Assembly (NCBI RefSeq): GCF_000813745.1
Contig: NZ_JWLC01000006.1
Location: 1 to 64,000 of the forward strand
Direction: 5' to 3'
Length of the DNA stretch: 64,000 nucleotides
Source of the DNA: Leisingera sp. ANG-M1
Lineage (GTDB): Bacteria > Pseudomonadota > Alphaproteobacteria > Rhodobacterales > Rhodobacteraceae
Shown here: positions 1 to 64,000 of the stretch, in pieces
Position numbering within the stretch: position 1 is the first letter of the stretch
Layout of the letters: each line of letters starts with the position of its first letter
Notes under the pieces: model-generated
Database searches by the model: none
The model's input: only the letters and a program-made list of their open reading frames with translations
What the model was told of the DNA's origin: nothing
Program-made: the position numbers and the translations under genes

Positions 1-28
1 CACAGAACTCTTCAAAAAGGCCTTGTGA
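1..28 (+). CDS. Possible 3' end of an upstream gene
   Basis: One forward frame (bases 2-28) reads TELFKKAL and stops at TGA 26-28. A strong forward terminator follows 23 bases later, as expected for the tail of a gene that begins outside the window. Eight residues are too few to identify a product. The call rests only on the frame, the stop and the terminator. Confidence 0.3.
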
Positions 29-51
29 GCGGGGCTTCTTTGACCGCCATC

Positions 52-82
52 AGCGCTTCCCGCCTAGCGGGGAGCGCTTTTT
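52..82 (+). terminator. Rho-independent terminator
   Basis: Twelve-base arms at 52-63 and 67-78 form a GC-rich stem with one G-T pair and a three-base loop, followed by five T (78-82). The T-run lies on the right, so it ends a forward transcript entering from the left. It also shields the convergent small gene at 101-316. Confidence 0.8.
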
Positions 83-100
83 CAGTGCCGGGCCAGGCGG

Positions 101-316
101 TCAGCCGCTGACGTAGACCTTGTCCTTGGGGTAGTAGAAAATCTTCTGATTGTGCAGCCGCCCCAGCAACTCGTGGACGCGGCGCAAAGTTTCACCGTCG
201 CTGCTGCCGGGGTCCGGCTGGGCTTCGGACAGGCTGTCCCTGGTGGTCTGCAGCGCGGTTTCGATCAGCTCCATATCCTCGACGGACAGCTCGAACATAT
301 CGTTGTACTGGGGCAT
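101..316 (-). CDS. Small conserved hypothetical protein (71 aa)
   Basis: A 71-residue acidic protein starting at ATG 316 behind a clear purine-rich ribosome site (GGAGAAGGAG, about 4 bases upstream). It has no signal peptide, membrane segment or cysteine motif. The N-terminal half is a predicted amphipathic helix rich in Glu and Asp (around DMELIETALQ); the C-terminal third is basic and aromatic (KIFYYPKDKVYV). It stands alone, 150 bases beyond the end of the repressor gene. I do not recognise a named family. The ribosome site and compact shape make it likely real; function is unknown. Confidence 0.6.
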   Translation of the reverse strand: MPQYNDMFELSVEDMELIETALQTTRDSLSEAQPDPGSSDGETLRRVHELLGRLHNQKIFYYPKDKVYVSG

Positions 317-465
317 CTGGGCTCCTTCTCCGGGTTTGCTGGACTGAACTGGCTGCCCTCAGGCTGCCTCAGGATGCGCCGCAAAGCCACAGGAAAGCGC
401 AGAAAGAAGCCTGTACACTGCCCTGCCTCTGGGATGTGCAGAGGTTTTCGGCGGCCTGAAATGGC

Positions 466-1470
466 TCAGAGTGTCTCGCCCAGGCTGATCGCTGGGCCGA
501 GCTGATCAAGGATCAGACCCTCTGCTCCACCCGTTTGGCGCGATTGCAAGATAATGCCGGCGGCGCGTTCACCGATTTCACGGCGGCAGGCGTCGGTGGT
601 GGCCAGCTGCTGCGGCAGGCCTTGCAGGATCTGCAGGTTGTTAAACCCGGCCAGGGCAATGTCGCCGGGCACCGATAAGCCCGCGGCCAGGCAATGCATC
701 AGCCCCCCAACGCTCATCACGTCGCTGGAGTAGTAGAGGCAGTCGAGATCCGGGCTGCGTGCCAGCATCTGCGCGGTGAGCAGACGGCCGGTCTGGATGG
801 CGCTTTCGCCGGAATAGTGTTCCAGATCCGCAAGCGTCACCCCCTGGACCGCCAGTTCGTCGGTGAACCCGTCGAAGCGTTTGCGGGCGCGGAAATCCTG
901 CGGCATCTTGGTCCCGATGAAGCCGATCCTGCGGTAGCCGCGCTCCAGGATCTGCGCCGCCATGTCACGGCCCGCTTGCAGGTGCGAGATGCCGACGCAG
1001 TGGCGCACCGGATCGCCGTCCACATCCATCACTTCAACAACTGGGCAGTCGGCCTGCTGCAGCATCCGCCGGGTGGCTTCGGTATGTTCCAGCCCGGCCA
1101 CGATCAGACCCGAGGGCCGCCAGCTCAGCATTTCGCGGATGACGCTTTCCTCTTCCTCCAGATCATAGCCGGAGATCCCGACCACAGGCTTCAGGGGGCT
1201 TTCCTTGAGAACGGCGGAAATGCCCGAAAGCACCTCGGGGAAGACAAAACTGTTGAGAGAGGGCACGACCACCGCCACCAGGTTGACCGATTGCGACGAC
1301 AGGGAGCCGGCAATCCGGTTCGGCACGTAACCGTGAGTGCGAGCGATTTCCTCGATCTTCGCCTTGGTTTTGGCGGAAACATCGGGGGCACCGCGGAGGG
1401 CGCGCGAGGCGGTCATTTCGCTGACGCCGGCCAAGCGGGCCACGTCTTTCAGCAGCAGTTTCTTCGTCAT
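466..1470 (-). CDS. LacI-family repressor, GntR (gluconate) type
   Basis: Transcriptional repressor of 334 residues, the usual LacI-family length. An N-terminal helix-turn-helix (residues 5-30, VARLAGVSEMTASRALRG) is followed by a hinge and a periplasmic-binding-protein-like effector domain. Motifs such as the PSLNSFVFPEVLSGI segment and MLSWRPSGLIV match the gluconate repressor GntR subgroup. It is transcribed away from gap, and the 144-base spacer holds a near-perfect LacI-type operator, so it most likely controls gap and itself. The effector is inferred to be a sugar acid or phosphorylated sugar; the sequence does not show which. Confidence 0.88.
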   Translation of the reverse strand: MTKKLLLKDVARLAGVSEMTASRALRGAPDVSAKTKAKIEEIARTHGYVPNRIAGSLSSQSVNLVAVVVPSLNSFVFPEVLSGISAVLKESPLKPVVGISGYDLEEEESVIREMLSWRPSGLIVAGLEHTEATRRMLQQADCPVVEVMDVDGDPVRHCVGISHLQAGRDMAAQILERGYRRIGFIGTKMPQDFRARKRFDGFTDELAVQGVTLADLEHYSGESAIQTGRLLTAQMLARSPDLDCLYYSSDVMSVGGLMHCLAAGLSVPGDIALAGFNNLQILQGLPQQLATTDACRREIGERAAGIILQSRQTGGAEGLILDQLGPAISLGETL

Positions 1471-1542
1471 GCGCCCATGCTCCAGCAGATTGCTGGCGGC
1501 CGCAAGGGGGCGGCCCGGGGCGCGGGGGTTGATTTTGATTTA

Positions 1543-1579
1543 CGTTATCGCTATCGGTACCGCAAACGTTATCGATACC
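1543..1579. promoter_or_regulatory. Candidate LacI/GntR-type operator between repressor and gap
   Basis: GTTATCGATACC at 1568-1579 differs by one base from the perfect palindrome GTTATCGATAAC, with the central CG typical of LacI-family sites. CGTTATCG occurs at 1567-1574 and again 24 bases upstream (1543-1550), so two same-face half sites may bind two dimers. CGGTACCG (1555-1562) lies between them. The element ends about 35 bases before the gap start. Confidence 0.55.
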
Positions 1580-1614
1580 GGAATCATTTCCGGTACAGCT
1601 GCCGGAGGTGAGGC

Positions 1615-2643
1615 ATGGTTTTGAAGATCGCAATCAACGGATTCGGGCGGATTGGCCGCGGGGTGCTGCGGGCGCTGCTGGAAAGCGGCGCGAAGGATAT
1701 CGAGGTGGTGGCCATCAACGATCTGTCGCCGCCGGAGACGCTGGTGCATCTGCTGAAATACGACAGCGTGCACGGGCGGCTGCAAACACCGGTGCTGCTG
1801 GCGGATAACCTGATCCGGGTGGGGCATCACAGCATCCGGCTGAGCGCTATCCGCAACCCCGAGGAACTGCCCTGGCAGGACGTTGACATCGCCTATGAAT
1901 GCACCGGCCTGTTCACGGCGCGCGAGCAGGCGGCGCGGCATTTGCAAAACGGCTCCAAGCGGGTGCTTATTTCAGCGCCAGGCAAAGGTGCGGACCGCAC
2001 CGTGGTTTACGGCGTCAATCACATGGATCTGACAACGGAAGACTTGATCGTTTCCAACGCGTCCTGCACCACCAATTGCCTGGCGCCGCTGGCCAAAGTG
2101 CTGGATAAGGCCTTTGGCATCAAGACAGGCTATATGACCACGATCCACGCCTATACCGGCGACCAGCCTACCCATGACACCAGCCACAAGGATCTGTATC
2201 GGGCCCGGGCGGCTTCGCTATCGATGATCCCCACCTCCACCGGTGCAGCGCGGGCGATCTCAGAGGTGCTGCCGCATCTGAAGGGACGGCTGGAGGGATC
2301 AGCGATCCGGGTACCAACCGCAAATGTGTCCATGGTGGATTTGAGCTTTGTACCGGAGCGGGCAGCTACGGCAGAAGCGGTCAATGCCGCGGTGAAGGCA
2401 GCGGCAGAAAACGGGCTGGCCGGGGTGCTGTTCTATGAAGAGGACCCCCTGGTCTCAATCGACTTCAACCACGACCCGCACTCCAGCTGCTTTGCCGCGG
2501 CACAGACCTCTGTCACCGCCGACGGGTTGGTGCGCGTGGTCAGCTGGTACGACAACGAGTGGGGCTTTTCCAACCGCATGATGGATACCGGCCGCCGCAT
2601 CGGAGAGGTGATGAGGTCCGCCGAGATAGCATTGGCCAGCTGA
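1615..2643 (+). CDS. gap: Type I glyceraldehyde-3-phosphate dehydrogenase
   Basis: Cytosolic enzyme oxidising glyceraldehyde 3-phosphate to 1,3-bisphosphoglycerate with NAD. The nucleotide-binding site is NGFGRIGRGVLRA near the N-terminus, and the active-site segment SNASCTTNC places the catalytic cysteine at residue 151, with the partner histidine near residue 178 (TTIHAYTG). NDL at 35-37 fits NAD preference. Length 342 residues is slightly above the usual 330-335. The ATG follows GGAGG by about 7 bases. Divergence from a GntR-type LacI repressor suggests this is a sugar-regulated, possibly second, copy. It is followed by an intergenic repeat and then mrp. Confidence 0.95.
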   Translation: MVLKIAINGFGRIGRGVLRALLESGAKDIEVVAINDLSPPETLVHLLKYDSVHGRLQTPVLLADNLIRVGHHSIRLSAIRNPEELPWQDVDIAYECTGLFTAREQAARHLQNGSKRVLISAPGKGADRTVVYGVNHMDLTTEDLIVSNASCTTNCLAPLAKVLDKAFGIKTGYMTTIHAYTGDQPTHDTSHKDLYRARAASLSMIPTSTGAARAISEVLPHLKGRLEGSAIRVPTANVSMVDLSFVPERAATAEAVNAAVKAAAENGLAGVLFYEEDPLVSIDFNHDPHSSCFAAAQTSVTADGLVRVVSWYDNEWGFSNRMMDTGRRIGEVMRSAEIALAS

Positions 2644-2657
2644 CCTGCCAAACCGAA

Positions 2658-2726
2658 GGGGCTCTCCCGCCCGTCGCAGGTGCAAAAGGATGCACCGCTC
2701 CCGTTGGGCCTGGCGCCGCGCGGCGC
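2658..2726 (+). repeat. Intergenic repeat family A, copy 1
   Basis: This copy has the family A layout: CTCCCGCCCGTCGCAGG, then a small hairpin (GGTGCA/TGCACC), then CTCCCGTTGGGCCTGGCGCC and a GC-rich stem. Related copies lie near 9879, 27751, 39345, 41141 and 52171. It fills most of the gap between gap and mrp. Confidence 0.75.
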
Positions 2727-2889
2727 GGTCGCGTTTCGCGGCTGCCGCCTGCCGTGTCAGCCAAGCCAGTTTATGAAAAACCTGTCTCCAGGATGCAGAA
2801 TATCAAACTCCGCCGGCCGGACGGCTGGCATACGGCGGCGAATTGCGCCACAACTGCCCGCAAGACATGATCAGCTACAGGAGACCGGC

Positions 2890-3960
<1,071 letters not shown>

Positions 3961-3979
3961 CAAGTCGAACCCCGGCCAG

Positions 3980-4135
3980 CGCCGGGTCAAGGGCCGCACA
4001 GCGGCGGTGCGCAGCTCCGTTCACCCTTGAGGCGGGGCTGGCAGACCACAAAATGGAAACCGCGCTTCAGGGCAGACCTGCCCCTGAAGTGCGTCTCAGC
4101 TGCCCTTCTGCGCCGCGCAGCGGCGCCACGCCCAA
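3980..4135 (+). repeat. Intergenic repeat family B, copy 1
   Basis: A structured segment shared with 50011-50176. An outer stem pairs TCAAGGG (3987-3993) with CCCTTGA (4024-4030), and a second stem pairs CTTCAGGGCAG with CTGCCCCTGAAG around 4064-4088. It ends in a GCGCAGCGGCGCC stem followed by CGCCCAA, as in repeat A. It occupies the convergent gap between mrp and the acetyltransferase gene; no coding frame is supported there. Confidence 0.7.
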
Positions 4136-4192
4136 CTGTGACAAGCATTCTTCGAATGCGCCGGAACAGGCGGGAGCTCTCCGCCCGCAGGA

Positions 4193-4807
4193 TCAGGCGT
4201 ATTTCTCCAGAAACGCCTCGACCCGCAGGCTGCGGAAATCCGGAAGTGCGGCGCGCAAGGCCGCGTGGTCCCAGTCCCACCAGGCCAGTCCCATCATCTG
4301 CTCCGCCACAGCTTCTGGGTAGCGGCGGCGGATCACCTTCGCGGTATTGCCGCCCACTATGGTGTAGGGTGCCACATCCTTGGTCACGATCGCGCCCGAG
4401 GCCACCACCGCGCCGTGGCCGATTGTCACCTCCGGCTTGATCATCGCACCGTGGCCAATCCAGGTGTCATGGCCGATATGCGCCAACCTCCCGGCGCGGC
4501 GGGCGAACCAGGCTGCATCATCCTCTGCATCGTCCCAATAGCTTGCCGAGCGGTACAGGAAATGATGCAGCGAGGCCTTCTCCATCGGGTGGTCCGAGGC
4601 GCCGATGCGGGTGAAACTTGCGATATTGGCAAACTTGCCAATACGCGCATTGGCAATATCGCAGGTCCTGTCGCAATAGCTGTAGTCGCCGAACTCCGAG
4701 TTCGCGACACGGCTGCCCGCGCCGATTTCCACATAGGCACCGAATGTGCTGCCGGTAACCTGGCAATCCGGGTGGATGAAAGGCGCCTCCGCCTGCAGTC
4801 GGGCCAT
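4193..4807 (-). CDS. Hexapeptide acetyltransferase of phosphonate type
   Basis: A 204-residue left-handed beta-helix acyltransferase. Imperfect hexapeptide repeats run from about residue 20 ([18 protein letters not shown]) to 165 ([17 protein letters not shown]), followed by the usual [14 protein letters not shown] tail. This matches the xenobiotic/phosphonate-metabolism acetyltransferases often found beside phn genes. ATG 4807, preceded by AGAGGA, is preferred over TTG 4825. It lies 30 bases after the second phnE, so it is probably the last gene of the phn transcript. Acetylation of an aminophosphonate or related compound is inferred from context; chloramphenicol-type specificity cannot be excluded by sequence alone. 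Confidence 0.82.
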
Positions 4808-4837
4808 AGTCAGTCCTCTTCTCAACCGTGCCGCGGC

Positions 4838-6202
4838 TCAGGGCAGCAGGAAGGGCTTGCCTTCCGCCCGCTTGCGCTTGGGCGCTGGATCGCCGCCGCT
4901 GATCAGCTTCCGCCGCAGCCAGCCGGAGAACCAGTCCATCAGCATTACCATCAGGACGATCAGCGTGATGTAATAGGCCACTTCCTCCCAGTCTTTCTGG
5001 GTAATGATCGCCTGGGTCAGCAAGAGCCCGATACCGCCGCCGGTGATTGCCCCGATAATGGTGGCCGAACGGGTGTTGGATTCCAGGAAATACAGCAGCT
5101 GGCTCAGCAGCACCGGGGTCACCTGCGGGATCACTCCGAAGCGGTAGCGCTGCACCGGTTTGGCTCCGGTTGAGGCAACACCCTCGATTTGTTTCTGATC
5201 GACATTCTCCAGCGCTTCCGAGAAGATCTTGCCGAAGGTGCCGGTGTCCGTCACCAGGATCGCCAGCGCCCCGGTCAGCGGACCAGGGCCAAAGGCGCGC
5301 GCGAGAACCACGGTCCAGATCAGCGAGTCGACGCCGCGGACAAAGTCGAAGAAACGGCGCATGGCAAAGCGCAAAGTTCTGATGGGCATGAAATTGCGGG
5401 TGGCAATGAAAGCCAGGGGCAAGGCGATAAGGCCGGCGCCGATGGTGCCAAGGAAAGCCATCAGCAGCGTTTCGGCAATCGCCCAGGCCACATCCTGATG
5501 GCGCCACATCTTGTTGGTCCAGAAGTCCTGGAAAATGGCACCTGCTTCACCGGTGGCGGCACGCTGCATCAGCTCCCCTGCCCCCAGACCATAATAAGGG
5601 CTGTCGAAAGTGAAAAAGAACAGCTCCCAGCCGGCGAAGTAGCGGAAAACCTCTGCACGGTTGCGGGTGACGGTCAGGCGGCCGGCCTCGGTTTTGATTG
5701 CCAGACGGTTCTTGGAGACGTTGACCCATTCCGGCACATCACCGGGCGGTAGCTCGGCCTGAACGCCAGCGCTGCGGCTGGGAGTTGCCCGCACGAGACC
5801 GTAGCCGGGGATCATGTATTCTATGGTGTGAGGGCCGAATGTGACCACATGGCCGCCTTCCAGGTCGATCACCGTGGTCTCGCCCAGATCGACCCAATCC
5901 GGCGACATGCCATCCGGGTAAGCGCCCTTGCGCTCGCCTTCGACGGCAACCGACACCTCGCCGCTGCGGTTGTCGCGGGTCACATGGGTCTTGTAGCTGT
6001 AGCTGTCGCTAACAAGGGTTTTGGCGTTATCCAGGCTTGCTTTTTCCCACAGGCCCGGAACGTCAAAGGCAAAGAACACATATGCCAGATAGGCCAGAAC
6101 CGCGGCAGGCAGCGCGAAGTTCATCAGCCGTTTCCTCAAAAACAGCCGCGACATGTTCAGCTTCAGTTCTGCCGGAGACAGGTTGGTATCAAAGGTTGTC
6201 AT
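4838..6202 (-). CDS. phnE: Phosphonate ABC transporter permease (long form)
   Basis: Inner-membrane subunit of the phosphonate/phosphate importer, 454 residues. A first membrane segment (about 29-48) is followed by a periplasmic insert of about 170 residues, then the PhnE permease core with the EAA-type loop (EALENVDQKQIEGVASTGAKPVQRY) and several membrane segments. The insert makes it much longer than the second PhnE, as in many alphaproteobacterial phnCDEE operons. Its start overlaps the end of the preceding phnE by 4 bases, indicating translational coupling. A basic C-terminal tail (PKRKRAEGK) faces the cytoplasm. Confidence 0.93.
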   Translation of the reverse strand: MTTFDTNLSPAELKLNMSRLFLRKRLMNFALPAAVLAYLAYVFFAFDVPGLWEKASLDNAKTLVSDSYSYKTHVTRDNRSGEVSVAVEGERKGAYPDGMSPDWVDLGETTVIDLEGGHVVTFGPHTIEYMIPGYGLVRATPSRSAGVQAELPPGDVPEWVNVSKNRLAIKTEAGRLTVTRNRAEVFRYFAGWELFFFTFDSPYYGLGAGELMQRAATGEAGAIFQDFWTNKMWRHQDVAWAIAETLLMAFLGTIGAGLIALPLAFIATRNFMPIRTLRFAMRRFFDFVRGVDSLIWTVVLARAFGPGPLTGALAILVTDTGTFGKIFSEALENVDQKQIEGVASTGAKPVQRYRFGVIPQVTPVLLSQLLYFLESNTRSATIIGAITGGGIGLLLTQAIITQKDWEEVAYYITLIVLMVMLMDWFSGWLRRKLISGGDPAPKRKRAEGKPFLLP

Positions 6203-7068
6203 GCCTTCGCTCCATGGGTCAGACGGTCGCGCAACAGGCCGGACAGCTGGTCGACGGCCACGATGGTGATGAAGAGAAGAAGGAAAATTGCGGCAGCTTC
6301 ATCGTAGCGCCCCTGCCCCCAGGACATGGCGTTCTTCAGCTCGTAGCCAATGCCGCCCGCACCGACGAAGCCGAGGATGGCGGAGGCGCGAATGTTGATC
6401 TCAAACCGCAACAGCGCATAGCTCACATAGTTGGGGCCGACCTGCGGGATCACGCCCAGCGTCATCCGCTGTGCCCAGGTGGCGCCAACGGAGCTGAGGC
6501 CTTCGACCGGTTTCAGCGAGGCGTTTTCATTCACTTCGGAAAACAGCTTGCCCAGCGCTCCCGCGGTGTGGATCGCAATGGCGATCATTGCAGGCACCGG
6601 CCCCCCGCCGAGGACAAAGATCAGAACCAGCGCAATAACGATTTCCGGGATTGCGCGGCAGATGTCGCTAATGCGGCGGAACAGCGGGATCAGTGCAGGC
6701 CACGGCGCCATCCCGCGGGTCGCCAGCAGCGACAGCAAAGTTCCGAAAACTGCGCCCGCCAGAGTTGAGGCCGCAGCGATGTTCAGCGTCTCGACCAGTG
6801 CTGGGAAAAAATCCACCAGATGCCCAGGAAGCTGAGCGGCCTTTTCGGCTGCTTCCGCCAGAACCTCGGACGGATAATCGAATACTCGGGTGAAGCCATC
6901 TGCAAATGAGCCTGCATTGCGGCTGTCTGCGGTACGGAAACCTGCCGCCATCAGCGCCACAAAGACTGCAAGAAGAATGCCGCCGTAAAGCCGCTTGCGC
7001 TGAATATGGGCGGTGTAGTGTTCCCGGATCTCGTCCACCGCCGGCCGGGCTGCCGTCAGATCTGCCAT
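6199..7068 (-). CDS. phnE: Phosphonate ABC transporter permease (short form)
   Basis: Second permease, 289 residues, pairing with the longer PhnE as a heterodimer. It has a cytoplasmic N-terminus, a first membrane segment near 32-48, then the conserved core with an EAA-like loop (NENASLKPVEGLSSVGATWAQRM) and GFVGAGGIGYEL near the end. It follows phnD by 114 bases that contain a stem-loop, and overlaps the next phnE by 4 bases. Substrate class (phosphonate versus phosphite or phosphate ester) is inferred from family only. Confidence 0.93.
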   Translation of the reverse strand: MADLTAARPAVDEIREHYTAHIQRKRLYGGILLAVFVALMAAGFRTADSRNAGSFADGFTRVFDYPSEVLAEAAEKAAQLPGHLVDFFPALVETLNIAAASTLAGAVFGTLLSLLATRGMAPWPALIPLFRRISDICRAIPEIVIALVLIFVLGGGPVPAMIAIAIHTAGALGKLFSEVNENASLKPVEGLSSVGATWAQRMTLGVIPQVGPNYVSYALLRFEINIRASAILGFVGAGGIGYELKNAMSWGQGRYDEAAAIFLLLFITIVAVDQLSGLLRDRLTHGAKA

Positions 7069-7120
7069 TTAGGGGTCCTGGTGCTGCTGTGACGGCAGAA
7101 GCTGCCGCCATCAAGGAATT

Positions 7121-7151
7121 GCGGGGCCCGGGGGAAAGTCCGGAACCCCGC
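7121..7151 (-). promoter_or_regulatory. Stem-loop between phnD and phnE
   Basis: GCGGGG (7121-7126) pairs with CCCCGC (7146-7151) directly after the phnD stop in the transcript sense. There is no strong T-run. Such stems after binding-protein genes usually stabilise the upstream message or partly attenuate, so that binding protein exceeds permease. Function is inferred. Confidence 0.5.
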
Positions 7152-7182
7152 AGAGCTCAGTTCAATGAGTTCTGGCCTGAAA

Positions 7183-8085
7183 TTACTGGGATTTCAGTTT
7201 GCGGGCTTCGATGATCACCTCGTAGGCATCGTGAGTGATCGGAGCCAGGCCTTTGGAGTCCCCGCCCAGCACGTTGTACATGCAGTCCGGGTCCATCGAG
7301 TTCATCGAGGCCAGCAGGCCGGTCATCTTGACCTTCACGTCTTCCGGCAGCGCGGTGCGCAGAACAAACGGACCTTCCGGGATCGGCGCGGATTTCCAGA
7401 TCTCGACCATGTCGTTCATGTCAACGAGGCCCGCGTCCACTGCGCGGCGCAGCGCGCCGGAGGTATAGCCGTCTTCCCACTCGCCCAGGCCATCGGCCCA
7501 GGTCACACCGCCGTCCACATCGCCGTTGAATACCGCAACGATGGTCTGCTCGTGGCCGCCGGTGAATTTCACTTCACCGAAGTAGTCGCCGGAGTCCATG
7601 GTCGCTCCGGTCACCTGCGGGATCTCGATCGAGGGGATCAGGTAGCCCGAGGTGGAGTTCGGGTCGCCAAAGCCAAAGGTCTTGCCTTTCAGGTCTTCCA
7701 GGGTTTCTACGCCGCTGTCCTTGCGGGCAAAGCCGATGGAATAGTAGCCGTAGCTGCCGTCGGTGTTCACCTTGACCAGAACCGGCTCAACCGCTTCCGG
7801 GTCGGACAGATAGGTCTTGGCATAGCCGGAAGCGCCCAGCCAGGCCATGTCGATGGAACCGCCCAGCAGCCCCTGGATCACGCCGTTGTAGTCGGCCGGT
7901 GCAAACAGTTTGGTTTCGACACCCAGCAGCTCTTCGGTCTGCTCGCGCAGGCATTCCTGCTTGCTCAGCCGGTCCTGTGCGTTTTCGCCGCCCAGGATGC
8001 CGATGCGGAATTCCTTGATTTCCTCTGCCGCAACAGGGGCGGTCAGCGCGGTGGTTGCCAGTGCGGCAGCGATCAGCTTTTTCAT
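7183..8085 (-). CDS. phnD: Phosphonate ABC transporter substrate-binding protein
   Basis: Periplasmic solute-binding protein, 300 residues. A Sec signal peptide (MKKLIAAALATTALTAPVAA, cleavage near AAE) is followed by the PhnD fold: FRIGILGGENAQDR, then GGSIDMAWLGASGY, and FGFGDPNSTSGYLIP, the last typical of the phosphonate pocket. It binds the ligand and delivers it to the two PhnE permeases. It lies 63 bases after phnC. Mature length and motifs are normal. Confidence 0.95.
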   Translation of the reverse strand: MKKLIAAALATTALTAPVAAEEIKEFRIGILGGENAQDRLSKQECLREQTEELLGVETKLFAPADYNGVIQGLLGGSIDMAWLGASGYAKTYLSDPEAVEPVLVKVNTDGSYGYYSIGFARKDSGVETLEDLKGKTFGFGDPNSTSGYLIPSIEIPQVTGATMDSGDYFGEVKFTGGHEQTIVAVFNGDVDGGVTWADGLGEWEDGYTSGALRRAVDAGLVDMNDMVEIWKSAPIPEGPFVLRTALPEDVKVKMTGLLASMNSMDPDCMYNVLGGDSKGLAPITHDAYEVIIEARKLKSQ

Positions 8086-8148
8086 CTTTGGTCTCTCCGG
8101 TTAAGTCTCCCGGAGAGCACCCCCCGGGAAGATGAAAGCAAGTCAGGG

Positions 8149-8967
8149 TTACTCGGCGGGGATGGCGGCACGCACGGGCTGCGCCTTCTCCAGCGTTTCA
8201 ATCTCGGTCGAGGTGGCTGCTTCGGAGAAGTCCTCTCCGGCGCCATAGATCTCGCGGGCGACGCCAGTCGTCAGCTGTTCGGGCAGCCCGTCAAAGACGA
8301 TGCGGCCGTCGCGCATGCCGACCACCCGGTCGCAATAGCGGCGCGCAGTGTCCAGCGTGTGCAGGTTGGCGATGACGGTGCGGCCGTCTTCCTCGTGGAT
8401 GCGGCGCAGCGCCTCCATCACGGTCTGGGCGTTCATCGGATCCAGCGAGGCAATCGGCTCATCCGCCAGGATGATCTTGGGGTCCTGCATCAGCGCCCGG
8501 GCAATTGCCACCCGCTGCTGCTGGCCGCCCGACAGCGCCTCGGCCCGTTTGGCGGCATGTTCGGCAATGCCCAGACGGTCCAGGATGTCGATGGCCCTGT
8601 GGATGTCCTCCATCGGGTAGAGGTTGAACAGCGTTGACATCACGTTGCGGCGGTTCAGCGTGCCGTGCAGCACGTTTGAGACCACATCCATCCGCGGCAC
8701 CAGATTGAACTGCTGGAAGATCATCGCGCAGTCGGATTGCCAGGCGCGTCTGTCTTTCCCCTTCAGCTGGGTGACATCGCGGTCCTGGAACAGGATCCGG
8801 CCCTCGGAGGCACTCTCCAGCCGGTTGATCATCCGCAGCAGCGTGGACTTGCCGGCGCCCGAACGGCCGATGATCCCGATCATGCAGGGCTTATCAATAT
8901 CCAGCGTGGCCGCCTCCACTGCGGTCTTGTCGCCGAATCTTTTTGTCAGTTTGTCAATGCGCAGCAC
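8149..8967 (-). CDS. phnC: Phosphonate ABC transporter ATP-binding protein
   Basis: ATPase that powers the importer. It shows Walker [10 protein letters not shown], the signature LSGGQQQR, Walker B IILADEP and the switch histidine in NLHTLD. I chose GTG 8967 (272 residues, [12 protein letters not shown]) because GAGGGAG lies 8-10 bases upstream and this matches the family N-terminus; a TTG at 9015 would add 16 residues but its AGGA is only one base away. The C-terminal 25 residues extend past the usual PhnC end. It is the first gene of the operon, 50-80 bases below a PHO-box-like element. Confidence 0.93.
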
Positions 8968-9022
8968 GGGTGGCGCTCCCTCTTCGTTCTGGGATTGCCT
9001 ACCGGTTTTGCTCAAATCCTAT

Positions 9023-9051
9023 GTGTCACTGCCGTGAAAGTTTTGTAACGG
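9023..9051 (-). promoter_or_regulatory. PHO-box-like triple repeat upstream of phnC
   Basis: In the phnC sense three 7-mers lie at exact 11-base spacing: CCGTTAC, CTTTCAC and GTGACAC. They match the PhoB half-site CTGTCAC at 5, 6 and 5 of 7 positions. Eleven-base phasing is the hallmark of PhoB tandem sites. Location upstream of a phosphonate importer supports phosphate-starvation control; matches are imperfect. Confidence 0.45.
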
Positions 9052-9173
9052 CGCCCGGCGCAACCCGCAGGCGTTTGGAGCGGGCCCGGGTGACATTCAC
9101 CCTGTCCAGAGCGGACGGCAGGGGCTATATGGCATCCCGACTCCTCATTCCCTTTGCTGAAGGAAGCTGCCAG

Positions 9174-9863
9174 ATGTCCTTTGACCGCAAGATCAAGATC
9201 GCGCCTTCGATCCTTTCCGCCGATTTCGCCAATTTCGGCCAGGAGATCCAAGCCATCGAAGCCCAGGGCGCCGACTGGGTGCATGTGGATGTGATGGACG
9301 GGCATTTCGTGCCGAACCTCACCTTTGGCCCGCAAGCGGTAAAGGCATTCCGCCCGCATGTGAAGACGGTGATGGACGTGCATCTGATGATCGCGCCGGT
9401 CGATCCCTATATCGACGCCTATGCCGATGCGGGCGCCGACGTGCTGACCGCTCATATCGAGGCCGGCCCGCACATTCACCGCACCCTGCAGGCAATCCGC
9501 GCAGCCGGCATGAAGGCAGGCGTCGCGCTGAACCCGGGCACCCCGGCGGAGGCCGTCGAGCATCTGCTGGATCTTACAGACCTGGTCTGCGTGATGACCG
9601 TGAACCCCGGTTTCGGCGGCCAGAAATTCATCGACATGACCGCCAAGATCCGCCGCCTGCGCTCGATGATCGGCGACCGCCCGGTGCATATCGAAATCGA
9701 TGGCGGCGTTGACCCCGCGACCGCGCCGCTGGTGGCCGAGGCCGGGGCCGACGTGCTGGTGGCCGGCTCAGCCGTGTTCAAGGGTGGTTCGGTAAGCAGC
9801 CCAGAGGTCTACGGCGAGAATATCCGCAAGATCCGTGCTGCCACCGAGGGCGCCTGGGTCTGA
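9174..9863 (+). CDS. rpe: Ribulose-phosphate 3-epimerase
   Basis: TIM-barrel enzyme of 229 residues that interconverts ribulose 5-phosphate and xylulose 5-phosphate in the pentose phosphate pathway. Motifs are APSILSADFANFG (substrate serine and first metal region), VDVMDGHFVPNLTFG, VMTVNPGFGGQKF and EIDGGV, the last holding a catalytic Asp. ATG 9174 follows AAGGAAG and gives the standard N-terminus; the longer open frame runs into the phnC promoter. It stands alone, divergent from phnC and followed by repeat A. Confidence 0.96.
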   Translation: MSFDRKIKIAPSILSADFANFGQEIQAIEAQGADWVHVDVMDGHFVPNLTFGPQAVKAFRPHVKTVMDVHLMIAPVDPYIDAYADAGADVLTAHIEAGPHIHRTLQAIRAAGMKAGVALNPGTPAEAVEHLLDLTDLVCVMTVNPGFGGQKFIDMTAKIRRLRSMIGDRPVHIEIDGGVDPATAPLVAEAGADVLVAGSAVFKGGSVSSPEVYGENIRKIRAATEGAWV

Positions 9864-9878
9864 CCCAGGCCTTGGCCG

Positions 9879-9956
9879 GGGCCCTCCCGCCAATCGCCAG
9901 GCGCATCAAAGATGCGCCGCTCTTGTTGGGCCTGGCGCCGCGCTATGCGCGGCGCC
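9879..9956 (+). repeat. Intergenic repeat family A, copy 2
   Basis: Same layout as the 2658 copy, but the first hairpin is GGCGCATC-AAA-GATGCGCC, followed by TTGTTGGGCCTGGCGCCG and a GCGC stem with loop TAT. The same inner hairpin recurs in the copies at 39345 and 52171. It lies between rpe and the convergent beta-oxidation gene. Confidence 0.75.
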
Positions 9957-10049
9957 TTTGCGTGATACGGCCTGCGTTCTGCGCCCAGCCCGGCAACGCC
10001 GGGCAGCGCCCTGATGGCCCTCGATGGGCCGAAAGGGCGCGCCACCGCT

Positions 10050-12140
10050 TCAGCCTGGCTGGTTCAGATCACCGAAGGTTCTACCCTCTGCCACCAGCTG
10101 CTCCAGCAGCGGCGCGGGCTGCCAGAAGAAATCATCCTCCGCCGCATAAGCCCGGATATCTGCAAGGATACCATCCAGCCCCTGCAGATCCGCCCATTTC
10201 AGCGGCCCGCCCCAGAAGCGCGGGAACCCATAACCGAACAGCATAACCATATCCGCATCCAGCGGTCGCCGGGCGATGCCCTCGCCCACCACCTTGGCTG
10301 TCTCGTTGACCATTGCGCACATGTAGCGGCGCAGCACCTCTTCGTCGGAGAACTCCCGCGGGGAAACACCTTGCTGCGCCTGATCCTGTGCAATCAGTTC
10401 CGCCACCTCCGGGTTCGGCACGCCGCCGCGTTTACCTTCTTCATAGACGTAGAACCCCTTGCCGGTCTTCTGGCCGAAATCACCGCCTTCGCACAGCATC
10501 TCATAGAAGCGCGGCACCCGTTCCCGCGGATCGCGGGTAGCGGCACGGCGCTTGCGGGCTGCCCAGTTGATGTCGAGCCCGGCCAGATCTCCCATTGCAA
10601 ACGGTCCCATCGGGAAGCCGAAGGCAGTCACCACCCGGTCCACCTGATATGGAGACGCCCCGTCCAGCACCACGTATTCCGCTGCCTTGCGGTAAGCATT
10701 CATGATCCGGTTGCCGATGAATCCGTCGCAAATGCCAGAGCGCACCGCAACTTTCCTAAGGCGCTTGCCAAGGGCAAAACCGGTAGCCAGCACCTCCGGC
10801 GCGGTCTTTTCCGCAACAACCACCTCCAGCAGCTTCATCACATGCGCAGGCGAGAAAAAGTGAAGGCCGATCACATCCTGCGGGCGCGATGTGGCTGCAG
10901 CGATCTCGTCCACATCCAGATAGGAGGTATTTGTCGCCAGCACCGCGCCGGGTTTGCAGTGGGCATCCAGTTTGCCAAACACCTCGCGTTTCACGCCCAT
11001 GTCCTCGAAAACAGCCTCAACCACAAGGTCCGCCTCCGACAACGCGGCATAGTCCGTGGCCACTGTCAGAGCCTCGCCGCTCAGCTGCGCAAACTGCGCC
11101 TCGCTGATCTTGCCGCGTTTCAACGCGCCCTTCAAATTGCTCTCAATACGGCTATGGGCCGCAGCGGCGGCTTCCTCCGTCATTTCGATCAGCACCACCG
11201 GCAAACCAGCCAGCAGAGCCGCGGTGGCGATACCCGCTCCCATGGTGCCGCCGCCGATCACCCCCATCGAGGCGACCTCACGGGGAGCAATCCCTTCCAG
11301 TTCCGGCAACTTGCTGACCGCGCGCTCAGAGAAAAAAGCGTGGATGAGCCCCTGCCGCTGATCCGACTCCATCAGTTCCATGAACAATGCGCGCTCACGC
11401 TTCAGGCCCTCTTCGAATGCCGCAGCCCCAGCCGCTGCCTGCACCGCACGCACCGCAACAGCCGGAGACATCTGGCCGCGGCCCTTCTTCAAAGCCGCGG
11501 TATAGGCGGCGTCGAAGTCCACGGCTTCCGGCGCGGGCATCTCCCCCGTCGCGCGGCGCGGCGCCCCTTGCTCCAGCAGTTCCTGCACGTAGGCGAGACC
11601 GATCCCGCGCGGGTCGCCGTCCTCGATCCGGTCGACGATTCCTTTCTCCAGCGCTTCGGCGGCAGAGACATGGCGGCCGCTGGTGATCATCTCCAGTGCA
11701 GCCGCTGTTCCCGCAAGCCGCGGCAGCCGCTGGGTGCCGCCAGCGCCTGGCAGGATCCCCAGATTTACTTCCGGCAGCCCCATTTTCGCCGAGGGCACCG
11801 CAATCCGGTAATGCGACGACAAGGCCACTTCCAGCCCGCCGCCCAGCGCAGTGCCGTGCATAGCTGATACCACAATCAGCGGTGACGCCTCGATCCGGCT
11901 GCAAAGTCCGGGCAGATAGGGCTCCTGCGGCGTTTTGCCGAATTCGCGGATATCGGCGCCTGCGAAATAGGTTTTGCCCTCGCCATAGATCAAAACCGCC
12001 TTGGCGCCTTCGCTCTCGGCGCGTTCGATGCCGGCAAGCAGCCCCTTGCGCACCTCGATCCCCAGCGCATTCACGGGCGGGTTCTGCGCCTTCAGAACCG
12101 CAATCTCTCCAACCCGCTCATAATTTACGGCATAACTCAT
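10050..12140 (-). CDS. Bifunctional enoyl-CoA hydratase/3-hydroxyacyl-CoA dehydrogenase
   Basis: FadB/FadJ-type multifunctional beta-oxidation protein, 696 residues. The N-terminal crotonase domain (about 1-190) has the oxyanion-hole segment GTALGGGLEVAL and the catalytic LPEVNLGILPGAGGTQRLPR. A linker precedes the NAD-binding domain with GVIGGGTMGAGIA near residue 295. The dehydrogenase part carries GLHFFSPAHVMKLLEVV (catalytic His) and ends with the C-terminal dimer domain (GYGFPRFWGGP). ATG 12140 follows AGAGGA; an upstream start adds ten unlikely residues. No thiolase partner is adjacent. The exact acyl chain is not shown. Confidence 0.93.
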   Translation of the reverse strand: MSYAVNYERVGEIAVLKAQNPPVNALGIEVRKGLLAGIERAESEGAKAVLIYGEGKTYFAGADIREFGKTPQEPYLPGLCSRIEASPLIVVSAMHGTALGGGLEVALSSHYRIAVPSAKMGLPEVNLGILPGAGGTQRLPRLAGTAAALEMITSGRHVSAAEALEKGIVDRIEDGDPRGIGLAYVQELLEQGAPRRATGEMPAPEAVDFDAAYTAALKKGRGQMSPAVAVRAVQAAAGAAAFEEGLKRERALFMELMESDQRQGLIHAFFSERAVSKLPELEGIAPREVASMGVIGGGTMGAGIATAALLAGLPVVLIEMTEEAAAAAHSRIESNLKGALKRGKISEAQFAQLSGEALTVATDYAALSEADLVVEAVFEDMGVKREVFGKLDAHCKPGAVLATNTSYLDVDEIAAATSRPQDVIGLHFFSPAHVMKLLEVVVAEKTAPEVLATGFALGKRLRKVAVRSGICDGFIGNRIMNAYRKAAEYVVLDGASPYQVDRVVTAFGFPMGPFAMGDLAGLDINWAARKRRAATRDPRERVPRFYEMLCEGGDFGQKTGKGFYVYEEGKRGGVPNPEVAELIAQDQAQQGVSPREFSDEEVLRRYMCAMVNETAKVVGEGIARRPLDADMVMLFGYGFPRFWGGPLKWADLQGLDGILADIRAYAAEDDFFWQPAPLLEQLVAEGRTFGDLNQPG

Positions 12141-12235
12141 CCCGTCATCCTCTCTCATCTGCGGCAGCATAGCCCGCGCCCGGCCCGATTAGTTTAGGCA
12201 TAAAACATCTTCCGGCGCCAAGCTAAACCTGCGGT

Positions 12236-12267
12236 CCAAAACAAACCCCGCGTCGTTCGGCGCGGGG
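12236..12267 (-). terminator. Terminator after the Tm-1-like gene
   Basis: CCCCGCG (12246-12252) pairs with CGCGGGG (12261-12267). In the reverse sense the stem is followed by TTTGTTTTGG. It ends the minus-strand transcript leaving the gene at 12371-13609 and separates it from the next minus-strand gene. Confidence 0.75.
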
Positions 12268-12370
12268 TCAGTGCAGTATACCCGCAGGCATCATGTAACA
12301 GAATGACGGTGCAATGGAAACTTTTTGAAACACTCCATCCAGGCATCACCTGCCTTGGACAAGCCCGGCT

Positions 12371-13609
12371 TTACGCCCCGGCTGGCGCCACCACTCCGCT
12401 CGCGATCCATTCATCGAGTATTTCTAAAGCCTTATCCGTGAAGTCCTGATCATTGATGTGGCAATCCAGATCGTGGAGCACGGCGTTTTGCGGGCAGGAG
12501 CCGCGCATTTCCGAGCAGAAAGCCGCCAGCCCTTCCGCATCATGCAGCGGAGCACCGGGGCGGTCCCACTCATTACAGCCCTGCGCGGGCAGCAGCACAG
12601 CAACCGGCGCCGCGGCGGTGGCAAGCTTTCCGCAGATCGCCTGCGCCACCTGCCGCCGCTCATCCGCCTCCAGCATCGCTGAAGTCAGCAGCCGGTTATG
12701 GGCATGGGTTTCCCGCCCCTTGAGCTGGGAAGGCGTTTCCTGCCAGCCGACAAAGTCCACCAAGTCATAGCAGCCCGGCGCCACCAGCTGCGGGGTCCCG
12801 GAGTTGCCGGCATTGGTCATTCTGTCCGCACCAGCCGACAACCCGCCGAACAAGTGGTTCGAAACCTCCTGCGGTGCAAAATCCATCACCGCAGCGAAGG
12901 CGCCCTCAGCCGCCAGGCTTTCAAATGCCCGTCCGCCCATGCCGGTGGCGTGGAACACCGCCACTTCGAACCCCCGCTCCTCCAAGGCGGGTTTCAGTGC
13001 CACCATGTAGCGCAGAACCGTCTTCCCAAAAGACGTCATGCCGATCAAAGGCCGGTCCCGCTTCGGCGGCTCCACAGCCCGCGCTGCGCCCAGCACCGCG
13101 CCCGCCGCCTGGCTGAGCGAGGCCTTGCAGATCGAGTTCAGCCCGTAAAGCCCGCCGGCCCAGAGGATCATCTGCACATCCGCCGGCATCCGCTCCGGCG
13201 GCATCAGCGGAGAAAACGCCACCGTGGAAACAATATACTTCGGCACCCCCACCGGCAACGCCGCACAGAGGTCCAGCGCCAGATCGGTGCCCATGGTGCC
13301 GCCCAGCACGATCACTCCGTCGATGCGGCCCGCCCGGTACAGTTCCAGCGCCTTCGCTGCCGCCCCGGCTCCCATGATCTGCATTGCGGTGTTTTCATCA
13401 CCGGAATCTATCGCCGCCTGGATCGAGCTGCCGCCTGCCTCCGCCACGTCATGCTTGCTGATATCCGTTGGCTGGCTGGGATCACCCAGCACACTCACAT
13501 CCATGGTCAGCACTTTGCCGTCCTGGCCACGGATCACCTCTGCCAGATAGCCCAGTTCATCGTCCTTGGTGTCATAGGTCCCAGCAACCAGGATTGTCTT
13601 GTCAGCCAT
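12371..13609 (-). CDS. Tm-1-like ATP-binding (UPF0261) protein
   Basis: A 412-residue soluble protein of the UPF0261/Tm-1-like family, named after the plant Tm-1 inhibitor domain. The N-terminal Rossmann-like half starts ILVAGTYDTKDDELGYL and includes VIVLGGTMGTDLALDL; the C-terminal half carries PLIGMTSFGKTV and VFHATGMGGRAFE. Family biochemistry is poorly known; ATP binding is shown for the plant domain. It is 104 bases downstream of the aldehyde dehydrogenase gene and probably the last gene of the tctCBA transcript, so a role in the same carboxylate or aldehyde pathway is inferred only from position. Confidence 0.85.
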   Translation of the reverse strand: MADKTILVAGTYDTKDDELGYLAEVIRGQDGKVLTMDVSVLGDPSQPTDISKHDVAEAGGSSIQAAIDSGDENTAMQIMGAGAAAKALELYRAGRIDGVIVLGGTMGTDLALDLCAALPVGVPKYIVSTVAFSPLMPPERMPADVQMILWAGGLYGLNSICKASLSQAAGAVLGAARAVEPPKRDRPLIGMTSFGKTVLRYMVALKPALEERGFEVAVFHATGMGGRAFESLAAEGAFAAVMDFAPQEVSNHLFGGLSAGADRMTNAGNSGTPQLVAPGCYDLVDFVGWQETPSQLKGRETHAHNRLLTSAMLEADERRQVAQAICGKLATAAAPVAVLLPAQGCNEWDRPGAPLHDAEGLAAFCSEMRGSCPQNAVLHDLDCHINDQDFTDKALEILDEWIASGVVAPAGA

Positions 13610-13665
13610 TTGCCATTCTCCCCGGAGCCAGCCTTTCGCAGCAGCCCCGCTCCTTCATCTTGCCT

Positions 13666-13712
13666 AAAATACTCCCGCCGGAGGCAGCAGGTTTTGCCCC
13701 GGCAAAACCTGC
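13666..13712. repeat. Intergenic motif family C plus perfect hairpin
   Basis: AAAATACTCCCGCCGGAGGC (13666-13685) recurs in variant form near 24575 and 52162. It is followed by a perfect 12-base inverted repeat, GCAGGTTTTGCC (13687-13698) and GGCAAAACCTGC (13701-13712), two bases from the aldehyde dehydrogenase stop. It may stabilise the message or act as partial terminator inside the operon. Confidence 0.6.
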
Positions 13713-13713
13713 T

Positions 13714-15198
13714 TCACAGCTGGATCCAGGCGGTCTTCAGATCAGTGTATTTGTCCAGTGCATGCAGCGACTTGTCGTGGCCGTTGCCAGACTGGCCAAC
13801 GCCGCCCAACGGCACCGTATTGTCCGAGCCGCCATAGGTGTTCACATGCACAACGCCCGAGCGGATGCCCGCCACCATCCGGTGCGCGCGGGACAGGTTT
13901 GCGGTCCAGACACCAGCCGCCAGGCCAAAATCAGTGGCATTGGCAAGGCTCAGCGCTTCTTCTTCGGTCTCGAATTTACTCACCGCCAGCACCGGCCCGA
14001 ACACCTCGCGCTGGAACAGCGCATGATCGCGGGCGACTCCGGTAACAATGGCCGGGGCCATATAGGTACCGCCGGTCTCTTCCAGAATACGGCTGCCGCC
14101 GGTCACCACCTGCCCGCCCTCGGCCCGCGCCATATCCATGAAGGACAGGTTCTGGCGCAATTGGACTTCAGAATTCACGGCGCCGACCTGGGTTGCCATG
14201 TCGAGCGGATCGCCAACCCGCAGCGCTTCGGTCTCGGCCTTCAGCATTTCCACGAACTCGTCGTGAATTGAGGCCTCGACCAGCAGCCGCGAGCCTGCGA
14301 CGCAGACCTGGCCCGAATTGCGGAAGATACCTGCGGCAGACACTTTGGCCGCCTTGGCCAGATCCGGTGCATCCGCAAAAACGATATTGGGGGATTTGCC
14401 TCCAAGCTCCAGATAGCAGCGCTTGAGGTTCGAGCGGGCTGAGGCCTCCAGCAGCTTGCGGCCCGTGGTCCCGGACCCGGTAAAAGCCAGAACATCCACA
14501 TCGTTCGACATTGCCAGCGCCGCGCCGGCCTCGGCACCGGAGCCCGTCACCACGTTCAGCACCCCGTCCGGCAAGCCGCATTCCGCGCAGAGCTCAGCCA
14601 GCCGGAGCAGCGTCAGCGAGGCGGTTTCGGCCGGTTTCAGCACCACCGAATTGCCCATTGCCAGCGCCGGCGCCAGCTTCCAGGCGCCGATCATCAGCGG
14701 GAAGTTCCAGGGCACAATGGCGCCCACCACGCCAACCGGCGTCCGATGCACCAGCCCCAGCACATCCGGCGCAGTTGGCGCAACTTCTCCGGTGACCTTA
14801 TCCAGCGCCTCAGCATAGTAGCGGAAGGTGCCTGCCGCCGATCCCGGTTCGGCCTTCAGCGCCATGTTGACCTCGGTGCCGTTGTCGCGCACGCCGAGCA
14901 CCGCCAGCTCCACCGCCTCGGCCTCGATACGGTCGGCAATCCGGTGCAGCACTTTCTTCCGTGCGGCGGGGCTCTGTCCCGCCCAGCGGCGGTCCTCAAA
15001 TGCCCGCCGCGCCGAAGCAACAGCGTTTTCGACATCTGCTGCAGAGGCGCCTGCCAGCGTCGTCAGAACAGATCCGTCAACCGGCGAAGCAACTTCGAGT
15101 GTCTGGCCCGAACCTTCTTTCCATGATCCTTCAAGAAAGAGTTTTTGCGGCGCAACATCAAGCTGCCGAAGCTTGTCGATGAGCGGTTGGTCTGCCAT
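13714..15198 (-). CDS. NAD(P)-dependent aldehyde dehydrogenase
   Basis: ALDH-superfamily enzyme, 494 residues, oxidising an aldehyde to its acid. The NAD site includes PWNFPLMIGAWKLAPALAMGN and FTGSGTTGRKLLE; the catalytic glutamate lies in LELGGKSPN and the catalytic cysteine in GIFRNSGQVCVAGSR. It resembles gamma-aminobutyraldehyde and gamma-glutamyl-aminobutyraldehyde dehydrogenases (PuuC-like). ATG 15198 has a very strong AAGGAGG site. Its first 136 bases also form the end of tctA in another frame. With the class III aminotransferase at 19227 it could complete an amine-to-acid route; substrate is unproven. Confidence 0.93.
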   Translation of the reverse strand: MADQPLIDKLRQLDVAPQKLFLEGSWKEGSGQTLEVASPVDGSVLTTLAGASAADVENAVASARRAFEDRRWAGQSPAARKKVLHRIADRIEAEAVELAVLGVRDNGTEVNMALKAEPGSAAGTFRYYAEALDKVTGEVAPTAPDVLGLVHRTPVGVVGAIVPWNFPLMIGAWKLAPALAMGNSVVLKPAETASLTLLRLAELCAECGLPDGVLNVVTGSGAEAGAALAMSNDVDVLAFTGSGTTGRKLLEASARSNLKRCYLELGGKSPNIVFADAPDLAKAAKVSAAGIFRNSGQVCVAGSRLLVEASIHDEFVEMLKAETEALRVGDPLDMATQVGAVNSEVQLRQNLSFMDMARAEGGQVVTGGSRILEETGGTYMAPAIVTGVARDHALFQREVFGPVLAVSKFETEEEALSLANATDFGLAAGVWTANLSRAHRMVAGIRSGVVHVNTYGGSDNTVPLGGVGQSGNGHDKSLHALDKYTDLKTAWIQL

Positions 15199-16682
15199 TC
15201 GGCCTCCTTCAGTTCCTTCCGGTCTTTCAGCACCCGCAGGATGTGGACCGCCAGAACGATGATGATGAGTAGAAACAGGATGAACGCCACCGGGCGGTCG
15301 ATGAAATCGAGGGGTTCCTTCACCCGCGCCATGCCCGCGCGCAGTTTGACCTCCATGATACCGCCCAGGACCATACCCAGAATGATCGGCACGGAGGGCA
15401 GCGACAGGCGCTTCAGCACATAGCCGAGGATGCCGAAAGCCGCAGCCATTACGCAGTCGGTGGCGGAGTTGCGCAGGGAATAGACCCCGACAAAGCTGAG
15501 CGTCAGGATGCAGACGCCAAGGAAGCGGTTCGGGATGCGCACCACCTGGATCAGCGATTTGGTAGCAAAGAGCAGGAAAACAAGAACCAGGACATTCAGC
15601 ACCAGCAGCGCCAGGTAGAGCGCAACGACAAAATCCATGTCGTTCTGAAACAGCCCCGGCCCCGGAACCACGTTATGCACGTAGAATACCGACAGCATCA
15701 TCGCCGTCAGCGCCTCGCCCGGGATGCCCAGCGCCAAGAGCGGCACCATGGCGGCGGCGGGCACAGCATTGTTGGCGGTCTCCGCCGCAATCAGCCCCTC
15801 CGACGATCCGTTGCCAAAGTCCTGCGGGCGCTTCGATGTTTTCTGTGCGTAGGTGTAAGACATGAACTGGGCGGTGAATTCACCAACACCGGGGATCATG
15901 CCCATCAGCACACCGAAGCTGGCCGAAACACCGGCAACCCGCGGATGACGCGCCAGCTCGCGCAGCCCCTGGAACATGCCGCCGCGCAGGCGGGTCAAGC
16001 GGACCTTCTCGTCCTCGTCCGTCAGCAGAACAAAGGCCTGCGAGATTGCAAACAGACCCAGCACCACGACGATCAGATTGATGCCGCCGCCCAGGAAGTC
16101 CTGCCCGAAGGTATAGCGCTGGGTGTATTTCACCGGTTCCAGCCCGATGGTCTGCAGGAAGATCCCGAAACAGGCCAGCGCGCCGGCAACCAGTGCCTGG
16201 CCGCGGTGGGCGACTACCACAAGGATCAGGCCCAGCAGTGCCGCCAGGAAGATCTCGCGCGAACCGAACATGGGCGCGATTTTGGCCAGCACCGGGGCAA
16301 ACAGGATCAGGCAGATGACCGAAAAGATGCCGCCGAAGAAACTGGCGGAGTAAGCAAGGCTCAAAGCCCGGCGCGGCTCGCCCCGTGCGGTCATCGGATA
16401 ACCGTCATAGGTTGTCAGCGCATTAACCGCGGTGCCGGGTGTGTTGATCAGGATCGCCGGGATTGACCCGCCGTACATGGACGACCCGTAGATCCCAAGC
16501 AGCACTGTCAGGCCAACAATCGGGTCCATCGAAAAGGTGGCAGGCAAAAGTATCGCAATCGCGACCGCCGGGCCGACGCCGGGGATAGCGCCGATCAGCA
16601 CGCCGCCCACTGAACCGGCCAGCAGCGCCAGCGCCACGTCCCAGCGCATCAGAATGTCTATTGCAGAGAGGATCAGGTCCAT
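15063..16682 (-). CDS. tctA: Tripartite tricarboxylate transporter, large membrane subunit
   Basis: TctA-family permease with about 11-12 membrane segments. Typical motifs are the N-terminal GVLIGAIPGVGPAVAIAILLP and the internal repeat GVLMGMIPGVGEFTAQFMSY. It works with TctB and the periplasmic TctC to import a carboxylate. Length 539 residues exceeds the usual 500. The last 45 residues (from WQTNRSS) are basic, lack membrane segments and come from an alternative reading of the 5' end of the ALDH gene, giving an unusual 136-base overlap. A lost stop codon just at the ALDH start, or a sequence error, would explain this. Confidence 0.92.
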   Translation of the reverse strand: MDLILSAIDILMRWDVALALLAGSVGGVLIGAIPGVGPAVAIAILLPATFSMDPIVGLTVLLGIYGSSMYGGSIPAILINTPGTAVNALTTYDGYPMTARGEPRRALSLAYSASFFGGIFSVICLILFAPVLAKIAPMFGSREIFLAALLGLILVVVAHRGQALVAGALACFGIFLQTIGLEPVKYTQRYTFGQDFLGGGINLIVVVLGLFAISQAFVLLTDEDEKVRLTRLRGGMFQGLRELARHPRVAGVSASFGVLMGMIPGVGEFTAQFMSYTYAQKTSKRPQDFGNGSSEGLIAAETANNAVPAAAMVPLLALGIPGEALTAMMLSVFYVHNVVPGPGLFQNDMDFVVALYLALLVLNVLVLVFLLFATKSLIQVVRIPNRFLGVCILTLSFVGVYSLRNSATDCVMAAAFGILGYVLKRLSLPSVPIILGMVLGGIMEVKLRAGMARVKEPLDFIDRPVAFILFLLIIIVLAVHILRVLKDRKELKEAEWQTNRSSTSFGSLMLRRKNSFLKDHGKKVRARHSKLLRRLTDLF

Positions 16683-16691
16683 AAGAGGCGC

Positions 16692-17222
16692 TCAGAGATA
16701 GAGAATGAAGAAACTGCGCAAGGCGCCGGGCAGATACTCATAGATCAGCGCGCCCGGAATCTTGACCGACAGAAAGCCCTTGAACAGCACCACGACGATG
16801 ACGGCAAAGGCAACACCGGCCCACAGCATGAAACGGCTGCGGTACCCCATCCGCCAGCACAAGAGCGGCACGAAGGCCATTGTCACAGGCAGGTAGCCGA
16901 TAACGGGCACCAGCAGGACGCACCCCATGAACCAGCCCGCAAACTCAAACACCTGCCCCCAGCGTTTGACTTCCCACAGGTCATAGCGGCTGACCCGGCG
17001 CCAGGGCAGTTTGTACAAATGCAGGCCGCCCATCAGCACCATGCCGCCAATGGCGACGGCAGGCCAGAACCGGGGCTGGGCAAACAGCTTGGTCTTTTTG
17101 ACCCAGGTGGTCTGTTCACCGATCAGGGCCAGCAGCAGCAGTGCTGCGCCCACCAGGATCAGGGCAAAGACCAGCTGACCGCGCCGGGGTCCGGCAAAGC
17201 GGCGTTCGCGTTCCGAAGGCAT
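16692..17222 (-). CDS. tctB: Tripartite tricarboxylate transporter, small membrane subunit
   Basis: TctB-family protein, 176 residues from ATG 17222, with four predicted membrane segments (near LVFALILVGAALLLLALI, FWPAVAIGGMVLMG, FAGWFMGCVLLVPVIGYLPV and MLWAGVAFAVIVVVLF). A GTG at 17258 would add 12 residues but falls within the stem-loop behind tctC, so the ATG is preferred; its ribosome site is weak either way. It lies 9 bases before tctA. TctB proteins are poorly conserved; topology and position make the call. Confidence 0.82.
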   Translation of the reverse strand: MPSERERRFAGPRRGQLVFALILVGAALLLLALIGEQTTWVKKTKLFAQPRFWPAVAIGGMVLMGGLHLYKLPWRRVSRYDLWEVKRWGQVFEFAGWFMGCVLLVPVIGYLPVTMAFVPLLCWRMGYRSRFMLWAGVAFAVIVVVLFKGFLSVKIPGALIYEYLPGALRSFFILYL

Positions 17223-17254
17223 GTGAGGAGTTCTTTGTCCGCGCGAGTGAAAGA

Positions 17255-17282
17255 GCACCGGGGCCCGTCAAGGCCCCAGTGC
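17255..17282 (-). promoter_or_regulatory. Stem-loop between tctC and tctB
   Basis: Eleven-base arms with one mismatch (17255-17265 and 17272-17282, core GGGGCC/GGCCCC) lie 11 bases beyond the tctC stop. No T-run follows. As with the phnD stem, it probably protects the binding-protein message or attenuates downstream expression. Confidence 0.5.
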
Positions 17283-17292
17283 AGGGGGAGGA

Positions 17293-18240
17293 TTACTCAG
17301 ACAGCAGACCGCCGATGCGGGCCATGGTGTCGATGTCATTGGAGACGCGGGCGGCGCTGTCGTCCGCGCTTTGCCAGTAGACCAGCGCGCCGGTTTCCTT
17401 GGCGACGTTCTGGGCGCGTTCGCTCATCACGGTCTTCTCTGCGACGGCGATGATCTTGTCGCGCACGTCCTGCGGCGTATCCTTGGTCACGAAAAGGCCG
17501 TTCCACAATGCGATGTTCAGGCTCTCGTCCAGCTCGCCGATGGTTGGCGCATCAGGCGCCAGCGGAATGCGCTCGTCGGTGATCGAGACCAGCACTTTGA
17601 CCTGATCCAGGCACGGCAGCACCAGCTGCAGCGTGGTGTTGATCACATCGGCATCGCCCGAGGCCAGCGTGTTGCAGTCCAGCGCATCAAAGGCCGCGTC
17701 CGAGCCCCATTCAAAACCTGCGTTCTTGGCATAGGCCTTGGTCACCTGGGTCGGCGTCAGCACATCGCCGAAATGGCCCAGCGCAACATCGTTTTCCTTG
17801 GCATAGGCCGCCAGCTCTTCCATCGAGCTGTAGGGCGCATCGCCTGAGGTGGCGATCACAAAGGGATAGGTCAGGAAGATCCCCAGCGGATCGAATTTTT
17901 CAGGCGTCAGCGGCGGGATGTCGATCTGGTGGCCCATCACCGGCACGCCGATCACAAAAGAGCCGATGGTGTAGCCGTCGCTTGGCGCATTGGCGACCTC
18001 AATCGCACCGGGGAACGGCCCGCCACCGCCGCCCGGCTTGTTCACCACGGCCGCCGCGACGCCGTATTCGTTCTGAAAATCCTCGGCAATCATCCGGGTC
18101 AGCACGTCTTCCAGGTCACCCGGCGGCCACGGCACAATGAAGTTCACCGGCTTCTCCGGATATTCGGCCTGCGCGGCAACCGCGCTCAGCCCCAAAGCCG
18201 CCGCTGCGGCCGCGCCTTTCATCAGCGTTTTGAGTTTCAT
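17293..18240 (-). CDS. tctC: Tripartite tricarboxylate transporter, periplasmic binding protein
   Basis: TctC/Bug-family solute receptor, 315 residues. A Sec signal peptide with a long alanine-rich core (cleavage near AQAEYP) is followed by YPEKPVNFIVPWPPGDLEDVLTRM and VVNKPGGGGGPFPGAIEVANAPSDGYTIG, the usual carboxylate-binding loops. The ligand is inferred to be a carboxylate; Bug specificity cannot be read from sequence. It is the first gene of the minus-strand operon, facing iclR across a palindromic operator. Confidence 0.92.
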   Translation of the reverse strand: MKLKTLMKGAAAAAALGLSAVAAQAEYPEKPVNFIVPWPPGDLEDVLTRMIAEDFQNEYGVAAAVVNKPGGGGGPFPGAIEVANAPSDGYTIGSFVIGVPVMGHQIDIPPLTPEKFDPLGIFLTYPFVIATSGDAPYSSMEELAAYAKENDVALGHFGDVLTPTQVTKAYAKNAGFEWGSDAAFDALDCNTLASGDADVINTTLQLVLPCLDQVKVLVSITDERIPLAPDAPTIGELDESLNIALWNGLFVTKDTPQDVRDKIIAVAEKTVMSERAQNVAKETGALVYWQSADDSAARVSNDIDTMARIGGLLSE

Positions 18241-18264
18241 GGTTTTCCTCCCAGTTTTTCAAGT

Positions 18265-18294
18265 TGGTTCATTATTCGAACCATTGGTTTGAAT
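18265..18294. promoter_or_regulatory. Overlapping palindromes, candidate IclR operator
   Basis: TGGTTC (18265-18270) and GAACCA (18278-18283) form one inverted repeat. ATTCGAACC (18274-18282) and GGTTTGAAT (18286-18294) form a second with one mismatch, sharing the GAACC half site. The pair sits 25 bases before the tctC start and about 110 bases before iclR. Divergent position and palindromic AT-centred form fit an IclR-family operator. Confidence 0.6.
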
Positions 18295-18401
18295 TTAGAT
18301 TGACAGCCCGTCCCGTTATCTGTCAAGAAAATTGCATCACGGGTGCGCCTTTTTCGGAACCGGCCGCCCTCAAGGACGACACAGGGAGCACGGGCAAGCG
18401 C

Positions 18402-19181
18402 ATGGGAACTGTATCCAAAGCCTTGTCATTACTGACATATTTCAACCACGGCCGGACCGGAATCGGGCTTAGCGATCTCACACGCCTGTCCGGTATGAAC
18501 AAGGCAACCGTCTACCGGCTGATGACCGAGCTGCAGGAATCAGGCTTTGTCGAACAGACCGATGGCGACCGGATGTACCGCCTTGGCCCGCAGGTTCTGC
18601 GGCTTGCAGCGCTGCGCGAGGCGGCAGTGCCGATTCTCTCAGTTTCGCGGCGGGTACTGCGGGATCTGAGTGATGAGACCGGCGAAACCACCCACCTGTC
18701 GCTGTTGCAGGGCAGCCAGCTGAATTCGCTGTCGCATGCCTACTCGCCGCGTCATGCCACCAAAGTGATGATGGAAGATGCAGAGGTATTGACCTACCAC
18801 GGCACCAGCTCCGGGCTTGCCGTTCTCGCCTATGCCGACACCGGGTTTGTCGACGAAGCATTGGCCCAGCCGCTGCAAGTCCACACCGCGGAAACCATCA
18901 CTGACCCGCATCAGATCCGCATTCAGATAGCCGAGGTCCGCGAAACCGGCATGGCCCAGTCCATCGGCGGCTTCGAGGCCGATGTGCATTCCCATGCGGT
19001 ACCGGTCTTTGGTCCCGACCGCCAGGTGATCGGCGCGCTGGCCGTAGCTGCGCCAGTGTCGCGCATGACCTCTGAACAAAAAGAGCTGATCCCGGCCGCC
19101 CTGCGCCGCGCGGGCGCCACCCTCACCCATCGTATCGGCGGCTCGGCGCCTGCGGACTATCCGCAGGGCAGCACCGCCTGA
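18402..19181 (+). CDS. IclR-family transcriptional regulator
   Basis: A 259-residue regulator with an N-terminal winged helix (VSKALSLLTYFNHGRTGIGLSDLTRLSGMNKATVYRLM) and a C-terminal GAF-like effector domain (RDLSDETGETTHLSLLQG; SHAVPVFGPDRQVIGALAVAAP). The frame is open upstream to 18264, which would run through the operator, so ATG 18402 is chosen; its AGGGAG is somewhat distant. It is divergent from tctCBA and followed after 45 bases by the aminotransferase gene. It most likely controls both directions in response to the imported carboxylate or its product. Confidence 0.88.
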   Translation: MGTVSKALSLLTYFNHGRTGIGLSDLTRLSGMNKATVYRLMTELQESGFVEQTDGDRMYRLGPQVLRLAALREAAVPILSVSRRVLRDLSDETGETTHLSLLQGSQLNSLSHAYSPRHATKVMMEDAEVLTYHGTSSGLAVLAYADTGFVDEALAQPLQVHTAETITDPHQIRIQIAEVRETGMAQSIGGFEADVHSHAVPVFGPDRQVIGALAVAAPVSRMTSEQKELIPAALRRAGATLTHRIGGSAPADYPQGSTA

Positions 19182-19226
19182 CTTCCCCTCTCCAGCCCTG
19201 CGGGGCCGCATCCAGGAGCTGACCCC

Positions 19227-20582
19227 ATGAAAGACTCCAATTTCCTGAAAGAGCACAACGCCAAGTCCCTTTGGCACCCGATGGCGCATCCCGGCGACAG
19301 CCTGGCCAACCCGCCCGCAATCATCACATCTGCACAGGGAGTGAAGATCACCGATGTGGACGGGCACGAGGTGGTCGACGCAGTCGGCGGCCTGTGGAAC
19401 GTGAACCTTGGCTTCTCCTGCCAGCCTGTGAAGGACGCAATCGCCGCGCAGCTGGATGTGCTGCCCTACTACTCCACCTTCCGCGGCACCACCAATGATC
19501 AGGTGATCCAGCTGGCCGAGGAGCTGCGCAAATTCTTCGCCCCCGACGGGCTCACCCGCGCTTTCTTCACCTCCGGCGGCTCGGATTCAGTGGAGACCGC
19601 CCTGCGGCTGGCGCGCCAGTACCACAAGATCCGCGGCGAGGCCGGACGCACCAAGTTCCTGAGCCTGAAGAAAGGCTACCACGGCACCCACATGGGCGGC
19701 GCCTCAGTGAACGGCAATGCCAATTTCCGCACCCAGTACGAGCCGCTGCTGCCTGGCTGTTTCCAGATCCCGGCGCCCTATACCTACCGCAATCCCTTCA
19801 ACGAAACTGACCCGGAGCGCCTCGCCCAGCTTTGCCTGCAAGCGCTGGAGGATGAGATCGCCTTCCAGGGCGCAGGCACCATTGCCGCCTTCATCATGGA
19901 GCCGATCCTGGGCGCCGGCGGTGTGATCCCGCCGCACGAAAGCTTCATGCCCGGCGTGCGCGAGATCTGTTCGAAAAACGGCATCCTGCTGATTGCCGAT
20001 GAAGTGATCACTGCCTTTGGCCGCACCGGCTCATGGACCGGCTCGCGCCACTGGGGCGTGCAGCCGGACATGATGGCCACCGCCAAGGCGATCACCAATG
20101 GCTACTTCCCCTTTGGTGCGGTGATGATCGCAGATCATATGACCGAGACTTTCGAGAAGGACACCACCGGCAAGGCCGCCATCGGCCACGGCTATACCTA
20201 TTCCGGCCACCCGGTCGGGGCGGCAGCGGCGCTGGCCTGCCTGGAGGAGACACTGAAGCTGAACGTGCCGGAGAATGCTGCTGCCCGGGGCACGCAGCTC
20301 CACCAGGGCCTTCTGGCATTGCAGCAGAAATACGAGCTGATCGGCGACGTGCGCGGCGGCCACGGGCTGATGAGCGCGCTGGAACTGGTCTCCGACCGTG
20401 CCACCAAGGCCCCGGTTGATAAAAAGACCATCGGCAAGCTGCAGGAAGTTGCGTACGAGGCCGGCGCCATGGTGCGGGTCTCCGGCCCCAACATCATCCT
20501 CTCCCCGCCGCTGGTGCTGAGCGAGGCCGAGGCGGCCACTATCCTCCACGCCCTGGACGCAGGCTTTGCGGCGGTGAGCTAA
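19227..20582 (+). CDS. Class III PLP aminotransferase
   Basis: Omega-amine or beta-alanine:pyruvate type transaminase, 451 residues. It has FFTSGGSDSVETALRLAR (phosphate-binding segment), KKGYHGTHMGGASVNG, LIADEVITAFGRTG (Asp 258 binding the PLP nitrogen) and Lys 287 in TAKAITNGYFPFGAV as Schiff-base lysine. Members move the terminal amino group of diamines, beta- or omega-amino acids, or taurine-like compounds to pyruvate or 2-oxoglutarate. Co-transcribed with iclR and near an aldehyde dehydrogenase, it fits an amine or amino-acid catabolic route. The substrate cannot be named from sequence. Confidence 0.93.
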   Translation: MKDSNFLKEHNAKSLWHPMAHPGDSLANPPAIITSAQGVKITDVDGHEVVDAVGGLWNVNLGFSCQPVKDAIAAQLDVLPYYSTFRGTTNDQVIQLAEELRKFFAPDGLTRAFFTSGGSDSVETALRLARQYHKIRGEAGRTKFLSLKKGYHGTHMGGASVNGNANFRTQYEPLLPGCFQIPAPYTYRNPFNETDPERLAQLCLQALEDEIAFQGAGTIAAFIMEPILGAGGVIPPHESFMPGVREICSKNGILLIADEVITAFGRTGSWTGSRHWGVQPDMMATAKAITNGYFPFGAVMIADHMTETFEKDTTGKAAIGHGYTYSGHPVGAAAALACLEETLKLNVPENAAARGTQLHQGLLALQQKYELIGDVRGGHGLMSALELVSDRATKAPVDKKTIGKLQEVAYEAGAMVRVSGPNIILSPPLVLSEAEAATILHALDAGFAAVS

Positions 20583-20642
20583 CGCCAGCCGCAGACGCAC
20601 CCGCGCCCGGGCCGCCAGGTCCGGGCGCCACCAGATGCCATG

Positions 20643-20671
20643 GCGGGCCCGAAGCTTTGCTTCGGGCCCGC
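20643..20671. repeat. Perfect 13-base-pair hairpin in convergent gap
   Basis: GCGGGCCCGAAGC (20643-20655) and its exact complement (20659-20671) are separated by TTT. There is no T-run. It lies 61 bases after the aminotransferase stop and may act as a Rho-independent-like end or a repeat-type element. Confidence 0.6.
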
Positions 20672-20706
20672 GGCCTCAGTAGCGCCGCTGACGCGGCGCG
20701 GTAGCG

Positions 20707-20775
20707 TGATACGGAAACAGGCGCAGCTGCCGCAGCCGCGCCTGTTGCATCAAGCTCTTCTGATGTTCCGTATCA
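20707..20775. repeat. Nested inverted repeat reaching into the ferredoxin stop
   Basis: TGATACGGAA (20707-20716) pairs exactly with TTCCGTATCA (20766-20775), and inside it AACAGGCGC (20716-20724) pairs with GCGCCTGTT (20738-20746). The right arm includes the ferredoxin stop codon. A bidirectional terminator or message-end structure between convergent genes is plausible. TGATACGG also occurs in the repeat at about 9962. Confidence 0.55.
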
Positions 20776-21084
20776 GGCCTCCGGCACTTCCAGCACCAGC
20801 CCGTCCAGATCCGGATGCGCCTCAATCTGGCAGCTGAGGCGGCTGGTTTCCCGCCGCACCTCTGCCAGATCCAGCATCGCATCTTCGAACCCTCCAGCCG
20901 TACCGCATTTCGCCGCCCACTCCGGATCCACATAGACGTGGCAGGTGGCGCAGGCGAGGCAGCCGCCGCACTCGCCCACGACCCCTGACACATCATGAGC
21001 CAGGGCTGCTTCCATCAGGCTCTGGCCATAGTCGACCGTTTCCGTGACAGCTTCGCCGCCAGGCAATTTCCAGGTTACTTGCAT
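20773..21084 (-). CDS. Adrenodoxin-type [2Fe-2S] ferredoxin
   Basis: A 103-residue electron carrier. Cluster cysteines follow the C-x5-C-x2-C...C pattern: C39, C45 and C48 in GECGGCLACATC plus the late cysteine in RLSCQIEAHPDLDGLVLEVP. An extra cysteine (C42) lies inside the loop. This class donates electrons to bacterial P450s. It is 20 bases downstream of the GS-like gene and in the same transcript as the P450, so it is the probable P450 partner. No ferredoxin reductase is seen nearby. Confidence 0.92.
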   Translation of the reverse strand: MQVTWKLPGGEAVTETVDYGQSLMEAALAHDVSGVVGECGGCLACATCHVYVDPEWAAKCGTAGGFEDAMLDLAEVRRETSRLSCQIEAHPDLDGLVLEVPEA

Positions 21085-21104
21085 CGGCCTTCCTCTGCGG
21101 ATGA

Positions 21105-22394
21105 TCAGATGAAATGCACGTAGAAATCGCGCATGCCGTCGCCTTCCAGGTCACGGGTCTTGCGCACCTCCTTGCGCTTCATGAAGACGTGGTTGGCAAC
21201 CAGCTCCGGTCCGACAGCCTCAGCCAGAGCAGTATCCTTCTCCAGGTCTGCAACCGCACCCTTCAGGTCTACGGCGGTGCCTTCGCGGGCATCGGTGCGG
21301 TCGAACCCGTCGCCGGTTTCCATCGGCGGCAGCTGGTGTCCGTTCTCCACCCCCAGCCGCGCCGCCTGCAGGACAGCCGCAACCGTGGTGTAGGGGTTGG
21401 AGGAGGCATCGGCCATACGGTGCTCCAGCCGCGCCTTGGCGCCGCCTTCCGAGCTGATCCGCGTGGTCACATTGCGATGGTCGCCGCCCCAGTTCTGCCA
21501 ATAGCCCGACAGCGAGCCGGGCTGCAGCCGCATGTAGCTGTTCGCTGTAGGAGCAATCAGCCCCGCCAGCCCCTTATGGTGATGCAACAGCCCCGCCAGG
21601 CAGCCGCGCGCCAGATCGTTCATGTGCTCCGGCCCGCCCCGCGGCCCCGAGGACAGCGCGTTGCCGCCCGCCTCATCCGCAAAGGAAAAGTTGATATGCA
21701 TGCCCGAGCCGCCCGCCTCGGCCACCGGTTTCGGCATGAAAGTGAGGACAATGCCATATTCAAGCGCCACCTCGCGCGCCATCAGGCGGAACAGAACGAT
21801 GTCATCCACCGCCTTCACCGCGTCGTCAAAGGTGAGCGTGTATTCAAACTGCGGGCTGTCGAATTCAGCGGTGATCATGTCGAGCGAAAAGCCCATGTCA
21901 TCCGCCATCGCCCAGATCCGGTCATTGAACCGCAACGGGTCAGCAAACGGCCCGGTGCCATAAACAACCCCGCCCGGAGCGTCATAGGGCATCAGCCGCC
22001 CGCGGTCGTCAGCCTGCAGGGCAAAGGCCTCCAGCTCTATCCCGACCTTGGGTGTCAGCCCGTGTTTCTGCCAGTCGGCGACCGCCCGTTTAAGGGTGCC
22101 GCGCGGGCAAAGCGCCAGCGGCTGGCCTTCATCATCGTATAGATCGCCCAGCACCACCTGGGTTGATGCGTGCCAGCTGTCGCGGATGTCGTCATGCAGC
22201 CATTTCATCTCCATATCCGGCAGGCCCTGTTTCACCATTGAACCCGGCGCATCCAGCAAGTCCCGGTCATAGTGGGTGCCAAAGACCGACCGGCAGAACC
22301 TTGTCGAGTCATCGCCGATCTTGGAATTTGGCAGATATTTCCCCCGCATGATGCTGAGGTGGTCGCAGAACATCGCGCGCAGGCGGGTTTTCAT
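21105..22394 (-). CDS. Glutamine-synthetase-like ligase (probable gamma-glutamylamide synthetase)
   Basis: GS-superfamily enzyme, 429 residues. It has GIELEAFAL (metal-binding glutamates), ITAEFDSPQFEYTL, the beta-grasp/catalytic segment FMPKPVAEAGGSGMHINFSF, and LIAPTANSYMRLQPGS then EHRMADASSNPYTTVAAVL. These match GlnT/PuuA/IpuC-like ligases rather than housekeeping GlnA, which is longer and carries the adenylylation site. Such ligases join glutamate to an amine. The start has GGAAGGA. Position between a P450 and a ferredoxin gene mirrors actinobacterial cyclic-amine clusters. Activity on an external amine is inferred; a glutamine role in nitrogen assimilation remains possible. Confidence 0.88.
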   Translation of the reverse strand: MKTRLRAMFCDHLSIMRGKYLPNSKIGDDSTRFCRSVFGTHYDRDLLDAPGSMVKQGLPDMEMKWLHDDIRDSWHASTQVVLGDLYDDEGQPLALCPRGTLKRAVADWQKHGLTPKVGIELEAFALQADDRGRLMPYDAPGGVVYGTGPFADPLRFNDRIWAMADDMGFSLDMITAEFDSPQFEYTLTFDDAVKAVDDIVLFRLMAREVALEYGIVLTFMPKPVAEAGGSGMHINFSFADEAGGNALSSGPRGGPEHMNDLARGCLAGLLHHHKGLAGLIAPTANSYMRLQPGSLSGYWQNWGGDHRNVTTRISSEGGAKARLEHRMADASSNPYTTVAAVLQAARLGVENGHQLPPMETGDGFDRTDAREGTAVDLKGAVADLEKDTALAEAVGPELVANHVFMKRKEVRKTRDLEGDGMRDFYVHFI

Positions 22395-22501
22395 GGCTCT
22401 CGGTCCTTCCCTGTTGGACTGTCATCGGCATCGTTTCCCGTGCCTTATTACTTAACATATTTAGCGGTTATTGCGGAGTCTTTCCTGCGAAGACGCCGAG
22501 T

Positions 22502-23761
22502 TCACGCCGCCTGCACCCGCACTGGCAGCTCCTTGATGCCGCCGACAAAGTTCGAGCGCAGGAATTTATGCGGCCCCGCGGCCTCGATATGCCGGATACG
22601 CTTGGCCAGCTCCTGGAACAGCACCGTGACTTCCAGCCGTGCAAGCCACATGCCTAGGCACACATGCGGACCAAACTGGCCAAAAGACAGATGCCGGTTC
22701 GGGCTGCGGTGAAGATTCACGTGAAATGGATCGTCGAAATAGCCCTCATCCCGGTTGGCGGAAGAAAACCAGTACAGCACCTTGTCGCCTTCGCGGATGG
22801 TCTTGCCGTGCATCTCCACATCCCGGGTCGCAGTGCGGCGGAAATAGAGCGCCGGAGTTGCCCAGCGGATGATCTCATCCGCTGCGGTCTCCCAGACCGC
22901 ACCGCCCTCCTGCATCTGCGCCAGCAATTCGGGCTGATGGCACATCGCCTGGATACCCGCGGCAATCGAATAACGCGTGGTGTCATTCCCTGCTGCCACC
23001 AGCAGGCAGAAGAAGTTGCGAAATTCGGTTTCGGTGATCACCGAGCCATCCTTGGCCGGCTCCAGAATCAGGTTTAGCACGCCCGACGTGTCACCCTTGC
23101 GCGCTTTCTCCTCCATCAGCTCCTTGGCATAGATGTACAGCTCCGCTCCGGCGGGCGAGTTGAACGGCATCATCCGGAACTCATCCGTCTGCATCATGTC
23201 CAGCACATGCGAGGTGAAATCCGGGTCGGTATTGGCAATCAGCGCATCACCCTTCTCCACCAGCCAGGGCAGATCCGCTTCCGGCAGGCCAACCACCCGG
23301 CCCAGCATCCGCATAGGCAGCTGGCGGGCAATCTCCTTGGTGGCGTCAAACTCTCCCTTGGCCAGCGCCTGATCCAGGATTTCAGCGCAAAGATCGCGAA
23401 TGTCCTGCTCATACTGCGCCATCGTGGTTTTTGAGAACGCCTTCAGCAGTTTCATCCGCACCTTGGAATGCTCCGGCGGATCGGTTTCCTGAAAAGTGCG
23501 CCGCGCCAGGTATTCTTCGTAGGACTGATCTTCCATCCGGATCCCACGGGCGGACGAGAATACCTCGGTGTTCTTGTTCATCACCGTGATGTCTTCATAG
23601 CGGGTCACCGACCAGAAGTTCTTGCCGCCCTCATACTCGGTCCAGTGCAGAGGATCTTCACGCCGCAGCCGCGCAAAGGTGTTATGCGGCGCGCCGCTCG
23701 CAAATGCGTCGTGGCTGCTCAGATCCGCGTAGCCGTCATCCGTGGGGGTCCAAACTGTCAT
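22502..23761 (-). CDS. Cytochrome P450 monooxygenase
   Basis: Soluble bacterial P450, 419 residues. The I-helix motif is AAGNDTTR, the K-helix E-x-x-R is in ADEIIRWATP, and the heme loop is FGQFGPHVCLG with the axial cysteine at 368. This loop is one residue longer than the commonest FGxGxHxCxG form, as in CYP125/142-type enzymes. No signal or anchor is present. ATG 23761 follows AGGGAAG. It is the first gene of a transcript with the GS-like ligase and ferredoxin and faces the amidotransferase gene. Substrate is unknown; context suggests an amine or a sterol/terpenoid-like hydrophobe. Confidence 0.94.
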   Translation of the reverse strand: MTVWTPTDDGYADLSSHDAFASGAPHNTFARLRREDPLHWTEYEGGKNFWSVTRYEDITVMNKNTEVFSSARGIRMEDQSYEEYLARRTFQETDPPEHSKVRMKLLKAFSKTTMAQYEQDIRDLCAEILDQALAKGEFDATKEIARQLPMRMLGRVVGLPEADLPWLVEKGDALIANTDPDFTSHVLDMMQTDEFRMMPFNSPAGAELYIYAKELMEEKARKGDTSGVLNLILEPAKDGSVITETEFRNFFCLLVAAGNDTTRYSIAAGIQAMCHQPELLAQMQEGGAVWETAADEIIRWATPALYFRRTATRDVEMHGKTIREGDKVLYWFSSANRDEGYFDDPFHVNLHRSPNRHLSFGQFGPHVCLGMWLARLEVTVLFQELAKRIRHIEAAGPHKFLRSNFVGGIKELPVRVQAA

Positions 23762-23784
23762 TGCGGGCTTCCCTAATTTGCTTG

Positions 23785-23800
23785 CTTAATGTATATTAAT
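23785..23800. promoter_or_regulatory. AT-rich palindrome in P450/amidotransferase divergent promoter
   Basis: TTAAT (23786-23790) and ATTAA (23795-23799) flank GTAT in the 81-base divergent spacer. The adjoining TATTAATG also occurs on the minus strand upstream of the sulfatase-like gene (27087-27094), and CTTAACATATTTAG before the GS-like gene (22451) is similar. A shared site for the nearby GntR regulator is inferred. Confidence 0.4.
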
Positions 23801-23842
23801 GAGCATCATAAATATGTAAATGAAAATCTTGCGAGCGTTCTC

Positions 23843-24553
23843 ATGCACTTGGCCATCCTGATGACCAACACCGACGAAAGTGAATTCGCCCAAAGGCACC
23901 CAAAGGACGGGGAGAAATTCACTGATTTGATTCTGATGGCCCGCCCGGAGTGGCGCACCACGGCCTTTTCCGTAAAGGACGGGGAGTTCCCGCAGGATCT
24001 GTCTGCATTCGACGGTGCGATGATCACCGGCAGCCCTGCTTCAGTCCGCTCCGGAGCCCCCTGGATCGCGCAGCTGCTGGACCTGATCCGCAACGCCCAT
24101 GCCCGGCAATTCCCGCTGTTTGGCGCCTGCTTTGGTCATCAGGCGATCGCCTTGGCTTTGGGCGGCACCCTGGATCACAATCCCGGCGGCTGGGTGCATG
24201 GGCTGACCCGCAACCGCTTGCTGGCTCGGCCAGAGTGGGCCGCCGCGCTGCCGGATGAGATGAAACTCTACGGTTCGCACTGTGAATACGTCAGCATCCT
24301 GCCGCCAGGCGCCGCACCGCTTGCAGAGAGCAACGGCATGAATTCGGGCTGCACGCTGGGCAGACACATCTTCACAACGCAGCACCACCCGGAGATGTCG
24401 CATGGCTTCATTGCCGCGCTGACCGAAGAAATGCAGGAAACGATCGGCTCCGGCGCACACGCCCGTGCAATGGCCAGCCTGGCAGAACACTCTGACCAGC
24501 AGGCCTTTGCGGAAAGCCTGGCCCGTTTCTTCGAACAAGCCGCCCGTCCCTAA
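23843..24553 (+). CDS. Class I glutamine amidotransferase-like protein
   Basis: A 236-residue GATase1 domain protein with the nucleophile elbow FGACFGHQAIALALGG and the His-Glu part of the triad in FTTQHHPEMSHGF. It is not fused to a synthetase. Stand-alone GATases next to GS-like ligases, as in aniline and putrescine routes, hydrolyse or regulate gamma-glutamyl amides. ATG 23843 gives the family-like start MHLAILMTNTDES, but the ribosome site is weak; earlier in-frame ATG codons lie in the AT-rich promoter. Divergent from the P450 operon. Confidence 0.85.
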   Translation: MHLAILMTNTDESEFAQRHPKDGEKFTDLILMARPEWRTTAFSVKDGEFPQDLSAFDGAMITGSPASVRSGAPWIAQLLDLIRNAHARQFPLFGACFGHQAIALALGGTLDHNPGGWVHGLTRNRLLARPEWAAALPDEMKLYGSHCEYVSILPPGAAPLAESNGMNSGCTLGRHIFTTQHHPEMSHGFIAALTEEMQETIGSGAHARAMASLAEHSDQQAFAESLARFFEQAARP

Positions 24554-24559
24554 CGCCGC

Positions 24560-24594
24560 TGCTTCTTTCTGGTCTTAAATACCCTCGCCGAAGG
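24560..24594 (+). repeat. Intergenic motif family C, second copy
   Basis: CTTCTTTCTGGTCTTAAATA followed by CCCTCGCCGAAGGC. The first half recurs at 52145-52165 and in inverted form at 52110-52133; the second half matches 13666-13685. It lies between the convergent amidotransferase and GntR genes, together with a short CCGGAGCC/GGCTCCGG stem. Confidence 0.55.
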
Positions 24595-24616
24595 CCCGGA
24601 GCCGCAAGGCTCCGGT

Positions 24617-25267
24617 TTATCCCAGTGCTGCCAGCAGATCCATCACAGTGACCTGATCGAACTGCACATGCGAGATCATGGCCGCCTCTGCGCCCTCCCG
24701 GTCGTGAGCAAAAATCAATTGCGCAATTTCCCGGTGCTCTTTGGCTGATTGTGCGATGGCACCAGGGTAACGGTAGCGCGCCCGGTAATAGGCCATCAGC
24801 TTACGCGCGTTGGTCTTGATCATCTCGACCAGAAACGGGTTTCCGGACCCTTCCGCGACACAAGCATGGAAACGCAAGTTCAGCTGATAGTAACCAGCCG
24901 GATCGCTATCTCCTTTTTCCGCCGCGTGTTTTTCACAGGCAGCCACCGCCGCCTCCAGTTCCGTGGCCTGCGCCGGGGACAACCGCCGGGCCGCCAGTGC
25001 CGCAGCCTGCCCTTCCAGCCGGGCATGCACTTCAAGGATGGCCAGGAATTCCTCCAGCGTCGGCTTGAACAGCACCGCTCCTTTGCGCGGCAGCCGCTTG
25101 ATCAGACCAATCGCTTCCAGTTGGATAAACGCCTCGCGCACCGGCGTGCGGGACACCCCGTGACGCTCCACCAGCTCGCTTTCCTCCAGCGGCGCGCCGG
25201 GCACAAGCCGGCCCGCTTCGATATCGCCCAGGATCGCGTTCAGAACCTGTTCCGTCTGCCCCGCCAT
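24617..25267 (-). CDS. GntR-family regulator with FCD domain
   Basis: A 216-residue FadR-subfamily regulator. The winged helix is at about 8-65 (GRLVPGAPLEESELVERHGVSRTPVREAFIQLEAIGLI), then an all-helical FCD ligand domain (LEVHARLEGQAAALAARRLS; LNLRFHACVAEGSGNPFLVEMI; IFAHDREGAEAAMISHV). FCD regulators bind small carboxylates or amine-derived acids, often with a metal. It neighbours the P450/GS/amidotransferase genes and the sulfatase-like gene, which share an AT-rich TATTAATG motif upstream, and likely controls them. Confidence 0.88.
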   Translation of the reverse strand: MAGQTEQVLNAILGDIEAGRLVPGAPLEESELVERHGVSRTPVREAFIQLEAIGLIKRLPRKGAVLFKPTLEEFLAILEVHARLEGQAAALAARRLSPAQATELEAAVAACEKHAAEKGDSDPAGYYQLNLRFHACVAEGSGNPFLVEMIKTNARKLMAYYRARYRYPGAIAQSAKEHREIAQLIFAHDREGAEAAMISHVQFDQVTVMDLLAALG

Positions 25268-25432
25268 TGCGCTGCCTCAACTCCTTGCCGCCAGCCTATG
25301 CAGCTGCCGCTCCCATAGCAATGCGCAGCTGCTGCGGGCAACAGTTATCCCTGTCAGCCGTCTCCCAAACGATCCGTTATGCATCTGGCCGGAAATATCC
25401 CGGGGTCCGGGGCAGCGCCCCGCTCCTGAACT

Positions 25433-27061
25433 TCAGCCTTGCGGCACCGGACCCCGGTATTTTGCCGTCAGCTCCGGATCGAGCTCTTCTGCCTCGTAGA
25501 CACCAAGCAGAATACCCTTGCGCCCGGATTTGCCGCGGCGCGCCTTGATCTGCGCATCTGAAAGGGTAGTCCGCTGCGACATCCGCAGGCCCCACTCCAG
25601 CAGCCGGTCATACATCAAATCAATGATTTCCTGATGCTCTTCGCCTTTGGCCAGGTCCATCAGCTCATCCGGATCGTTCTCCAGATCAAACAGCATCGGC
25701 CGCAGCCCGCCTTCGGCATGCATAAACTTCCAGCGTGTGTCCGTCACCATGAACAGCCGCGCGTCCTTCGGCTCCAGCCCGAGCTTCTCGCACAGCGGCA
25801 TGGTGGAATAGTCGAACTCGGCAATCGCATAGTCCCGCCAGTCCGGGCTTTCCCCGCGCAGGAAAGGCATCAGCGAGCGTCCCTCCAGGATATGCGGCGC
25901 CGACTCGCCGCCTGCGGCCTCAAGAAACGTCGGCAGCAGATCGATCGCTTCCACAAGCTCGTCGCAGATTGTACCGCGGGTGCTGTCAGCTTCGGTGCGC
26001 GGGTCATAGATGATCAACGGCACTTTGATCGACGGCTCGTGGAACAGGTTTTTCTCTCCCAGCCAATGATCGCCCAAATAGTCGCCATGATCAGAGGTCA
26101 CCACAACCATCGTGTCCTGCATCCGGCCTGTTTCTTCCAGCCAGTTGAACAGCCGCCCCATCTGGTCATCGGCCTGCTTGATCAGCCCCATGTAGGCCGG
26201 GATCACTTTGTCCCGCACATCATCGCGGCTGAAGGTCTTGCCGATCTGGTTATTCATCATGCCCTGAAACACCGGATGCGCTTCCACGCGCTCGGCCTCT
26301 GAACGCACCACCGGCAGCACATGCTCCGGCCCGTACATATCGTGATATGGGGCTGGCACGATGTACGGCCAATGCGGCTTGATATAGCTGAGATGCGCGC
26401 ACCAGGGGCCTTCGGCCTGTTCGATGAACCCCATCGCCTGGCTTGTGAGCCAAGGGGTTTCGCTGTCCTCTTCAGAGATGTTTGCCGGCTTGTCCGCATT
26501 GACCATAAACCAGCCGGACGCGATATCGCCGCCCTCGGCCGCGGCGTTGGCAAAATCGTTCCAGGGGTTTTCGCCGGGATAGCCTTTGGCTTTCAGGTAT
26601 TCATTGTAGGGGCTGCGTTTGCTGTCATAAAATCCATCCGGCCCTTCCGCCCACAGCCCGTCATCGCGCACCCAGGGATCAAAGCCGCACTCCGACTGCC
26701 GCACCCCGATCACGCTGTCGGGCGCCAGGCCCAGCCGCTCCATGCCGTCCGCGTCCGCCACCATGTGGGTCTTGCCGATCAAGTGGCAGCCCATTCCCGC
26801 CCTGCGCAGGTGATCGCCCATGGTCCACTCACCGACGCGCAGCGGATAGCTGTTGAACTGCACCCCGTGGCTGGAGGGGTAACGGCCGGTGTAGCTGGAC
26901 ATGCGCGACGATCCGCAGGTGGGCGATTGCACATAGGCCCGGGTAAAGCGCACCCCCTTGGCCGCCAGCGCATCGATATGCGGCGTGTGCAGATGCGGAT
27001 GGCCTGCGCAGCTTAGATAGTCGAACCGCAGCTGGTCGAACATGATGTAGAGAATGTTCAT
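25433..27061 (-). CDS. Sulfatase-like (alkaline phosphatase superfamily) hydrolase
   Basis: A 542-residue cytosolic hydrolase (no signal peptide). The start ATG 27061 follows GGGAGG; an upstream TTG is less likely. The N-terminal metal site is FDQLRFD, and the second is TSDHGDYLGDHWLGEKNLFHE. The nucleophile segment is SPTCGSSRMSSYTGRYPS: Cys 49 should mature to formylglycine, but the usual C-x-P/A-x-R has Ser in the third place. The DQLR and HGDYLGDH patterns recall phosphonate monoesterases and choline-sulfatase-type enzymes. It may cleave a sulfate, phosphate or phosphonate ester; context gives no firm choice. Confidence 0.85.
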   Translation of the reverse strand: MNILYIMFDQLRFDYLSCAGHPHLHTPHIDALAAKGVRFTRAYVQSPTCGSSRMSSYTGRYPSSHGVQFNSYPLRVGEWTMGDHLRRAGMGCHLIGKTHMVADADGMERLGLAPDSVIGVRQSECGFDPWVRDDGLWAEGPDGFYDSKRSPYNEYLKAKGYPGENPWNDFANAAAEGGDIASGWFMVNADKPANISEEDSETPWLTSQAMGFIEQAEGPWCAHLSYIKPHWPYIVPAPYHDMYGPEHVLPVVRSEAERVEAHPVFQGMMNNQIGKTFSRDDVRDKVIPAYMGLIKQADDQMGRLFNWLEETGRMQDTMVVVTSDHGDYLGDHWLGEKNLFHEPSIKVPLIIYDPRTEADSTRGTICDELVEAIDLLPTFLEAAGGESAPHILEGRSLMPFLRGESPDWRDYAIAEFDYSTMPLCEKLGLEPKDARLFMVTDTRWKFMHAEGGLRPMLFDLENDPDELMDLAKGEEHQEIIDLMYDRLLEWGLRMSQRTTLSDAQIKARRGKSGRKGILLGVYEAEELDPELTAKYRGPVPQG

Positions 27062-27189
27062 TGGCGCCTCCCTGTCCAAGCCGATGCATTAATAAACAAG
27101 TGAAGCAATTTTGGCGAGATGTTATTGCTGACCTCCCAATCTCTCTGGCAGAAAGATAGCATTCGCCTTTCCAGCCGCCAGTTGCCAGC

Positions 27190-27721
27190 ATGCCCTCATT
27201 TACCTCATCAAACGAAATCCGTCCTGCTCAAGGTGCGGATTGCTCCAGCCTCGCAGCCTTGTCGATTGAGGTTTGGCTATCCACTTATCTGCGCGAGGGT
27301 GTCAGCCGGTTTTTTTGCAGATTATGTGCTCAGCCGTTTTACTCCTGAGCATTTTGAGGACGCTTTGAACAACCCGGCAGAGCGGCTGCTGGTTTCGCAA
27401 AACCAAACCGGTATAGATGGCTACATCCGCATTGCCAATGGCAGGCCCAGCCCCGCAGGCGGAGCTTCGGAAACCGAGATCTCTACGCTCTATGTTCAGC
27501 CCCGCCACCACGGCAAAGGCATCGGGCGGAACCTCCTGGTTTCCGGGCTGCGGCTTTGCCGGTCCAACGGATGGGACGCGCCCTGGCTCACGACCAACTC
27601 GGAGAACACCGGCGCCATTGCATTCTATTGCCGCAACGGGTTCGAGAAGGCAGGGCTTACCAGTTTCAGGATACAAGACGCCCAGTATCCGAACGATGTC
27701 CTTCAATACCGGGGGAGCTGA
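27190..27721 (+). pseudogene. GNAT acetyltransferase, frameshifted at a T7 run
   Basis: Two frames together make one normal GNAT protein. From ATG 27190 the first frame reads MPSFTSSNEIRPAQGADCSS... to EGVSRFF and then hits a stop. The other frame continues from the same point as FADYVLSRFTPEHFEDAL and carries the acetyl-CoA site VQPRHHGKGIGRNLL and the C-terminal NTGAIAFYCRNGFEKAG. The switch falls at seven T (27310-27316); six T would restore a 176-residue protein. It is a recent pseudogene, a phase-variable gene or a sequencing error. Substrate is unknown. Confidence 0.75.
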
Positions 27722-27750
27722 CATTCAGCGCGCGCAGTAAAGAAAACAGA

Positions 27751-27879
27751 GCGCTCCCGCCCGTCGCAGGCCTTTCTGGCGAAAGACCTCCTCCCGTTGG
27801 GCCTGGCGCCGCGCGAAGCGCGGCGCCAGGCCCAACGGGAGCGGGGCATTTTCAATGCACCAGCGACGGACGGGAGTGC
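27751..27879. repeat. Intergenic repeat family A, inverted double copy
   Basis: Two family A units head to head. The centre is a perfect 24-base inverted repeat (27791-27814 and 27818-27841) with a GAA loop, flanked by inverted GCTCCCGCCCGTCGCAGG-like ends. In form it is like a REP doublet. It separates the acetyltransferase pseudogene from the carboxylase operon. Confidence 0.8.
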
Positions 27880-27889
27880 TTTCCGGGTT

Positions 27890-29869
27890 TCAACCCGGCG
27901 GCTCGAAATCCCTCTCGGCGGTCTCAAGAAGCAAATCTCCCGCCACGACTTGAACACCTTCCTGCACTGCAATTTTCATGACCGTGCCCGCAGCCGCAGC
28001 CCGGATTTCATGCTGCATCTTCATCGCTTCCAGCACCGCAAGCCGGCTGCCCGCAGCGACGTCTTCTCCTTCAGTCACGCAGATTTCCAGCAATTTCCCA
28101 TGCATCGGCGCAGTGACCCGGACGGGCCCGCCCTCTGCGTGAACCGCCCTCCCGGCCGCTTCGAGCGTCAGGCTGAAAAGCCGTTTGCGGGTGGCTGCGT
28201 ACAGCCTGCGTCCTTGCATCAGCCAGGCACGCAGCCCGGCCCGCGCGCCATCCACCATCCACTCTGTACCCGTCACCGCCGCAACATGCCGGGCATCTGC
28301 AACAGCAACCGTCAACCCCGCATCCGTTTCGCGGACCTGCACAGTGCCGCTGCCGTCATCCCAGGCCAGGCGGAACCTGGCTTGCGCCACTCCTCTGCCG
28401 GGCCACCCCAGCAACTCCTGTGAAATCCCGCCTGCCTTCGCCGCAAACCGCTGCTGCTGCGCCCGGTACAGAAGCGCCGCCGCCAGCGCGATCTCGCGAC
28501 TGTCCAGCGGCCGGGCTTCTGCGTTCAGGCTATGGCTGGCAATGAAATCCGTTGCCGCATTCCCTGCAGAGAATTCCGGATGATCCATTACCTGCAGCAG
28601 GAAATCGCGGTTGCAGGCCAGCCCGAACAGCACCGTTTCCTGCAGCGCAGCACGCAACCGCAGACGCGCTTCCTCCCGGGTACGGCCGTGTGCAGTCACC
28701 TTGGCTAGCAGCGGGTCGTAAAAGGAGGAAACCTCCTGCCCAGCAGCAATTCCGCTGTCCACCCGGATCCCGGCACCCGCCGGCGGCTGCCAATCTGCAA
28801 TCCGCCCCGCCTGCGGCAAAAACCCCTGTGCCGGATCCTCGGCGTAAAGCCGCGCCTCGATGGCGTGGCCGGAGATCTGCACATCCTCCTGCGTCAGCCC
28901 CAAAGCCTCACCCCGCGCTACCCGGATCTGCATCTCCACCAGGTCCAACCCTGTGATCATCTCTGTAACCGGATGCTCAACTTGCAGACGGGTATTCATC
29001 TCAAGGAAGAAATAGTCCCCCATTTCATCAAGCAGAAACTCTACCGTGCCGGCGCCCTGGTAACCGATCGCCTGCGCCGCTGCCACGGCGGCCGCCCCCA
29101 TCCGTGCCCGCAGATCCGCATCAACCGCCGGGCCCGGGGCTTCTTCCACCACCTTCTGATGGCGGCGCTGGACCGAACAATCCCGCTCGCCCAGATGGAT
29201 CACCGAACCCTGCGTATCGCCAAAGATCTGAACCTCGACATGCCGCGGACGCGCGAGCGCGCGCTCAAGGATCACCTCATCCGAGCCAAAGGCGGCCAGC
29301 GCCTCACTGCGGGCCAGTTCCAGCGCGGTCCGGAATTCCTCCGCCGTCTCCACCAGCCGCATGCCCTTGCCGCCGCCGCCGGCCGCTGCCTTGATCATCA
29401 CCGGAAAACCGATCCGCAGCGCCTCTCCTTTCAGCACATCCGCGCTCTGATCTGCGCCCTCGTAACCGGGCACGCAGCGCACCCCGGTTGCCGCCATCTT
29501 GCGCTTTGCGGCAGCCTTGTTTCCCATCAATGCGATCACGTCCGGCGGCGGCCCGATAAAAACCAGCCCAGCCTTTGCACAGGCACGGGCAAACGCTGCA
29601 TTTTCCGAGAGAAAACCATAACCCGGGTGCACTGCGCCTGCGCCTGCATCCCGTGCCGCTTTGATAATTCTCTCGATTGACAGGTAACTTCCGGCCGCAG
29701 GCCCTTCACCAATGCGCACCGTATGGTCGGCAAAGGCAACATGCGGGCTGCAGGCATCGGCATCGCTGTAAACCGCCACGCATTTCAGCCCCATCGCCCG
29801 CGCAGTGCGCATCACCCGCAAGGCAATCTCGCCACGGTTGGCCACCAGGATTGTGTCAAAGCTTCCCAC
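27890..29869 (-). CDS. Biotin carboxylase/biotin carrier subunit of an acyl-CoA carboxylase
   Basis: The alpha subunit, 659 residues from GTG 29869. The biotin carboxylase domain (about 1-445) carries the ATP-grasp segment AAAGGGGKGMRLV, the ERDCSVQRRHQKVVEEAP motif and EMNTRLQVEHPVTE. A C-terminal carrier domain holds the biotinyl lysine in LEAMKMQHEIRA. It uses ATP and bicarbonate to carboxylate biotin and passes the group to the carboxyltransferase encoded 11 bases upstream. The nearest classes are methylcrotonyl- and geranyl-CoA carboxylase (AtuF/LiuD). The substrate is unproven. Confidence 0.93.
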   Translation of the reverse strand: MGSFDTILVANRGEIALRVMRTARAMGLKCVAVYSDADACSPHVAFADHTVRIGEGPAAGSYLSIERIIKAARDAGAGAVHPGYGFLSENAAFARACAKAGLVFIGPPPDVIALMGNKAAAKRKMAATGVRCVPGYEGADQSADVLKGEALRIGFPVMIKAAAGGGGKGMRLVETAEEFRTALELARSEALAAFGSDEVILERALARPRHVEVQIFGDTQGSVIHLGERDCSVQRRHQKVVEEAPGPAVDADLRARMGAAAVAAAQAIGYQGAGTVEFLLDEMGDYFFLEMNTRLQVEHPVTEMITGLDLVEMQIRVARGEALGLTQEDVQISGHAIEARLYAEDPAQGFLPQAGRIADWQPPAGAGIRVDSGIAAGQEVSSFYDPLLAKVTAHGRTREEARLRLRAALQETVLFGLACNRDFLLQVMDHPEFSAGNAATDFIASHSLNAEARPLDSREIALAAALLYRAQQQRFAAKAGGISQELLGWPGRGVAQARFRLAWDDGSGTVQVRETDAGLTVAVADARHVAAVTGTEWMVDGARAGLRAWLMQGRRLYAATRKRLFSLTLEAAGRAVHAEGGPVRVTAPMHGKLLEICVTEGEDVAAGSRLAVLEAMKMQHEIRAAAAGTVMKIAVQEGVQVVAGDLLLETAERDFEPPG

Positions 29870-29880
29870 GCCCGCCCCCG

Positions 29881-31497
29881 TCAAATCCGTGCCACCCCAA
29901 AACTGTTCGGGCTGAGCTGCCGCGCCCGGGCCTCCAGGCAGGTCTGCAGGCAAAAGCCGATCACTTTGCGCGTTTCCCGCGGGTCGATCATTCCCATGTC
30001 AAGGCCCCGGCCGGAGGTGTAAAATGCGTCCGACTGCCCGTCGAAATGCGCGGCGATCCTGTTCCCCTGCGCCGCCAGTTGCGCCCCGTCCACTTCCCTG
30101 CCCTTGCGTTCGGCCGCGCGCCGGGCAACCTGCTCCATGGTCTGAGCTGCCTGCTGCCCGCCCATCACTCCTGTCATTGCATTGGGCCAGGTGAACAAGA
30201 AATCGGCCCCGAAGGCATAGCCGCACATTCCGTAATTCCCGGCCCCGAAACTGGCCCCGGTGTAGATCGAGATCTTCGGCACACGGATATTGGTCACCGC
30301 CTGGATCATTTTGGCGCCATGCTTGATCATACCCGCCCGCTCAGAGGCAGCGCCGACCATGTAGCCGGTGGTATTGTTCAGGAACACAACCGGCGTGCCA
30401 GCCTGATCCATCGCCTGCAGAAAATGCGTGGCCTTGGCAGCGCCATCCGGATCCAGCGGGCCGTTGTTGCCAAGAATTCCCACGGGCTGCCCCATGATCC
30501 GCGCATGCAGGCAAACCGTGGCAGCCCCGAAGCGCGGCTTGAACTCCCGCAGCTCCGAGCCGTCCGCGATCCGGGCCGCCACCTCCCGCATGTCATAGGG
30601 CTTGCGGTAGTCCACCGGCACCACTCCGGCAATCTCATTCGCGTCCAGCAGCGGAACCGCATACTCCGCCAAGGCCGGCGCACAAGGCCCCCAGCCGAAC
30701 CCGGCCACCACTTCGCGGGCGATTTCGATAGCATGCGCATCATCTTCGGCCAGATATTCCACCAGGCCAGTGGCGGCCGCATGCATCTCGGCCCCGCCAA
30801 GATCGGCATCTTCCGACACCTCTCCGGTCGCGGCTTGCACCAAGGCTGCACCCGCCAGCATTGCCATGCCGTTGCCCTTCACCCCGATCACATAGTCTGA
30901 AAGCCCCGGCTGATACGCACCACCCGCAGTGGAGGCGCCATGCAAAACCGTGACTACCGGAATACCCGCTGCCGAAAGCCGCGCCAGCCCGGCAAACATG
31001 CCGCCGCCATGTGCCCATAGTTCTACCGTATAGCGCATCAAATCCGCGCCGGCGCTTTCCACCAGATGGATGAACGGCAGTTTCTGCTTTTCAGCGATGG
31101 CAATGGCGCCCAATGCCTTGTCTACGGATTTCTGCGTCATCGCACCGGCGTTGATGCCTGCATCATCGGCAAAGACCATCACCCGCGCGCCCTCCACGCA
31201 ACCAATCCCGAGGATGATTGATGCGCCCGGCACGGAGGTCTCTGGGTCCGGATCATCCACCAGGTAGGAGGCCATGTTATAGAGCTCCAGAAACGGCAGC
31301 CCCGGGTCCAGCAAGGCCGAGACCCGCTCGCGTGGCGACAGCTGCCCGCGCTTGTCGAAGACCGGGCGGCGTTCTTCGGATTTGGCCGCGGCACGGGCTT
31401 CCAGAGTGCGCATCCGCTCCACCAGCGCCAGCATTTCCATGCGATTTTGCGCAAAAGTTTCGCTGCCGGGGCTGATCCTGGTGTCAAAGGCGCGCAT
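29881..31497 (-). CDS. Acyl-CoA carboxylase, carboxyltransferase subunit
   Basis: The beta subunit, 538 residues, a full-length crotonase-fold carboxyltransferase. The N-terminal half contains RERVSALLDPGLPFLEL and the oxyanion region STAGGAYQPGLSDYVI; the C-terminal half has GNNGPLDPDGAAKATHFLQ and ASFGAGNYGMCGYAFGADFLFTWPNA. These match AtuC/LiuB-type enzymes. Its start overlaps the atuA-like gene by 14 bases, and the biotin subunit follows. No adjacent enoyl-CoA hydratase, acyl-CoA dehydrogenase or lyase gene completes a leucine or terpene pathway. Confidence 0.93.
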   Translation of the reverse strand: MRAFDTRISPGSETFAQNRMEMLALVERMRTLEARAAAKSEERRPVFDKRGQLSPRERVSALLDPGLPFLELYNMASYLVDDPDPETSVPGASIILGIGCVEGARVMVFADDAGINAGAMTQKSVDKALGAIAIAEKQKLPFIHLVESAGADLMRYTVELWAHGGGMFAGLARLSAAGIPVVTVLHGASTAGGAYQPGLSDYVIGVKGNGMAMLAGAALVQAATGEVSEDADLGGAEMHAAATGLVEYLAEDDAHAIEIAREVVAGFGWGPCAPALAEYAVPLLDANEIAGVVPVDYRKPYDMREVAARIADGSELREFKPRFGAATVCLHARIMGQPVGILGNNGPLDPDGAAKATHFLQAMDQAGTPVVFLNNTTGYMVGAASERAGMIKHGAKMIQAVTNIRVPKISIYTGASFGAGNYGMCGYAFGADFLFTWPNAMTGVMGGQQAAQTMEQVARRAAERKGREVDGAQLAAQGNRIAAHFDGQSDAFYTSGRGLDMGMIDPRETRKVIGFCLQTCLEARARQLSPNSFGVARI

Positions 31498-33280
31498 CTT
31501 TTCCCTCTATCAATTCTGCATCCACCCGCACCGGCGCCGCCAGCAGCAGCTGTGCATAGCCCTTGGCTTGCGGATCATTGCGCAAGGAAGAGGTGCCGCC
31601 GCCGCCCAGCGCTCCGTGCAGCAGGATGTTCAACGAATGGCTGCCTGGCAGGTAGAACCGCTCGAAATGTCCTTGCCAGAAATGGCCGAACACACTGCGC
31701 AAATGCGCCTCGTCCAGCGCCGCCCAGATCCAGGGCATGGCCTCCGGCCGCCGGGCAATCACGCCGATATTGGCATTGTCGCCTTTGTCGCCGCTGCGGG
31801 CCCAGGCGAGGCGGACCAGCGGCACTTCAACCGTCCCCTTTACCGACGGCAAGGCCGGGGGTGCAGGCAGCTCCAGATTGCGCACAGGCACTCTGCCTGC
31901 GGGCTCAATGGCGACCTCCCCCGCTTCATCGCGAACAGTGACTGCCAGCTGGGTCTTGGGCATCAGACAGGAAAACAGCGCCAGAACTGGCGAAGGCTTG
32001 GGCCGGGCACCTGCAAAACCGCTAAGGCCCGGCGGCGCCGACAGCCCCAGACCAACGGCTTCTTTCAAGAACAGCCCAACAGCGCCGGCATCCGGGTGGC
32101 GCACAGCGATTTTGGCCGCCACTTCCCTGGCAGCATTGCTTTGCCGCATTCTGCCAAACTGGCTTTCGGCCCCGATCAGTTCGACGCTTGCATCTGAGAA
32201 ATCCGGTGCACCCATTGCTGCCAGCCCGGCCCGCGCCCGGCCCAGCGCCGCCTCAGAAAATGCCTTCGCCTTGGCCTCGGCCTCCAGCCCGTAGAAGGTG
32301 AAGTAATGCCCGGCGCGATAGCCATCGGCCCAAGTCACGCAGACCTTATAGCTCTCTGGCACGCCCAGCCCGCGGGCGCCTGAGACATGCACCCGGTCCG
32401 GAGCGGTCTCTGTCAGTTCTACACCGGAGAAATCGCAGACCACATCCGGCAGCAGATAAGCTTGCGGGTCGCCGATCTCGTAAAGCAACTGCTCTGCCAC
32501 GGTCCCGCGCGTGACCAAGCCGCTGCTGGCCGCAGGCTTGGTCACGTCAAAAGCTCCGTCCGGCCGAATTTCAGCAATCGGATAGCCAATCCCAGCCATT
32601 CCTTCCGCCACCTCGTGCCAGTCGGTGAAATTGCCGCCGGTGGCCTGCGGTCCGCACTCCAGGATATGGCCCGCCAGGCTGCCGCCTGCCAGCTGATCCA
32701 GATCCGAAGCACTCCAGTCAAAGCGATGGATGCAGGCGCCCAAAGTCACCGCGCTGTCCACGCAGCGGCCCGTGATGACGATATCCGCGCCCCGGTCCAG
32801 CGCCGCGGCAATGGGAAAGGCGCCGAGATAGGCGTTGATGCTGGCAATCTTCTCCAGCGGCGGAAATGGCGCGCCCGAGAACATGTCAACCGGCGCGGCG
32901 GTCGCCAGTTCCTCTGCCCGGTCCAAAAAGTCATCGCCCTCCACCACCGCCACCTTTAGCAATAGCCCTTGCGCGGCGATTTCCCTCCGCAGAGCATCTG
33001 CACAGGCTTGCGGGTTCACGCCCCCCGCATTGGAAACCACCCGCACACCCTGCCCGGCGATCTCCGCCAGATTCGGCACCATCGCAGCCGTCACAAAATC
33101 CGTGGCATATCCCGCCTGCGGGTCCTTGGCCCGGGCGCGGGCCAGGATCGCCATGGTGATCTCGGCCAGGTAGTCGTAAACAAGGAAATCCAAGCCCCCC
33201 GCCGCCAGCAGCTGCGGCGTGGCCAGGGACGCGTCCCCCCAGAAGCCAGCGGCTCCGCCTATGCGCAGGACTTCGGCCAT
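31484..33280 (-). CDS. AtuA-family protein (DUF1446 plus AtuA-like C-terminal domain)
   Basis: A 598-residue protein. The N-terminal DUF1446 domain (about 1-445) begins EVLRIGGAAGFWGDA and contains RVVSNAGGVNP and DIVITGRCVDSAVTLG. The C-terminal AtuA-like domain carries LAWARSGDKGDNANIGVIAR and ends near LLLAAPV. AtuA is needed for acyclic terpene use in Pseudomonas, but its reaction is unknown. ATG 33280 follows AAGGAGG; the longer open frame is ignored. It heads the carboxylase operon and is divergent from the paa genes, with palindromes between. Confidence 0.88.
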   Translation of the reverse strand: MAEVLRIGGAAGFWGDASLATPQLLAAGGLDFLVYDYLAEITMAILARARAKDPQAGYATDFVTAAMVPNLAEIAGQGVRVVSNAGGVNPQACADALRREIAAQGLLLKVAVVEGDDFLDRAEELATAAPVDMFSGAPFPPLEKIASINAYLGAFPIAAALDRGADIVITGRCVDSAVTLGACIHRFDWSASDLDQLAGGSLAGHILECGPQATGGNFTDWHEVAEGMAGIGYPIAEIRPDGAFDVTKPAASSGLVTRGTVAEQLLYEIGDPQAYLLPDVVCDFSGVELTETAPDRVHVSGARGLGVPESYKVCVTWADGYRAGHYFTFYGLEAEAKAKAFSEAALGRARAGLAAMGAPDFSDASVELIGAESQFGRMRQSNAAREVAAKIAVRHPDAGAVGLFLKEAVGLGLSAPPGLSGFAGARPKPSPVLALFSCLMPKTQLAVTVRDEAGEVAIEPAGRVPVRNLELPAPPALPSVKGTVEVPLVRLAWARSGDKGDNANIGVIARRPEAMPWIWAALDEAHLRSVFGHFWQGHFERFYLPGSHSLNILLHGALGGGGTSSLRNDPQAKGYAQLLLAAPVRVDAELIEGKDARL

Positions 33281-33449
33281 TGAACCTCCTTCCGGCTGCT
33301 GCTCCTCTATTGAATATAAGCCAACTCCGTGGATTGGCGCTTTCCGATGCCAATCGTGCCGCCCGCTCCGCAGCTCCGGCAACGCTGACCCGGCGTTTGC
33401 CACAGCAGAACGCAGCGTCGGCCCACGGAATACGTTACAAGTTTCTCGA

Positions 33450-33480
33450 GCAAGTTAAGTTTCAGTTACATTTAACTTGC
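33450..33480. promoter_or_regulatory. Long inverted repeat in the atuA/paa divergent promoter
   Basis: GCAAGTTAA (33450-33458) and TTAACTTGC (33472-33480) are exact complements with a 13-base spacer that itself contains GTTTCAGTTAC. The element lies about 170 bases upstream of the atuA-like gene and 79 bases from the thiolase start. It is a good candidate operator; the binding protein is not in this window. Confidence 0.5.
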
Positions 33481-33504
33481 CGCGAATCATCTTCCGGCGT
33501 ATCA

Positions 33505-33520
33505 CCGACCCAACGGTCGG
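33505..33520. promoter_or_regulatory. Candidate TetR/PaaR-type operator upstream of the paa genes
   Basis: CCGACC (33505-33510) and GGTCGG (33515-33520) flank CAAC, a perfect inverted repeat 38 bases before the thiolase start. Repeats built on CCGACC/GGTCGG are typical of TetR-family regulators of acyl-CoA catabolism, including PaaR. The regulator gene is not seen here. Confidence 0.5.
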
Positions 33521-33558
33521 CTTAAACTCCGCCGGCACCACAGGAGACGCGAACACCC

Positions 33559-34761
33559 ATGGATGCTTTCATCTGCGATGCCACCCGCACCCCGATCGGC
33601 CGCTATGGCGGCGCGCTGAGCCAGGTGCGCACCGATGACCTGGCCTCTTTGCCGATTGCAGCGCTGGTTGAGCGTAACCCCGATGTGGACTGGGGCGCGC
33701 TGGATGACGTGATCCTGGGTGACGCCAACCAGGCCGGCGAAAGCAACCGCAACGTGGCCCGCATGGCGGCGCTGCTGGCAGGCCTGCCGACCTCTGTGCC
33801 CGGCACCACCATCAACCGTCTCTGCGCTTCCGGCATGGACGCGGTCGGAATGGCCTCGCGCGGGATCAAAGCGGGCGATTATGACATGGCCATCGCCGGC
33901 GGCGTCGAAAGCATGTCGCGGGCCCCGTTTGTGATGCCCAAGGCCGCCTCCGCCTTCACCCGCGCCAATGCGGTCTATGACACCACCATCGGCTGGCGCT
34001 TCGTGAATCCGAAGATGGAAAAGATGTACGGCACCGACTCGATGCCGCAGACCGCTGACAATGTCGCCGAGGACTATGGCGTCTCGCGCGCAGACCAGGA
34101 CGCCTTTGCCGCCCGCAGCCAGGCCCGCTGGGCCGCCGCTCATGAGATGGGCCTGTTCAGTGACGAGATCACCCCGGTCACTATCCCCCAGCGCAAGGGC
34201 GACCCGCTGGTGGTGGACACCGACGAACACCCCCGCCCCGGCACCTCGGCTGAGAAGCTTTCGGGCCTGAAGGGCGTCAACGGTCCTGACAAGAGCGTAA
34301 CCGCTGGCAATGCCTCCGGCGTCAACGACGGCGCTGCGGCGATCCTGATGGCCAATGAGGCTGCGACTGCGAAGAACGGATTGAAGCCCATGGCCCGCAT
34401 CGTTGGCATGGCCGCCGCGGGGGTTGAGCCGCGCATCATGGGCATCGGCCCGGTGCCCGCCACCCGCAAGGTTCTGGCCCGCGCGGACCTCAGCATCGAA
34501 CAGATGGACGTGATCGAGCTGAACGAGGCCTTCGCTTCCCAGGGCCTGGCCACCCTGCGCGAACTTGGCGTTCCGGACGATGCGCCCCATGTTAATCCCA
34601 ACGGCGGTGCCATCGCACTGGGCCACCCGCTCGGCATGTCCGGAGCGCGGCTGGTGCTGACCGCTGCCTACCAATTGCAACGCACCGGCGGGCGCTATGC
34701 GCTCTGCACCATGTGCGTCGGCGTCGGACAGGGCACCGCCCTGATCCTCGAACGCATGTAA
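33559..34761 (+). CDS. paaJ: 3-oxoadipyl-CoA/3-oxo-5,6-dehydrosuberyl-CoA thiolase
   Basis: Thiolase of 400 residues. The acyl-accepting cysteine is in [14 protein letters not shown], the general-base segment is [20 protein letters not shown], and the second cysteine is in [10 protein letters not shown]. It is close to PcaF/PaaJ thiolases that cleave 3-oxoadipyl-CoA and the oxo-dehydrosuberyl-CoA of phenylacetate breakdown. It is the first gene of the paa transcript; paaA follows after 23 bases with its own CGGAGG. Sharing with the beta-ketoadipate pathway is possible. Confidence 0.9.
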
Positions 34762-34784
34762 CGAAGTTTACGGAGGGCCCAGAC

Positions 34785-35762
34785 ATGTATGCTCAGATGA
34801 TCAAATCCGAAGCGACCCAGGACGATCCGGAAAAGCTGGCGGCCTTCCAGGCCCGCATCGACGCGGGCGAGAAGATCGAGCCCAAGGACTGGATGCCCGA
34901 AGGCTACCGCAAGACGCTGATCCGCCAGATCGGCCAGCATGCGCATTCGGAAATCGTCGGCCAGCTGCCCGAGGGCAACTGGATCACCCGCGCGCCGACG
35001 CTGGAGCGCAAGGCGATCCTGCTCGCCAAGGTGCAGGATGAGGCGGGCCACGGCCTCTATCTCTACTGCGCGGCGGAGACCCTGGGCGTTTCTCGTGACG
35101 AGATCACCGAAATGCTGCTCGACGGGCGTATGAAATACTCCTCGATCTTCAACTACCCGACGCTGAACTGGGCCGACATCGGCGCGGTGGGCTGGCTGGT
35201 CGATGGTGCGGCAATCATGAACCAAGTTCCACTGCAGCGGACCTCCTTCGGCCCCTACTCCCGCGCGATGATCCGCATCTGCAAGGAGGAAAGCTTCCAC
35301 CAGCGCCAGGGCTATGACGCCATCCGCAAGATGGCTGAAGGCACGCCGGAGCAGAAGAAGATGGCCCAGGATGCGCTGAACCGCCTCTGGTACCCGTCTC
35401 TGATGATGTTCGGGCCGTCCGACAAGGACTCGGTCCATTCCGCCCAGTCGATGGCCTGGAAGATCAAGATGAACACCAACGACGAGCTGCGCCAGAAGTT
35501 CGTCGACCAGACCGTGCCGCAGGCCGAGTACCTTGGCCTCACCGTCCCCGACCCGGACCTGAAATGGAACGAGGAGCGCGGCCATTACGACTACACCGAC
35601 CCGGACTGGTCCGAGTTTTTTGACGTGATTAAAGGCAACGGCCCCTGCAACGTCGACCGCCTCGCCGCCCGCAACAAGGCCTGGGACGACGGCAAATGGG
35701 TGCGTGACGGGCTGCTGGCCCATGCCAGGAAAAAGGCCGCGCGCAAGCACGCCGCCGAGTAA
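34785..35762 (+). CDS. paaA: 1,2-phenylacetyl-CoA epoxidase catalytic subunit
   Basis: Ferritin-like diiron monooxygenase subunit, 325 residues, which with PaaC forms the core that epoxidises the ring of phenylacetyl-CoA. Likely iron ligands are E56 (HSEIVGQL), E86-x-x-H89 (QDEAGH) and E169-x-x-H172 (EESFH). ATG 34785 follows CGGAGG and gives MYAQMIKSE. The first three-quarters align with enteric PaaA; the C-terminus is Lys/Arg-rich. It sits in the order paaJ-A-B-C-D-E. Confidence 0.96.
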
Positions 35763-35819
35763 ACCCAAGCTTTCCGGCGCCCCGCAGCGCGGCGCCCCCT
35801 TCAGCAAGGAGGAATGAAC

Positions 35820-36104
35820 ATGAAAAACGAATGGCCCCTCTGGGAAATCTTCATCCGCGGCCAGCATGGGATGAGCCACCGCCATGTGGGCTCCCTGCAT
35901 GCGCCCGACGCCGAGATGGCAATCAAGAACGCCCGCGACGTCTACACCCGCCGCAACGAAGGCGTGTCGATCTGGGTGGTTGAGGCGAACCACATCGCCG
36001 CCTCCTCGCCCAGCGACAAGGGCCCGCTCTATGAGCCCAGCGAAAGCAAGGTCTACCGCCACCCGACCTTCTTCGACATCCCCGACGAAGTGGGGGCGAT
36101 GTAA
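35820..36104 (+). CDS. paaB: 1,2-phenylacetyl-CoA epoxidase subunit PaaB
   Basis: Small structural subunit (94 residues), bridging PaaAC heterodimers. It has WPLWEIFIRGQHGMSHRHVGS and ESKVYRHPTFFDIPDEVG, near-identical in layout to the enteric protein. ATG 35820 is chosen because AAGGAGG lies 7 bases upstream; ATG 35814 is too close to it. The last base of its stop codon overlaps the first base of the paaC ATG. Confidence 0.95.
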   Translation: MKNEWPLWEIFIRGQHGMSHRHVGSLHAPDAEMAIKNARDVYTRRNEGVSIWVVEANHIAASSPSDKGPLYEPSESKVYRHPTFFDIPDEVGAM

Positions 36105-36865
36105 TGACCCGCGAAGACGCATTCACCCAGTTCCTGCTGCAGATGGGCGACAACACCCTGATCCTGGGCCATAGGGTCAGCGAATGGTGCGGCCACGCGC
36201 CGGTGCTGGAAGAGGATATTGCGCTCGCCAACACCGCGCTGGACCTGATCGGCCAGACCCAGATGTGGCTGGGCCTTGCAGCCGAAGTGCAGGGCGACGG
36301 CAAAAGCGCCGACGACCTCGCCTTCCTGCGCGATGCCTGGGATTTCCGCAACGTGCTGCTGGTGGAGGTGCCCAACGAGGACTTCGGCCGCACCCTGATG
36401 CGCCAATTCCTGTTCGACGCCTGGCACTCGATCCAGCTGGGGCGGCTGATGAAGTCCTCCGACGAACGCGTCGCCGCGATTGCCGAAAAAGCATCTAAGG
36501 AAGTGGCCTATCACCTGGAACGCTCTGCTGACACAGTGGTGGGCCTGGGCGACGGCACCGAGGAAAGCCACCGCCGGATGCAAGAGGCGCTGGACTATCT
36601 GTGGCCCTATGCGGGCGAGATGTTCCAGTCCGACGAGGCCGACGCCGAAATGGTCAAGGCGGGCATCGCGCCCGACCCGGCCTCGCTGCGCGAGGAATAC
36701 GACACGCTGGTCTCCCGGGTGCTGACGGAGGCCACGCTGACCATCCCGGAAAGCCGCTTTGCCCATAAGGGCGGGCGCACCGGCGCCATGCACACCGAGC
36801 ACCTGGGCCATCTGCTGACCCAAATGCAATGGCTGCAGCGCGCCTACCCGGGCGCCAAGTGGTAA
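36104..36865 (+). CDS. paaC: 1,2-phenylacetyl-CoA epoxidase structural subunit
   Basis: Ferritin-like partner of PaaA, 253 residues. Characteristic segments are DNTLILGHRVSEWCGHAP, IALANTALDLIGQTQMWL, DDLAFLRDAWDFRNVLLVE and FLFDAWHSIQLGRLM. PaaC keeps the four-helix fold but not the full iron site, and supports the catalytic subunit. Translationally coupled to paaB by a one-base overlap (TAATG). Normal length. Confidence 0.95.
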   Translation: MTREDAFTQFLLQMGDNTLILGHRVSEWCGHAPVLEEDIALANTALDLIGQTQMWLGLAAEVQGDGKSADDLAFLRDAWDFRNVLLVEVPNEDFGRTLMRQFLFDAWHSIQLGRLMKSSDERVAAIAEKASKEVAYHLERSADTVVGLGDGTEESHRRMQEALDYLWPYAGEMFQSDEADAEMVKAGIAPDPASLREEYDTLVSRVLTEATLTIPESRFAHKGGRTGAMHTEHLGHLLTQMQWLQRAYPGAKW

Positions 36866-36964
36866 CGCCACGGCCGATGAACTGAGTGCATCCCTGCGTC
36901 ATGCGGGGGTGAGACCCGCTTCCCAGAGGGGAGACCGGGCGGACCAGCCAATGAGAGCAACCGC

Positions 36965-37438
36965 ATGAGCCAAGTGACAACTCAGCCAAATGTGGACCAG
37001 ATCTGGGACTGGCTCGACGCCGTGCCGGATCCGGAAATCCCGGTGATCTCGCTGGTGGATCTCGGCATCATCCGCGATGTGGCCTGGGAGGGCGGAACCC
37101 TGGTGGTCATCGTCACCCCGACTTACTCCGGCTGCCCGGCCACCTCTGTGATTGCCATGGACATCGAAACCGCTCTGCGGGACCGCGGGATCAGCGATCT
37201 GAAGCTGAAGACCCAGATCTCCCCCGCCTGGACCACCGACTGGCTGTCCCAAAAGGGCCGCGCCAAGCTGGAAGACTACGGGATCGCCCCGCCCCAGCCC
37301 GCAGGCGGCCCGGACAAATGCCCGCATTGCGGCAGCAAAGATGTCACCCGTGTGAGCCAGTTCGGCTCCACCCCCTGCAAGGCCCACTGGCGCTGCCAGG
37401 ACTGCCTCGAACCCTTTGATTATTTCAAGTGCATCTGA
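36965..37438 (+). CDS. paaD: Phenylacetate-CoA oxygenase assembly protein PaaD
   Basis: A 157-residue MIP18/DUF59 protein: DAVPDPEIPVISLVDLGIIRDV and TPTYSGCPATSVI are the core. A C-terminal zinc-ribbon-like region has CPHCGS...CQDC plus a further CKA and KCI, so it may bind a metal. It is thought to help assemble or mature the Fe-S component of the epoxidase. A 99-base spacer separates it from paaC, and paaE starts 10 bases after its stop. Confidence 0.93.
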   Translation: MSQVTTQPNVDQIWDWLDAVPDPEIPVISLVDLGIIRDVAWEGGTLVVIVTPTYSGCPATSVIAMDIETALRDRGISDLKLKTQISPAWTTDWLSQKGRAKLEDYGIAPPQPAGGPDKCPHCGSKDVTRVSQFGSTPCKAHWRCQDCLEPFDYFKCI

Positions 37439-37448
37439 GGAGACCCTG

Positions 37449-38522
37449 ATGGCGCGCTTTCACGACCTTGAAGTCACCGACGTCCGCAAAACCATCCGCG
37501 ATGCGGTGGTTGTCACCCTGAAACCGGTGAACGGCGCGGCTGAGGAATTCGATTTCACCCAGGGCCAGTACCTGACCTTCCGCCGCGATTTTGACGGCGA
37601 GGAATTGCGGCGAAGCTACTCGATCTGCGCCGGTACCGGCGAAGGCATCCTGCAGGTCGGTATCAAGCGCGTCGACGGCGGTGCTTTTTCCACTTGGGCC
37701 AATACCGAACTGAAAGCAGGAGACACCCTGCAAGCGATGCCGCCGATGGGCACGTTTTTCTCTCAGCTCGATACGGCGGCCGAGAAGCACTACCTGGGCT
37801 TTGCCGGCGGTTCGGGCATTACGCCTGTGCTCTCGATCCTCAAGACCACTCTGGCGGCGGAGCCGGACTCCTCCTTCACGCTGGTCTATGCCAACAAGGG
37901 CGTCAACACGATCATGTTCCGCGAGGAGCTGGAGGATCTGAAGAACCTCTATATGGGCCGTTTCAATGTGATCCATGTGCTGGAGAGCGACGCCCAGGAG
38001 ATCGACCTGTTCACCGGCTTGGTCACCGAAGAAAAATGCGCCCAGCTGTTTGAACACTGGATTGATGCCGGCAGCGTCGACACCGCTTTCATCTGCGGCC
38101 CGGAGCCGATGATGCTGGGCATCGCCGCCGCGCTGCGCACCGCGGGCCTCGACGACAGCCAGATCAAATTCGAGCTGTTTGCCTCTGCCCAGCCCGGCCG
38201 TGCCAAGCGCAAAGCCGTGGCTTCCGATGCCGCCAGCAGCGCCAACCAGACCAAGGCGGCCATCACCCTGGATGGCGCCACTCAGACAATCGAGATGGGC
38301 AAGGACCTGACCATTCTCGACGCCGCGCTGGAAAACGCCATGGACGCGCCCTTTGCCTGCAAGGCCGGGGTCTGCTCCACATGCCGCTGCAAGGTTCTGG
38401 AAGGCGAAGTCGAAATGGTCGCCAACCACGCGCTCGAGGATTACGAGGTCGAGAAGGGCTATGTGCTGTCCTGCCAGGCCTATCCGGTCACCGACAACGT
38501 GGTGGTGGATTACGATCAGTAA
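37449..38522 (+). CDS. paaE: 1,2-phenylacetyl-CoA epoxidase reductase subunit
   Basis: NAD(P)H-dependent reductase that feeds electrons to PaaAC. It contains an N-terminal FAD domain (RRSYSICAG near residue 55), an NAD domain (GFAGGSGITPVLSILKTTL; AFICGPEPMM) and a C-terminal plant-type [2Fe-2S] domain (CKAGVCSTCRCKVLEG, with a later SCQAYP). ATG 37449 follows GAGGAGA. Length 357 residues is normal. The following PaaA/C-like gene is 48 bases away with its own GGGAGGG. Confidence 0.95.
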   Translation: MARFHDLEVTDVRKTIRDAVVVTLKPVNGAAEEFDFTQGQYLTFRRDFDGEELRRSYSICAGTGEGILQVGIKRVDGGAFSTWANTELKAGDTLQAMPPMGTFFSQLDTAAEKHYLGFAGGSGITPVLSILKTTLAAEPDSSFTLVYANKGVNTIMFREELEDLKNLYMGRFNVIHVLESDAQEIDLFTGLVTEEKCAQLFEHWIDAGSVDTAFICGPEPMMLGIAAALRTAGLDDSQIKFELFASAQPGRAKRKAVASDAASSANQTKAAITLDGATQTIEMGKDLTILDAALENAMDAPFACKAGVCSTCRCKVLEGEVEMVANHALEDYEVEKGYVLSCQAYPVTDNVVVDYDQ

Positions 38523-38570
38523 GGACGTTTTTACGGCCGAGTTTCCAACGGATTTCAGGGAGGGCATGGC

Positions 38571-39332
38571 ATGTCCGAAGAGATGAGCATCGAAAGCTAC
38601 CTGGCCCAGGGCGGGGTTCTGTCCAACCCGATGAACGTGCCGCCGCGCTACCGCGCGGAACTGTTGAAAATGATGGCCACCTTTGTCGACAGCGAACTGG
38701 CCGGTGCCGCGGGTTTTGCCGATATCATTAACGAGGGGCCGGGTATCAAGTCGCGGATCGCCGCCGCCAAGATCGTGCTGGAGAAATCCGACAGCGCCGA
38801 AAAGGTGCTGCGCATCATGGGCGAGTTTGGCGCCGACACTGAACGGTATGCCGACCACCACCCCTGGACCGCCCGGCTGGAGCGCAATGCCGATATCGGC
38901 CAGAGCCGCAGCAAGCACGACATGCGGCTGGCAGTGTTCAACTACCCGCTGGAAGGCTGGGCGGATGCGGTGGTGATGAACCTCCTGATGGGCCGCGCAG
39001 TCGCCGTGCAGCTGGAGGAGCTCTCCCATGTCTCCTACCAGCCGCTGGCAGAAGCCTTCCGCGCCATCCTGCCGGTTGAGACCCGCCATGCGGAGCTGGC
39101 CGAAGAAGGTCTGATGCAGCTGGTGGAGGCGCAAGGTGCCGCAAGCCTGCAGGAGCTGGCAGGCTATTGGTGGCCGCGGGTGGCGGCGAGTTTCGGCCAG
39201 GAGGCCTCGGCAAAATTCGAAGGGCTGCAGGCGATGGGCCTGCGCCGCACGCCGAACACGGAGCTGAAGGCCCGCTGGCAGCATGAGGCTGCCGCGGTTC
39301 TGGCCAAGGCCGGAATGAAACCGGGCAGCTAG
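38571..39332 (+). CDS. Additional PaaA/PaaC-family ferritin-like protein
   Basis: A 253-residue member of the phenylacetic-acid catabolic (PF05138-type) fold, distinct from PaaA and PaaC. It keeps possible diiron ligands E42 (DSELAG), E71-x-x-D74 (LEKSD), E149/E150 with H153 (EELSH) and E170-x-x-H173 (VETRH). The first E-x-x-H of PaaA is here E-x-x-D. With this site it is more like a catalytic protein than PaaC. It is co-directional with paaE. Its function is unknown; it may be an accessory oxygenase, a coenzyme-A-related protector or a paa-like paralog for another substrate. Confidence 0.83.
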   Translation: MSEEMSIESYLAQGGVLSNPMNVPPRYRAELLKMMATFVDSELAGAAGFADIINEGPGIKSRIAAAKIVLEKSDSAEKVLRIMGEFGADTERYADHHPWTARLERNADIGQSRSKHDMRLAVFNYPLEGWADAVVMNLLMGRAVAVQLEELSHVSYQPLAEAFRAILPVETRHAELAEEGLMQLVEAQGAASLQELAGYWWPRVAASFGQEASAKFEGLQAMGLRRTPNTELKARWQHEAAAVLAKAGMKPGS

Positions 39333-39344
39333 GGTCCGGCAGCG

Positions 39345-39420
39345 GGGCGCTCCCGCCCGGGCCCGCGCGCATCAAAGATGCGCTTGCCCGGTTGGGCCCG
39401 GCGCGCCTGGCGGCGCGCGG
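39345..39420 (+). repeat. Intergenic repeat family A, copy 4
   Basis: GGCGCTCCCGCCCGGG, then the GCGCATC-AAA-GATGCGC hairpin, then GCCCGGTTGGGCCCGGCGCG and a GCGCGC stem. It lies just after the paa-like gene stop and probably serves as the end region of the paa transcript. Confidence 0.7.
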
Positions 39421-39535
39421 CCTTTGGCGCATCCGGACCGCCTGTGCAGCGGTACAGGGGATTGGTGCCGCGCTGCGGAATGGCGCCGGGACCGGGCAGC
39501 CGCCATATTGCCGGGACAGGCAATTGGAGGCTGCA

Positions 39536-40030
39536 ATGAGCATTGGCACCGCAAAACTCCCAGCTGGCACCGGCATTGGCCATGTGCATCTGAAAGTGTC
39601 CGATCTGGAGCGCGCAATCGGGTTTTACAGCGGCGTGCTGGGGTTTGAGGTGACCCAGCGGCTGGGCAGCTCCGCTGCCTTTCTTTCGGCAGGCGGCTAT
39701 CACCATCACATTGGCCTTAACACCTGGCAGTCCCGCGGCGGCCCTGCCCCGGCCCGCAACATGACCGGTCTGTTCCATACCGCAATCCTGCTGCCGGACC
39801 GCAAGAGCCTGGCGGCGGTGCTGCGGCGGGTGCTGGAGGCGGGTATCGAGCTGGAGGGGGCTGCCGATCACGGTGTCTCGGAGGCCATTTATCTGCGCGA
39901 CCCGGATGGCAACGGGGTGGAGCTCTACCGCGACCGGCCGGAAGCGGACTGGCCGCGGGACAGCAAAGGCGGTCTGGACATGGGAACGGAAGCGCTGGAT
40001 CTGAAGGCCTTGCTGGCGGAGGCTGAGTAG
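39536..40030 (+). CDS. VOC-family (glyoxalase/extradiol dioxygenase-like) protein
   Basis: A 164-residue VOC-superfamily protein: GIGHVHLKVSDLERAIGFYSGVLGFEV is the N-terminal beta-alpha-beta module with the metal His, and FHTAILLPDRK and YLRDPDGNGVELYRDRP give the second His and the Glu. These fit a metalloenzyme such as a catechol-2,3-dioxygenase-like or glyoxalase-like protein; the family is diverse. ATG 39536 follows TTGGAGG; the longer open frame is through repeat A. A loose functional link with the aromatic genes is inferred from position. Confidence 0.85.
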   Translation: MSIGTAKLPAGTGIGHVHLKVSDLERAIGFYSGVLGFEVTQRLGSSAAFLSAGGYHHHIGLNTWQSRGGPAPARNMTGLFHTAILLPDRKSLAAVLRRVLEAGIELEGAADHGVSEAIYLRDPDGNGVELYRDRPEADWPRDSKGGLDMGTEALDLKALLAEAE

Positions 40031-40252
40031 GTCAGCCCTGTTGTCCGAATATTTCCTGCGCGAAGCAATTGGGCAGAAATGCTGACCTTTAACACGCAGC
40101 GTCACCCCCTCAGCCTTACGGCCCCTACCCCTTGGGGAGAATGCTCTTTCTCCTGTGGCCTTCCACATCCGCTTGTCCCCGTGCAGGGAAAAGGTCTGGA
40201 CGGCTGACCTTTCCCTACCTACCTTTGCCTCACGTAAACCGAGGGCAGAACA

Positions 40253-41134
40253 ATGGCTGTTGGCATCACCATCAGGACCTATTTCAATAGCAGCTGGCAC
40301 AACGGCGACTTGCCGGTATTGCGGGCGGCAGACCATGCGATGTGGCTCGGGTCCTCAGTGTTTGACGGCGCCCGCTTCTTTGAGGGGGTGACGCCGGATC
40401 TGGACCTGCATTGCGCCCGCACCAATGCCTCGGCCGAGGCTCTGATGATGGCGCCGACGCATTCGGTGGACCAGATGGTGGAACTAATCCGCGAGGGGCT
40501 GGAGGGTTTTCCCCCAGGCGCTGCGGTCTATATCCGGCCGATGTACTGGGCAGCTGACGGCGATGAAACGCTGATCGCCCCCAAGGCGGAGAGCACCCGG
40601 TTTGCGGTCAGCCTTGAGGAGATCCCGATGGCTCCGGCGGCTGCGGCAGCTACGCTGACCCGCACCCGTTTCCGCCGCCCGGTGCTGGAGACCGCGGTGG
40701 TGAATGCCAAGGCGGGCTGCCTCTATCCCAATAACGCCCGGATGCTGCGGGAGGCGCGCAGCAAAGGCTTCAGCAATGCGCTGGTGCTGGATGCAATGGG
40801 CAATGTGGCGGAAACGGCCACCACCAATGTCTTCATGGTACGCGGCGGCGAAGTGTTCACCCCCATCGCCAACGGCACCTTTCTGGCCGGAATCACCCGG
40901 GCCCGGCACATAAGCAATATGCGCCTAGATGGTATCAAAGTGCATGAATGCGTGCTGACCTACCAGGATTTTGAAGACGCGGACGAGGTCTTCCTGTCCG
41001 GCAATATGAGCAAGGTAACCCCCGTGACTGCCTTTGACACCACGCAGTACCAAGCCGGTCCCATCGCCAAGCGGGTGCGTGAGATGTACTGGGACTGGGC
41101 CGCAAGCGCACCTTGCCCTGGAGCACGGCCGTAA
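40253..41134 (+). CDS. Branched-chain-aminotransferase-like PLP enzyme
   Basis: Class IV PLP enzyme, 293 residues. Key features are the Schiff-base Lys 153 (VVNAKAGCLYPNNARM), SVFDGARFFEGVTPDLDLHCAR near the N-terminus, GNVAETATTNVFMVRGGEVFTP and GTFLAGITRARHI. It is shorter than classical IlvE (about 305-310) and could be IlvE, a D-amino-acid aminotransferase or an aminodeoxychorismate-lyase relative. It has no clear ribosome site immediately before ATG 40253. The 222-base upstream region shows no obvious element. Confidence 0.82.
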   Translation: MAVGITIRTYFNSSWHNGDLPVLRAADHAMWLGSSVFDGARFFEGVTPDLDLHCARTNASAEALMMAPTHSVDQMVELIREGLEGFPPGAAVYIRPMYWAADGDETLIAPKAESTRFAVSLEEIPMAPAAAAATLTRTRFRRPVLETAVVNAKAGCLYPNNARMLREARSKGFSNALVLDAMGNVAETATTNVFMVRGGEVFTPIANGTFLAGITRARHISNMRLDGIKVHECVLTYQDFEDADEVFLSGNMSKVTPVTAFDTTQYQAGPIAKRVREMYWDWAASAPCPGARP

Positions 41135-41140
41135 CAAAAG

Positions 41141-41301
41141 CCTCCCGCCCGCTCCGCGCCATTTGAAAAATGGCGCCGTCCCGGTTGGGCGTGGCACCGT
41201 GCAAATGCACGGTGCAGCGCCGCGCCTGCGCGCGGCGCCTGGCCCAAGGCCGCCAAGGGTATTCCGGTGCAGCCGGGATATCCTGCGGGCGCGGGAGTGC
41301 C
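41141..41301. repeat. Divergent family A copy with an extra hairpin module
   Basis: It starts with CCTCCCGCCCGCTCCGCGCCATTT and GTCCCGGTTGGGCGTGGCAC, then a GTGCA hairpin, then GGCGCCTGGCCCAAGGCCGC and a GGGTATTCCGG/CCGGGATATCC stem, ending CTGCGGGCGCGGGAG. The second half closely matches 50158-50222. It fills most of the 286-base gap before uspA; I see no gene there. Confidence 0.65.
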
Positions 41302-41420
41302 CTGTCTTGACCAGGCGTCTCCCCTAGGGCCAGTTTCGCCGATGCTGCGGCTGCATTGGCTCTATTGCCTGAACGCTCTGCATAGGCCATGATCCGCGGT
41401 GGAACAACGAGAGAGCGAAA

Positions 41421-41876
41421 ATGCGCAAATTCCTTGTGGTACTGGACGATAGCCGAGAATGCTTGAACGCTATGCGCTTTGCCGCAATGCGGGCGGCACA
41501 CACCGGCGGCGGCGTCACCATCCTGTCAGTGATCCCGCCTGACGAGTTCAACCACTGGATCGGCGTCGGCGAAGTGATGCGCGAAGAAGCGCGCGAGCGG
41601 ATTCATGCGCATTTTGAGGTTTTTGCCAAATGGATGCGCGACCGCCAGGGCGTTGACCCCGAACTGGAGATCCGCGAAGGCGAAGCAGTGCCGGAAATAC
41701 TGCAGTTCATCGAAAACGACCCGGAGATCGGCGTTCTAGTCCTGGGGGCCGGCACCGGGCGCAAGGGCCCGGGCCCGCTGGTTACCCAGCTGACCAAAAC
41801 CTCCGGCGCCCTGCCAGTGCCGATGACCATCGTGCCGGGCGACCTCTCCAAGGAGAAACTCGAAGCGATCACCTGA
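41421..41876 (+). CDS. Universal stress protein (UspA family)
   Basis: A 151-residue single Usp domain: KFLVVLDDSRECLNAMRFAAMRAAHTGGGVTILSVIPP at the N-terminus and GVLVLGAGTGRKGPGPLVTQL, a version of the G-x2-G-x9-G nucleotide loop, at the C-terminus. It may bind ATP or AMP and act in stress survival. ATG 41421 has GAGAG upstream. The DsbA-like gene follows after 20 bases. Confidence 0.9.
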   Translation: MRKFLVVLDDSRECLNAMRFAAMRAAHTGGGVTILSVIPPDEFNHWIGVGEVMREEARERIHAHFEVFAKWMRDRQGVDPELEIREGEAVPEILQFIENDPEIGVLVLGAGTGRKGPGPLVTQLTKTSGALPVPMTIVPGDLSKEKLEAIT

Positions 41877-41896
41877 CCCGCGGAAAGGCGCAGCTC

Positions 41897-42496
41897 ATGA
41901 GCCGTGAAATCACCTTCTGGTTCGAGTTCGCCTCCACCTATTCCTATCTCAGCGTCATGCGCATCGGCGCATTGGCCTCGGCGAATGGGATAAATGTGGT
42001 TTGGAAACCGTTTCTGCTTGGCCCGATCTTTGCAGCCCAAGGCTGGCACAGCTCTCCGTTTAACCTTTACCCTGCCAAAGGGCATTATATGTGGCGGGAC
42101 ATGGAGCGGCAGTGCGCCGCCCGGGGCCTGCCTTTCCGGCGCCCGGATGTGTTTCCCCAGAACGGGCTTGCAGCAGCGCGGCTGGCCCTGGCTGCAGATG
42201 GCCACGGCGGCACCGAAGACTTTGCAAAAGCCGTCTACACCGCTCTATTCCAGGACGGCGCAGACATTTCCGATGAGGAGGTGCTGCTGCAGTGCCTGCA
42301 GCAGGCCGGGCTGGACGGCAGCCTGATGGCGCAAGCCGGGTCGCCTGAGGTCAAAGCCGCGCTCAGGGCGCAAACGGAACAGGCCATCGCAGCCGGAATT
42401 TTCGGAGCGCCCAGCTTTACCTGCAGAGGGGAACTGTTCTGGGGCGATGACCGGCTGGAACAAGCTCTGGACCACGCTGCCGGGCCCGCAATTTAG
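41897..42496 (+). CDS. DsbA-like thioredoxin-fold protein (HCCA isomerase family)
   Basis: A 199-residue protein of the 2-hydroxychromene-2-carboxylate isomerase/kappa-GST family. FWFEFASTYSYLSVMRI replaces the CxxC of DsbA with a Ser-type pair, as expected for glutathione-dependent isomerases. AAGIFGAPSFTCRGELFWGDDRLE is the cis-proline and C-terminal signature. It may use glutathione on an aromatic or reactive electrophile. Its stop codon lies inside the candidate Irr box of nfuA. Confidence 0.85.
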   Translation: MSREITFWFEFASTYSYLSVMRIGALASANGINVVWKPFLLGPIFAAQGWHSSPFNLYPAKGHYMWRDMERQCAARGLPFRRPDVFPQNGLAAARLALAADGHGGTEDFAKAVYTALFQDGADISDEEVLLQCLQQAGLDGSLMAQAGSPEVKAALRAQTEQAIAAGIFGAPSFTCRGELFWGDDRLEQALDHAAGPAI

Positions 42497-42508
42497 AATA
42501 GTTCCAAA
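42492..42508 (+). promoter_or_regulatory. Candidate Irr-type (ICE) iron box
   Basis: TTTAGAA (42492-42498), TAG, TTCCAAA (42502-42508) is one mismatch from the palindromic iron-control element TTTAGAA-N3-TTCTAAA bound by Irr in alphaproteobacteria. It ends two bases before the -35 of the nfuA promoter, consistent with regulation of Fe-S cluster assembly. The upstream gene's stop TAG is in the left arm. Confidence 0.6.
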
Positions 42509-42509
42509 T

Positions 42510-42539
42510 CTTGACTTAACGCAGCGCAGAGCGCATATC
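42510..42539 (+). promoter_or_regulatory. Candidate sigma-70 promoter of nfuA
   Basis: TTGACT (42510-42515) and CATATC (42534-42539) are separated by 18 bases and lie 26 bases before the nfuA start. A CGGAGG ribosome site follows at about 42554. Confidence 0.5.
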
Positions 42540-42564
42540 GGGGGCAGCTAAACGGAGGCCCGAC

Positions 42565-43131
42565 ATGTTCATTCAGACCGAATCCACGCCCAACCCGGCG
42601 ACGCTGAAATTCCTGCCGGGCCAGACCGTTCTGGAGGTCGGCACTGCCGATTTCCCCAGCGCTGAGGCCGCAGGCAAATCACCGCTGGCGGCACGTATTT
42701 TTGCGGTTGAAGGCGTGACCGGCGTGTTCTTCGGCAATGACTTCGTGACCGTGACCAAGGCCGAAGGCGTCGAATGGGACCACATCAAGCCTGCGATCCT
42801 GGGCGCGGTGATGGAGCATTACCAGTCGGGTCAGCCGGTGATGGCGGACGGCTCTGCCGATCCTGCTTCGGGCCATGCCGAGCATTCGGGCGAAGACGCC
42901 GAGATCGTCAACCAGATCAAGGAGCTGCTGGACAGCCGGGTGCGCCCGGCGGTGGCGCAGGACGGCGGCGACATCACCTTCCATGGCTTTGACCGCGGCG
43001 TGGTCTACCTGCATATGCAGGGCGCCTGCGCAGGCTGCCCGTCGTCAACATTGACCCTGAAGATGGGGATCGAGAACCTGCTGCGCCACTACATCCCGGA
43101 AGTGACCGAGGTGCGCCCGGTTGCCGTCTAA
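42565..43131 (+). CDS. nfuA: NfuA-type iron-sulfur cluster carrier
   Basis: Fe-S carrier, 188 residues. The N-terminal Nfu domain (MFIQTESTPNPATLKFLPGQ) is followed by a linker and a NifU C-terminal domain with C155-x-x-C158 (GACAGCPSSTLTLKMG), which holds a [4Fe-4S] cluster for transfer to apoproteins. The N-terminus is of the alphaproteobacterial/mitochondrial NFU1 type. It is preceded by an Irr-like box and followed by overlapping genes for a GFA protein and tsaB. Confidence 0.95.
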   Translation: MFIQTESTPNPATLKFLPGQTVLEVGTADFPSAEAAGKSPLAARIFAVEGVTGVFFGNDFVTVTKAEGVEWDHIKPAILGAVMEHYQSGQPVMADGSADPASGHAEHSGEDAEIVNQIKELLDSRVRPAVAQDGGDITFHGFDRGVVYLHMQGACAGCPSSTLTLKMGIENLLRHYIPEVTEVRPVAV

Positions 43132-43561
43132 GGCAGAGGCCCCCGTTACAGGCCGCTGTTACTGCGGCGCGGTGCGGCTGAGCTTCCGCGCGCGCCCGCA
43201 GACAGTGGCCTATTGCCATTGCAGCGACTGCCGCCGCTGGACCGGCGGACCAGTTGGCGCCTTTGCGGCTTTTGCCGAAGAGGATCTGACCGCGGAACCA
43301 GGGCTGGGCCCATCGTTCTCCAGCCGTCCCGGGGTCACCCGCTGGAACTGCCGGGACTGCGGCTCGCCGCTGGCGGCGCAGTTCGATTACCTGCCGGGGC
43401 AGACCTATGTGCCCATTGGCATTCTGGACCAGGCGGACGAACTGCCGCCGGAAATCCACTGCCACGAAGGCGCGCGGCTGCCCTGGCTGCATTTCACTGA
43501 CACTCTGGAACGCGCAGACGGTTCAGGCCGTGCGGCGCTGAATACCAGCAGCAAGAGCTGA
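43121..43561 (+). CDS. GFA-family (CENP-V/GFA) zinc-binding protein
   Basis: A 146-residue protein of the glutathione-dependent formaldehyde-activating (GFA) family. Zinc-type pairs are GRCYCGAV, CHCSDC and CRDCGSPL. TTG 43121 (about nine bases after GAGG, within nfuA) is the only sensible start; overlap is 11 bases. Many GFA proteins do not act on formaldehyde, so I claim only the metal fold. It ends two bases before tsaB. Confidence 0.83.
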   Translation: MPSKAEAPVTGRCYCGAVRLSFRARPQTVAYCHCSDCRRWTGGPVGAFAAFAEEDLTAEPGLGPSFSSRPGVTRWNCRDCGSPLAAQFDYLPGQTYVPIGILDQADELPPEIHCHEGARLPWLHFTDTLERADGSGRAALNTSSKS

Positions 43562-43563
43562 CC

Positions 43564-44187
43564 ATGCAAGACACCTCCCGCATTTCTGCAAACGGCGGCG
43601 CTCCGCTGGTTCTTGGGTTTGACACCTCGGCGGGCCATTGCGCGGCCGCGCTGCTGCGCGGAAACCGGGTGCTGGCGTCCAGGCTTGAGGAAATGACCCG
43701 CGGCCAAGCCGAACGGCTGATGCCGCTGCTGGAAGAGGTCCTGGCGGAGGGCGGCGCGGCCTGGGCGGATCTTGATGCCATCGGGGTTGGTATAGGCCCC
43801 GGAAACTTCACAGGCATCCGCATTGCGGTTTCCGCCGCGCGCGGGCTGGCGCTGGGACTGGACGTGCCTGCCGTAGGCGTCGACGGGTTCGAGGCACGGG
43901 CCGCGGAGACTGTGCTGCCGGCGGTGCCTGCACCGCGCGAACAGGTTTACGCCGCTTTGCCTGGGGAGGCACCGCGTCTGATGCCGCGCCAGGAGGCGGA
44001 AGACGCCGCCCGCGGTGCCGGGCTGGCGTTTACGCCCGAGGCCAGCCCCGCAGGGATCGCCGAAGCCATTGCGCTCATTGCCGCCGCCCGGTTTGAAACC
44101 GTGAGCGAGCCACCGGCTCCGTTATACTTGCGCGCAGCAGATGCGGCGCCCTCCAGCGATGTGCCGCCCGCGCTGATCGATGACTAA
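43564..44187 (+). CDS. tsaB: tRNA t6A biosynthesis protein TsaB
   Basis: A 207-residue ASKHA-fold partner of TsaD in threonylcarbamoyladenosine formation at tRNA position 37. It shows VLGFDTSAGHCAAALL (first phosphate loop), the LMPLLEEVLAEGG helix and GVGIGPGNFTGIRIAVSAARGLALGL. It overlaps the rimI gene by 8 bases. The upstream nfuA and downstream rimI order is typical of Rhodobacteraceae. Confidence 0.92.
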   Translation: MQDTSRISANGGAPLVLGFDTSAGHCAAALLRGNRVLASRLEEMTRGQAERLMPLLEEVLAEGGAAWADLDAIGVGIGPGNFTGIRIAVSAARGLALGLDVPAVGVDGFEARAAETVLPAVPAPREQVYAALPGEAPRLMPRQEAEDAARGAGLAFTPEASPAGIAEAIALIAAARFETVSEPPAPLYLRAADAAPSSDVPPALIDD

Positions 44188-44605
44188 TCCGCTTACCCCG
44201 GAACAGATGGCCGCTGCCCATGCCGCGGCTTTCACGCAGTCCCGCCCGTGGAGCGCGGATGAGTTCGCCTCCCTGCTGGAAAGCCCTCTGGCATTTGCTG
44301 CCGGAGACGCCCGCTGCTTTGCCTTGGTCCGGGTGATTGCGGATGAGGCGGAGCTGCTGACCATGGCCACCGATCCGGACCACCAGCAGCAGGGCCTGGC
44401 TCGCACCTGCATGGCTGCATGGGAATCGATTGCGCGGGAGCGCGGTGCCGCGGAAGCATTTCTGGAAGTGGCTGCAGACAACGCCCCGGCACAAGCACTC
44501 TACCGCACCTGCGGATTCGCGGAATGCGGGCGCCGGGCGGGATACTACCGCCGGGAAGGGGCAGAACCCGCCGATGCCGTGCTGATGAGAAAGGCATTAC
44601 CCTAG
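44180..44605 (+). CDS. rimI: RimI-like ribosomal-protein alanine N-acetyltransferase
   Basis: A 141-residue GNAT protein: LLTMATDPDHQQQGLARTCM holds the acetyl-CoA loop and AEAFLEVAADNAPAQALYRTCGFAECGRRAGYYR is the C-terminal motif of RimI. It probably acetylates ribosomal protein S18 or other N-termini. It is coupled to tsaB by overlap, a classic association. Confidence 0.9.
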   Translation: MTNPLTPEQMAAAHAAAFTQSRPWSADEFASLLESPLAFAAGDARCFALVRVIADEAELLTMATDPDHQQQGLARTCMAAWESIARERGAAEAFLEVAADNAPAQALYRTCGFAECGRRAGYYRREGAEPADAVLMRKALP

Positions 44606-44625
44606 GCCAGTTGCGCGCATTTCGC

Positions 44626-44676
44626 ACCAATTGGTCAAAAAAGCGGTTGACCCTCTCCCCGCCCTGCAGGCTAAAT
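44626..44676 (+). promoter_or_regulatory. Palindromes and promoter upstream of the BMP operon
   Basis: ACCAATTGGT (44626-44635) is a perfect palindrome, and GGTCAA (44633-44638) with TTGACC (44647-44652) forms a second inverted repeat. TTGACC may serve as -35 with CTAAAT (44671-44676) as -10 at 18-base spacing. The BMP gene starts 85 bases beyond. Binding protein unknown. Confidence 0.45.
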
Positions 44677-44760
44677 TGCCGCACCCTCTATGGCCTGAAC
44701 GGGGCCGGGCAGCGGAAAATCCCGCTGCATTCAACAAAAATGACAGTGGGAGTTAACCTG

Positions 44761-45759
44761 ATGACCCTGATGAAATCGCTGATGGGCGCAGCCGCGTCGC
44801 TGGCCCTGACAGCAGGTGCTGCACTGGCCGAGCCCGCGCTGATCTTCGACCTGGGCGGCAAGTTCGACAAGAGCTTCAACGAGGCCGCGCACAACGGCGC
44901 CCAGCGCTGGGTCGAAGAGACCGGCGGCAGCTACCGCGAGATTGAACTGCAATCCGAAGCCCAGCGCGAACAGGCGCTGCGCCGCTTTGCCGAGGCCGGC
45001 TCCAACCCGATTGTCACCATGGGCTTTGCCATGGCCGACCCGCTCGGCCAGGTCGCAGCGGACTATCCGGACACCAAATTCGTCGCTGTTGACGTCACCT
45101 GGCTGGATGCCCCGAACGTGCGCCAGATCGGCTTTGCCGAGCATGAAGGCTCTTATCTGGTCGGCATGATGGCAGCGATGGCCTCCAAGTCGGACACCGT
45201 CGGCTTTATCGGCGGCATGGACATCCCGCTGATCCGTCATTTTGCCTGCGGCTACGCCCAGGGCGCTAAGGCAGTGAACCCGGACATCACCGTGGTCGCC
45301 AACATGACCGGCACCACCCCTGCCGCCTGGAACGATCCGGTGAAAGGCTCCGAGCTGACCAAATCGCAGATCAGCCAGGGCGCGGATGTGATCTATGCGG
45401 CCGCTGGCGGCACTGGCGTCGGCGTGCTGCAGACCGCAGCTGACGAAGGCATCCTGTCGATCGGCGTGGACAGCAACCAGAACCACCTGCACCCGGGCAA
45501 GGTGCTGACCTCGATGCTGAAACGTGTCGACGTGGCCGTCTACGAAGCCATGAAAGCGGGTGAGAACCTGGAAACCGGCGTGTTCTCCATGGGTCTGGCC
45601 GAGGAAGGCGTCGGCTATGCGCTGGATGACAACAACGCCCCGCTGGTTTCGGACGAGATGAAAGCGGCAGTCGATGCAGCCCGCGAAAAAATCATCGCAG
45701 GCGAAGTGAGCGTGGCCAGCTATTATGAAAACGACAGCTGCCCGGCGCTGAGCTTCTAA
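44761..45759 (+). CDS. BMP-family nucleoside ABC transporter substrate-binding protein
   Basis: Periplasmic receptor, 332 residues. A Sec signal peptide (cleavage near ALAEPA) without a lipobox is followed by the BMP-type opening ALIFDLGGKFDKSFNEAAHNGAQRW, GSNPIVTMGFAMADPLG and FIGGMDIPLIRHFACGY. BMP/Med-like proteins bind purine nucleosides or related compounds. The ATG follows GGGAG. It heads a five-gene operon with an NTF2-like protein, ATPase and two permeases. Confidence 0.92.
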   Translation: MTLMKSLMGAAASLALTAGAALAEPALIFDLGGKFDKSFNEAAHNGAQRWVEETGGSYREIELQSEAQREQALRRFAEAGSNPIVTMGFAMADPLGQVAADYPDTKFVAVDVTWLDAPNVRQIGFAEHEGSYLVGMMAAMASKSDTVGFIGGMDIPLIRHFACGYAQGAKAVNPDITVVANMTGTTPAAWNDPVKGSELTKSQISQGADVIYAAAGGTGVGVLQTAADEGILSIGVDSNQNHLHPGKVLTSMLKRVDVAVYEAMKAGENLETGVFSMGLAEEGVGYALDDNNAPLVSDEMKAAVDAAREKIIAGEVSVASYYENDSCPALSF

Positions 45760-45777
45760 GAGAGAAAGCCCCAGGCC

Positions 45778-46131
45778 ATGACGGATTCCCTGAATATTCT
45801 GTTTGCGGCCTGGGGCGACCCAACGCCCGAAACACGTGCCGCCAAGACGGACGCGGCTATCGGGCCTCATTTCTACTACTCCGATCCCAACACCCCCGCC
45901 CCCATCGAAACCCGTGACGCCTATCTGGACTACATCGCGCAATTTGCCGCGATGATGCCGGGTGCCTCGGCACAGGTGGTTGCGTCTTCGGAACACCATG
46001 GCCACGTGCGCGCCACGGTGGATTTCCTGAAGGACGGCGCGCTGATGGTGCGCGGCCAGTATTTTGCCGACCTCGAAGACGGCAAGGTGGTGCGGCTGAT
46101 CGGATTTCCAGGCATGGGAGAGCCCGATTGA
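45778..46131 (+). CDS. NTF2-like (SnoaL-type) small protein
   Basis: A 117-residue NTF2-like fold: ETRDAYLDYIAQFAAMMPGASAQVV and HGHVRATVDFLKDGALMVRGQYFADLEDGKVVRLIGFPGM are the cone strands. No catalytic set is obvious. It is inserted between the nucleoside-binding protein and ATPase genes, with its stop overlapping the ATPase start by 4 bases. A role as an enzyme on the imported compound or as a transport accessory is inferred. Confidence 0.8.
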   Translation: MTDSLNILFAAWGDPTPETRAAKTDAAIGPHFYYSDPNTPAPIETRDAYLDYIAQFAAMMPGASAQVVASSEHHGHVRATVDFLKDGALMVRGQYFADLEDGKVVRLIGFPGMGEPD

Positions 46132-47657
46132 CCGCCCCCGCCATCGAACTCAAAGGCATTTCCAAGGCCTTTGGCCCGGTCCAGGCAAACAAGGACATTT
46201 CCATCAGCGTCGCCCCAGGCACCATTCACGGGATCATCGGTGAAAACGGTGCCGGGAAGTCGACGCTGATGTCGATCCTCTATGGTTTCTACAAGGCTGA
46301 CAAAGGCGAAGTCTGGATCAAGGGCAAGCACACCGCGATCCCCGACAGCCAGGCCGCGATTGCCGCCGGCATCGGCATGGTGTTTCAGCATTTCAAGCTG
46401 GTGGAGAACTTCACCGTGCTGGAAAACATCGTCCTGGGCGCCGAGGATAGCGGCATGCTGATGCCCTCGCTGCGCCGCGCCCGCAAGGAGCTGAAGGCGC
46501 TGGAGGAGGAATACGAGCTGTTCGTGGACCCCGACGCCCGCATCGACGAGATCGGCGTTGGCATGCAGCAGCGGGTGGAGATCCTCAAGGCGCTTTACCG
46601 CAAGGCCGAGATCCTGATCCTCGACGAGCCGACCGGCGTGCTGACTCCTGCCGAGGCAGACCAGCTGTTCCGCATACTCGACCGGCTGCGCGCTGAGGGC
46701 AAAACCATCATCCTGATCACCCACAAGCTGCGGGAAATCATGGAGTACACCGACACGGTCTCGGTGATGCGGCGCGGACAGATGACCGCCACCGTAAAGA
46801 CTGCCGAGACCAGCCCCGAGCATCTGGCCGAGCTGATGGTCGGCCGCAAGGTGCTGCTGCGCGTCGACAAGGTGCCGGCCCAGCCCGGCGCTCCAATCCT
46901 GGAGGTCGAGAATCTGCGGGTTGTCGACGAGGCCGGGGTTGAGCGGGTCAAAGGCATCGACTTGACCGTGCGCGCAGGCGAGATTGTCGGCATCGCCGGT
47001 GTGGCCGGCAACGGCCAGTCGGAACTGCTGGAAGTGCTCGGCGGCATGCGTGCGGGCACCGGCAGCATCAAGCTGCATGGCGCCCCCCTGCCCCTGCGCG
47101 GCCACGGCGCCGATGCCCGCGCCCGCCGCGATGCCCATATCGGCCATGTGCCGGAAGACCGCCAGCGCGAAGGCCTGATCATGGATTTCCATGCCTGGGA
47201 GAACGTGGCCTTTGGCTACCACCGCGATCCGGCCTATCAAAGCGGGCTTTTGATGAACAACACTGCCCTGCGCGCCGATACCGAAGCCAAGATGGAGAAG
47301 TTCGACGTGCGCCCGCCCGATCCCTGGCTGGCTGCCAAGAGTTTCTCCGGCGGCAACCAGCAGAAAATCGTGGTTGCCCGCGAGATCGAGCGCAACCCGG
47401 ACCTGCTGCTGGTCGGCCAGCCGACCCGCGGCGTCGACATCGGCGCCATCGAATTCATTCACAAGCAGATCGTCGCCTTGCGCGACCAGGGCAAGGCGAT
47501 CCTGCTGGTCTCGGTCGAACTGGAGGAAATCCTGTCGCTCTCCGACCGGGTCGCAGTGATGTTCGACGGCATGATCATGGGCGAGCGCCCGGCGGATCAA
47601 ACCGATGAGAAAGAACTCGGCCTCTTGATGGCCGGTGTCGCGGGGGAGGCCGCGTAA
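46128..47657 (+). CDS. Nucleoside ABC transporter ATP-binding protein (two domains)
   Basis: A 509-residue tandem ATPase. The first domain has GENGAGKSTLMSILYG and a degenerate signature (IGVGMQQRVEILKAL) with LILDEPTGVL; the second has GVAGNGQSELLEVLGG and SFSGGNQQKIVVARE with LLLVGQPTRGVD. This matches the BMP/sugar-type (YufO/RbsA-like) class. TTG 46128 is the start (GGGAGAG upstream). The stop ends directly before the next ATG. Confidence 0.93.
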   Translation: MTAPAIELKGISKAFGPVQANKDISISVAPGTIHGIIGENGAGKSTLMSILYGFYKADKGEVWIKGKHTAIPDSQAAIAAGIGMVFQHFKLVENFTVLENIVLGAEDSGMLMPSLRRARKELKALEEEYELFVDPDARIDEIGVGMQQRVEILKALYRKAEILILDEPTGVLTPAEADQLFRILDRLRAEGKTIILITHKLREIMEYTDTVSVMRRGQMTATVKTAETSPEHLAELMVGRKVLLRVDKVPAQPGAPILEVENLRVVDEAGVERVKGIDLTVRAGEIVGIAGVAGNGQSELLEVLGGMRAGTGSIKLHGAPLPLRGHGADARARRDAHIGHVPEDRQREGLIMDFHAWENVAFGYHRDPAYQSGLLMNNTALRADTEAKMEKFDVRPPDPWLAAKSFSGGNQQKIVVAREIERNPDLLLVGQPTRGVDIGAIEFIHKQIVALRDQGKAILLVSVELEEILSLSDRVAVMFDGMIMGERPADQTDEKELGLLMAGVAGEAA

Positions 47658-48935
47658 ATGGACAAACCAAAGTTTGTTTTGTACTTCGCAATCACCATAG
47701 TTTCAGGATTGGTAGCGAGAATAGGCGTACAGCAACTAATTGCCTCCCTGCCTGACAATCATTGGGCTGAACCATGGGCCCAACTCTTCCTAATCGCGTT
47801 TCTTGGCGCAGTGTTGTTGTGCATTACAAGCTTGGTGGTGTTTGCCTTCTTCCCAGCATTGCGCGATATAGTTCTTGTACCGCTAATCAGCTTATATCTT
47901 GCTACCGCAATCTCGGCCCTGGTGATCCTGGCAATCGGCGAAGACCCGGTTGCCGCGGTCAAGCTGATGATCGATGGCGCCCTGGGCTCCACCTATGGCT
48001 GGGGCTACACGCTCTACTACGCCACCAACTTCATGTTCACCGGCCTCGCGGTGGCGGTGGCCGCCCATGCGGGCCTCTTCAACATCGGCGGCGAGGGCCA
48101 AGCGATGCTGGGAGGTTTGGGCGTTGCCGTAATCTGCCTGTTCATCCCCTGGCCGCACTGGTCGCTGGCGCTGATCTTTGCAATCCTGGCCGCAGGCTTG
48201 TTCGGTGCCGCATGGGCAGCCATCCCTGCCTATCTGCAAGCCAAGCGCGGCAGCCATATTGTGATCACCACTATTATGTTCAACTTCATCGCTGCCGCGG
48301 TGCTGAACTACGTTCTGGTGAACCAATTGCGGCCCAAGGGTTCGCAGGACCCGGCGTCGGCCCGCTTTGCCGAGACAGTGCATCTGCCTTCCTTGCACGA
48401 AATGCTGGCCCCTCTGGGGATCGAGTTCTCCAAATCAGGCCCTGCTAATGTCAGCCTTCTGGTCGCGCTTGCTGCCTGTGTTTTGGTCTGGCTGCTGATC
48501 TGGCGAACGCCGCTGGGATATGAAATCCGCAGCCTGGGCAAATCCGAACCGGCCGCGCGCTATGCCGGCATTTCCTCGGTACGGATCATCATGGTGGCCA
48601 TGCTGATTTCCGGCGCCCTGGCCGGATGCATGGCGATCAACAACGTAATGGGCGAGGCCGAGCGGCTGGTTCTGAACGCCACCGAAGGCGCGGGCTTCAT
48701 TGGCATCGCCGTGGCGCTGATGGGCCGCAACCACCCCTTTGGCGTCTTCCTGGCCGCAATCCTTTTCGGCTTTCTCTATCAGGGCGGGGCGGAACTGGCT
48801 CTTTGGACCTCGATCCCGCGCGAGCTGATCGTGGTGATCCAGGCGCTGGTGATTCTGTTCACGGGCGCGCTGGACAACATGGTGCGTATGCCGCTTGAGA
48901 AGATCTTCCTGGCGCTGCGGAAGGGGCAGAACTGA
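47658..48935 (+). CDS. Nucleoside ABC transporter permease 1, with an atypical 5' end
   Basis: A 425-residue permease of the YufP/NupP type. From about residue 70 (IVLVPLISLYLATAISALVILAIGEDP) it is ordinary, with FNIGGEGQAMLGGLG and IVITTIMFNFIA motifs. The first 65-70 residues carry two extra membrane segments and look foreign: bases 47701-47880 are about 49% GC, while 47941-48060 are 64%, and rare codons CTA, ATA, TTA and AGA cluster. Usual relatives are about 360 residues. It is coupled to the second permease by a one-base overlap. Recombination or a local horizontal patch is likely. Confidence 0.9.
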   Translation: MDKPKFVLYFAITIVSGLVARIGVQQLIASLPDNHWAEPWAQLFLIAFLGAVLLCITSLVVFAFFPALRDIVLVPLISLYLATAISALVILAIGEDPVAAVKLMIDGALGSTYGWGYTLYYATNFMFTGLAVAVAAHAGLFNIGGEGQAMLGGLGVAVICLFIPWPHWSLALIFAILAAGLFGAAWAAIPAYLQAKRGSHIVITTIMFNFIAAAVLNYVLVNQLRPKGSQDPASARFAETVHLPSLHEMLAPLGIEFSKSGPANVSLLVALAACVLVWLLIWRTPLGYEIRSLGKSEPAARYAGISSVRIIMVAMLISGALAGCMAINNVMGEAERLVLNATEGAGFIGIAVALMGRNHPFGVFLAAILFGFLYQGGAELALWTSIPRELIVVIQALVILFTGALDNMVRMPLEKIFLALRKGQN

Positions 48936-49942
48936 TGGACTTCCTGACCCTCATCCAAATTCTGGACTCCACCGTCCGCCTCGCAACGCCGCTGCTTCTG
49001 GCCTGCCTGGCCGGCTTGTTTTCCGAACGCGCGGGCATCTTTGACATCGGCCTGGAAGGCAAGATGCTGATCGCCGCCTTCTTCTCCGCCGCTGTTGCCG
49101 CCGTTACCGGCAATGTCTGGCTCGGCCTTTTGGCCGGCATCGCCTCTTCATTGGTGCTGGCTGCGCTGCACGGTGTCGCCTCGATCACTTTCCGCGGCAA
49201 TCAGCTGATTTCCGGCGTCGCGATCAACTTCCTTGCCGCAGGCCTGACCGTGCTGATTGCCCAGGATTGGTTCCAGCAAGGCGGCCGCACACCGTCGCTG
49301 ATCAGCGGCGGCCGCTTCGAAGGCTGGGAGTGGCCCTTTGCTATCGGCCCGCAGGACGCCGCCGCCGCCGGCACGCCAGTCTCTCAACTGATGGCTGCGG
49401 CGAATCCGTTCACTCAGGTTTATTCCGAACTGCTGTCCGGTCATTCGGTGCTGGTCTACTTTGCCTTCCTGGCCGTGCCTGCCACTTGGTGGATTCTGTT
49501 CCGCACCCGCTTTGGCCTGCGCCTGCGCGCCGTCGGTGAAAATCCAGCCGCAGTTGACACCGCCGGCGTCTCGGTTGTTGGCTTGCGCTATGCAGCTGTG
49601 ATGATCTGCGGCCTCTTGTGCGGCATTGCCGGCGCCTATCTGGCCACAGCGCTGCAAGCCGGCTTCGTCAAGGACATGACCGCAGGCCGCGGCTTCATTG
49701 CCCTCGCTGCGCTGATCTTTGCCAAGTGGCGTCCCTGGCATGCGATGGGCGCCTGCCTGCTGTTCGGTCTGCTGCAAGCCATCGCCCTGCGCTTCCAGAA
49801 TATTGAACTCGGCGGTGTTACCATCCCGGTCCAGGCCATGGACGCGCTGCCCTATGTGCTGACGGTGGTGATCCTCGCAGGCTTTGTTGGCAAGGCGATC
49901 CCGCCCCGCGCCGGCGGCGAGCCCTACGTCAAGGAACGCTGA
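48935..49942 (+). CDS. Nucleoside ABC transporter permease 2
   Basis: A 335-residue partner permease (YufQ/NupQ type) with about nine membrane segments. The N-terminus STVRLATPLLLACLAGLFSERAGIFDIGLEGKMLI and FRGNQLISGVAINFLAAGLTVLI are typical, and FVKDMTAGRGFIALAALIFAKW is near the C-terminus. Normal length. It ends the operon; a family B repeat follows. Confidence 0.92.
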   Translation: MDFLTLIQILDSTVRLATPLLLACLAGLFSERAGIFDIGLEGKMLIAAFFSAAVAAVTGNVWLGLLAGIASSLVLAALHGVASITFRGNQLISGVAINFLAAGLTVLIAQDWFQQGGRTPSLISGGRFEGWEWPFAIGPQDAAAAGTPVSQLMAAANPFTQVYSELLSGHSVLVYFAFLAVPATWWILFRTRFGLRLRAVGENPAAVDTAGVSVVGLRYAAVMICGLLCGIAGAYLATALQAGFVKDMTAGRGFIALAALIFAKWRPWHAMGACLLFGLLQAIALRFQNIELGGVTIPVQAMDALPYVLTVVILAGFVGKAIPPRAGGEPYVKER

Positions 49943-50010
49943 CACGCGCTCAACTCTCAAAAACGCCCGGTCAAGTGCCGGGCGTTCTCATTTGCACCGC
50001 TTCCATCTAT

Positions 50011-50226
50011 TCCGGGTCAAGGGCCGCGGCAGCGGCGGCGCGAACGCGCCGTTCACCCTTGACGCGGAAAAGGCGGCCGCACACTCGAACGGGCCTCTTG
50101 AGGGACAGCCCTGCCCCTCAAGGGCTTCTCAGCGGACCCCCTTCCCGCCGCACGCAGTGCGGCGCCCGGCCCAAGGCTGCCAAGGTTAAGGGCAAGGCCC
50201 TTAACCTGCGGGCGCGGGAGCGCCCC
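50011..50226. repeat. Family B copy 2 fused to the family A hairpin module
   Basis: In 50011-50176 TCAAGGG (50017-50023) pairs with CCCTTGA (50056-50062), and CTTGAGGG pairs with CCCTCAAG near 50098-50122, as in 3980-4135. The remainder has GGCGCCCGGCCCAAGGCTGC, the perfect GTTAAGGGC/GCCCTTAAC hairpin and CTGCGGGCGCGGGAG, matching 41235-41301. The 404-base region 49943-50346 holds no gene that I can support. Confidence 0.7.
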
Positions 50227-50346
50227 TCGATTGCTACGATGCCCCCTCTGCAAACCCAGCAATAAGTCCAGTTTGCCGCATCCATCAGTCCTTATTGCTG
50301 CACAGCGGCATAGATTGTTGATTTTTGAACGAACTGCGGTTTAACA

Positions 50347-51276
50347 ATGACCATGCAGATCTACCTTCCCATAGCTGAGGTCTCGGTTAATGCTTTCCTT
50401 CTCCTGGGCCTCGGGGGAATGGTGGGCATTCTCTCGGGCATGTTCGGAGTCGGCGGCGGCTTCCTGATGACGCCGCTTTTGTTTTTCATCGGCATCCCGC
50501 CCGCGGTGGCGGTGGCCACGGAAGCGAACCAGATTGTCGCCTCCTCCTTCTCCGGTGTCCTGGCGCATTTCCGAAGGCGAACGGTCGATATCAAGATGGG
50601 GCTTGTTCTGCAGGCCGGCGGCCTCATAGGCGCGGCGCTCGGGGTAGTGGTGTTCAACTACCTCAAGGCGCTCGGCCAGGTCGACCTGCTGGTTAAGCTC
50701 TGCTATGTTGTCTTCCTCGGCGTGGTCGGCGGGCTGATGTTCATCGAAAGCCTGAATGCGATCCGCAAATCCAAGAAAGCAGGCGGTGCCGCCCCTGCCC
50801 CGCGCCGCCAGCGCGGCTGGGTGCATGCGCTGCCGTTCAAGATGCGGTTCCGCACGTCCGGCCTTTACATCTCGGTGATCCCGCCGGTCCTGGTCGGGGT
50901 TTGCGTCGGTATCCTGGCTGCGATCATGGGCGTTGGCGGCGGCTTCATCATGGTGCCCGCGATGATCTACATTCTCGGCATGCCCACCAAAGTGGTTGTC
51001 GGCACCTCTCTGTTCCAGATCATCACGGTCACCGGTTTCACCACCATGCTGCATGCCACCACCAACTACACGGTGGACATCGTGCTGGCGGTTCTGCTGC
51101 TGATCGGCGGCGTCATTGGCGCCCAGATCGGCACCCGCATCGGCGTCTACCTGAAGGCCGAACAGCTGCGCATCCTGCTGGCGCTGATGGTCATCGCGGT
51201 CTGCGTCAAGCTGGGTCTCGACCTGCTACTGCAGCCTTCCGAGCTATTCTCGCTCGGCGACAGCGGAGGCCACTAA
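50347..51276 (+). CDS. TSUP-family (TauE/SafE) membrane transporter
   Basis: A 309-residue permease with eight or so membrane segments and the two repeated TSUP signatures: GILSGMFGVGGGFLMTPLLFFIG and GILAAIMGVGGGFIMVPAMIYILG. TSUP carriers export sulfite, sulfoacetate or similar anions. ATG 50347 or 50353 may be used; the ribosome site is weak. The next gene starts 3 bases after its stop, and the pair is a recurrent alphaproteobacterial unit. Confidence 0.9.
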   Translation: MTMQIYLPIAEVSVNAFLLLGLGGMVGILSGMFGVGGGFLMTPLLFFIGIPPAVAVATEANQIVASSFSGVLAHFRRRTVDIKMGLVLQAGGLIGAALGVVVFNYLKALGQVDLLVKLCYVVFLGVVGGLMFIESLNAIRKSKKAGGAAPAPRRQRGWVHALPFKMRFRTSGLYISVIPPVLVGVCVGILAAIMGVGGGFIMVPAMIYILGMPTKVVVGTSLFQIITVTGFTTMLHATTNYTVDIVLAVLLLIGGVIGAQIGTRIGVYLKAEQLRILLALMVIAVCVKLGLDLLLQPSELFSLGDSGGH

Positions 51277-51279
51277 CCC

Positions 51280-52065
51280 ATGCGCAAGCTGCTCTTGTCT
51301 GCCCTGACTGCCGCCAGCCTGGTCCTGCTGCCGCACTCCGCCGCTATGGCCGCCAAGGAGGAAGTGGTCCTCGGCCTCAGCCAGGACCGGGTGGCGATCA
51401 CCGCGACCTTTGACGGCTCGGAAATTCTGGTGTTCGGGGCTGTGAAGCGGGAAAGCCCGATTCCGACCGATCATCCGCTGGAGGTTGTTGTTACCGTCTC
51501 CGGCCCGGCGCCGGCCGTCATGGTCCGCCGCAAGGAGAAGAAACTGGGCATCTGGGTCAATGTCGACAGCGTTCTGGTCGACTCGGCTCCAGCATTCTAC
51601 GCGGTGGCTACCAGCGCCCCGTTTGACACCGTGCTGACCGATACCGAGGACCTGCGCTACCGGATCTCGATCGAGCGTGCGATCCGCTCCGTCGGCGCTG
51701 CCATGCATATCCGCGGCGCCCAGGATTTTGCCGATGCAGTGGTGCGTATCCGCGAAAAGAATGACCTCTATTCGCTGCGGGAAAACACCGTGGCGGTGGA
51801 TGAACAGACCCTGTTCCGCACCGCCATCAAAATGCCCGCTGATCTCACCGAAGGGGATTACAAAACCCGCATCTTCCTGACCCGCGGCGGTGAGGTCGTC
51901 TCCAGCTACGAGACCACCATTGACGTGCGCAAGGTCGGGCTGGAGCGGTTTCTGTATTCGCTGTCCCGCGAGCAGCCCTTCCTCTATGGGCTGATGTCCC
52001 TGGCGATCGCAATTGCCGCCGGATGGGGCGCCTCGGCAGCCTTCAGCCTGCTGCGCAACCGCTAA
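51280..52065 (+). CDS. TIGR02186-type envelope protein
   Basis: A 261-residue protein with a signal peptide (MRKLLLSALTAASLVLLPHSAAMAA), an Ig-like or beta-rich outer domain (EVVLGLSQDRVAITATFDGSEILVFG) and one C-terminal membrane helix (YGLMSLAIAIAAGWGASAAFSLL). It belongs to a conserved family paired with TSUP permeases. Its role may be a partner or stabiliser of the carrier; no biochemistry is known to me. Confidence 0.82.
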   Translation: MRKLLLSALTAASLVLLPHSAAMAAKEEVVLGLSQDRVAITATFDGSEILVFGAVKRESPIPTDHPLEVVVTVSGPAPAVMVRRKEKKLGIWVNVDSVLVDSAPAFYAVATSAPFDTVLTDTEDLRYRISIERAIRSVGAAMHIRGAQDFADAVVRIREKNDLYSLRENTVAVDEQTLFRTAIKMPADLTEGDYKTRIFLTRGGEVVSSYETTIDVRKVGLERFLYSLSREQPFLYGLMSLAIAIAAGWGASAAFSLLRNR

Positions 52066-52106
52066 GGAGGGGCGCTGCCCCTCTTGGCCTTACGGCCAAT
52101 TCACCC

Positions 52107-52171
52107 CGGGGTATTTGCGTCCAGAAAGAAGCCCGGGCCGGTCTGCTTCTTTCTGGTTCATAAATACCTCC
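52107..52171. repeat. Inverted pair of intergenic motif C
   Basis: GGTATTTGCGTCCAGAAAGA (52110-52129) and GCTTCTTTCTGGTTCATAAA (52145-52164, then TACC) form a long imperfect inverted repeat around a GCCCGGGCC core. The right arm matches 24560-24580 (GCTTCTTTCTGGTCTTAAATA). Confidence 0.6.
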
Positions 52172-52243
52172 GCTGCGCGCCAGCGCAGCGCCACGCCCAA
52201 CGGGAGCGGCGCATCTTTGATGCGCCTGCGACGGGCGGGAGCA
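52171..52243 (-). repeat. Intergenic repeat family A, reverse copy
   Basis: Reverse-oriented family A unit: CGCTGCGCGCCAGCGCAGCG, CACGCCCAACGGGAG, the GGCGCATC-TTT-GATGCGCC hairpin, and CTGCGACGGGCGGGAGC. It ends at the stop of the SDR gene, between convergent genes. Confidence 0.72.
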
Positions 52244-52244
52244 T

Positions 52245-52982
52245 TCAGCCGCGGCCGATATAGGGCATTTTGGTTGCCATCACGGTCATGAACTGCACGT
52301 TGGCCTCGAGCGGCAGATTGGCCATGTGCAGCACCGACCTTGCTGCGTCCCCGACCGCAAATGTATGCATCGGTTCACCACCCGGATTGGCTTCGGCGTG
52401 GCGCTGGCTCAGATCCTCGACCATTGGGGTCCTGGTGTTGCCAATGTCGATCTGGCCGCAAGCGATGTCAAAAGCGCGGCCGTCCAGCGACAGGCTTTTG
52501 GTAAGGCCGGTGACCGCTGCCTTGGTGGCTGCATAAGGCGCAGACTGCGGCCGCGGCACATGGGCGGCAATCGAGCCGTTGTTGATGATCCGCCCGCCTT
52601 GCGGCAATTGATGGCGCATTTGCCTGAAAGCAGCGCGAGCCGTCAGGAACATGCCAGTGAGGTTCACATTGACTGAAGCAAACCAATCCTCCAGCGGGAT
52701 CTCGTCGATCAGCCCCGGCGGGGTGAAGATGCCCGCGTTGTTGAACAGCACATCCAGCCGCCCTGCCGCCGCCGCAAAGCTGTTCACTGAGTGGTCCACC
52801 GCCGCCGGATCGGTCACATCCAAGGGCAGCACATGGGCATTGGCAAAGCCGTCGGCGATGGTTTCCAGCACCTCCGCCCGGCGGGCTGCCAGCCCTACCT
52901 GCCAGCCTTCGGCCAGGAACAGTTCCGCAACCGCGCGGCCGATGCCGGAACTGGCGCCGGTAATCAGGATAGATTGGCTCAT
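52245..52982 (-). CDS. Short-chain dehydrogenase/reductase
   Basis: Classical SDR, 245 residues. The NAD(P)-binding loop is TGASSGIGRAVAE, the structural motif is LFNNAGIFTPP, and the active site is Ser in NGSIAAHVPRPQSAPYAATKAA with Tyr and Lys spaced YAATK. ARRAEV after beta-2 may favour NADP. It overlaps the upstream helicase gene by 4 bases (ATGA), so the two are translationally coupled although their functions seem unrelated. Substrate unknown. Confidence 0.9.
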   Translation of the reverse strand: MSQSILITGASSGIGRAVAELFLAEGWQVGLAARRAEVLETIADGFANAHVLPLDVTDPAAVDHSVNSFAAAAGRLDVLFNNAGIFTPPGLIDEIPLEDWFASVNVNLTGMFLTARAAFRQMRHQLPQGGRIINNGSIAAHVPRPQSAPYAATKAAVTGLTKSLSLDGRAFDIACGQIDIGNTRTPMVEDLSQRHAEANPGGEPMHTFAVGDAARSVLHMANLPLEANVQFMTVMATKMPYIGRG

Positions 52983-54517
52983 GCGGGACTGTCCTCTTGT
53001 GCTTCCAGGGTCAGCGCGGCAGCAGACAGCGCTTTCAAGTCATCCACCGGCAGCGGGCCCGAGGGTTTCGCCAGCCGGTTGCGAACCACCCAGATCAGCC
53101 GTTCCTGGGCCCGGGTGATCGCCACATAGGCCAGCCGTTTCCACAACGGCTGCCCCGCCTCGACCCGCCCCATGCGGGCAGCAGCATAGATGTCAGGGGC
53201 AAAGACCTGCGCGGTGTCCCATTGCGAGCCCTGCGCCTTGTGAATGGTCACCGCCGCACCATGCAGGAAGGCTGCGCCCATGCGGGCGGCATAGGGGATG
53301 AAGGGCTCTTCCTCGTCGGGCTTTTCAATCTTCACAATCGAGGCGGCTGAGACCTGCGGATCCTCGGCCCCCATCACGTGCAACCGCGAAAACCCGGGCT
53401 TGCGGCCGGGGCCGAGAAAGATCACCTGGGCGCCCTTGATCAGCCCCCGGGCCTCAAGGTCCAGGCGTTTTTTGCGGTGCTTCAGCGGAAGCTCGATACC
53501 GTCGCAGATCAGCGGCTCGCCCGCGATCAACTCGTCCTCCGGGGCGCCATAGACGCTGCGGAAAGCGTTGATCAGCCGGATGCGGGTGTTGTTGCGCCAG
53601 ACCAGCACCGGCGAGCGCGCCATCAGGTCGACCTCAACACGCTGCCCCCAGACTACCCGGTCGTCGCGCCGGGCGGTGTCCTCGACCATACGCTCAAAGT
53701 CCTCGAACCCCAGCTGCGGATCGGCCAGCGCATGGGCCAAGTCGAGGATCGGGTTGCCCGCCTCCTGCCGGTGGATCCGGTTCAGGATCAGGCGGCGCGG
53801 CTCGGGCAGCGCGTCAAACACCATTGAGCCGGACTGGTTCACCGGTGCCAGCTGCGCCGGGTCGCCGAACAGGATGAGATTGGGGAAAATCTCTTTCAGG
53901 TCCTCGAACTGGCGGTCGTCCAGCATCGAGGCCTCATCGACAAAGCCGATGTCCAGCGGCTCCTCGCGCCGTTTCCAGCCGGTGATAAAGTCGGAACCCC
54001 TCAGGCCTGCAGCCGCCAGAGCGCCAGGAATAGACTTATTCTTTTCATAAAACGCGGCAGCGCGGGCCAGGGCTTCTTCGGTCAGCCCCTCGATCTCGGG
54101 CTGGTCGCCCTGCCCCGCCAGCCATTCGGCAATCTTCTCGAACTCGGGATCATAGACCGGCGTGTAGAGAATGCGGTGAATGGTGGTGGCCGGCACCCCG
54201 CGCAACCGCAGCACGCTGGCTGCCTTGTTGGTGGGCGCCAGGATTGCCAGCGTGCGGCGGTCGTCGCCCTTCTTGCGGCTTTCATAATCGCCGGAGACGA
54301 CCTCGACACCCGCCTGCTCCAGCGCCTTGTAAAGTTCAGCCAGCAGCAATGTCTTGCCCGAGCCTGCCTTGCCGATCACGGCCATCACCCCGGCATCGCC
54401 GCGGGGCGGGTGTAAGAGCCCGTCATCAAGGTCTACCCCCGCCTTGTGCAGGAGCTCGGTCACGCTGTCAAAAGCAGTGGCCTGGTCATCGGAAAACTGT
54501 ACGGGCAGAGCTGTCAT
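52979..54517 (-). CDS. RecD-like ATP-dependent DNA helicase
   Basis: A 512-residue superfamily 1 helicase. Walker A is GKAGSGKTLLLAEL, motif Ia ILAPTNKAASVLRLRG, motif II GFVDEASMLDD, motif III LFGDPAQLAPV, and motifs V/VI HKAQGSQWDTAQVFAP and YVAITRAQERLIWV. It resembles RecD/Pif1-type helicases that act alone in Rhodobacterales, not the RecBCD subunit, because recB and recC are not nearby. It is unfused to a nuclease. Confidence 0.9.
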   Translation of the reverse strand: MTALPVQFSDDQATAFDSVTELLHKAGVDLDDGLLHPPRGDAGVMAVIGKAGSGKTLLLAELYKALEQAGVEVVSGDYESRKKGDDRRTLAILAPTNKAASVLRLRGVPATTIHRILYTPVYDPEFEKIAEWLAGQGDQPEIEGLTEEALARAAAFYEKNKSIPGALAAAGLRGSDFITGWKRREEPLDIGFVDEASMLDDRQFEDLKEIFPNLILFGDPAQLAPVNQSGSMVFDALPEPRRLILNRIHRQEAGNPILDLAHALADPQLGFEDFERMVEDTARRDDRVVWGQRVEVDLMARSPVLVWRNNTRIRLINAFRSVYGAPEDELIAGEPLICDGIELPLKHRKKRLDLEARGLIKGAQVIFLGPGRKPGFSRLHVMGAEDPQVSAASIVKIEKPDEEEPFIPYAARMGAAFLHGAAVTIHKAQGSQWDTAQVFAPDIYAAARMGRVEAGQPLWKRLAYVAITRAQERLIWVVRNRLAKPSGPLPVDDLKALSAAALTLEAQEDSPA

Positions 54518-54580
54518 GGCGCGACCCTACAGGCGGCGGGCCGGGTCCGCCAGTGGATCCGGCCCCTTGCGTATGCCTTA

Positions 54581-55222
54581 TCAGGCAGTCAGTGCCATCG
54601 GGGCAGTTTCACCCGCGCTTCCGAATGAGCGGTTGAACCACAACTGCGACACTTCCGGAGAGATCCCGGCCTTTCTGGACACGTTCAAATAGGTCTCTTC
54701 GGCATACTCCCAGTATCCCATACAGATCGGGTTGCGCCCGCTGCCTTGGCTGCTGACGATCTCCGGACCGAAGCCGAGGATGCGGAACGCCCGGGCCGTG
54801 TGCCGGTAGAACACCGCCGTGTAATGGGGTATGTCGAAATTCCGCATGATCTCCAGGCTGCCCAGCATCAGCCCAGCCGCGATCTTCCCATGCGCCTGCC
54901 GGGACAGACAGAACCGGGTGCATTCCCAGATCAGCGGGCTGCAGACCGGGACGCCGTTGCACAGATCCAAAAACACCTCATTCACCATCACCCGCCCAGT
55001 TGTCGGCAGAAACCGCATCGAACCGCCATGGCTGCCGTCGGGCATCTCCCAGATCATGTAAAGCGGGTCCAGCTCGTCGTACTGATCCCGCTCTTCGCCG
55101 CGGGTGTTCACATGCACATCCCAGCCGAGCCGGGTCTTGAACTGATCCGCCCGGTCCCGGAACATCGATTGCGTCAAGTCAGCATAATTGTGAAGATCAT
55201 GGCCATAAACATAGCGCAGCAT
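54581..55222 (-). CDS. luxI: LuxI-family acyl-homoserine-lactone synthase
   Basis: A 213-residue AHL synthase. Family-invariant residues are present: R24, F28, W34, E44, D46, D49, R70, F84, E100 and R103, in DQFKTRLGWDV, ERDQYDELDP, SMRFLPTTGR and WECTRFCLS. It makes an N-acyl homoserine lactone from SAM and acyl-ACP or -CoA; the acyl chain cannot be read. It lies 95 bases after luxR with a weak lux-box-like sequence between. The C-terminus (EVSQLWFNRSF) is longer than some homologs. Confidence 0.93.
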   Translation of the reverse strand: MLRYVYGHDLHNYADLTQSMFRDRADQFKTRLGWDVHVNTRGEERDQYDELDPLYMIWEMPDGSHGGSMRFLPTTGRVMVNEVFLDLCNGVPVCSPLIWECTRFCLSRQAHGKIAAGLMLGSLEIMRNFDIPHYTAVFYRHTARAFRILGFGPEIVSSQGSGRNPICMGYWEYAEETYLNVSRKAGISPEVSQLWFNRSFGSAGETAPMALTA

Positions 55223-55248
55223 GGTTTAGTCCCCTTTTGGTAGAAAAG

Positions 55249-55268
55249 AGGGTAAATCATACTACCTT
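55249..55268 (-). promoter_or_regulatory. Weak lux-box-like dyad upstream of luxI
   Basis: In the luxI sense AAGGTAGTATGATTTACCCT spans 20 bases with a dyad GGTA/TACC, 27 bases before the luxI ATG. It is a poor match to known lux boxes, but its length, dyad and place fit. Confidence 0.3.
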
Positions 55269-55317
55269 TGAGCATATTAACCGAGATACATAACAACCCT
55301 AGACTGCATGGACGCCG

Positions 55318-56037
55318 TCAAACCACAATCAAACCAAGACTTAAGGCCCGCGCAATTGCATGTGTTGTATTGATCGCGCCCAGCTTGAACCGGGCGCTTT
55401 CAATGTAGACGCGTAAAGTGTGCTCGGAAATGGACAGCGTTTCCGCGACCTGCGCGCGGCTATAGCCGATCGCGAGCAGCGTCAGGGCATCAATTTCACG
55501 CGGCGACAAAGGCTGCGTATGCTCGGCATTGCGGGACGGCCCCAGCTCCAGCACCCTTCGGTTGAAGTAATGCGCCATCAGAATGAAATCGCGGCTGTGC
55601 TTCTCGGTGATCTTTTCCCAGGTTGCGTCGTCGCAGTTGTGGCTGACGGTAAACAGCGCGAACTGCCCGTTCGGACCGCGGATGGGAATGGCATAACCCT
55701 GATTGCCAACCCCATGCTCCAGCGCATCTTTCAGGAACTCCCGGGCCGGTTTCGGTGACCAGTCCAGCCGCTTCCAGTCCACCGGATGGAAACGCTGATA
55801 ACAGCCCAGAACCACCGGATCGACCCGCGAGTACGCCTTATCTATATAACGTTTTGTCCATTCCTCGGAGTAGGACCCGAAGTAGTAGTGGTTGCCGGCC
55901 GTTTCGACCCAAAGGTACATCGCATGATCAACGCCGAACCCCGCACAGACCTGTCTGATGATCTGATGCAGACCATCCAGGGTTCCGACGGCGTCGAGCG
56001 CCTCCAGAATGCGGTCCAGTTCTGCCTTGTGTGCCAT
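55318..56037 (-). CDS. luxR: LuxR-family quorum-sensing regulator
   Basis: A 239-residue regulator with an N-terminal autoinducer-binding domain (YSEEWTKRYIDKAYSRVDPVV...PVDWKRLDW; conserved Trp, Tyr, Asp) and a C-terminal LuxR helix-turn-helix (LSPREIDALTLLAIGYSRAQVAETLSISEHTLRVYIESARFKLGA). It precedes luxI on the same strand and should respond to its product. About 350 bases lie between it and ccr. Confidence 0.93.
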   Translation of the reverse strand: MAHKAELDRILEALDAVGTLDGLHQIIRQVCAGFGVDHAMYLWVETAGNHYYFGSYSEEWTKRYIDKAYSRVDPVVLGCYQRFHPVDWKRLDWSPKPAREFLKDALEHGVGNQGYAIPIRGPNGQFALFTVSHNCDDATWEKITEKHSRDFILMAHYFNRRVLELGPSRNAEHTQPLSPREIDALTLLAIGYSRAQVAETLSISEHTLRVYIESARFKLGAINTTHAIARALSLGLIVV

Positions 56038-56246
56038 TATCGCATACCGTTGTATCCAAGTCCCGGGGTAGCGGGGCGCAACGCAACCTGCAAGGTTTCA
56101 TTAAGCCGCCTTACCACCGTTTGCCGGTTCTTTTGCAGTGCCGGCCTCCCTTGGGTCAATGACAACCTCTGGCATTCCTGAAGATTATTTTCGGTCACTA
56201 AGCTTAAGCGGGAGTGTTAATTTAAGTGCGCGCCTATAGCCATAAA

Positions 56247-56294
56247 AGCCGGATTTATCACCGGCTTGCCCTCCCTTGAAAAGCAAAGGGCAAG
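56247..56294. other. Structured non-coding stretch upstream of luxR
   Basis: The 357-base gap 56038-56394 holds no gene I can support. It contains AGCCGG/CCGGCT (56247-56266) and a perfect CTTGCCCT/AGGGCAAG stem (56265-56294) that overlap by two bases and so could exclude each other, plus AT-rich sequence and the ccr terminator. A small RNA or luxR leader control is possible; no promoter is certain. Confidence 0.4.
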
Positions 56295-56328
56295 AGGGAA
56301 AAACAGCGAAAAAGATAAAATTATAAAC

Positions 56329-56363
56329 AAAAATTCCCGCGAACCGCTCCTGCGATTCGCGGG
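56329..56363 (-). terminator. Terminator after ccr
   Basis: CCCGCGAA (56336-56343) and TTCGCGGG (56356-56363) form an eight-base stem. In the reverse sense it is followed by AATTTTTGTTT (56325-56335). It lies 32 bases beyond the ccr stop. Confidence 0.85.
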
Positions 56364-56394
56364 TTGTTTCCTCTCAGGCAAATTCGCCTGAAAA

Positions 56395-57681
56395 TTAGCT
56401 GCCGGCGTCCAGCACGTCCTGCAGGGTGCGCAGGCCGGTTTTCGGCGCCTGTACCAGCACCGACATGTTGCCCGGCAGGTGCTCGTTCCGGCGCATCTTC
56501 ATATGCGCTTCCGGCAGGTCAGCCCAGGTGAAGACTTCCGACATGCAGGGGTCCAGACGGCGCTCGACCATCAGCTGGTTGGCTGCCGACGCCTGCTTCA
56601 GGTGGGCAAAGTGCGAGCCCTGCAGGCGCTTCTGGTGCATCCACATGTAGCGCACGTCGAAGGTCAGGTTATAACCGGTGGTGCCGGCGCAGATCACAAC
56701 CATGCCGCCCTTCTTCACCACGAAGGTGGAGACCGGGAAGGTGCTTTCGCCCGGGTGCTCGAACACCATGTCGACGTTCACGCCCTTGCCGGTAATGTCC
56801 CAGATCGCCTTGCCGAACTTGCGGGCTTCCTTGAACCACTCGGCATATTCCGGGGTGTTGACCGTGGGCAGCTGGCCCCAGCAGTTGAAGTCTTTGCGGT
56901 TCAGAACGCCCTTGGCGCCCAGGCCCATGACAAAGTCGCGCTTGCTTTCGTCCGAGATCACGCCGATGGCGTTGGCGCCGGCGGTGTTGATCAGCTGGAT
57001 CGCATAAGACCCCAGGCCGCCCGAGGCGCCCCAGACCAGAACGTTCTGGCCCGGCTTCAGGTCATGCGGCTCGTGGCCGAACAGCATCCGGTAGGCGGTG
57101 GCCAGGGTCAGCGTGTAGCAGGCGGCCTCTTCCCAGGTCAGGTGCTTGGGGCGCGGCATCAGCTGCTGGGCCTGAACATTGGTGAACTGGGCGAACGAGC
57201 CGTCCGGAGTCTCATAGCCCCAGATGCGCTGGCTGTTGGAATACATCGGGTCGCCGCCGTTGCAATGCTCGTCGTCGCCGTCGTCCTGGTTGCAGTGGAT
57301 GACAACCTCGTCGCCAACCTTCCAGCGGGTCACTTTGGAGCCCACCGCCCAGACGATGCCAGCCGCGTCGGAACCGGCAATGTGATAGGGCTGCTTGTGG
57401 ACGTCGAACATGCTGATCGGAATGCCAAGCGAAGCCCACACGCCATTGTAGTTGACGCCGGCCGCCATCACCAGAACCAGCACCTCGTGGCTGTCGAGCT
57501 CGGGCACATCAACGACTTCGACCTGCATTGCCTTATCCGGCTCGCCCTGGCGCTCCTGGCGGATGGCCCAAGCGTACATTTTCTTGGGCACATAGCCCAT
57601 CGGCGGGATTTCCCCAACCTCATAGAGATCTTTCTCGGGCGCCTCGTACGACATGACGTCAGTCTGGGTGTCCAAAGCCAT
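56395..57681 (-). CDS. ccr: Crotonyl-CoA carboxylase/reductase
   Basis: Key enzyme of the ethylmalonyl-CoA pathway, 428 residues: it reduces crotonyl-CoA with NADPH and fixes CO2 to give ethylmalonyl-CoA. An MDR-fold protein with VMAAGVNYNGVWASLG near the N-terminus, LVWGASGGLGSYAIQLINTAGANAIGVIS as NADP site and DMVFEHPGESTFPVSTFVVKKGG. The stretch WGYETPDGSFAQF is typical of Ccr. AAAGGAGG precedes the start. Downstream in the pathway, ecm lies 1.7 kb away on the other strand. Confidence 0.96.
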   Translation of the reverse strand: MALDTQTDVMSYEAPEKDLYEVGEIPPMGYVPKKMYAWAIRQERQGEPDKAMQVEVVDVPELDSHEVLVLVMAAGVNYNGVWASLGIPISMFDVHKQPYHIAGSDAAGIVWAVGSKVTRWKVGDEVVIHCNQDDGDDEHCNGGDPMYSNSQRIWGYETPDGSFAQFTNVQAQQLMPRPKHLTWEEAACYTLTLATAYRMLFGHEPHDLKPGQNVLVWGASGGLGSYAIQLINTAGANAIGVISDESKRDFVMGLGAKGVLNRKDFNCWGQLPTVNTPEYAEWFKEARKFGKAIWDITGKGVNVDMVFEHPGESTFPVSTFVVKKGGMVVICAGTTGYNLTFDVRYMWMHQKRLQGSHFAHLKQASAANQLMVERRLDPCMSEVFTWADLPEAHMKMRRNEHLPGNMSVLVQAPKTGLRTLQDVLDAGS

Positions 57682-57752
57682 GATGGCCTCCTTTGTGTCC
57701 TAGTTTTGCCGCGGTGCAGAATCGCAGCGGTTACCTAGGGAATAGGATTGAG

Positions 57753-57771
57753 GAGGTAATATTGCAACCTC
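57753..57771. promoter_or_regulatory. Palindromic element upstream of ccr
   Basis: GAGGT (57753-57757) and ACCTC (57767-57771) flank AATATTGCA. In the ccr sense it reads TTGCAATATTACC, which resembles TTGCAGTTTAC at the ecm promoter. A shared regulator of ethylmalonyl-CoA genes is possible. Confidence 0.35.
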
Positions 57772-57792
57772 TTTTGCGCTCTCTTGGTAATT

Positions 57793-59211
57793 TTATAACC
57801 CTGCAGATGCAGCATCACCCTTAGCAGGTGCAGAAAAATCCTCTGCTGCACTGTCCTCCGGCAGCAGGTGGCGGATGGAGTTTGCATAGAAGTCCAACAG
57901 ATCGCGGCGTGCCTCAACCGGGGTGAAACGGCCGTTTGCCTCGGTGATCAGCCCGCGCCGCTGCAACTGGCGCAGCCCAACCTCGGCGGTATAGGCCCGG
58001 TTTTCCTGTGGTATGTGGACATGGGCCATCGGCATCGCCGCGATCAGCGCATCCAGCCGGTGCTCAATCGCGGAGCGGCTGAGACCGCCGTGGCGCTGCA
58101 GGATGGCGGCAATCAGCGGCACCGGCAGCACTGGCACAATGCCGCTGATCCGTTCCATCAGCTCCCGCGCCAGCGGCTTGGTGATATCCCCTTCCTGCCC
58201 GGCATCGAATCCCGCCAGGCTGAGGGGGCGGCCGAAATTCACTGCCGCATAGCCCGAGCGGTGGTAGCGCCCGGTCATCCACAGCCACAGCTGCCGCAGC
58301 AGCCGCAACGCCACCAGGCCGATACGGGCGCGGAACCGCCGCTCGCCGGCCTTGGCGGCGGAGGTCAGGATCCTGTCTTCCAGCACCCGGTCGTAGTTCA
58401 GCGCCACCGGCACAAAGACCACATCGCGCCCCTCCGGGTCATAGCCCTCGACGATGTATTTCAGCAGGCCTAGCTTGGCCGGGGCAAGCGCACCATCCAG
58501 GCTTAACCCGCCTTCGGGAAACATCGCCTGGGTTGACCCGCCCCGCGTCGCCAGCCGGACATAGGCCGCCAGAACCCTGCGGTAGAGGTCATTGCGCGAG
58601 CGGCGGCGGATGAAATAGGCCCCCATCGCCCGGATCAGCCGGCTGAGCGGCCAGACACGCGCCCACTCCCCCACCGCATAAGACAGCGCTGAGCGGTCTG
58701 CAGCCAAATAGGTCACCAGCACGTAGTCCATGTTGGAGCGATGGTTCATCACAAAGACCACGGTGGCATTCGGATCAATCGCCTGCAGCGCCGCCTCGTC
58801 CTGATGGCCCAGCCGCACCCGGTAGACCGCATTGGACAAGAGCCGCGCCGCCCGGATGGCAAAGCTAAAATAGGCGAAAGCCGAAAACCCCGGCACGATC
58901 TCGCGCGCGTAGCGGCGCACCTGTTCAAAGGCCACGTTTTCAGGGATGCCTTCAGCCGCCGCATGATCCACCGCAGCCTGTGTCACTTGCGGATCATGGA
59001 TCAGCCTTTGGATCATGTCGTGGCGCCGGGCCAGCTTGAACGGCTCAATCGGCCGTTCCAGCCGCTGGTTCAGCCGCGCCACGGCCCGCTCCAGCCGCCG
59101 CCGGAAGAACCAGCGCACCGAGGGGAACAGGAAATGCGAGGCAAAGGTCACCGCGGCAAAGCCCAGGATCAGCACAAAGAGCCACAGCGGAAGTTCCACG
59201 GTTTGCGTCAT
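57793..59211 (-). CDS. Glycerol-3-phosphate/1-acylglycerol-3-phosphate acyltransferase-like protein
   Basis: A 472-residue membrane-associated acyltransferase. An N-terminal membrane segment (LWLFVLILGFAAVTFASHFLF) is followed by the HX4D box (NHRSNMDY), the second box GAYFIRR, and FPEGGLSLDG, then PVALNYDRV. Length and motifs fit PlsB-like/LPA acyltransferase family members annotated in Rhodobacterales, rather than the short PlsC. It probably acts in phospholipid synthesis. It lies between ccr and ecm; linkage to their pathway is positional. Confidence 0.88.
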   Translation of the reverse strand: MTQTVELPLWLFVLILGFAAVTFASHFLFPSVRWFFRRRLERAVARLNQRLERPIEPFKLARRHDMIQRLIHDPQVTQAAVDHAAAEGIPENVAFEQVRRYAREIVPGFSAFAYFSFAIRAARLLSNAVYRVRLGHQDEAALQAIDPNATVVFVMNHRSNMDYVLVTYLAADRSALSYAVGEWARVWPLSRLIRAMGAYFIRRRSRNDLYRRVLAAYVRLATRGGSTQAMFPEGGLSLDGALAPAKLGLLKYIVEGYDPEGRDVVFVPVALNYDRVLEDRILTSAAKAGERRFRARIGLVALRLLRQLWLWMTGRYHRSGYAAVNFGRPLSLAGFDAGQEGDITKPLARELMERISGIVPVLPVPLIAAILQRHGGLSRSAIEHRLDALIAAMPMAHVHIPQENRAYTAEVGLRQLQRRGLITEANGRFTPVEARRDLLDFYANSIRHLLPEDSAAEDFSAPAKGDAASAGL

Positions 59212-59305
59212 ATTATGAACCTTGCGTGAGGCCTGCGGGCATTACAAGCGCGCAGGCGGCAGAGGTCTCCCCACCGCAAAGGCGGAATTGCCGCAACGCA
59301 GCGAA

Positions 59306-59334
59306 TTGACACGGGTTTAAAATTGCAGTTTACA
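59306..59334 (+). promoter_or_regulatory. Candidate promoter of ecm
   Basis: TTGACA (59306-59311) and TTTACA (59329-59334) have 17-base spacing in the 173-base divergent gap and lie about 50 bases before the ecm start. The -10 overlaps TTGCAGTTTAC (59323-59333), similar to an element before ccr. Confidence 0.5.
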
Positions 59335-59384
59335 TCTGCCTGACGAAATAAAATTACCGCCACACTGACTCGCGAGGCCCGCTC

Positions 59385-61352
59385 ATGCCGCAGACGCAAA
59401 AAGACCGCCCCTGGCTGATCCGCACCTACGCCGGCCACTCCACGGCATCGGCGTCCAACGCGCTGTACCGCGCCAACCTGGCCAAGGGCCAGACCGGACT
59501 GTCGGTCGCCTTCGACCTGCCGACCCAGACCGGCTATGACAGCGACCACGTTCTGGCGCGCGGCGAAGTGGGCAAGGTCGGCGTGCCGGTCTGCCACCTG
59601 GGCGACATGCGCACCCTGTTCGACGAGATCCCGCTCGAGCAGATGAACACTTCAATGACCATCAACGCCACTGCGCCCTGGCTGCTGGCGCTGTATATCG
59701 CGGTGGCCGAGGAACAGGGCGCCGATGTGTCGAAACTGCAAGGCACCGTGCAGAACGACTTGATCAAGGAATACCTGAGCCGCGGCACCTATGTCTGCCC
59801 GCCCAAGCCCAGCCTCAAGATGATCGCGGATGTGGCGGAGTATTGCTACACCAACGTGCCCAAATGGAACCCGATGAACGTGTGCTCCTACCACCTGCAG
59901 GAAGCCGGCGCGACGCCGGAGCAGGAGCTGGCCTTTGCCCTCGCCACCGCCCAGGCGGTGCTGGACGAGCTGAAGCCGCGCATCGCGCCCGAAGATTTCC
60001 CGGCCATGGTCGGCCGCATCTCCTTCTTCGTGAATGCCGGCATCCGCTTTGTGACCGAAATGTGCAAGATGCGCGCCTTCGTCGATCTGTGGGATGAGAT
60101 CTGCGAGAAACGCTATGGCGTCGCCGATCCCAAATTCCGCCGCTTCCGTTACGGCGTGCAGGTGAACTCGCTGGGCCTGACCGAGCAGCAGCCGGAAAAC
60201 AACGTCTACCGCATCCTGATCGAGATGCTGGCGGTGACGCTCTCCAAGAAAGCACGCGCCCGCGCGGTGCAGCTGCCCGCCTGGAACGAAGCGCTTGGCC
60301 TGCCCCGCCCCTGGGACCAGCAGTGGTCGATGCGGATGCAGCAGATCCTGGCCTATGAAACCGACCTGCTGGAATACGGCGACCTGTTCGACGGCAACCC
60401 CGCGGTCGACGCCAAGGTGGAAGAGCTGAAGGATGGCGCCCGCGCCGAGCTTGCCAACCTTGAGTCGATGGGCGGCGCAGTGGCCTCGATCGAATACATG
60501 AAAGGCCGCCTGGTTGACTCCAACGCCGAGCGCCTGAACCGGATCGAGAAGAACGAAACCGTTGTGGTCGGCGTCAACAAATGGACCGAAGGCGAGCCCT
60601 CGCCGCTGCAGACCGAAGACGGCGGCATCATGGTGGTCGACCCGGCGGTCGAGCAGGAGCAGATCGCGCGGCTGAACGCCTGGCGCGGCGAGCGCGATGC
60701 GGCCGCAGTCGAAAAAGCACTGACAGGCCTGCGCGCCGCCGCACAAAGCGGCGCCAATGTCATGGAGCCCTCCATTGCCGCCGCCAAGGCCGGCGTCACC
60801 ACCGGCGAATGGGCCGAGGAAATGCGCAAGGTCTATGGCACTTACCGCGGCCCGACCGGCGTGTCGGCCTCAGTGTCGAACAAGACCGAAGGGCTGGACG
60901 ACCTGCGTGATGCCGTGAACGCCGTCAGCGACGTGCTGGGCCGCCGGATCAAGTTCGTGGTCGGCAAGCCGGGTCTCGACGGCCACTCCAACGGCGCCGA
61001 GCAGATCGCCTTCCGCGCCCGCGACTGCGGCATGGACATCACCTATGACGGCATCCGCATGACCCCGGCCGAGCTTGTGGAAGCGGCGCAAAAGGATGAC
61101 GCCCATGTGGTCGGCCTGTCGATCCTGTCGGGCAGCCACCTGCCGCTGGTCGAGGAAATGATGACCCGGATGAAGGAAGCAGGCCTCGCGCATGTTCCAG
61201 TGATTGTCGGCGGCATTATCCCCGACGACGACGCCGAGCGGCTGAAATCCATGGGAGTCGCCCGCGTCTATACTCCCAAGGACTTTGAGCTCAATTCAAT
61301 TATGAGCGACATCGTCGACCTGGCAAAACCATCGGAAATTGCAGTGAATTAA
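59385..61352 (+). CDS. ecm: (2R)-ethylmalonyl-CoA mutase
   Basis: B12-dependent mutase of the ethylmalonyl-CoA pathway, 655 residues, converting ethylmalonyl-CoA to methylsuccinyl-CoA. The catalytic barrel starts RPWLIRTYAGHSTASASNALYR and has LSVAFDLPTQTGYDSDH; the C-terminal cobalamin domain carries the DxHxxG site in GKPGLDGHSNGAEQIAFRA. It is slightly shorter than methylmalonyl-CoA mutases (about 715). The terminator at 61424 ends it. With ccr it marks operation of the pathway. Confidence 0.95.
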   Translation: MPQTQKDRPWLIRTYAGHSTASASNALYRANLAKGQTGLSVAFDLPTQTGYDSDHVLARGEVGKVGVPVCHLGDMRTLFDEIPLEQMNTSMTINATAPWLLALYIAVAEEQGADVSKLQGTVQNDLIKEYLSRGTYVCPPKPSLKMIADVAEYCYTNVPKWNPMNVCSYHLQEAGATPEQELAFALATAQAVLDELKPRIAPEDFPAMVGRISFFVNAGIRFVTEMCKMRAFVDLWDEICEKRYGVADPKFRRFRYGVQVNSLGLTEQQPENNVYRILIEMLAVTLSKKARARAVQLPAWNEALGLPRPWDQQWSMRMQQILAYETDLLEYGDLFDGNPAVDAKVEELKDGARAELANLESMGGAVASIEYMKGRLVDSNAERLNRIEKNETVVVGVNKWTEGEPSPLQTEDGGIMVVDPAVEQEQIARLNAWRGERDAAAVEKALTGLRAAAQSGANVMEPSIAAAKAGVTTGEWAEEMRKVYGTYRGPTGVSASVSNKTEGLDDLRDAVNAVSDVLGRRIKFVVGKPGLDGHSNGAEQIAFRARDCGMDITYDGIRMTPAELVEAAQKDDAHVVGLSILSGSHLPLVEEMMTRMKEAGLAHVPVIVGGIIPDDDAERLKSMGVARVYTPKDFELNSIMSDIVDLAKPSEIAVN

Positions 61353-61423
61353 CTTTTCCTGCGCAATTTTCCGCGAATTCCAAAAAAGATGCTGAAAGGC
61401 GTCTGGCGTTTGCGTCATAAATG

Positions 61424-61456
61424 ATGACATACCGGGATCTCCGGTATGTCATTTTT
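61424..61456 (+). terminator. Terminator after ecm
   Basis: Twelve-base perfect arms (ATGACATACCGG 61424-61435 and CCGGTATGTCAT 61441-61452) with loop GATCT, then five T (61452-61456). It sits 15 bases before the H-NS-like start codon, so it may also shape that gene's leader. Confidence 0.85.
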
Positions 61457-61470
61457 ATGTGGAGTGCAAA

Positions 61471-61788
61471 ATGACCGTCGATCTTTCAACAATGACAAGA
61501 AAAGAACTTCTTCAGCTGCAAAGCGACGTGGAAGAGGCACTGCGCGCGGCAGAACTGCGCGAGCGCCAGGAAGCCCTGAAAGCCGCCGAAGAAGCTGCTG
61601 CAAAATACGGCTTTTCGCTGGATGAGATTGCCAGCGCATCGCGCCAGGGAGCCAAGAAAAACAAAGCGGCTCCGAAATACCGCAATCCCAGCAACCCTGA
61701 AGAAACCTGGACCGGCCGCGGCCGCAAACCGCATTGGGTGCATGCCGCGCTGACCGCGGGCATGGATATTTCCGAACTGGAAATCTGA
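61471..61788 (+). CDS. H-NS family nucleoid protein
   Basis: A 105-residue H-NS-type protein. The N-terminal half is a coiled coil (TRKELLQLQSDVEEALRAAELRERQEAL) for dimer formation; the C-terminal DNA-binding domain has KYRNPSNPEETWTGRGRKPHWVHAAL, the AT-hook-like GRGRKP core. It should silence or organise AT-rich DNA. ATG 61471 follows GTGGAG. The purine nucleoside phosphorylase gene starts 18 bases after its stop. Confidence 0.9.
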   Translation: MTVDLSTMTRKELLQLQSDVEEALRAAELRERQEALKAAEEAAAKYGFSLDEIASASRQGAKKNKAAPKYRNPSNPEETWTGRGRKPHWVHAALTAGMDISELEI

Positions 61789-61806
61789 TCCCGGCGGAGC
61801 AAAGCC

Positions 61807-62511
61807 ATGACCATTCATATTGGCGCCGCCAAGGAAGACATTGCAGAAACCGTGCTGATGCCCGGTGACCCCTACCGGGCGAAATGGGCAGCCGAAACCT
61901 TTCTGGAAGATGCCAGGCTGGTCAACGAGGTGCGCGGCATGCTGGGTTATACCGGCACCTGGAACGGGCACCCCGTGACCATCCAGGGCAGCGGCATGGG
62001 AATGCCGTCGCTGTCGATTTACGCCAATGAGCTGATCCGGAATTACAGCGCTAAAACGCTGATCCGCATCGGCTCCTGCGGCGGCATGCAGGATAAGGTC
62101 AAGGTCCGCGACGTGATCCTGGCAATGACGGCCAGCACCGTGAACAGCCCTTCCAGCAGCCTTTTCAAGGAGCTGAACTTTGCGCCCTGCGCTGACTGGG
62201 GCCTGCTGCAGGCCGCCGCCCAGGCAGCGGCCAAACGCAGCACGCCAACCCATGTCGGCGGCATCTACTCTTCGGACGTGTTTTATGATGAACGCCCCGA
62301 CCTGAACGAGCAGATGGTGCGCCACGGCATTCTTGGCGTGGAAATGGAAGCGGCCGAACTTTACACGCTTGCAGCCCGCTACGGCTGCCGTGCGCTGGCG
62401 GTGCTAACGGTTTCCGACCATTTGGGCACCGGCGAAGCGCTGCCCTCCGATCAGCGCGAGCGCAGTTTCGGCGATATGGTGGAAATTGCGCTGGAAGCCG
62501 CCTTTTCTTGA
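61807..62511 (+). CDS. deoD: DeoD-type purine nucleoside phosphorylase
   Basis: A 234-residue hexameric phosphorylase cleaving purine nucleosides with phosphate. Key segments are [16 protein letters not shown] (phosphate site), [21 protein letters not shown] region and [17 protein letters not shown] with [11 protein letters not shown]. It may salvage nucleosides imported by the BMP system at 44.8 kb, although the genes are distant. A clear terminator follows. Confidence 0.95.
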
Positions 62512-62534
62512 CGTTAGGTAAATTGATTAGTTTG

Positions 62535-62566
62535 AAAGGGCGGCTGGTTTCCACCGCCCTTTTTTA
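62535..62566 (+). terminator. Terminator after deoD
   Basis: AAAGGGCGG (62535-62543) pairs with CCGCCCTTT (62554-62562), followed by more T. The gap to 62764 beyond it shows no gene. Confidence 0.85.
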
Positions 62567-62764
62567 TTGAGATGCAGGTTTTGACCTTTTGATCAGAGAA
62601 AGCATGCGCGGCGCCATTCCCGGTTTTGCGAAATAACCGCCGCGCCAGCTCATTCACCAGCCTTCCGGCGTTCAAAGGACCGGGGCCAAAGCGAAGGCAT
62701 TACTTTACAGAACCCGCGCCAATTTTGGCACCCATTCTAAAACAAACCTGATCGCGGCTTCGTT

Positions 62765-63622
62765 TCACCGGCATCCATGGCTTTGATCATAGGCATTGGG
62801 CAGCGGGCTTTTCCACCCGGACAACGCTCCCTCGGCAGGAGCAATAACCTCCACCAGCAGTGGAAAGCAGGCCGCGGTGTCGCTGGAATGCTCGGCCGAA
62901 CAGTCGCCGCCCGGGCAAGCGCTAAGAGCACCCAGCAAGTCGATCTCGGCAAAGAACTCGAGATAATCGCCGGGCCGGACCGGGCTGGCCTTCATGAAAT
63001 ACTGGCCGGTATCGCGGGTAAAGCCCGTGCACATGAAGACATTCAGCACATCATGCACATGCGGCTCCGCCTCAGCGGGCGGGAGGCCCAGATGATCCGC
63101 CAGCGCCCGGGTCAGATTGGAATGGCAGCAGTGATGGTACTGGCTGCCTGCCAGCAGGTTGCCGGTGTAGGGATCGCAACGGGTGCCGATCACGTCATGC
63201 ACCGAGCCGCCGAATTCATCCATGCCGTACCAGCCCAGCGTATCTTCGGTGATGGTGGCCATCGGGCGCATATGCGGAAAGCTGGTCCACATCCTCTCAC
63301 CGGTGGTGATATGGGTGCCGTGCAAAGCCCGGGTCTTGCCCGAGTAAAACCGCTCGCTGAGATCGTTCTTGTTCCAAAGGTTCAAGTCCCCCACCTGCGG
63401 CCCCTCCACCGAAGAGATCCGGAAGAAATGCCCGGCAGGCACCTCGAAACAGGCAGCGTCGCGGGGCTGCACCAGCACTTCCCCGGTTTTCACAGCACCT
63501 TGCCGCGCCGCCTGGTAAAGCGGCAAGTCCGGCACGGGCAGGGTTTCATTCGGATAGCAGATCACCGGCTTGATGGCACGGCGGGCCGCGGCATCAGCGG
63601 GCGCGGCAGGGGATTTCGTCAT
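62765..63622 (-). CDS. DUF1989 (urea carboxylase-associated type) protein
   Basis: A 285-residue protein of the DUF1989 family, whose studied members include carboxyguanidine deiminase subunits linked to urea carboxylase. Segments are FRISSVEGPQVGDLNLWN, SFPHMRPMATITEDTLGWYG, CHSNLTRAL and DVLNVFMCTGFT, with a Cys-rich CPGGDCS near the C-terminus. ATG 63622 follows AGGAAGG and is inside a striking inverted repeat. No urea carboxylase or second DUF1989 gene is seen. The neighbour is a type III PLP decarboxylase, so a nitrogen-metabolism role is inferred. Confidence 0.8.
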   Translation of the reverse strand: MTKSPAAPADAAARRAIKPVICYPNETLPVPDLPLYQAARQGAVKTGEVLVQPRDAACFEVPAGHFFRISSVEGPQVGDLNLWNKNDLSERFYSGKTRALHGTHITTGERMWTSFPHMRPMATITEDTLGWYGMDEFGGSVHDVIGTRCDPYTGNLLAGSQYHHCCHSNLTRALADHLGLPPAEAEPHVHDVLNVFMCTGFTRDTGQYFMKASPVRPGDYLEFFAEIDLLGALSACPGGDCSAEHSSDTAACFPLLVEVIAPAEGALSGWKSPLPNAYDQSHGCR

Positions 63623-63652
63623 GGGGCAAACCTTCCTGTTCGTTTGCCCCAT
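63620..63652 (-). promoter_or_regulatory. Perfect hairpin covering the DUF1989 ribosome site and start
   Basis: Eleven-base arms 63621-63631 and 63642-63652 (GTTTGCCCCAT-type) are exact complements. The ten-base loop carries AGGAAG, the Shine-Dalgarno, and the start codon (63620-63622) is in the 3' arm. In RNA this could limit initiation; in DNA it may be an operator. Confidence 0.65.
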
Positions 63653-63696
63653 CAAGACCGCGCCGCAGCCGGTTTGCAAGCCTTGCCGGCGCGCTG

Positions 63697-64000
63697 TCAG
63701 ATCACAACCACATCCAGCGGCGGGAAGCCGTTGAAACCGACCGATGCATAAGTCGACGTATAGGCGCCGCAGGAGTGGATCACCACCCGGTCGCCGCCTT
63801 TCAGGCCAAGGGGCAGCTGGTAGGGTTTGCGTTCATACAGAACGTCGGCGCTGTCGCAGGAGGGGCCTGCCAGGATGCAAGGGCCGGTGGTCTCATGGTC
63901 GCGCCCGGTGGTGATGCGGTAGCGGATCGCCTCGTCCATGGTTTCTGCTAGGCCCGAGAACATGCCGATGTCCAGGTAAACCCAGCGGTGCAAGTCATCA
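63697..64000 (-). CDS. Ornithine/lysine-type PLP decarboxylase (3' part only)
   Basis: The C-terminal ~100 residues of a fold-III (alanine racemase-like) decarboxylase. LAGPSCDSADVLYER holds the cysteine/aspartate of the active site (C-D-S-x-D), and SCGAYTSTYASVGFNGFPPL is the closing motif with the Tyr that contacts PLP. The 5' end lies beyond 64000. It ends 74 bases before the DUF1989 start and reads towards it. Substrate may be ornithine, lysine or diaminopimelate; ornithine is likeliest from these motifs. Confidence 0.88.
   Translation of the reverse strand, partial: DDLHRWVYLDIGMFSGLAETMDEAIRYRITTGRDHETTGPCILAGPSCDSADVLYERKPYQLPLGLKGGDRVVIHSCGAYTSTYASVGFNGFPPLDVVVI

Follow-up and report, generated by a model that had tools for sequence, protein, structure and literature searches.

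Probable glutamate capping, P450 hydroxylation and uncapping of an aromatic amine, perhaps tyramine, on the way to a known aromatic-acid pathway, by an uncharacterised gene set widespread in marine roseobacters

In Leisingera sp. ANG-M1, genes for a cytochrome P450, a GS-like ligase, a ferredoxin and an amidotransferase lie side by side, and the locus raises the question of which amine they act upon and where the product goes. We set out to answer it from the window, that is, the whole stretch of 64,000 nucleotides analysed (contig NZ_JWLC01000006.1, positions 1 to 64,000), and from related loci in other genomes.

Gene content of the locus and its conservation

The minus strand carries the genes for a [2Fe-2S] ferredoxin (20773-21084; Pfam Fer2, fdx_isc match far under the cut-off at 39 of 132 bits), the presumed electron donor of the P450, for the GS-like ligase (21105-22394; Pfam Gln-synt_C), a predicted gamma-glutamyl-arylethylamide synthetase by its residue pattern and its own clade, and for the P450 (22502-23761; Pfam p450), a predicted hydroxylase of a gamma-glutamylated amine by its I-helix and its GS neighbour. 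Divergently, an open reading frame on the plus strand (23789-24553) encodes a stand-alone class I glutamine amidotransferase (Pfam GATase, PF00117), the predicted gamma-glutamyl-amide hydrolase, next to a minus-strand GntR/FCD regulator gene (24617-25267; Pfam GntR and FCD). The positions of the open reading frames and the Pfam matches agree with an earlier, sequence-only reading of this core.

A second module lies alongside. It begins on the plus strand with a class III aminotransferase of the PRK07481 type (19227-20582; profile matches), predicted to be an arylethylamine:keto-acid transaminase, and an IclR regulator (18264-19181; profile match and synteny). The minus strand holds the TctC solute-binding protein (17293-18240; BugD and TctC-type relatives in PDB, which gave no clue to its ligand; conserved synteny), TctB (16692-17258) and the TctA permease (15063-16682), the last two placed by synteny and by TM1040 counterparts annotated as TctB and permease, respectively. 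These are followed by an aldehyde dehydrogenase predicted to oxidise an arylacetaldehyde (13714-15198; Pfam Aldedh, best NCBIfam match PuuC, under its cut-off) and a UPF0261 (Tm-1-like ATP-binding) protein (12371-13609; PRK02399 over its cut-off, synteny). The window had no Rfam or tRNA matches, and a promoter/terminator scan gave matches at chance level.

Every one of the 74 evaluable named loci had P450 sequence next to GS on one strand. The P450 was at least 90% covered in one piece at 72 of them, being split in L041 and a remnant only in L064; a remnant was also found in L005. The GATase was present in all 70 evaluable loci, GntR lay near GS in 62 of 70, and ferredoxin stood beside GS in 41 of 76, being absent in the remaining 35. 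The aminotransferase was present in 47 and TctC in 49 of 62 evaluable loci. Hence we conclude that the association of P450, GS and GATase exceeds chance and that the second module (class III aminotransferase, IclR, TctCBA, PuuC-like aldehyde dehydrogenase and UPF0261) is part of the system and survives rearrangements. Absence of synteny, named beforehand as an argument against a common system, was not what we found: synteny is strongly conserved. The aminotransferase and aldehyde dehydrogenase had been read as possibly following the core reactions; both genes are real, but "possibly" was too weak, both being conserved parts of the system.

Features of the ligase, the P450 and the amidotransferase

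In alignments, the GS-like ligase keeps the equivalents of E129, E131, E212, E220, H269, G265, R321, R339, R344, R355, E357 and R359; D50 was left out of this tally, two alignments placing it differently. The N264 equivalent is G and that of H271 is N, positions at which PuuA has A and H. At the ammonium site, Y179 is changed to V and E327 to L or M in the window protein and 12 aligned relatives, the window protein having V and L. Judged by these residues, the metal positions and most glutamate and nucleotide positions are kept and ammonium-site residues are lost, as in gamma-glutamyl amide synthetases. With its catalytic domain and this loss, the protein is a predicted gamma-glutamyl organic amide synthetase (GoaS) that would ligate glutamate to an arylethylamine. 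A housekeeping role was ruled out: the genome has a GlnA-like paralogue (L143, 61% identical to E. coli GlnA), and the window GS falls apart from it in a clade of its own with 13 rows (support 100/100, long stem of 1.54), the deep placement of which is weak at 74/50.

The AGNDTT I-helix of the P450 is present in 132 of 132 homologues of at least 40% identity, and the heme-motif pattern had no match in 41 of the same 132 rows. In a six-row alignment, the heme cysteine with its flanking glycine and the E-x-x-R motif are invariant. The best PDB relatives are a reconstructed CYP125 ancestor, CYP124, CYP268, CYP126 and CYP125. An extra residue before the heme cysteine appeared unusual at first sight, but the oddity was dropped, CYP124/125-type P450s presumably having it too. 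A class I P450 system has an adjoining ferredoxin and ferredoxin reductase; the ferredoxin is present and, in line with the sequence-only reading, no reductase was seen in the window. Elsewhere in the genome there are two PF14759 matches, one of them confined to a short open frame (85 aa). A reductase-like gene adjoins P450, GS and ferredoxin in L136-L138.

The amidotransferase contains FGACFGHQ, with the cysteine, and QHHPE, with His-x-Glu, the motifs of class I amidotransferases. Translation may start at 23843 instead of 23789, since the L101 orthologue opens at the matching methionine; the TM1040 orthologue is annotated a few residues longer than the L101-type start. Among five GATases compared, that of pI2, which belongs to a cluster of the aniline-dioxygenase type, came closest (38% over 155 aa). 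In L136-L138 and L112, the surroundings of P450-GS yielded no GATase.

Linkage to homoprotocatechuate and decarboxylase genes

Neighbouring genes in several loci point to the metabolic context. In three genomes of one genus (L136-L138), an aromatic-amino-acid decarboxylase adjoins P450, GS, ferredoxin and reductase, together with HpaD_Fe-, HpaG- and HpaE-like genes, and the latter three also lie near P450-GS in Novosphingobium (L112). L124 carries P450-GS-HpaF-HpaE-HpaD-decarboxylase-HpaG-HpaH on a single strand, and L133 likewise carries aminotransferase-HpaF-HpaE-HpaD-HpaG-HpaH-P450-GS-ferredoxin. In L139 and L140, both from one genus, HpaR and HpaBC are near P450-GS, L140 having HpaH, HpaG and HpaD in addition.

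Co-occurrence was examined in 198 sampled family genomes, one per genus, 45 of which have the GS of this set. HpaD was found in 38 of these 45 against 27 of the 153 without GS (p 2e-16), the decarboxylase in 40 against 54, and the aminotransferase in 43 against 43; p values from such profiles take no account of phylogeny. Of 38 genomes having both, 9 place GS no more than 25 kb from HpaD (p 3e-9); for the aminotransferase and HpaD the same holds in 17 of 59 (p 7e-18). HpaD was also present in 39 of 43 named GS genomes, which partly overlap the family sample. The HpaB-1 profile gave no match over its cut-off in these 43 and matches under it in six (best 451 of 480 bits), and an HpaB-type match occurred in 4 of the 45 GS family genomes. 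Because of these matches and of L139 and L140, P450-GS is not simply a replacement of HpaB. Fifty-eight of 65 HpaD family genomes are without HpaB; 34 of the 58 have GS, and 24 have neither. A homoprotocatechuate dioxygenase of either type was not found in 3 of the 45 family and 1 of the 43 named GS genomes, the HpaD_Fe profile having been applied only to those GS genomes, 11 in number, in which TIGR02295 had no match.

The hpa operon of strain ANG-M1 has HpaR, HpaE, HpaD_Fe, HpaD and HpaH over their curated cut-offs (HpaE 798 bits against 638, dioxygenases of both types 412 against 321 and 467 against 316, HpaH 380 against 351). It also includes a decarboxylase whose closest PDB relatives are DOPA/tyrosine decarboxylases. 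No HpaB match (TIGR02309 or TIGR02310) was found in this genome at E <= 1e-80. The cluster and the operon are on different contigs (C56 and C4). Together, these gene neighbourhoods and co-occurrence counts show that the gene set is tied to aromatic metabolism.

Relation to known glutamylation-based pathways

The joining of P450, GS-like ligase and amidotransferase in one cluster had been read as possibly new, but it has a precedent on pTC2 of Paenarthrobacter aurescens TC1, where ipuC, two GATase genes, P450, ferredoxin, ferredoxin reductase, ALDH and aminotransferase lie together. The Ipu set thus shares with the window a GS-like gamma-glutamyl amide synthetase, P450 and ferredoxin, GATase, aminotransferase and aldehyde dehydrogenase, and the isopropylamine pathway reportedly follows the order glutamylation, oxidation, hydrolysis proposed here. 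However, its GS and P450 are each 27% identical to the window proteins, which with the separate GS clade speaks against orthology to IpuC and the monooxygenase. The GATase beside the pTC2 P450 had no blast match to that of the window, and the second reached 25%. pTC2 further differs in its adjoining ferredoxin reductase, its aliphatic substrate and a 17-kb surrounding in which no TctABC or UPF0261 is annotated.

The aniline, chloroaniline and 1-naphthylamine systems (AtdA, DcaQT, NpaA) have a GS-like ligase with the same E327-to-Leu change, a class I GATase and an aromatic amine as substrate, and PMC11335346 places ring oxidation after glutamylation. They use a ring-hydroxylating dioxygenase where the window has a P450, and their GS is only 27-29% identical. 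The E. coli Puu putrescine pathway shares a ligase (30% identical), an oxidising enzyme, an aldehyde dehydrogenase (PuuC, 49%), a gamma-glutamyl hydrolase and a class III aminotransferase; its oxidase is PuuB, not a P450, and PuuD is very distant from the window GATase (31% over 72 aa). The tyramine/4-hydroxyphenylacetate route has the same predicted end product and hpa operon, but there HpaBC hydroxylates the free acid, whereas the window system is predicted to hydroxylate a masked amine. On the reading proposed below, the system would be a new form of a strategy, glutamylate-oxidise-hydrolyse, which is itself known.

Proposed pathway and alternatives

We consider it somewhat probable that the gene set serves the breakdown of arylethylamines, tyramine being the likeliest, and that in it the P450 hydroxylates the ring of the glutamyl-masked amine and the product goes to homoprotocatechuate. 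We infer the reactions that follow, together with the substrate, the position hydroxylated and the glutamyl amide that the amidotransferase would cut. The GS-like ligase would join glutamate to tyramine, giving gamma-glutamyl-tyramine; the P450, with electrons from ferredoxin, would hydroxylate this to gamma-glutamyl-dopamine, from tyramine to dopamine level; and the amidotransferase would take off the glutamyl group. Aminotransferase and aldehyde dehydrogenase would then convert dopamine to 3,4-dihydroxyphenylacetate (homoprotocatechuate), to be consumed by way of the hpa meta-cleavage operon on contig C4. Tyrosine is a possible starting point because that operon holds an aromatic-amino-acid decarboxylase, and phenethylamine may use the same aminotransferase and dehydrogenase and exit via neighbouring paa genes. 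The earlier proposal of glutamylation, P450 oxidation, gamma-glutamyl removal and subsequent transamination and aldehyde oxidation fits the gene set, the loss of the ammonium site in GS and the Cys and His-Glu motifs of the GATase.

The tyramine reading is favoured by P450-GS neighbours that differ and yet all point to hpa or decarboxylase genes, by the co-occurrence of GS with HpaD, by the hpa operon of strain ANG-M1 with its decarboxylase and no HpaB match in that genome, by a closest GATase of the aniline type and by the GS ammonium-site changes. Against it stand the position of the cluster near paa and off the hpa contig, the GS genomes and loci with HpaB matches, the 24 HpaD genomes with neither GS nor HpaB, split or remnant P450s, L136-L138 and L112 with no GATase found nearby, the frequent absence of ferredoxin beside GS, GS genomes in which no dioxygenase was found, TctABC, not a usual transporter for an amine, and UPF0261, for which the scheme has no role.

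In the same arylethylamine pathway, the P450 could carry out another step, either hydroxylating gamma-glutamyl-phenethylamine in the para position to give the tyramine derivative or O-demethylating a methoxy-tyramine. This would suit the presence of paa genes close to 16 of 80 named loci, as well as in TM1040 and the window, and genomes with both HpaB and P450-GS would need no second meta-hydroxylase. We regard it as unlikely, as HpaD in 39 of the 43 named GS genomes with HpaB-1 over the cut-off in none means that the second hydroxyl needs a source, a step that a P450 making only tyramine would leave unfilled. The sequence-only reading had named pyrrolidine, piperidine, morpholine, alkylamines and diamines as substrates. 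Isopropylamine-like or pyrrolidine/piperidine/morpholine-like catabolism could draw on the same kinds of genes on pTC2 and on Gulosibacter, for which PMC9477822 gives a P450 and a GS whose locus tags directly follow each other. The divergent relatives adjoin aromatic-acid genes and an aromatic-amino-acid decarboxylase, GS co-occurs with HpaD, and identity to the TC1 GS and P450 is just 27%; on these grounds a cyclic or aliphatic amine was rejected as improbable and arylethylamines were preferred. We give still less credence to biosynthesis of a gamma-glutamyl catecholamine (a metal binder, pigment or signal) with an amidotransferase that just trims the excess. A pond-snail paper uses the term gamma-glutamyldopamine once, and the GATase-like enzyme of aniline degraders is said in PMC11335346 to revert gamma-glutamylanilide to aniline and limit its level; but the set keeps catabolic company, with a transporter, an aminotransferase, an aldehyde dehydrogenase and, at several loci, genes for ring cleavage.

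Significance

In the open-licence literature searched, we recognised no description of the cluster or of bacterial catabolism via gamma-glutamyl-tyramine. More tentatively than the catabolic assignment itself, we propose that roseobacters and some sphingomonads have an undescribed amine-first route for tyrosine or tyramine. It would dispense with HpaBC, glutamate serving for a time as the handle by which a P450 hydroxylates the aromatic ring. What was a vague GS/P450 operon now comes with a specific predicted substrate and predicted intermediates for which LC-MS could be used, and the gene set is a common yet unnamed trait of marine bacteria. If the proposal is true, the P450 would yield a protected dopamine out of tyramine, HpaD-bearing roseobacters without HpaBC would have a means of forming homoprotocatechuate, and biogenic aromatic amines would be linked to marine carbon and nitrogen turnover.

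Conserved gene set around the GS-like ligase

Analysis of open reading frames and Pfam searches bore out both the coordinates and the families of the five genes named in the sequence-only reading. These are a ferredoxin (20773-21084), a glutamine synthetase-like ligase (GS, 21105-22394) and a P450 (22502-23761), all on the minus strand, a class I amidotransferase (GATase) on the plus strand that ends at 24553 and may start at 23843, and a GntR/FCD regulator (24617-25267, minus strand). GS relatives were found in 45 of 198 family genomes, each a different genus (E <= 1e-60), and in 6 of 289 class-wide genomes with our own genome counted (E <= 1e-80). The closest named relative in the scan was Leisingera sp. 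ANG-Vp with a 99% identical GS.

The window proteins were mapped onto 80 named loci, and only loci with sufficiently long flanks were counted. Synteny, on which the proposal of a joint system had partly hung, proved to be conserved: P450 sequence lies by the GS and on its strand in 74/74 evaluable loci, and the GATase is near the GS in 70/70, on the opposite strand in 66. The GntR gene is near the GS in 62/70 loci and the ferredoxin beside it in 41/76. The conserved system is larger than had been reported, as an aminotransferase (19227-20582; 47/62), IclR (50/62) and TctC (49/62) belong to it. Aminotransferase, IclR, TctCBA, a PuuC-like aldehyde dehydrogenase (ALDH, 13714-15198) and UPF0261 stay with the P450-GS pair despite reordering, as in L095 and L097 (TctCBA-P450-GS-GATase-IclR-aminotransferase on a single strand, UPF0261 and ALDH close by) and in L139 and L140 (GS about 49% identical; TctBAC-GATase-P450-GS-UPF0261 with ALDH, IclR and aminotransferase alongside).

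The window P450 was matched over at least 90% in one piece in 72 of the 74 loci. It is split between frames in L041, and about 64 codons are left in L064 and likewise in L005, which are probably the same organism because the identities match in both loci. This remnant (L064, 7843-8018; also in L005) sits between GS and GATase; the GS survives without an intact P450. The GATase is incomplete in one locus (L104) and the GS in two: that of L099 is split, and that of L107 lies at the end of its contig. Where no ferredoxin adjoins the GS, the Cys pattern was absent from the up to 900 bp searched downstream; in TM1040 an FkbM-type gene takes the place of the missing ferredoxin. This methyltransferase gene lies between GS and aminotransferase in L111 (16430-17176) and about 10 other loci; it occupies the site of the missing ferredoxin in TM1040 and Tritonibacter loci, and L046, L056 and L065, for example, carry both.

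In Leisingera and several Phaeobacter-like loci GntR is followed by a sulfatase/PehA-like hydrolase of phosphoric or sulfuric esters (25433-27079 in the window), which is probably unrelated to the system. Judged by eye, the stretch 27890-33403 encodes putative subunits of biotin carboxylase and carboxyltransferase in two ORFs and an apparently AtuA-like protein of 639 aa in another; they possibly serve catabolism of acyclic terpenes or branched acyl-CoA. A thiolase gene (33559) precedes in order the homologues of PaaA, PaaB, PaaC and PaaE (34785-38519; 79-89% identity to TM1040).

Features of the GS, P450 and GATase proteins

With residue roles as in the GlnA literature, the GS retains the residues that bind metal and most of those for glutamate and nucleotide, while N264 is changed. 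The equivalents of E. coli GlnA Y179 and E327 are V and L/M across all 13 sequences of the GS clade; the D50 position, placed differently by two alignments, was left out. In a 27-sequence tree with a weak deep branch, the window GS falls in a clade of its own (support 100/100, stem 1.54), separate from GlnA, PuuA, IpuC of strain TC1 and an NpaA1/DcaQ-like pair.

The P450 I-helix motif AGNDTT is present in 132/132 rows with at least 40% identity, and in the PDB the protein is best matched by an ancestral CYP125 reconstruction, CYP124, CYP268, CYP126 and CYP125. R75, E77, D78 and Q79 are invariant in an alignment of six sequences (56-90% identity); we infer that these residues form the B-C loop and that R75 could hold the glutamyl carboxylate. 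The GATase motifs are intact in the window protein, and 23 of 112 homologue rows fit neither motif pattern. In the PDB this protein best matches gamma-glutamyl peptidase 1, a plant enzyme, and the best of five references is the GATase of the pI2 aniline-dioxygenase-type cluster (38% over 155 aa).

Substrate clues from divergent loci and the own genome

The loci informative on the identity of the amine are the divergent ones. In L136-L138, all from one genus, a PF00282 decarboxylase gene directly adjoins P450-GS-ferredoxin-reductase, and HpaD_Fe-, HpaG- and HpaE-like genes of the homoprotocatechuate (hpa) pathway are also present; the L137 proteins score below curated cut-offs. The Novosphingobium locus L112 (P450 57%, GS 48%, ferredoxin 43%) has genes 59%, 75% and 49% identical to these HpaD_Fe-, HpaG- and HpaE-like proteins. 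L140 has HpaR, HpaB, HpaC, HpaH, HpaG and HpaD as neighbours, with HpaB-1, HpaH and HpaD over cut-off. On a single strand, L124 carries P450-GS followed directly by HpaF-HpaE-HpaD-decarboxylase-HpaG-HpaH (HpaF 57%, HpaE 78%, HpaD 72% and decarboxylase 64% identical to those of our own genome), and L133 carries aminotransferase-HpaF-HpaE-HpaD-HpaG-HpaH-P450-GS-ferredoxin. Markers for hpa or decarboxylase occurred in 10 of 20 extra stretches outside the named loci, picked mostly for divergent GS, and in 7 of the 80 named loci, 16 others of which had paa markers.

The own genome (91 contigs) has its hpa operon, L177 on C4, on a different contig from the window. HpaR lies on one strand and HpaF, HpaE, both dioxygenase types, decarboxylase, HpaG, HpaH and HpaI in order on the other. 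HpaR, HpaE, HpaD_Fe, HpaD and HpaH score over cut-off; HpaI (362 of 369), HpaG and HpaF fall below. The two 3,4-dihydroxyphenylacetate 2,3-dioxygenases are adjacent (8463-9521 and 9535-10515; TIGR02298 and TIGR02295 types, both over NCBIfam cut-offs). The decarboxylase is closest in the PDB to DOPA and tyrosine decarboxylases, and searches with the HpaB-1 and HpaB-2 profiles (E <= 1e-80) gave no match in this genome.

Co-occurrence across genomes

Among the 198 family genomes, HpaD was present in 38/45 genomes with GS versus 27/153 others, the aminotransferase in 43/45 versus 43/153 and the decarboxylase in 40/45 versus 54/153. GS was no further than 25 kb from HpaD in 9 of the 38 genomes holding both, and the best aminotransferase hit in 17/59, the proximity null being binomial with one random place in 3.5 Mb. 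Decarboxylase and HpaD were at most 5 kb apart in 16 of 24 genomes with both positions entered, which are part of the genomes only. The genomes behind 43 of the 80 named loci were searched for HpaD and HpaB-1; this set overlaps the family set and is not independent of it, as coordinates are identical in several pairs such as G110/G520 and G138/G516. HpaD was found in 39/43, and HpaB-1 over cut-off in 0/43; six matches stayed below it, the highest at 451 of 480 bits. The TIGR02298-type dioxygenase was searched only in the 11 GS genomes without a TIGR02295 match (7 family, 4 named), and scored over cut-off in seven (G110 and G520 are apparently a single genome entered twice). At least one homoprotocatechuate dioxygenase is thus present in 42/45 family GS genomes and in 42/43 genomes from named loci.

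Twenty aminotransferase loci were taken from genomes without GS at cut-off. TctCBA, ALDH or UPF0261 stayed with the aminotransferase in 17 of them (exceptions L164, L174 and L176), hpa or decarboxylase markers exceeded the threshold in four (L159, L164, L172, L174), and paa genes occurred at one, L157. UPF0261 (Tm-1-like ATP-binding; 12371-13609) accompanies aminotransferase/TctABC through many gene orders, whether P450-GS is there or not, and has no part in the proposed chemistry.

Relation to known systems and proposed role

Glutamyl organic amide synthetases are described as a class in PMC11335346, which also states that in aniline dioxygenase systems a GATase-like enzyme limits gamma-glutamylanilide by converting it back to aniline. 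By analogy, the GATase here may act on both substrate and product. PMC9477822 names P450 and GS genes of Gulosibacter whose locus tags are consecutive, and treats the GS under nitrogen assimilation. L113 on pTC2 of strain TC1, the gene set of the isopropylamine pathway, is an ipuC-annotated cluster with P450, ferredoxin, reductase, two GATase genes, ALDH and aminotransferase, and is a useful, characterisable comparator. For strain O3.65 (L059), the accessible text of PMC5064897 reports few homoprotocatechuate genes and contains neither 'P450' nor 'glutamine synthetase'; a profile search found HpaD in this strain. The terms 'homoprotocatechuate', 'P450' and 'glutamine synthetase' were absent from the searched passages of PMC12442348. 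The glutamylate-oxidise-hydrolyse strategy is already known, and the gene set is therefore a variation on a known scheme. The combination of P450, transaminase, TctABC and homoprotocatechuate genes, with its predicted HpaBC-free route from tyramine, appears to be undescribed in the open-licence literature searched.

HpaB-1 was found in 6/198 genomes (four over cut-off) and HpaB-2 in 6/198 (none over cut-off), one genome having both. Of the 65 HpaD genomes, seven have either HpaB, 34 have GS without HpaB and 24 lack both. Four of the genomes with GS hold an HpaB match too, which counts against a simple swap of HpaB for P450-GS. Among the 24 genomes lacking both, aminotransferase and decarboxylase were each found in 20. 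On one reading, a trunk of decarboxylase, aminotransferase and hpa genes would handle DOPA and dopamine, and the P450-GS-GATase module would widen it to tyrosine and tyramine.
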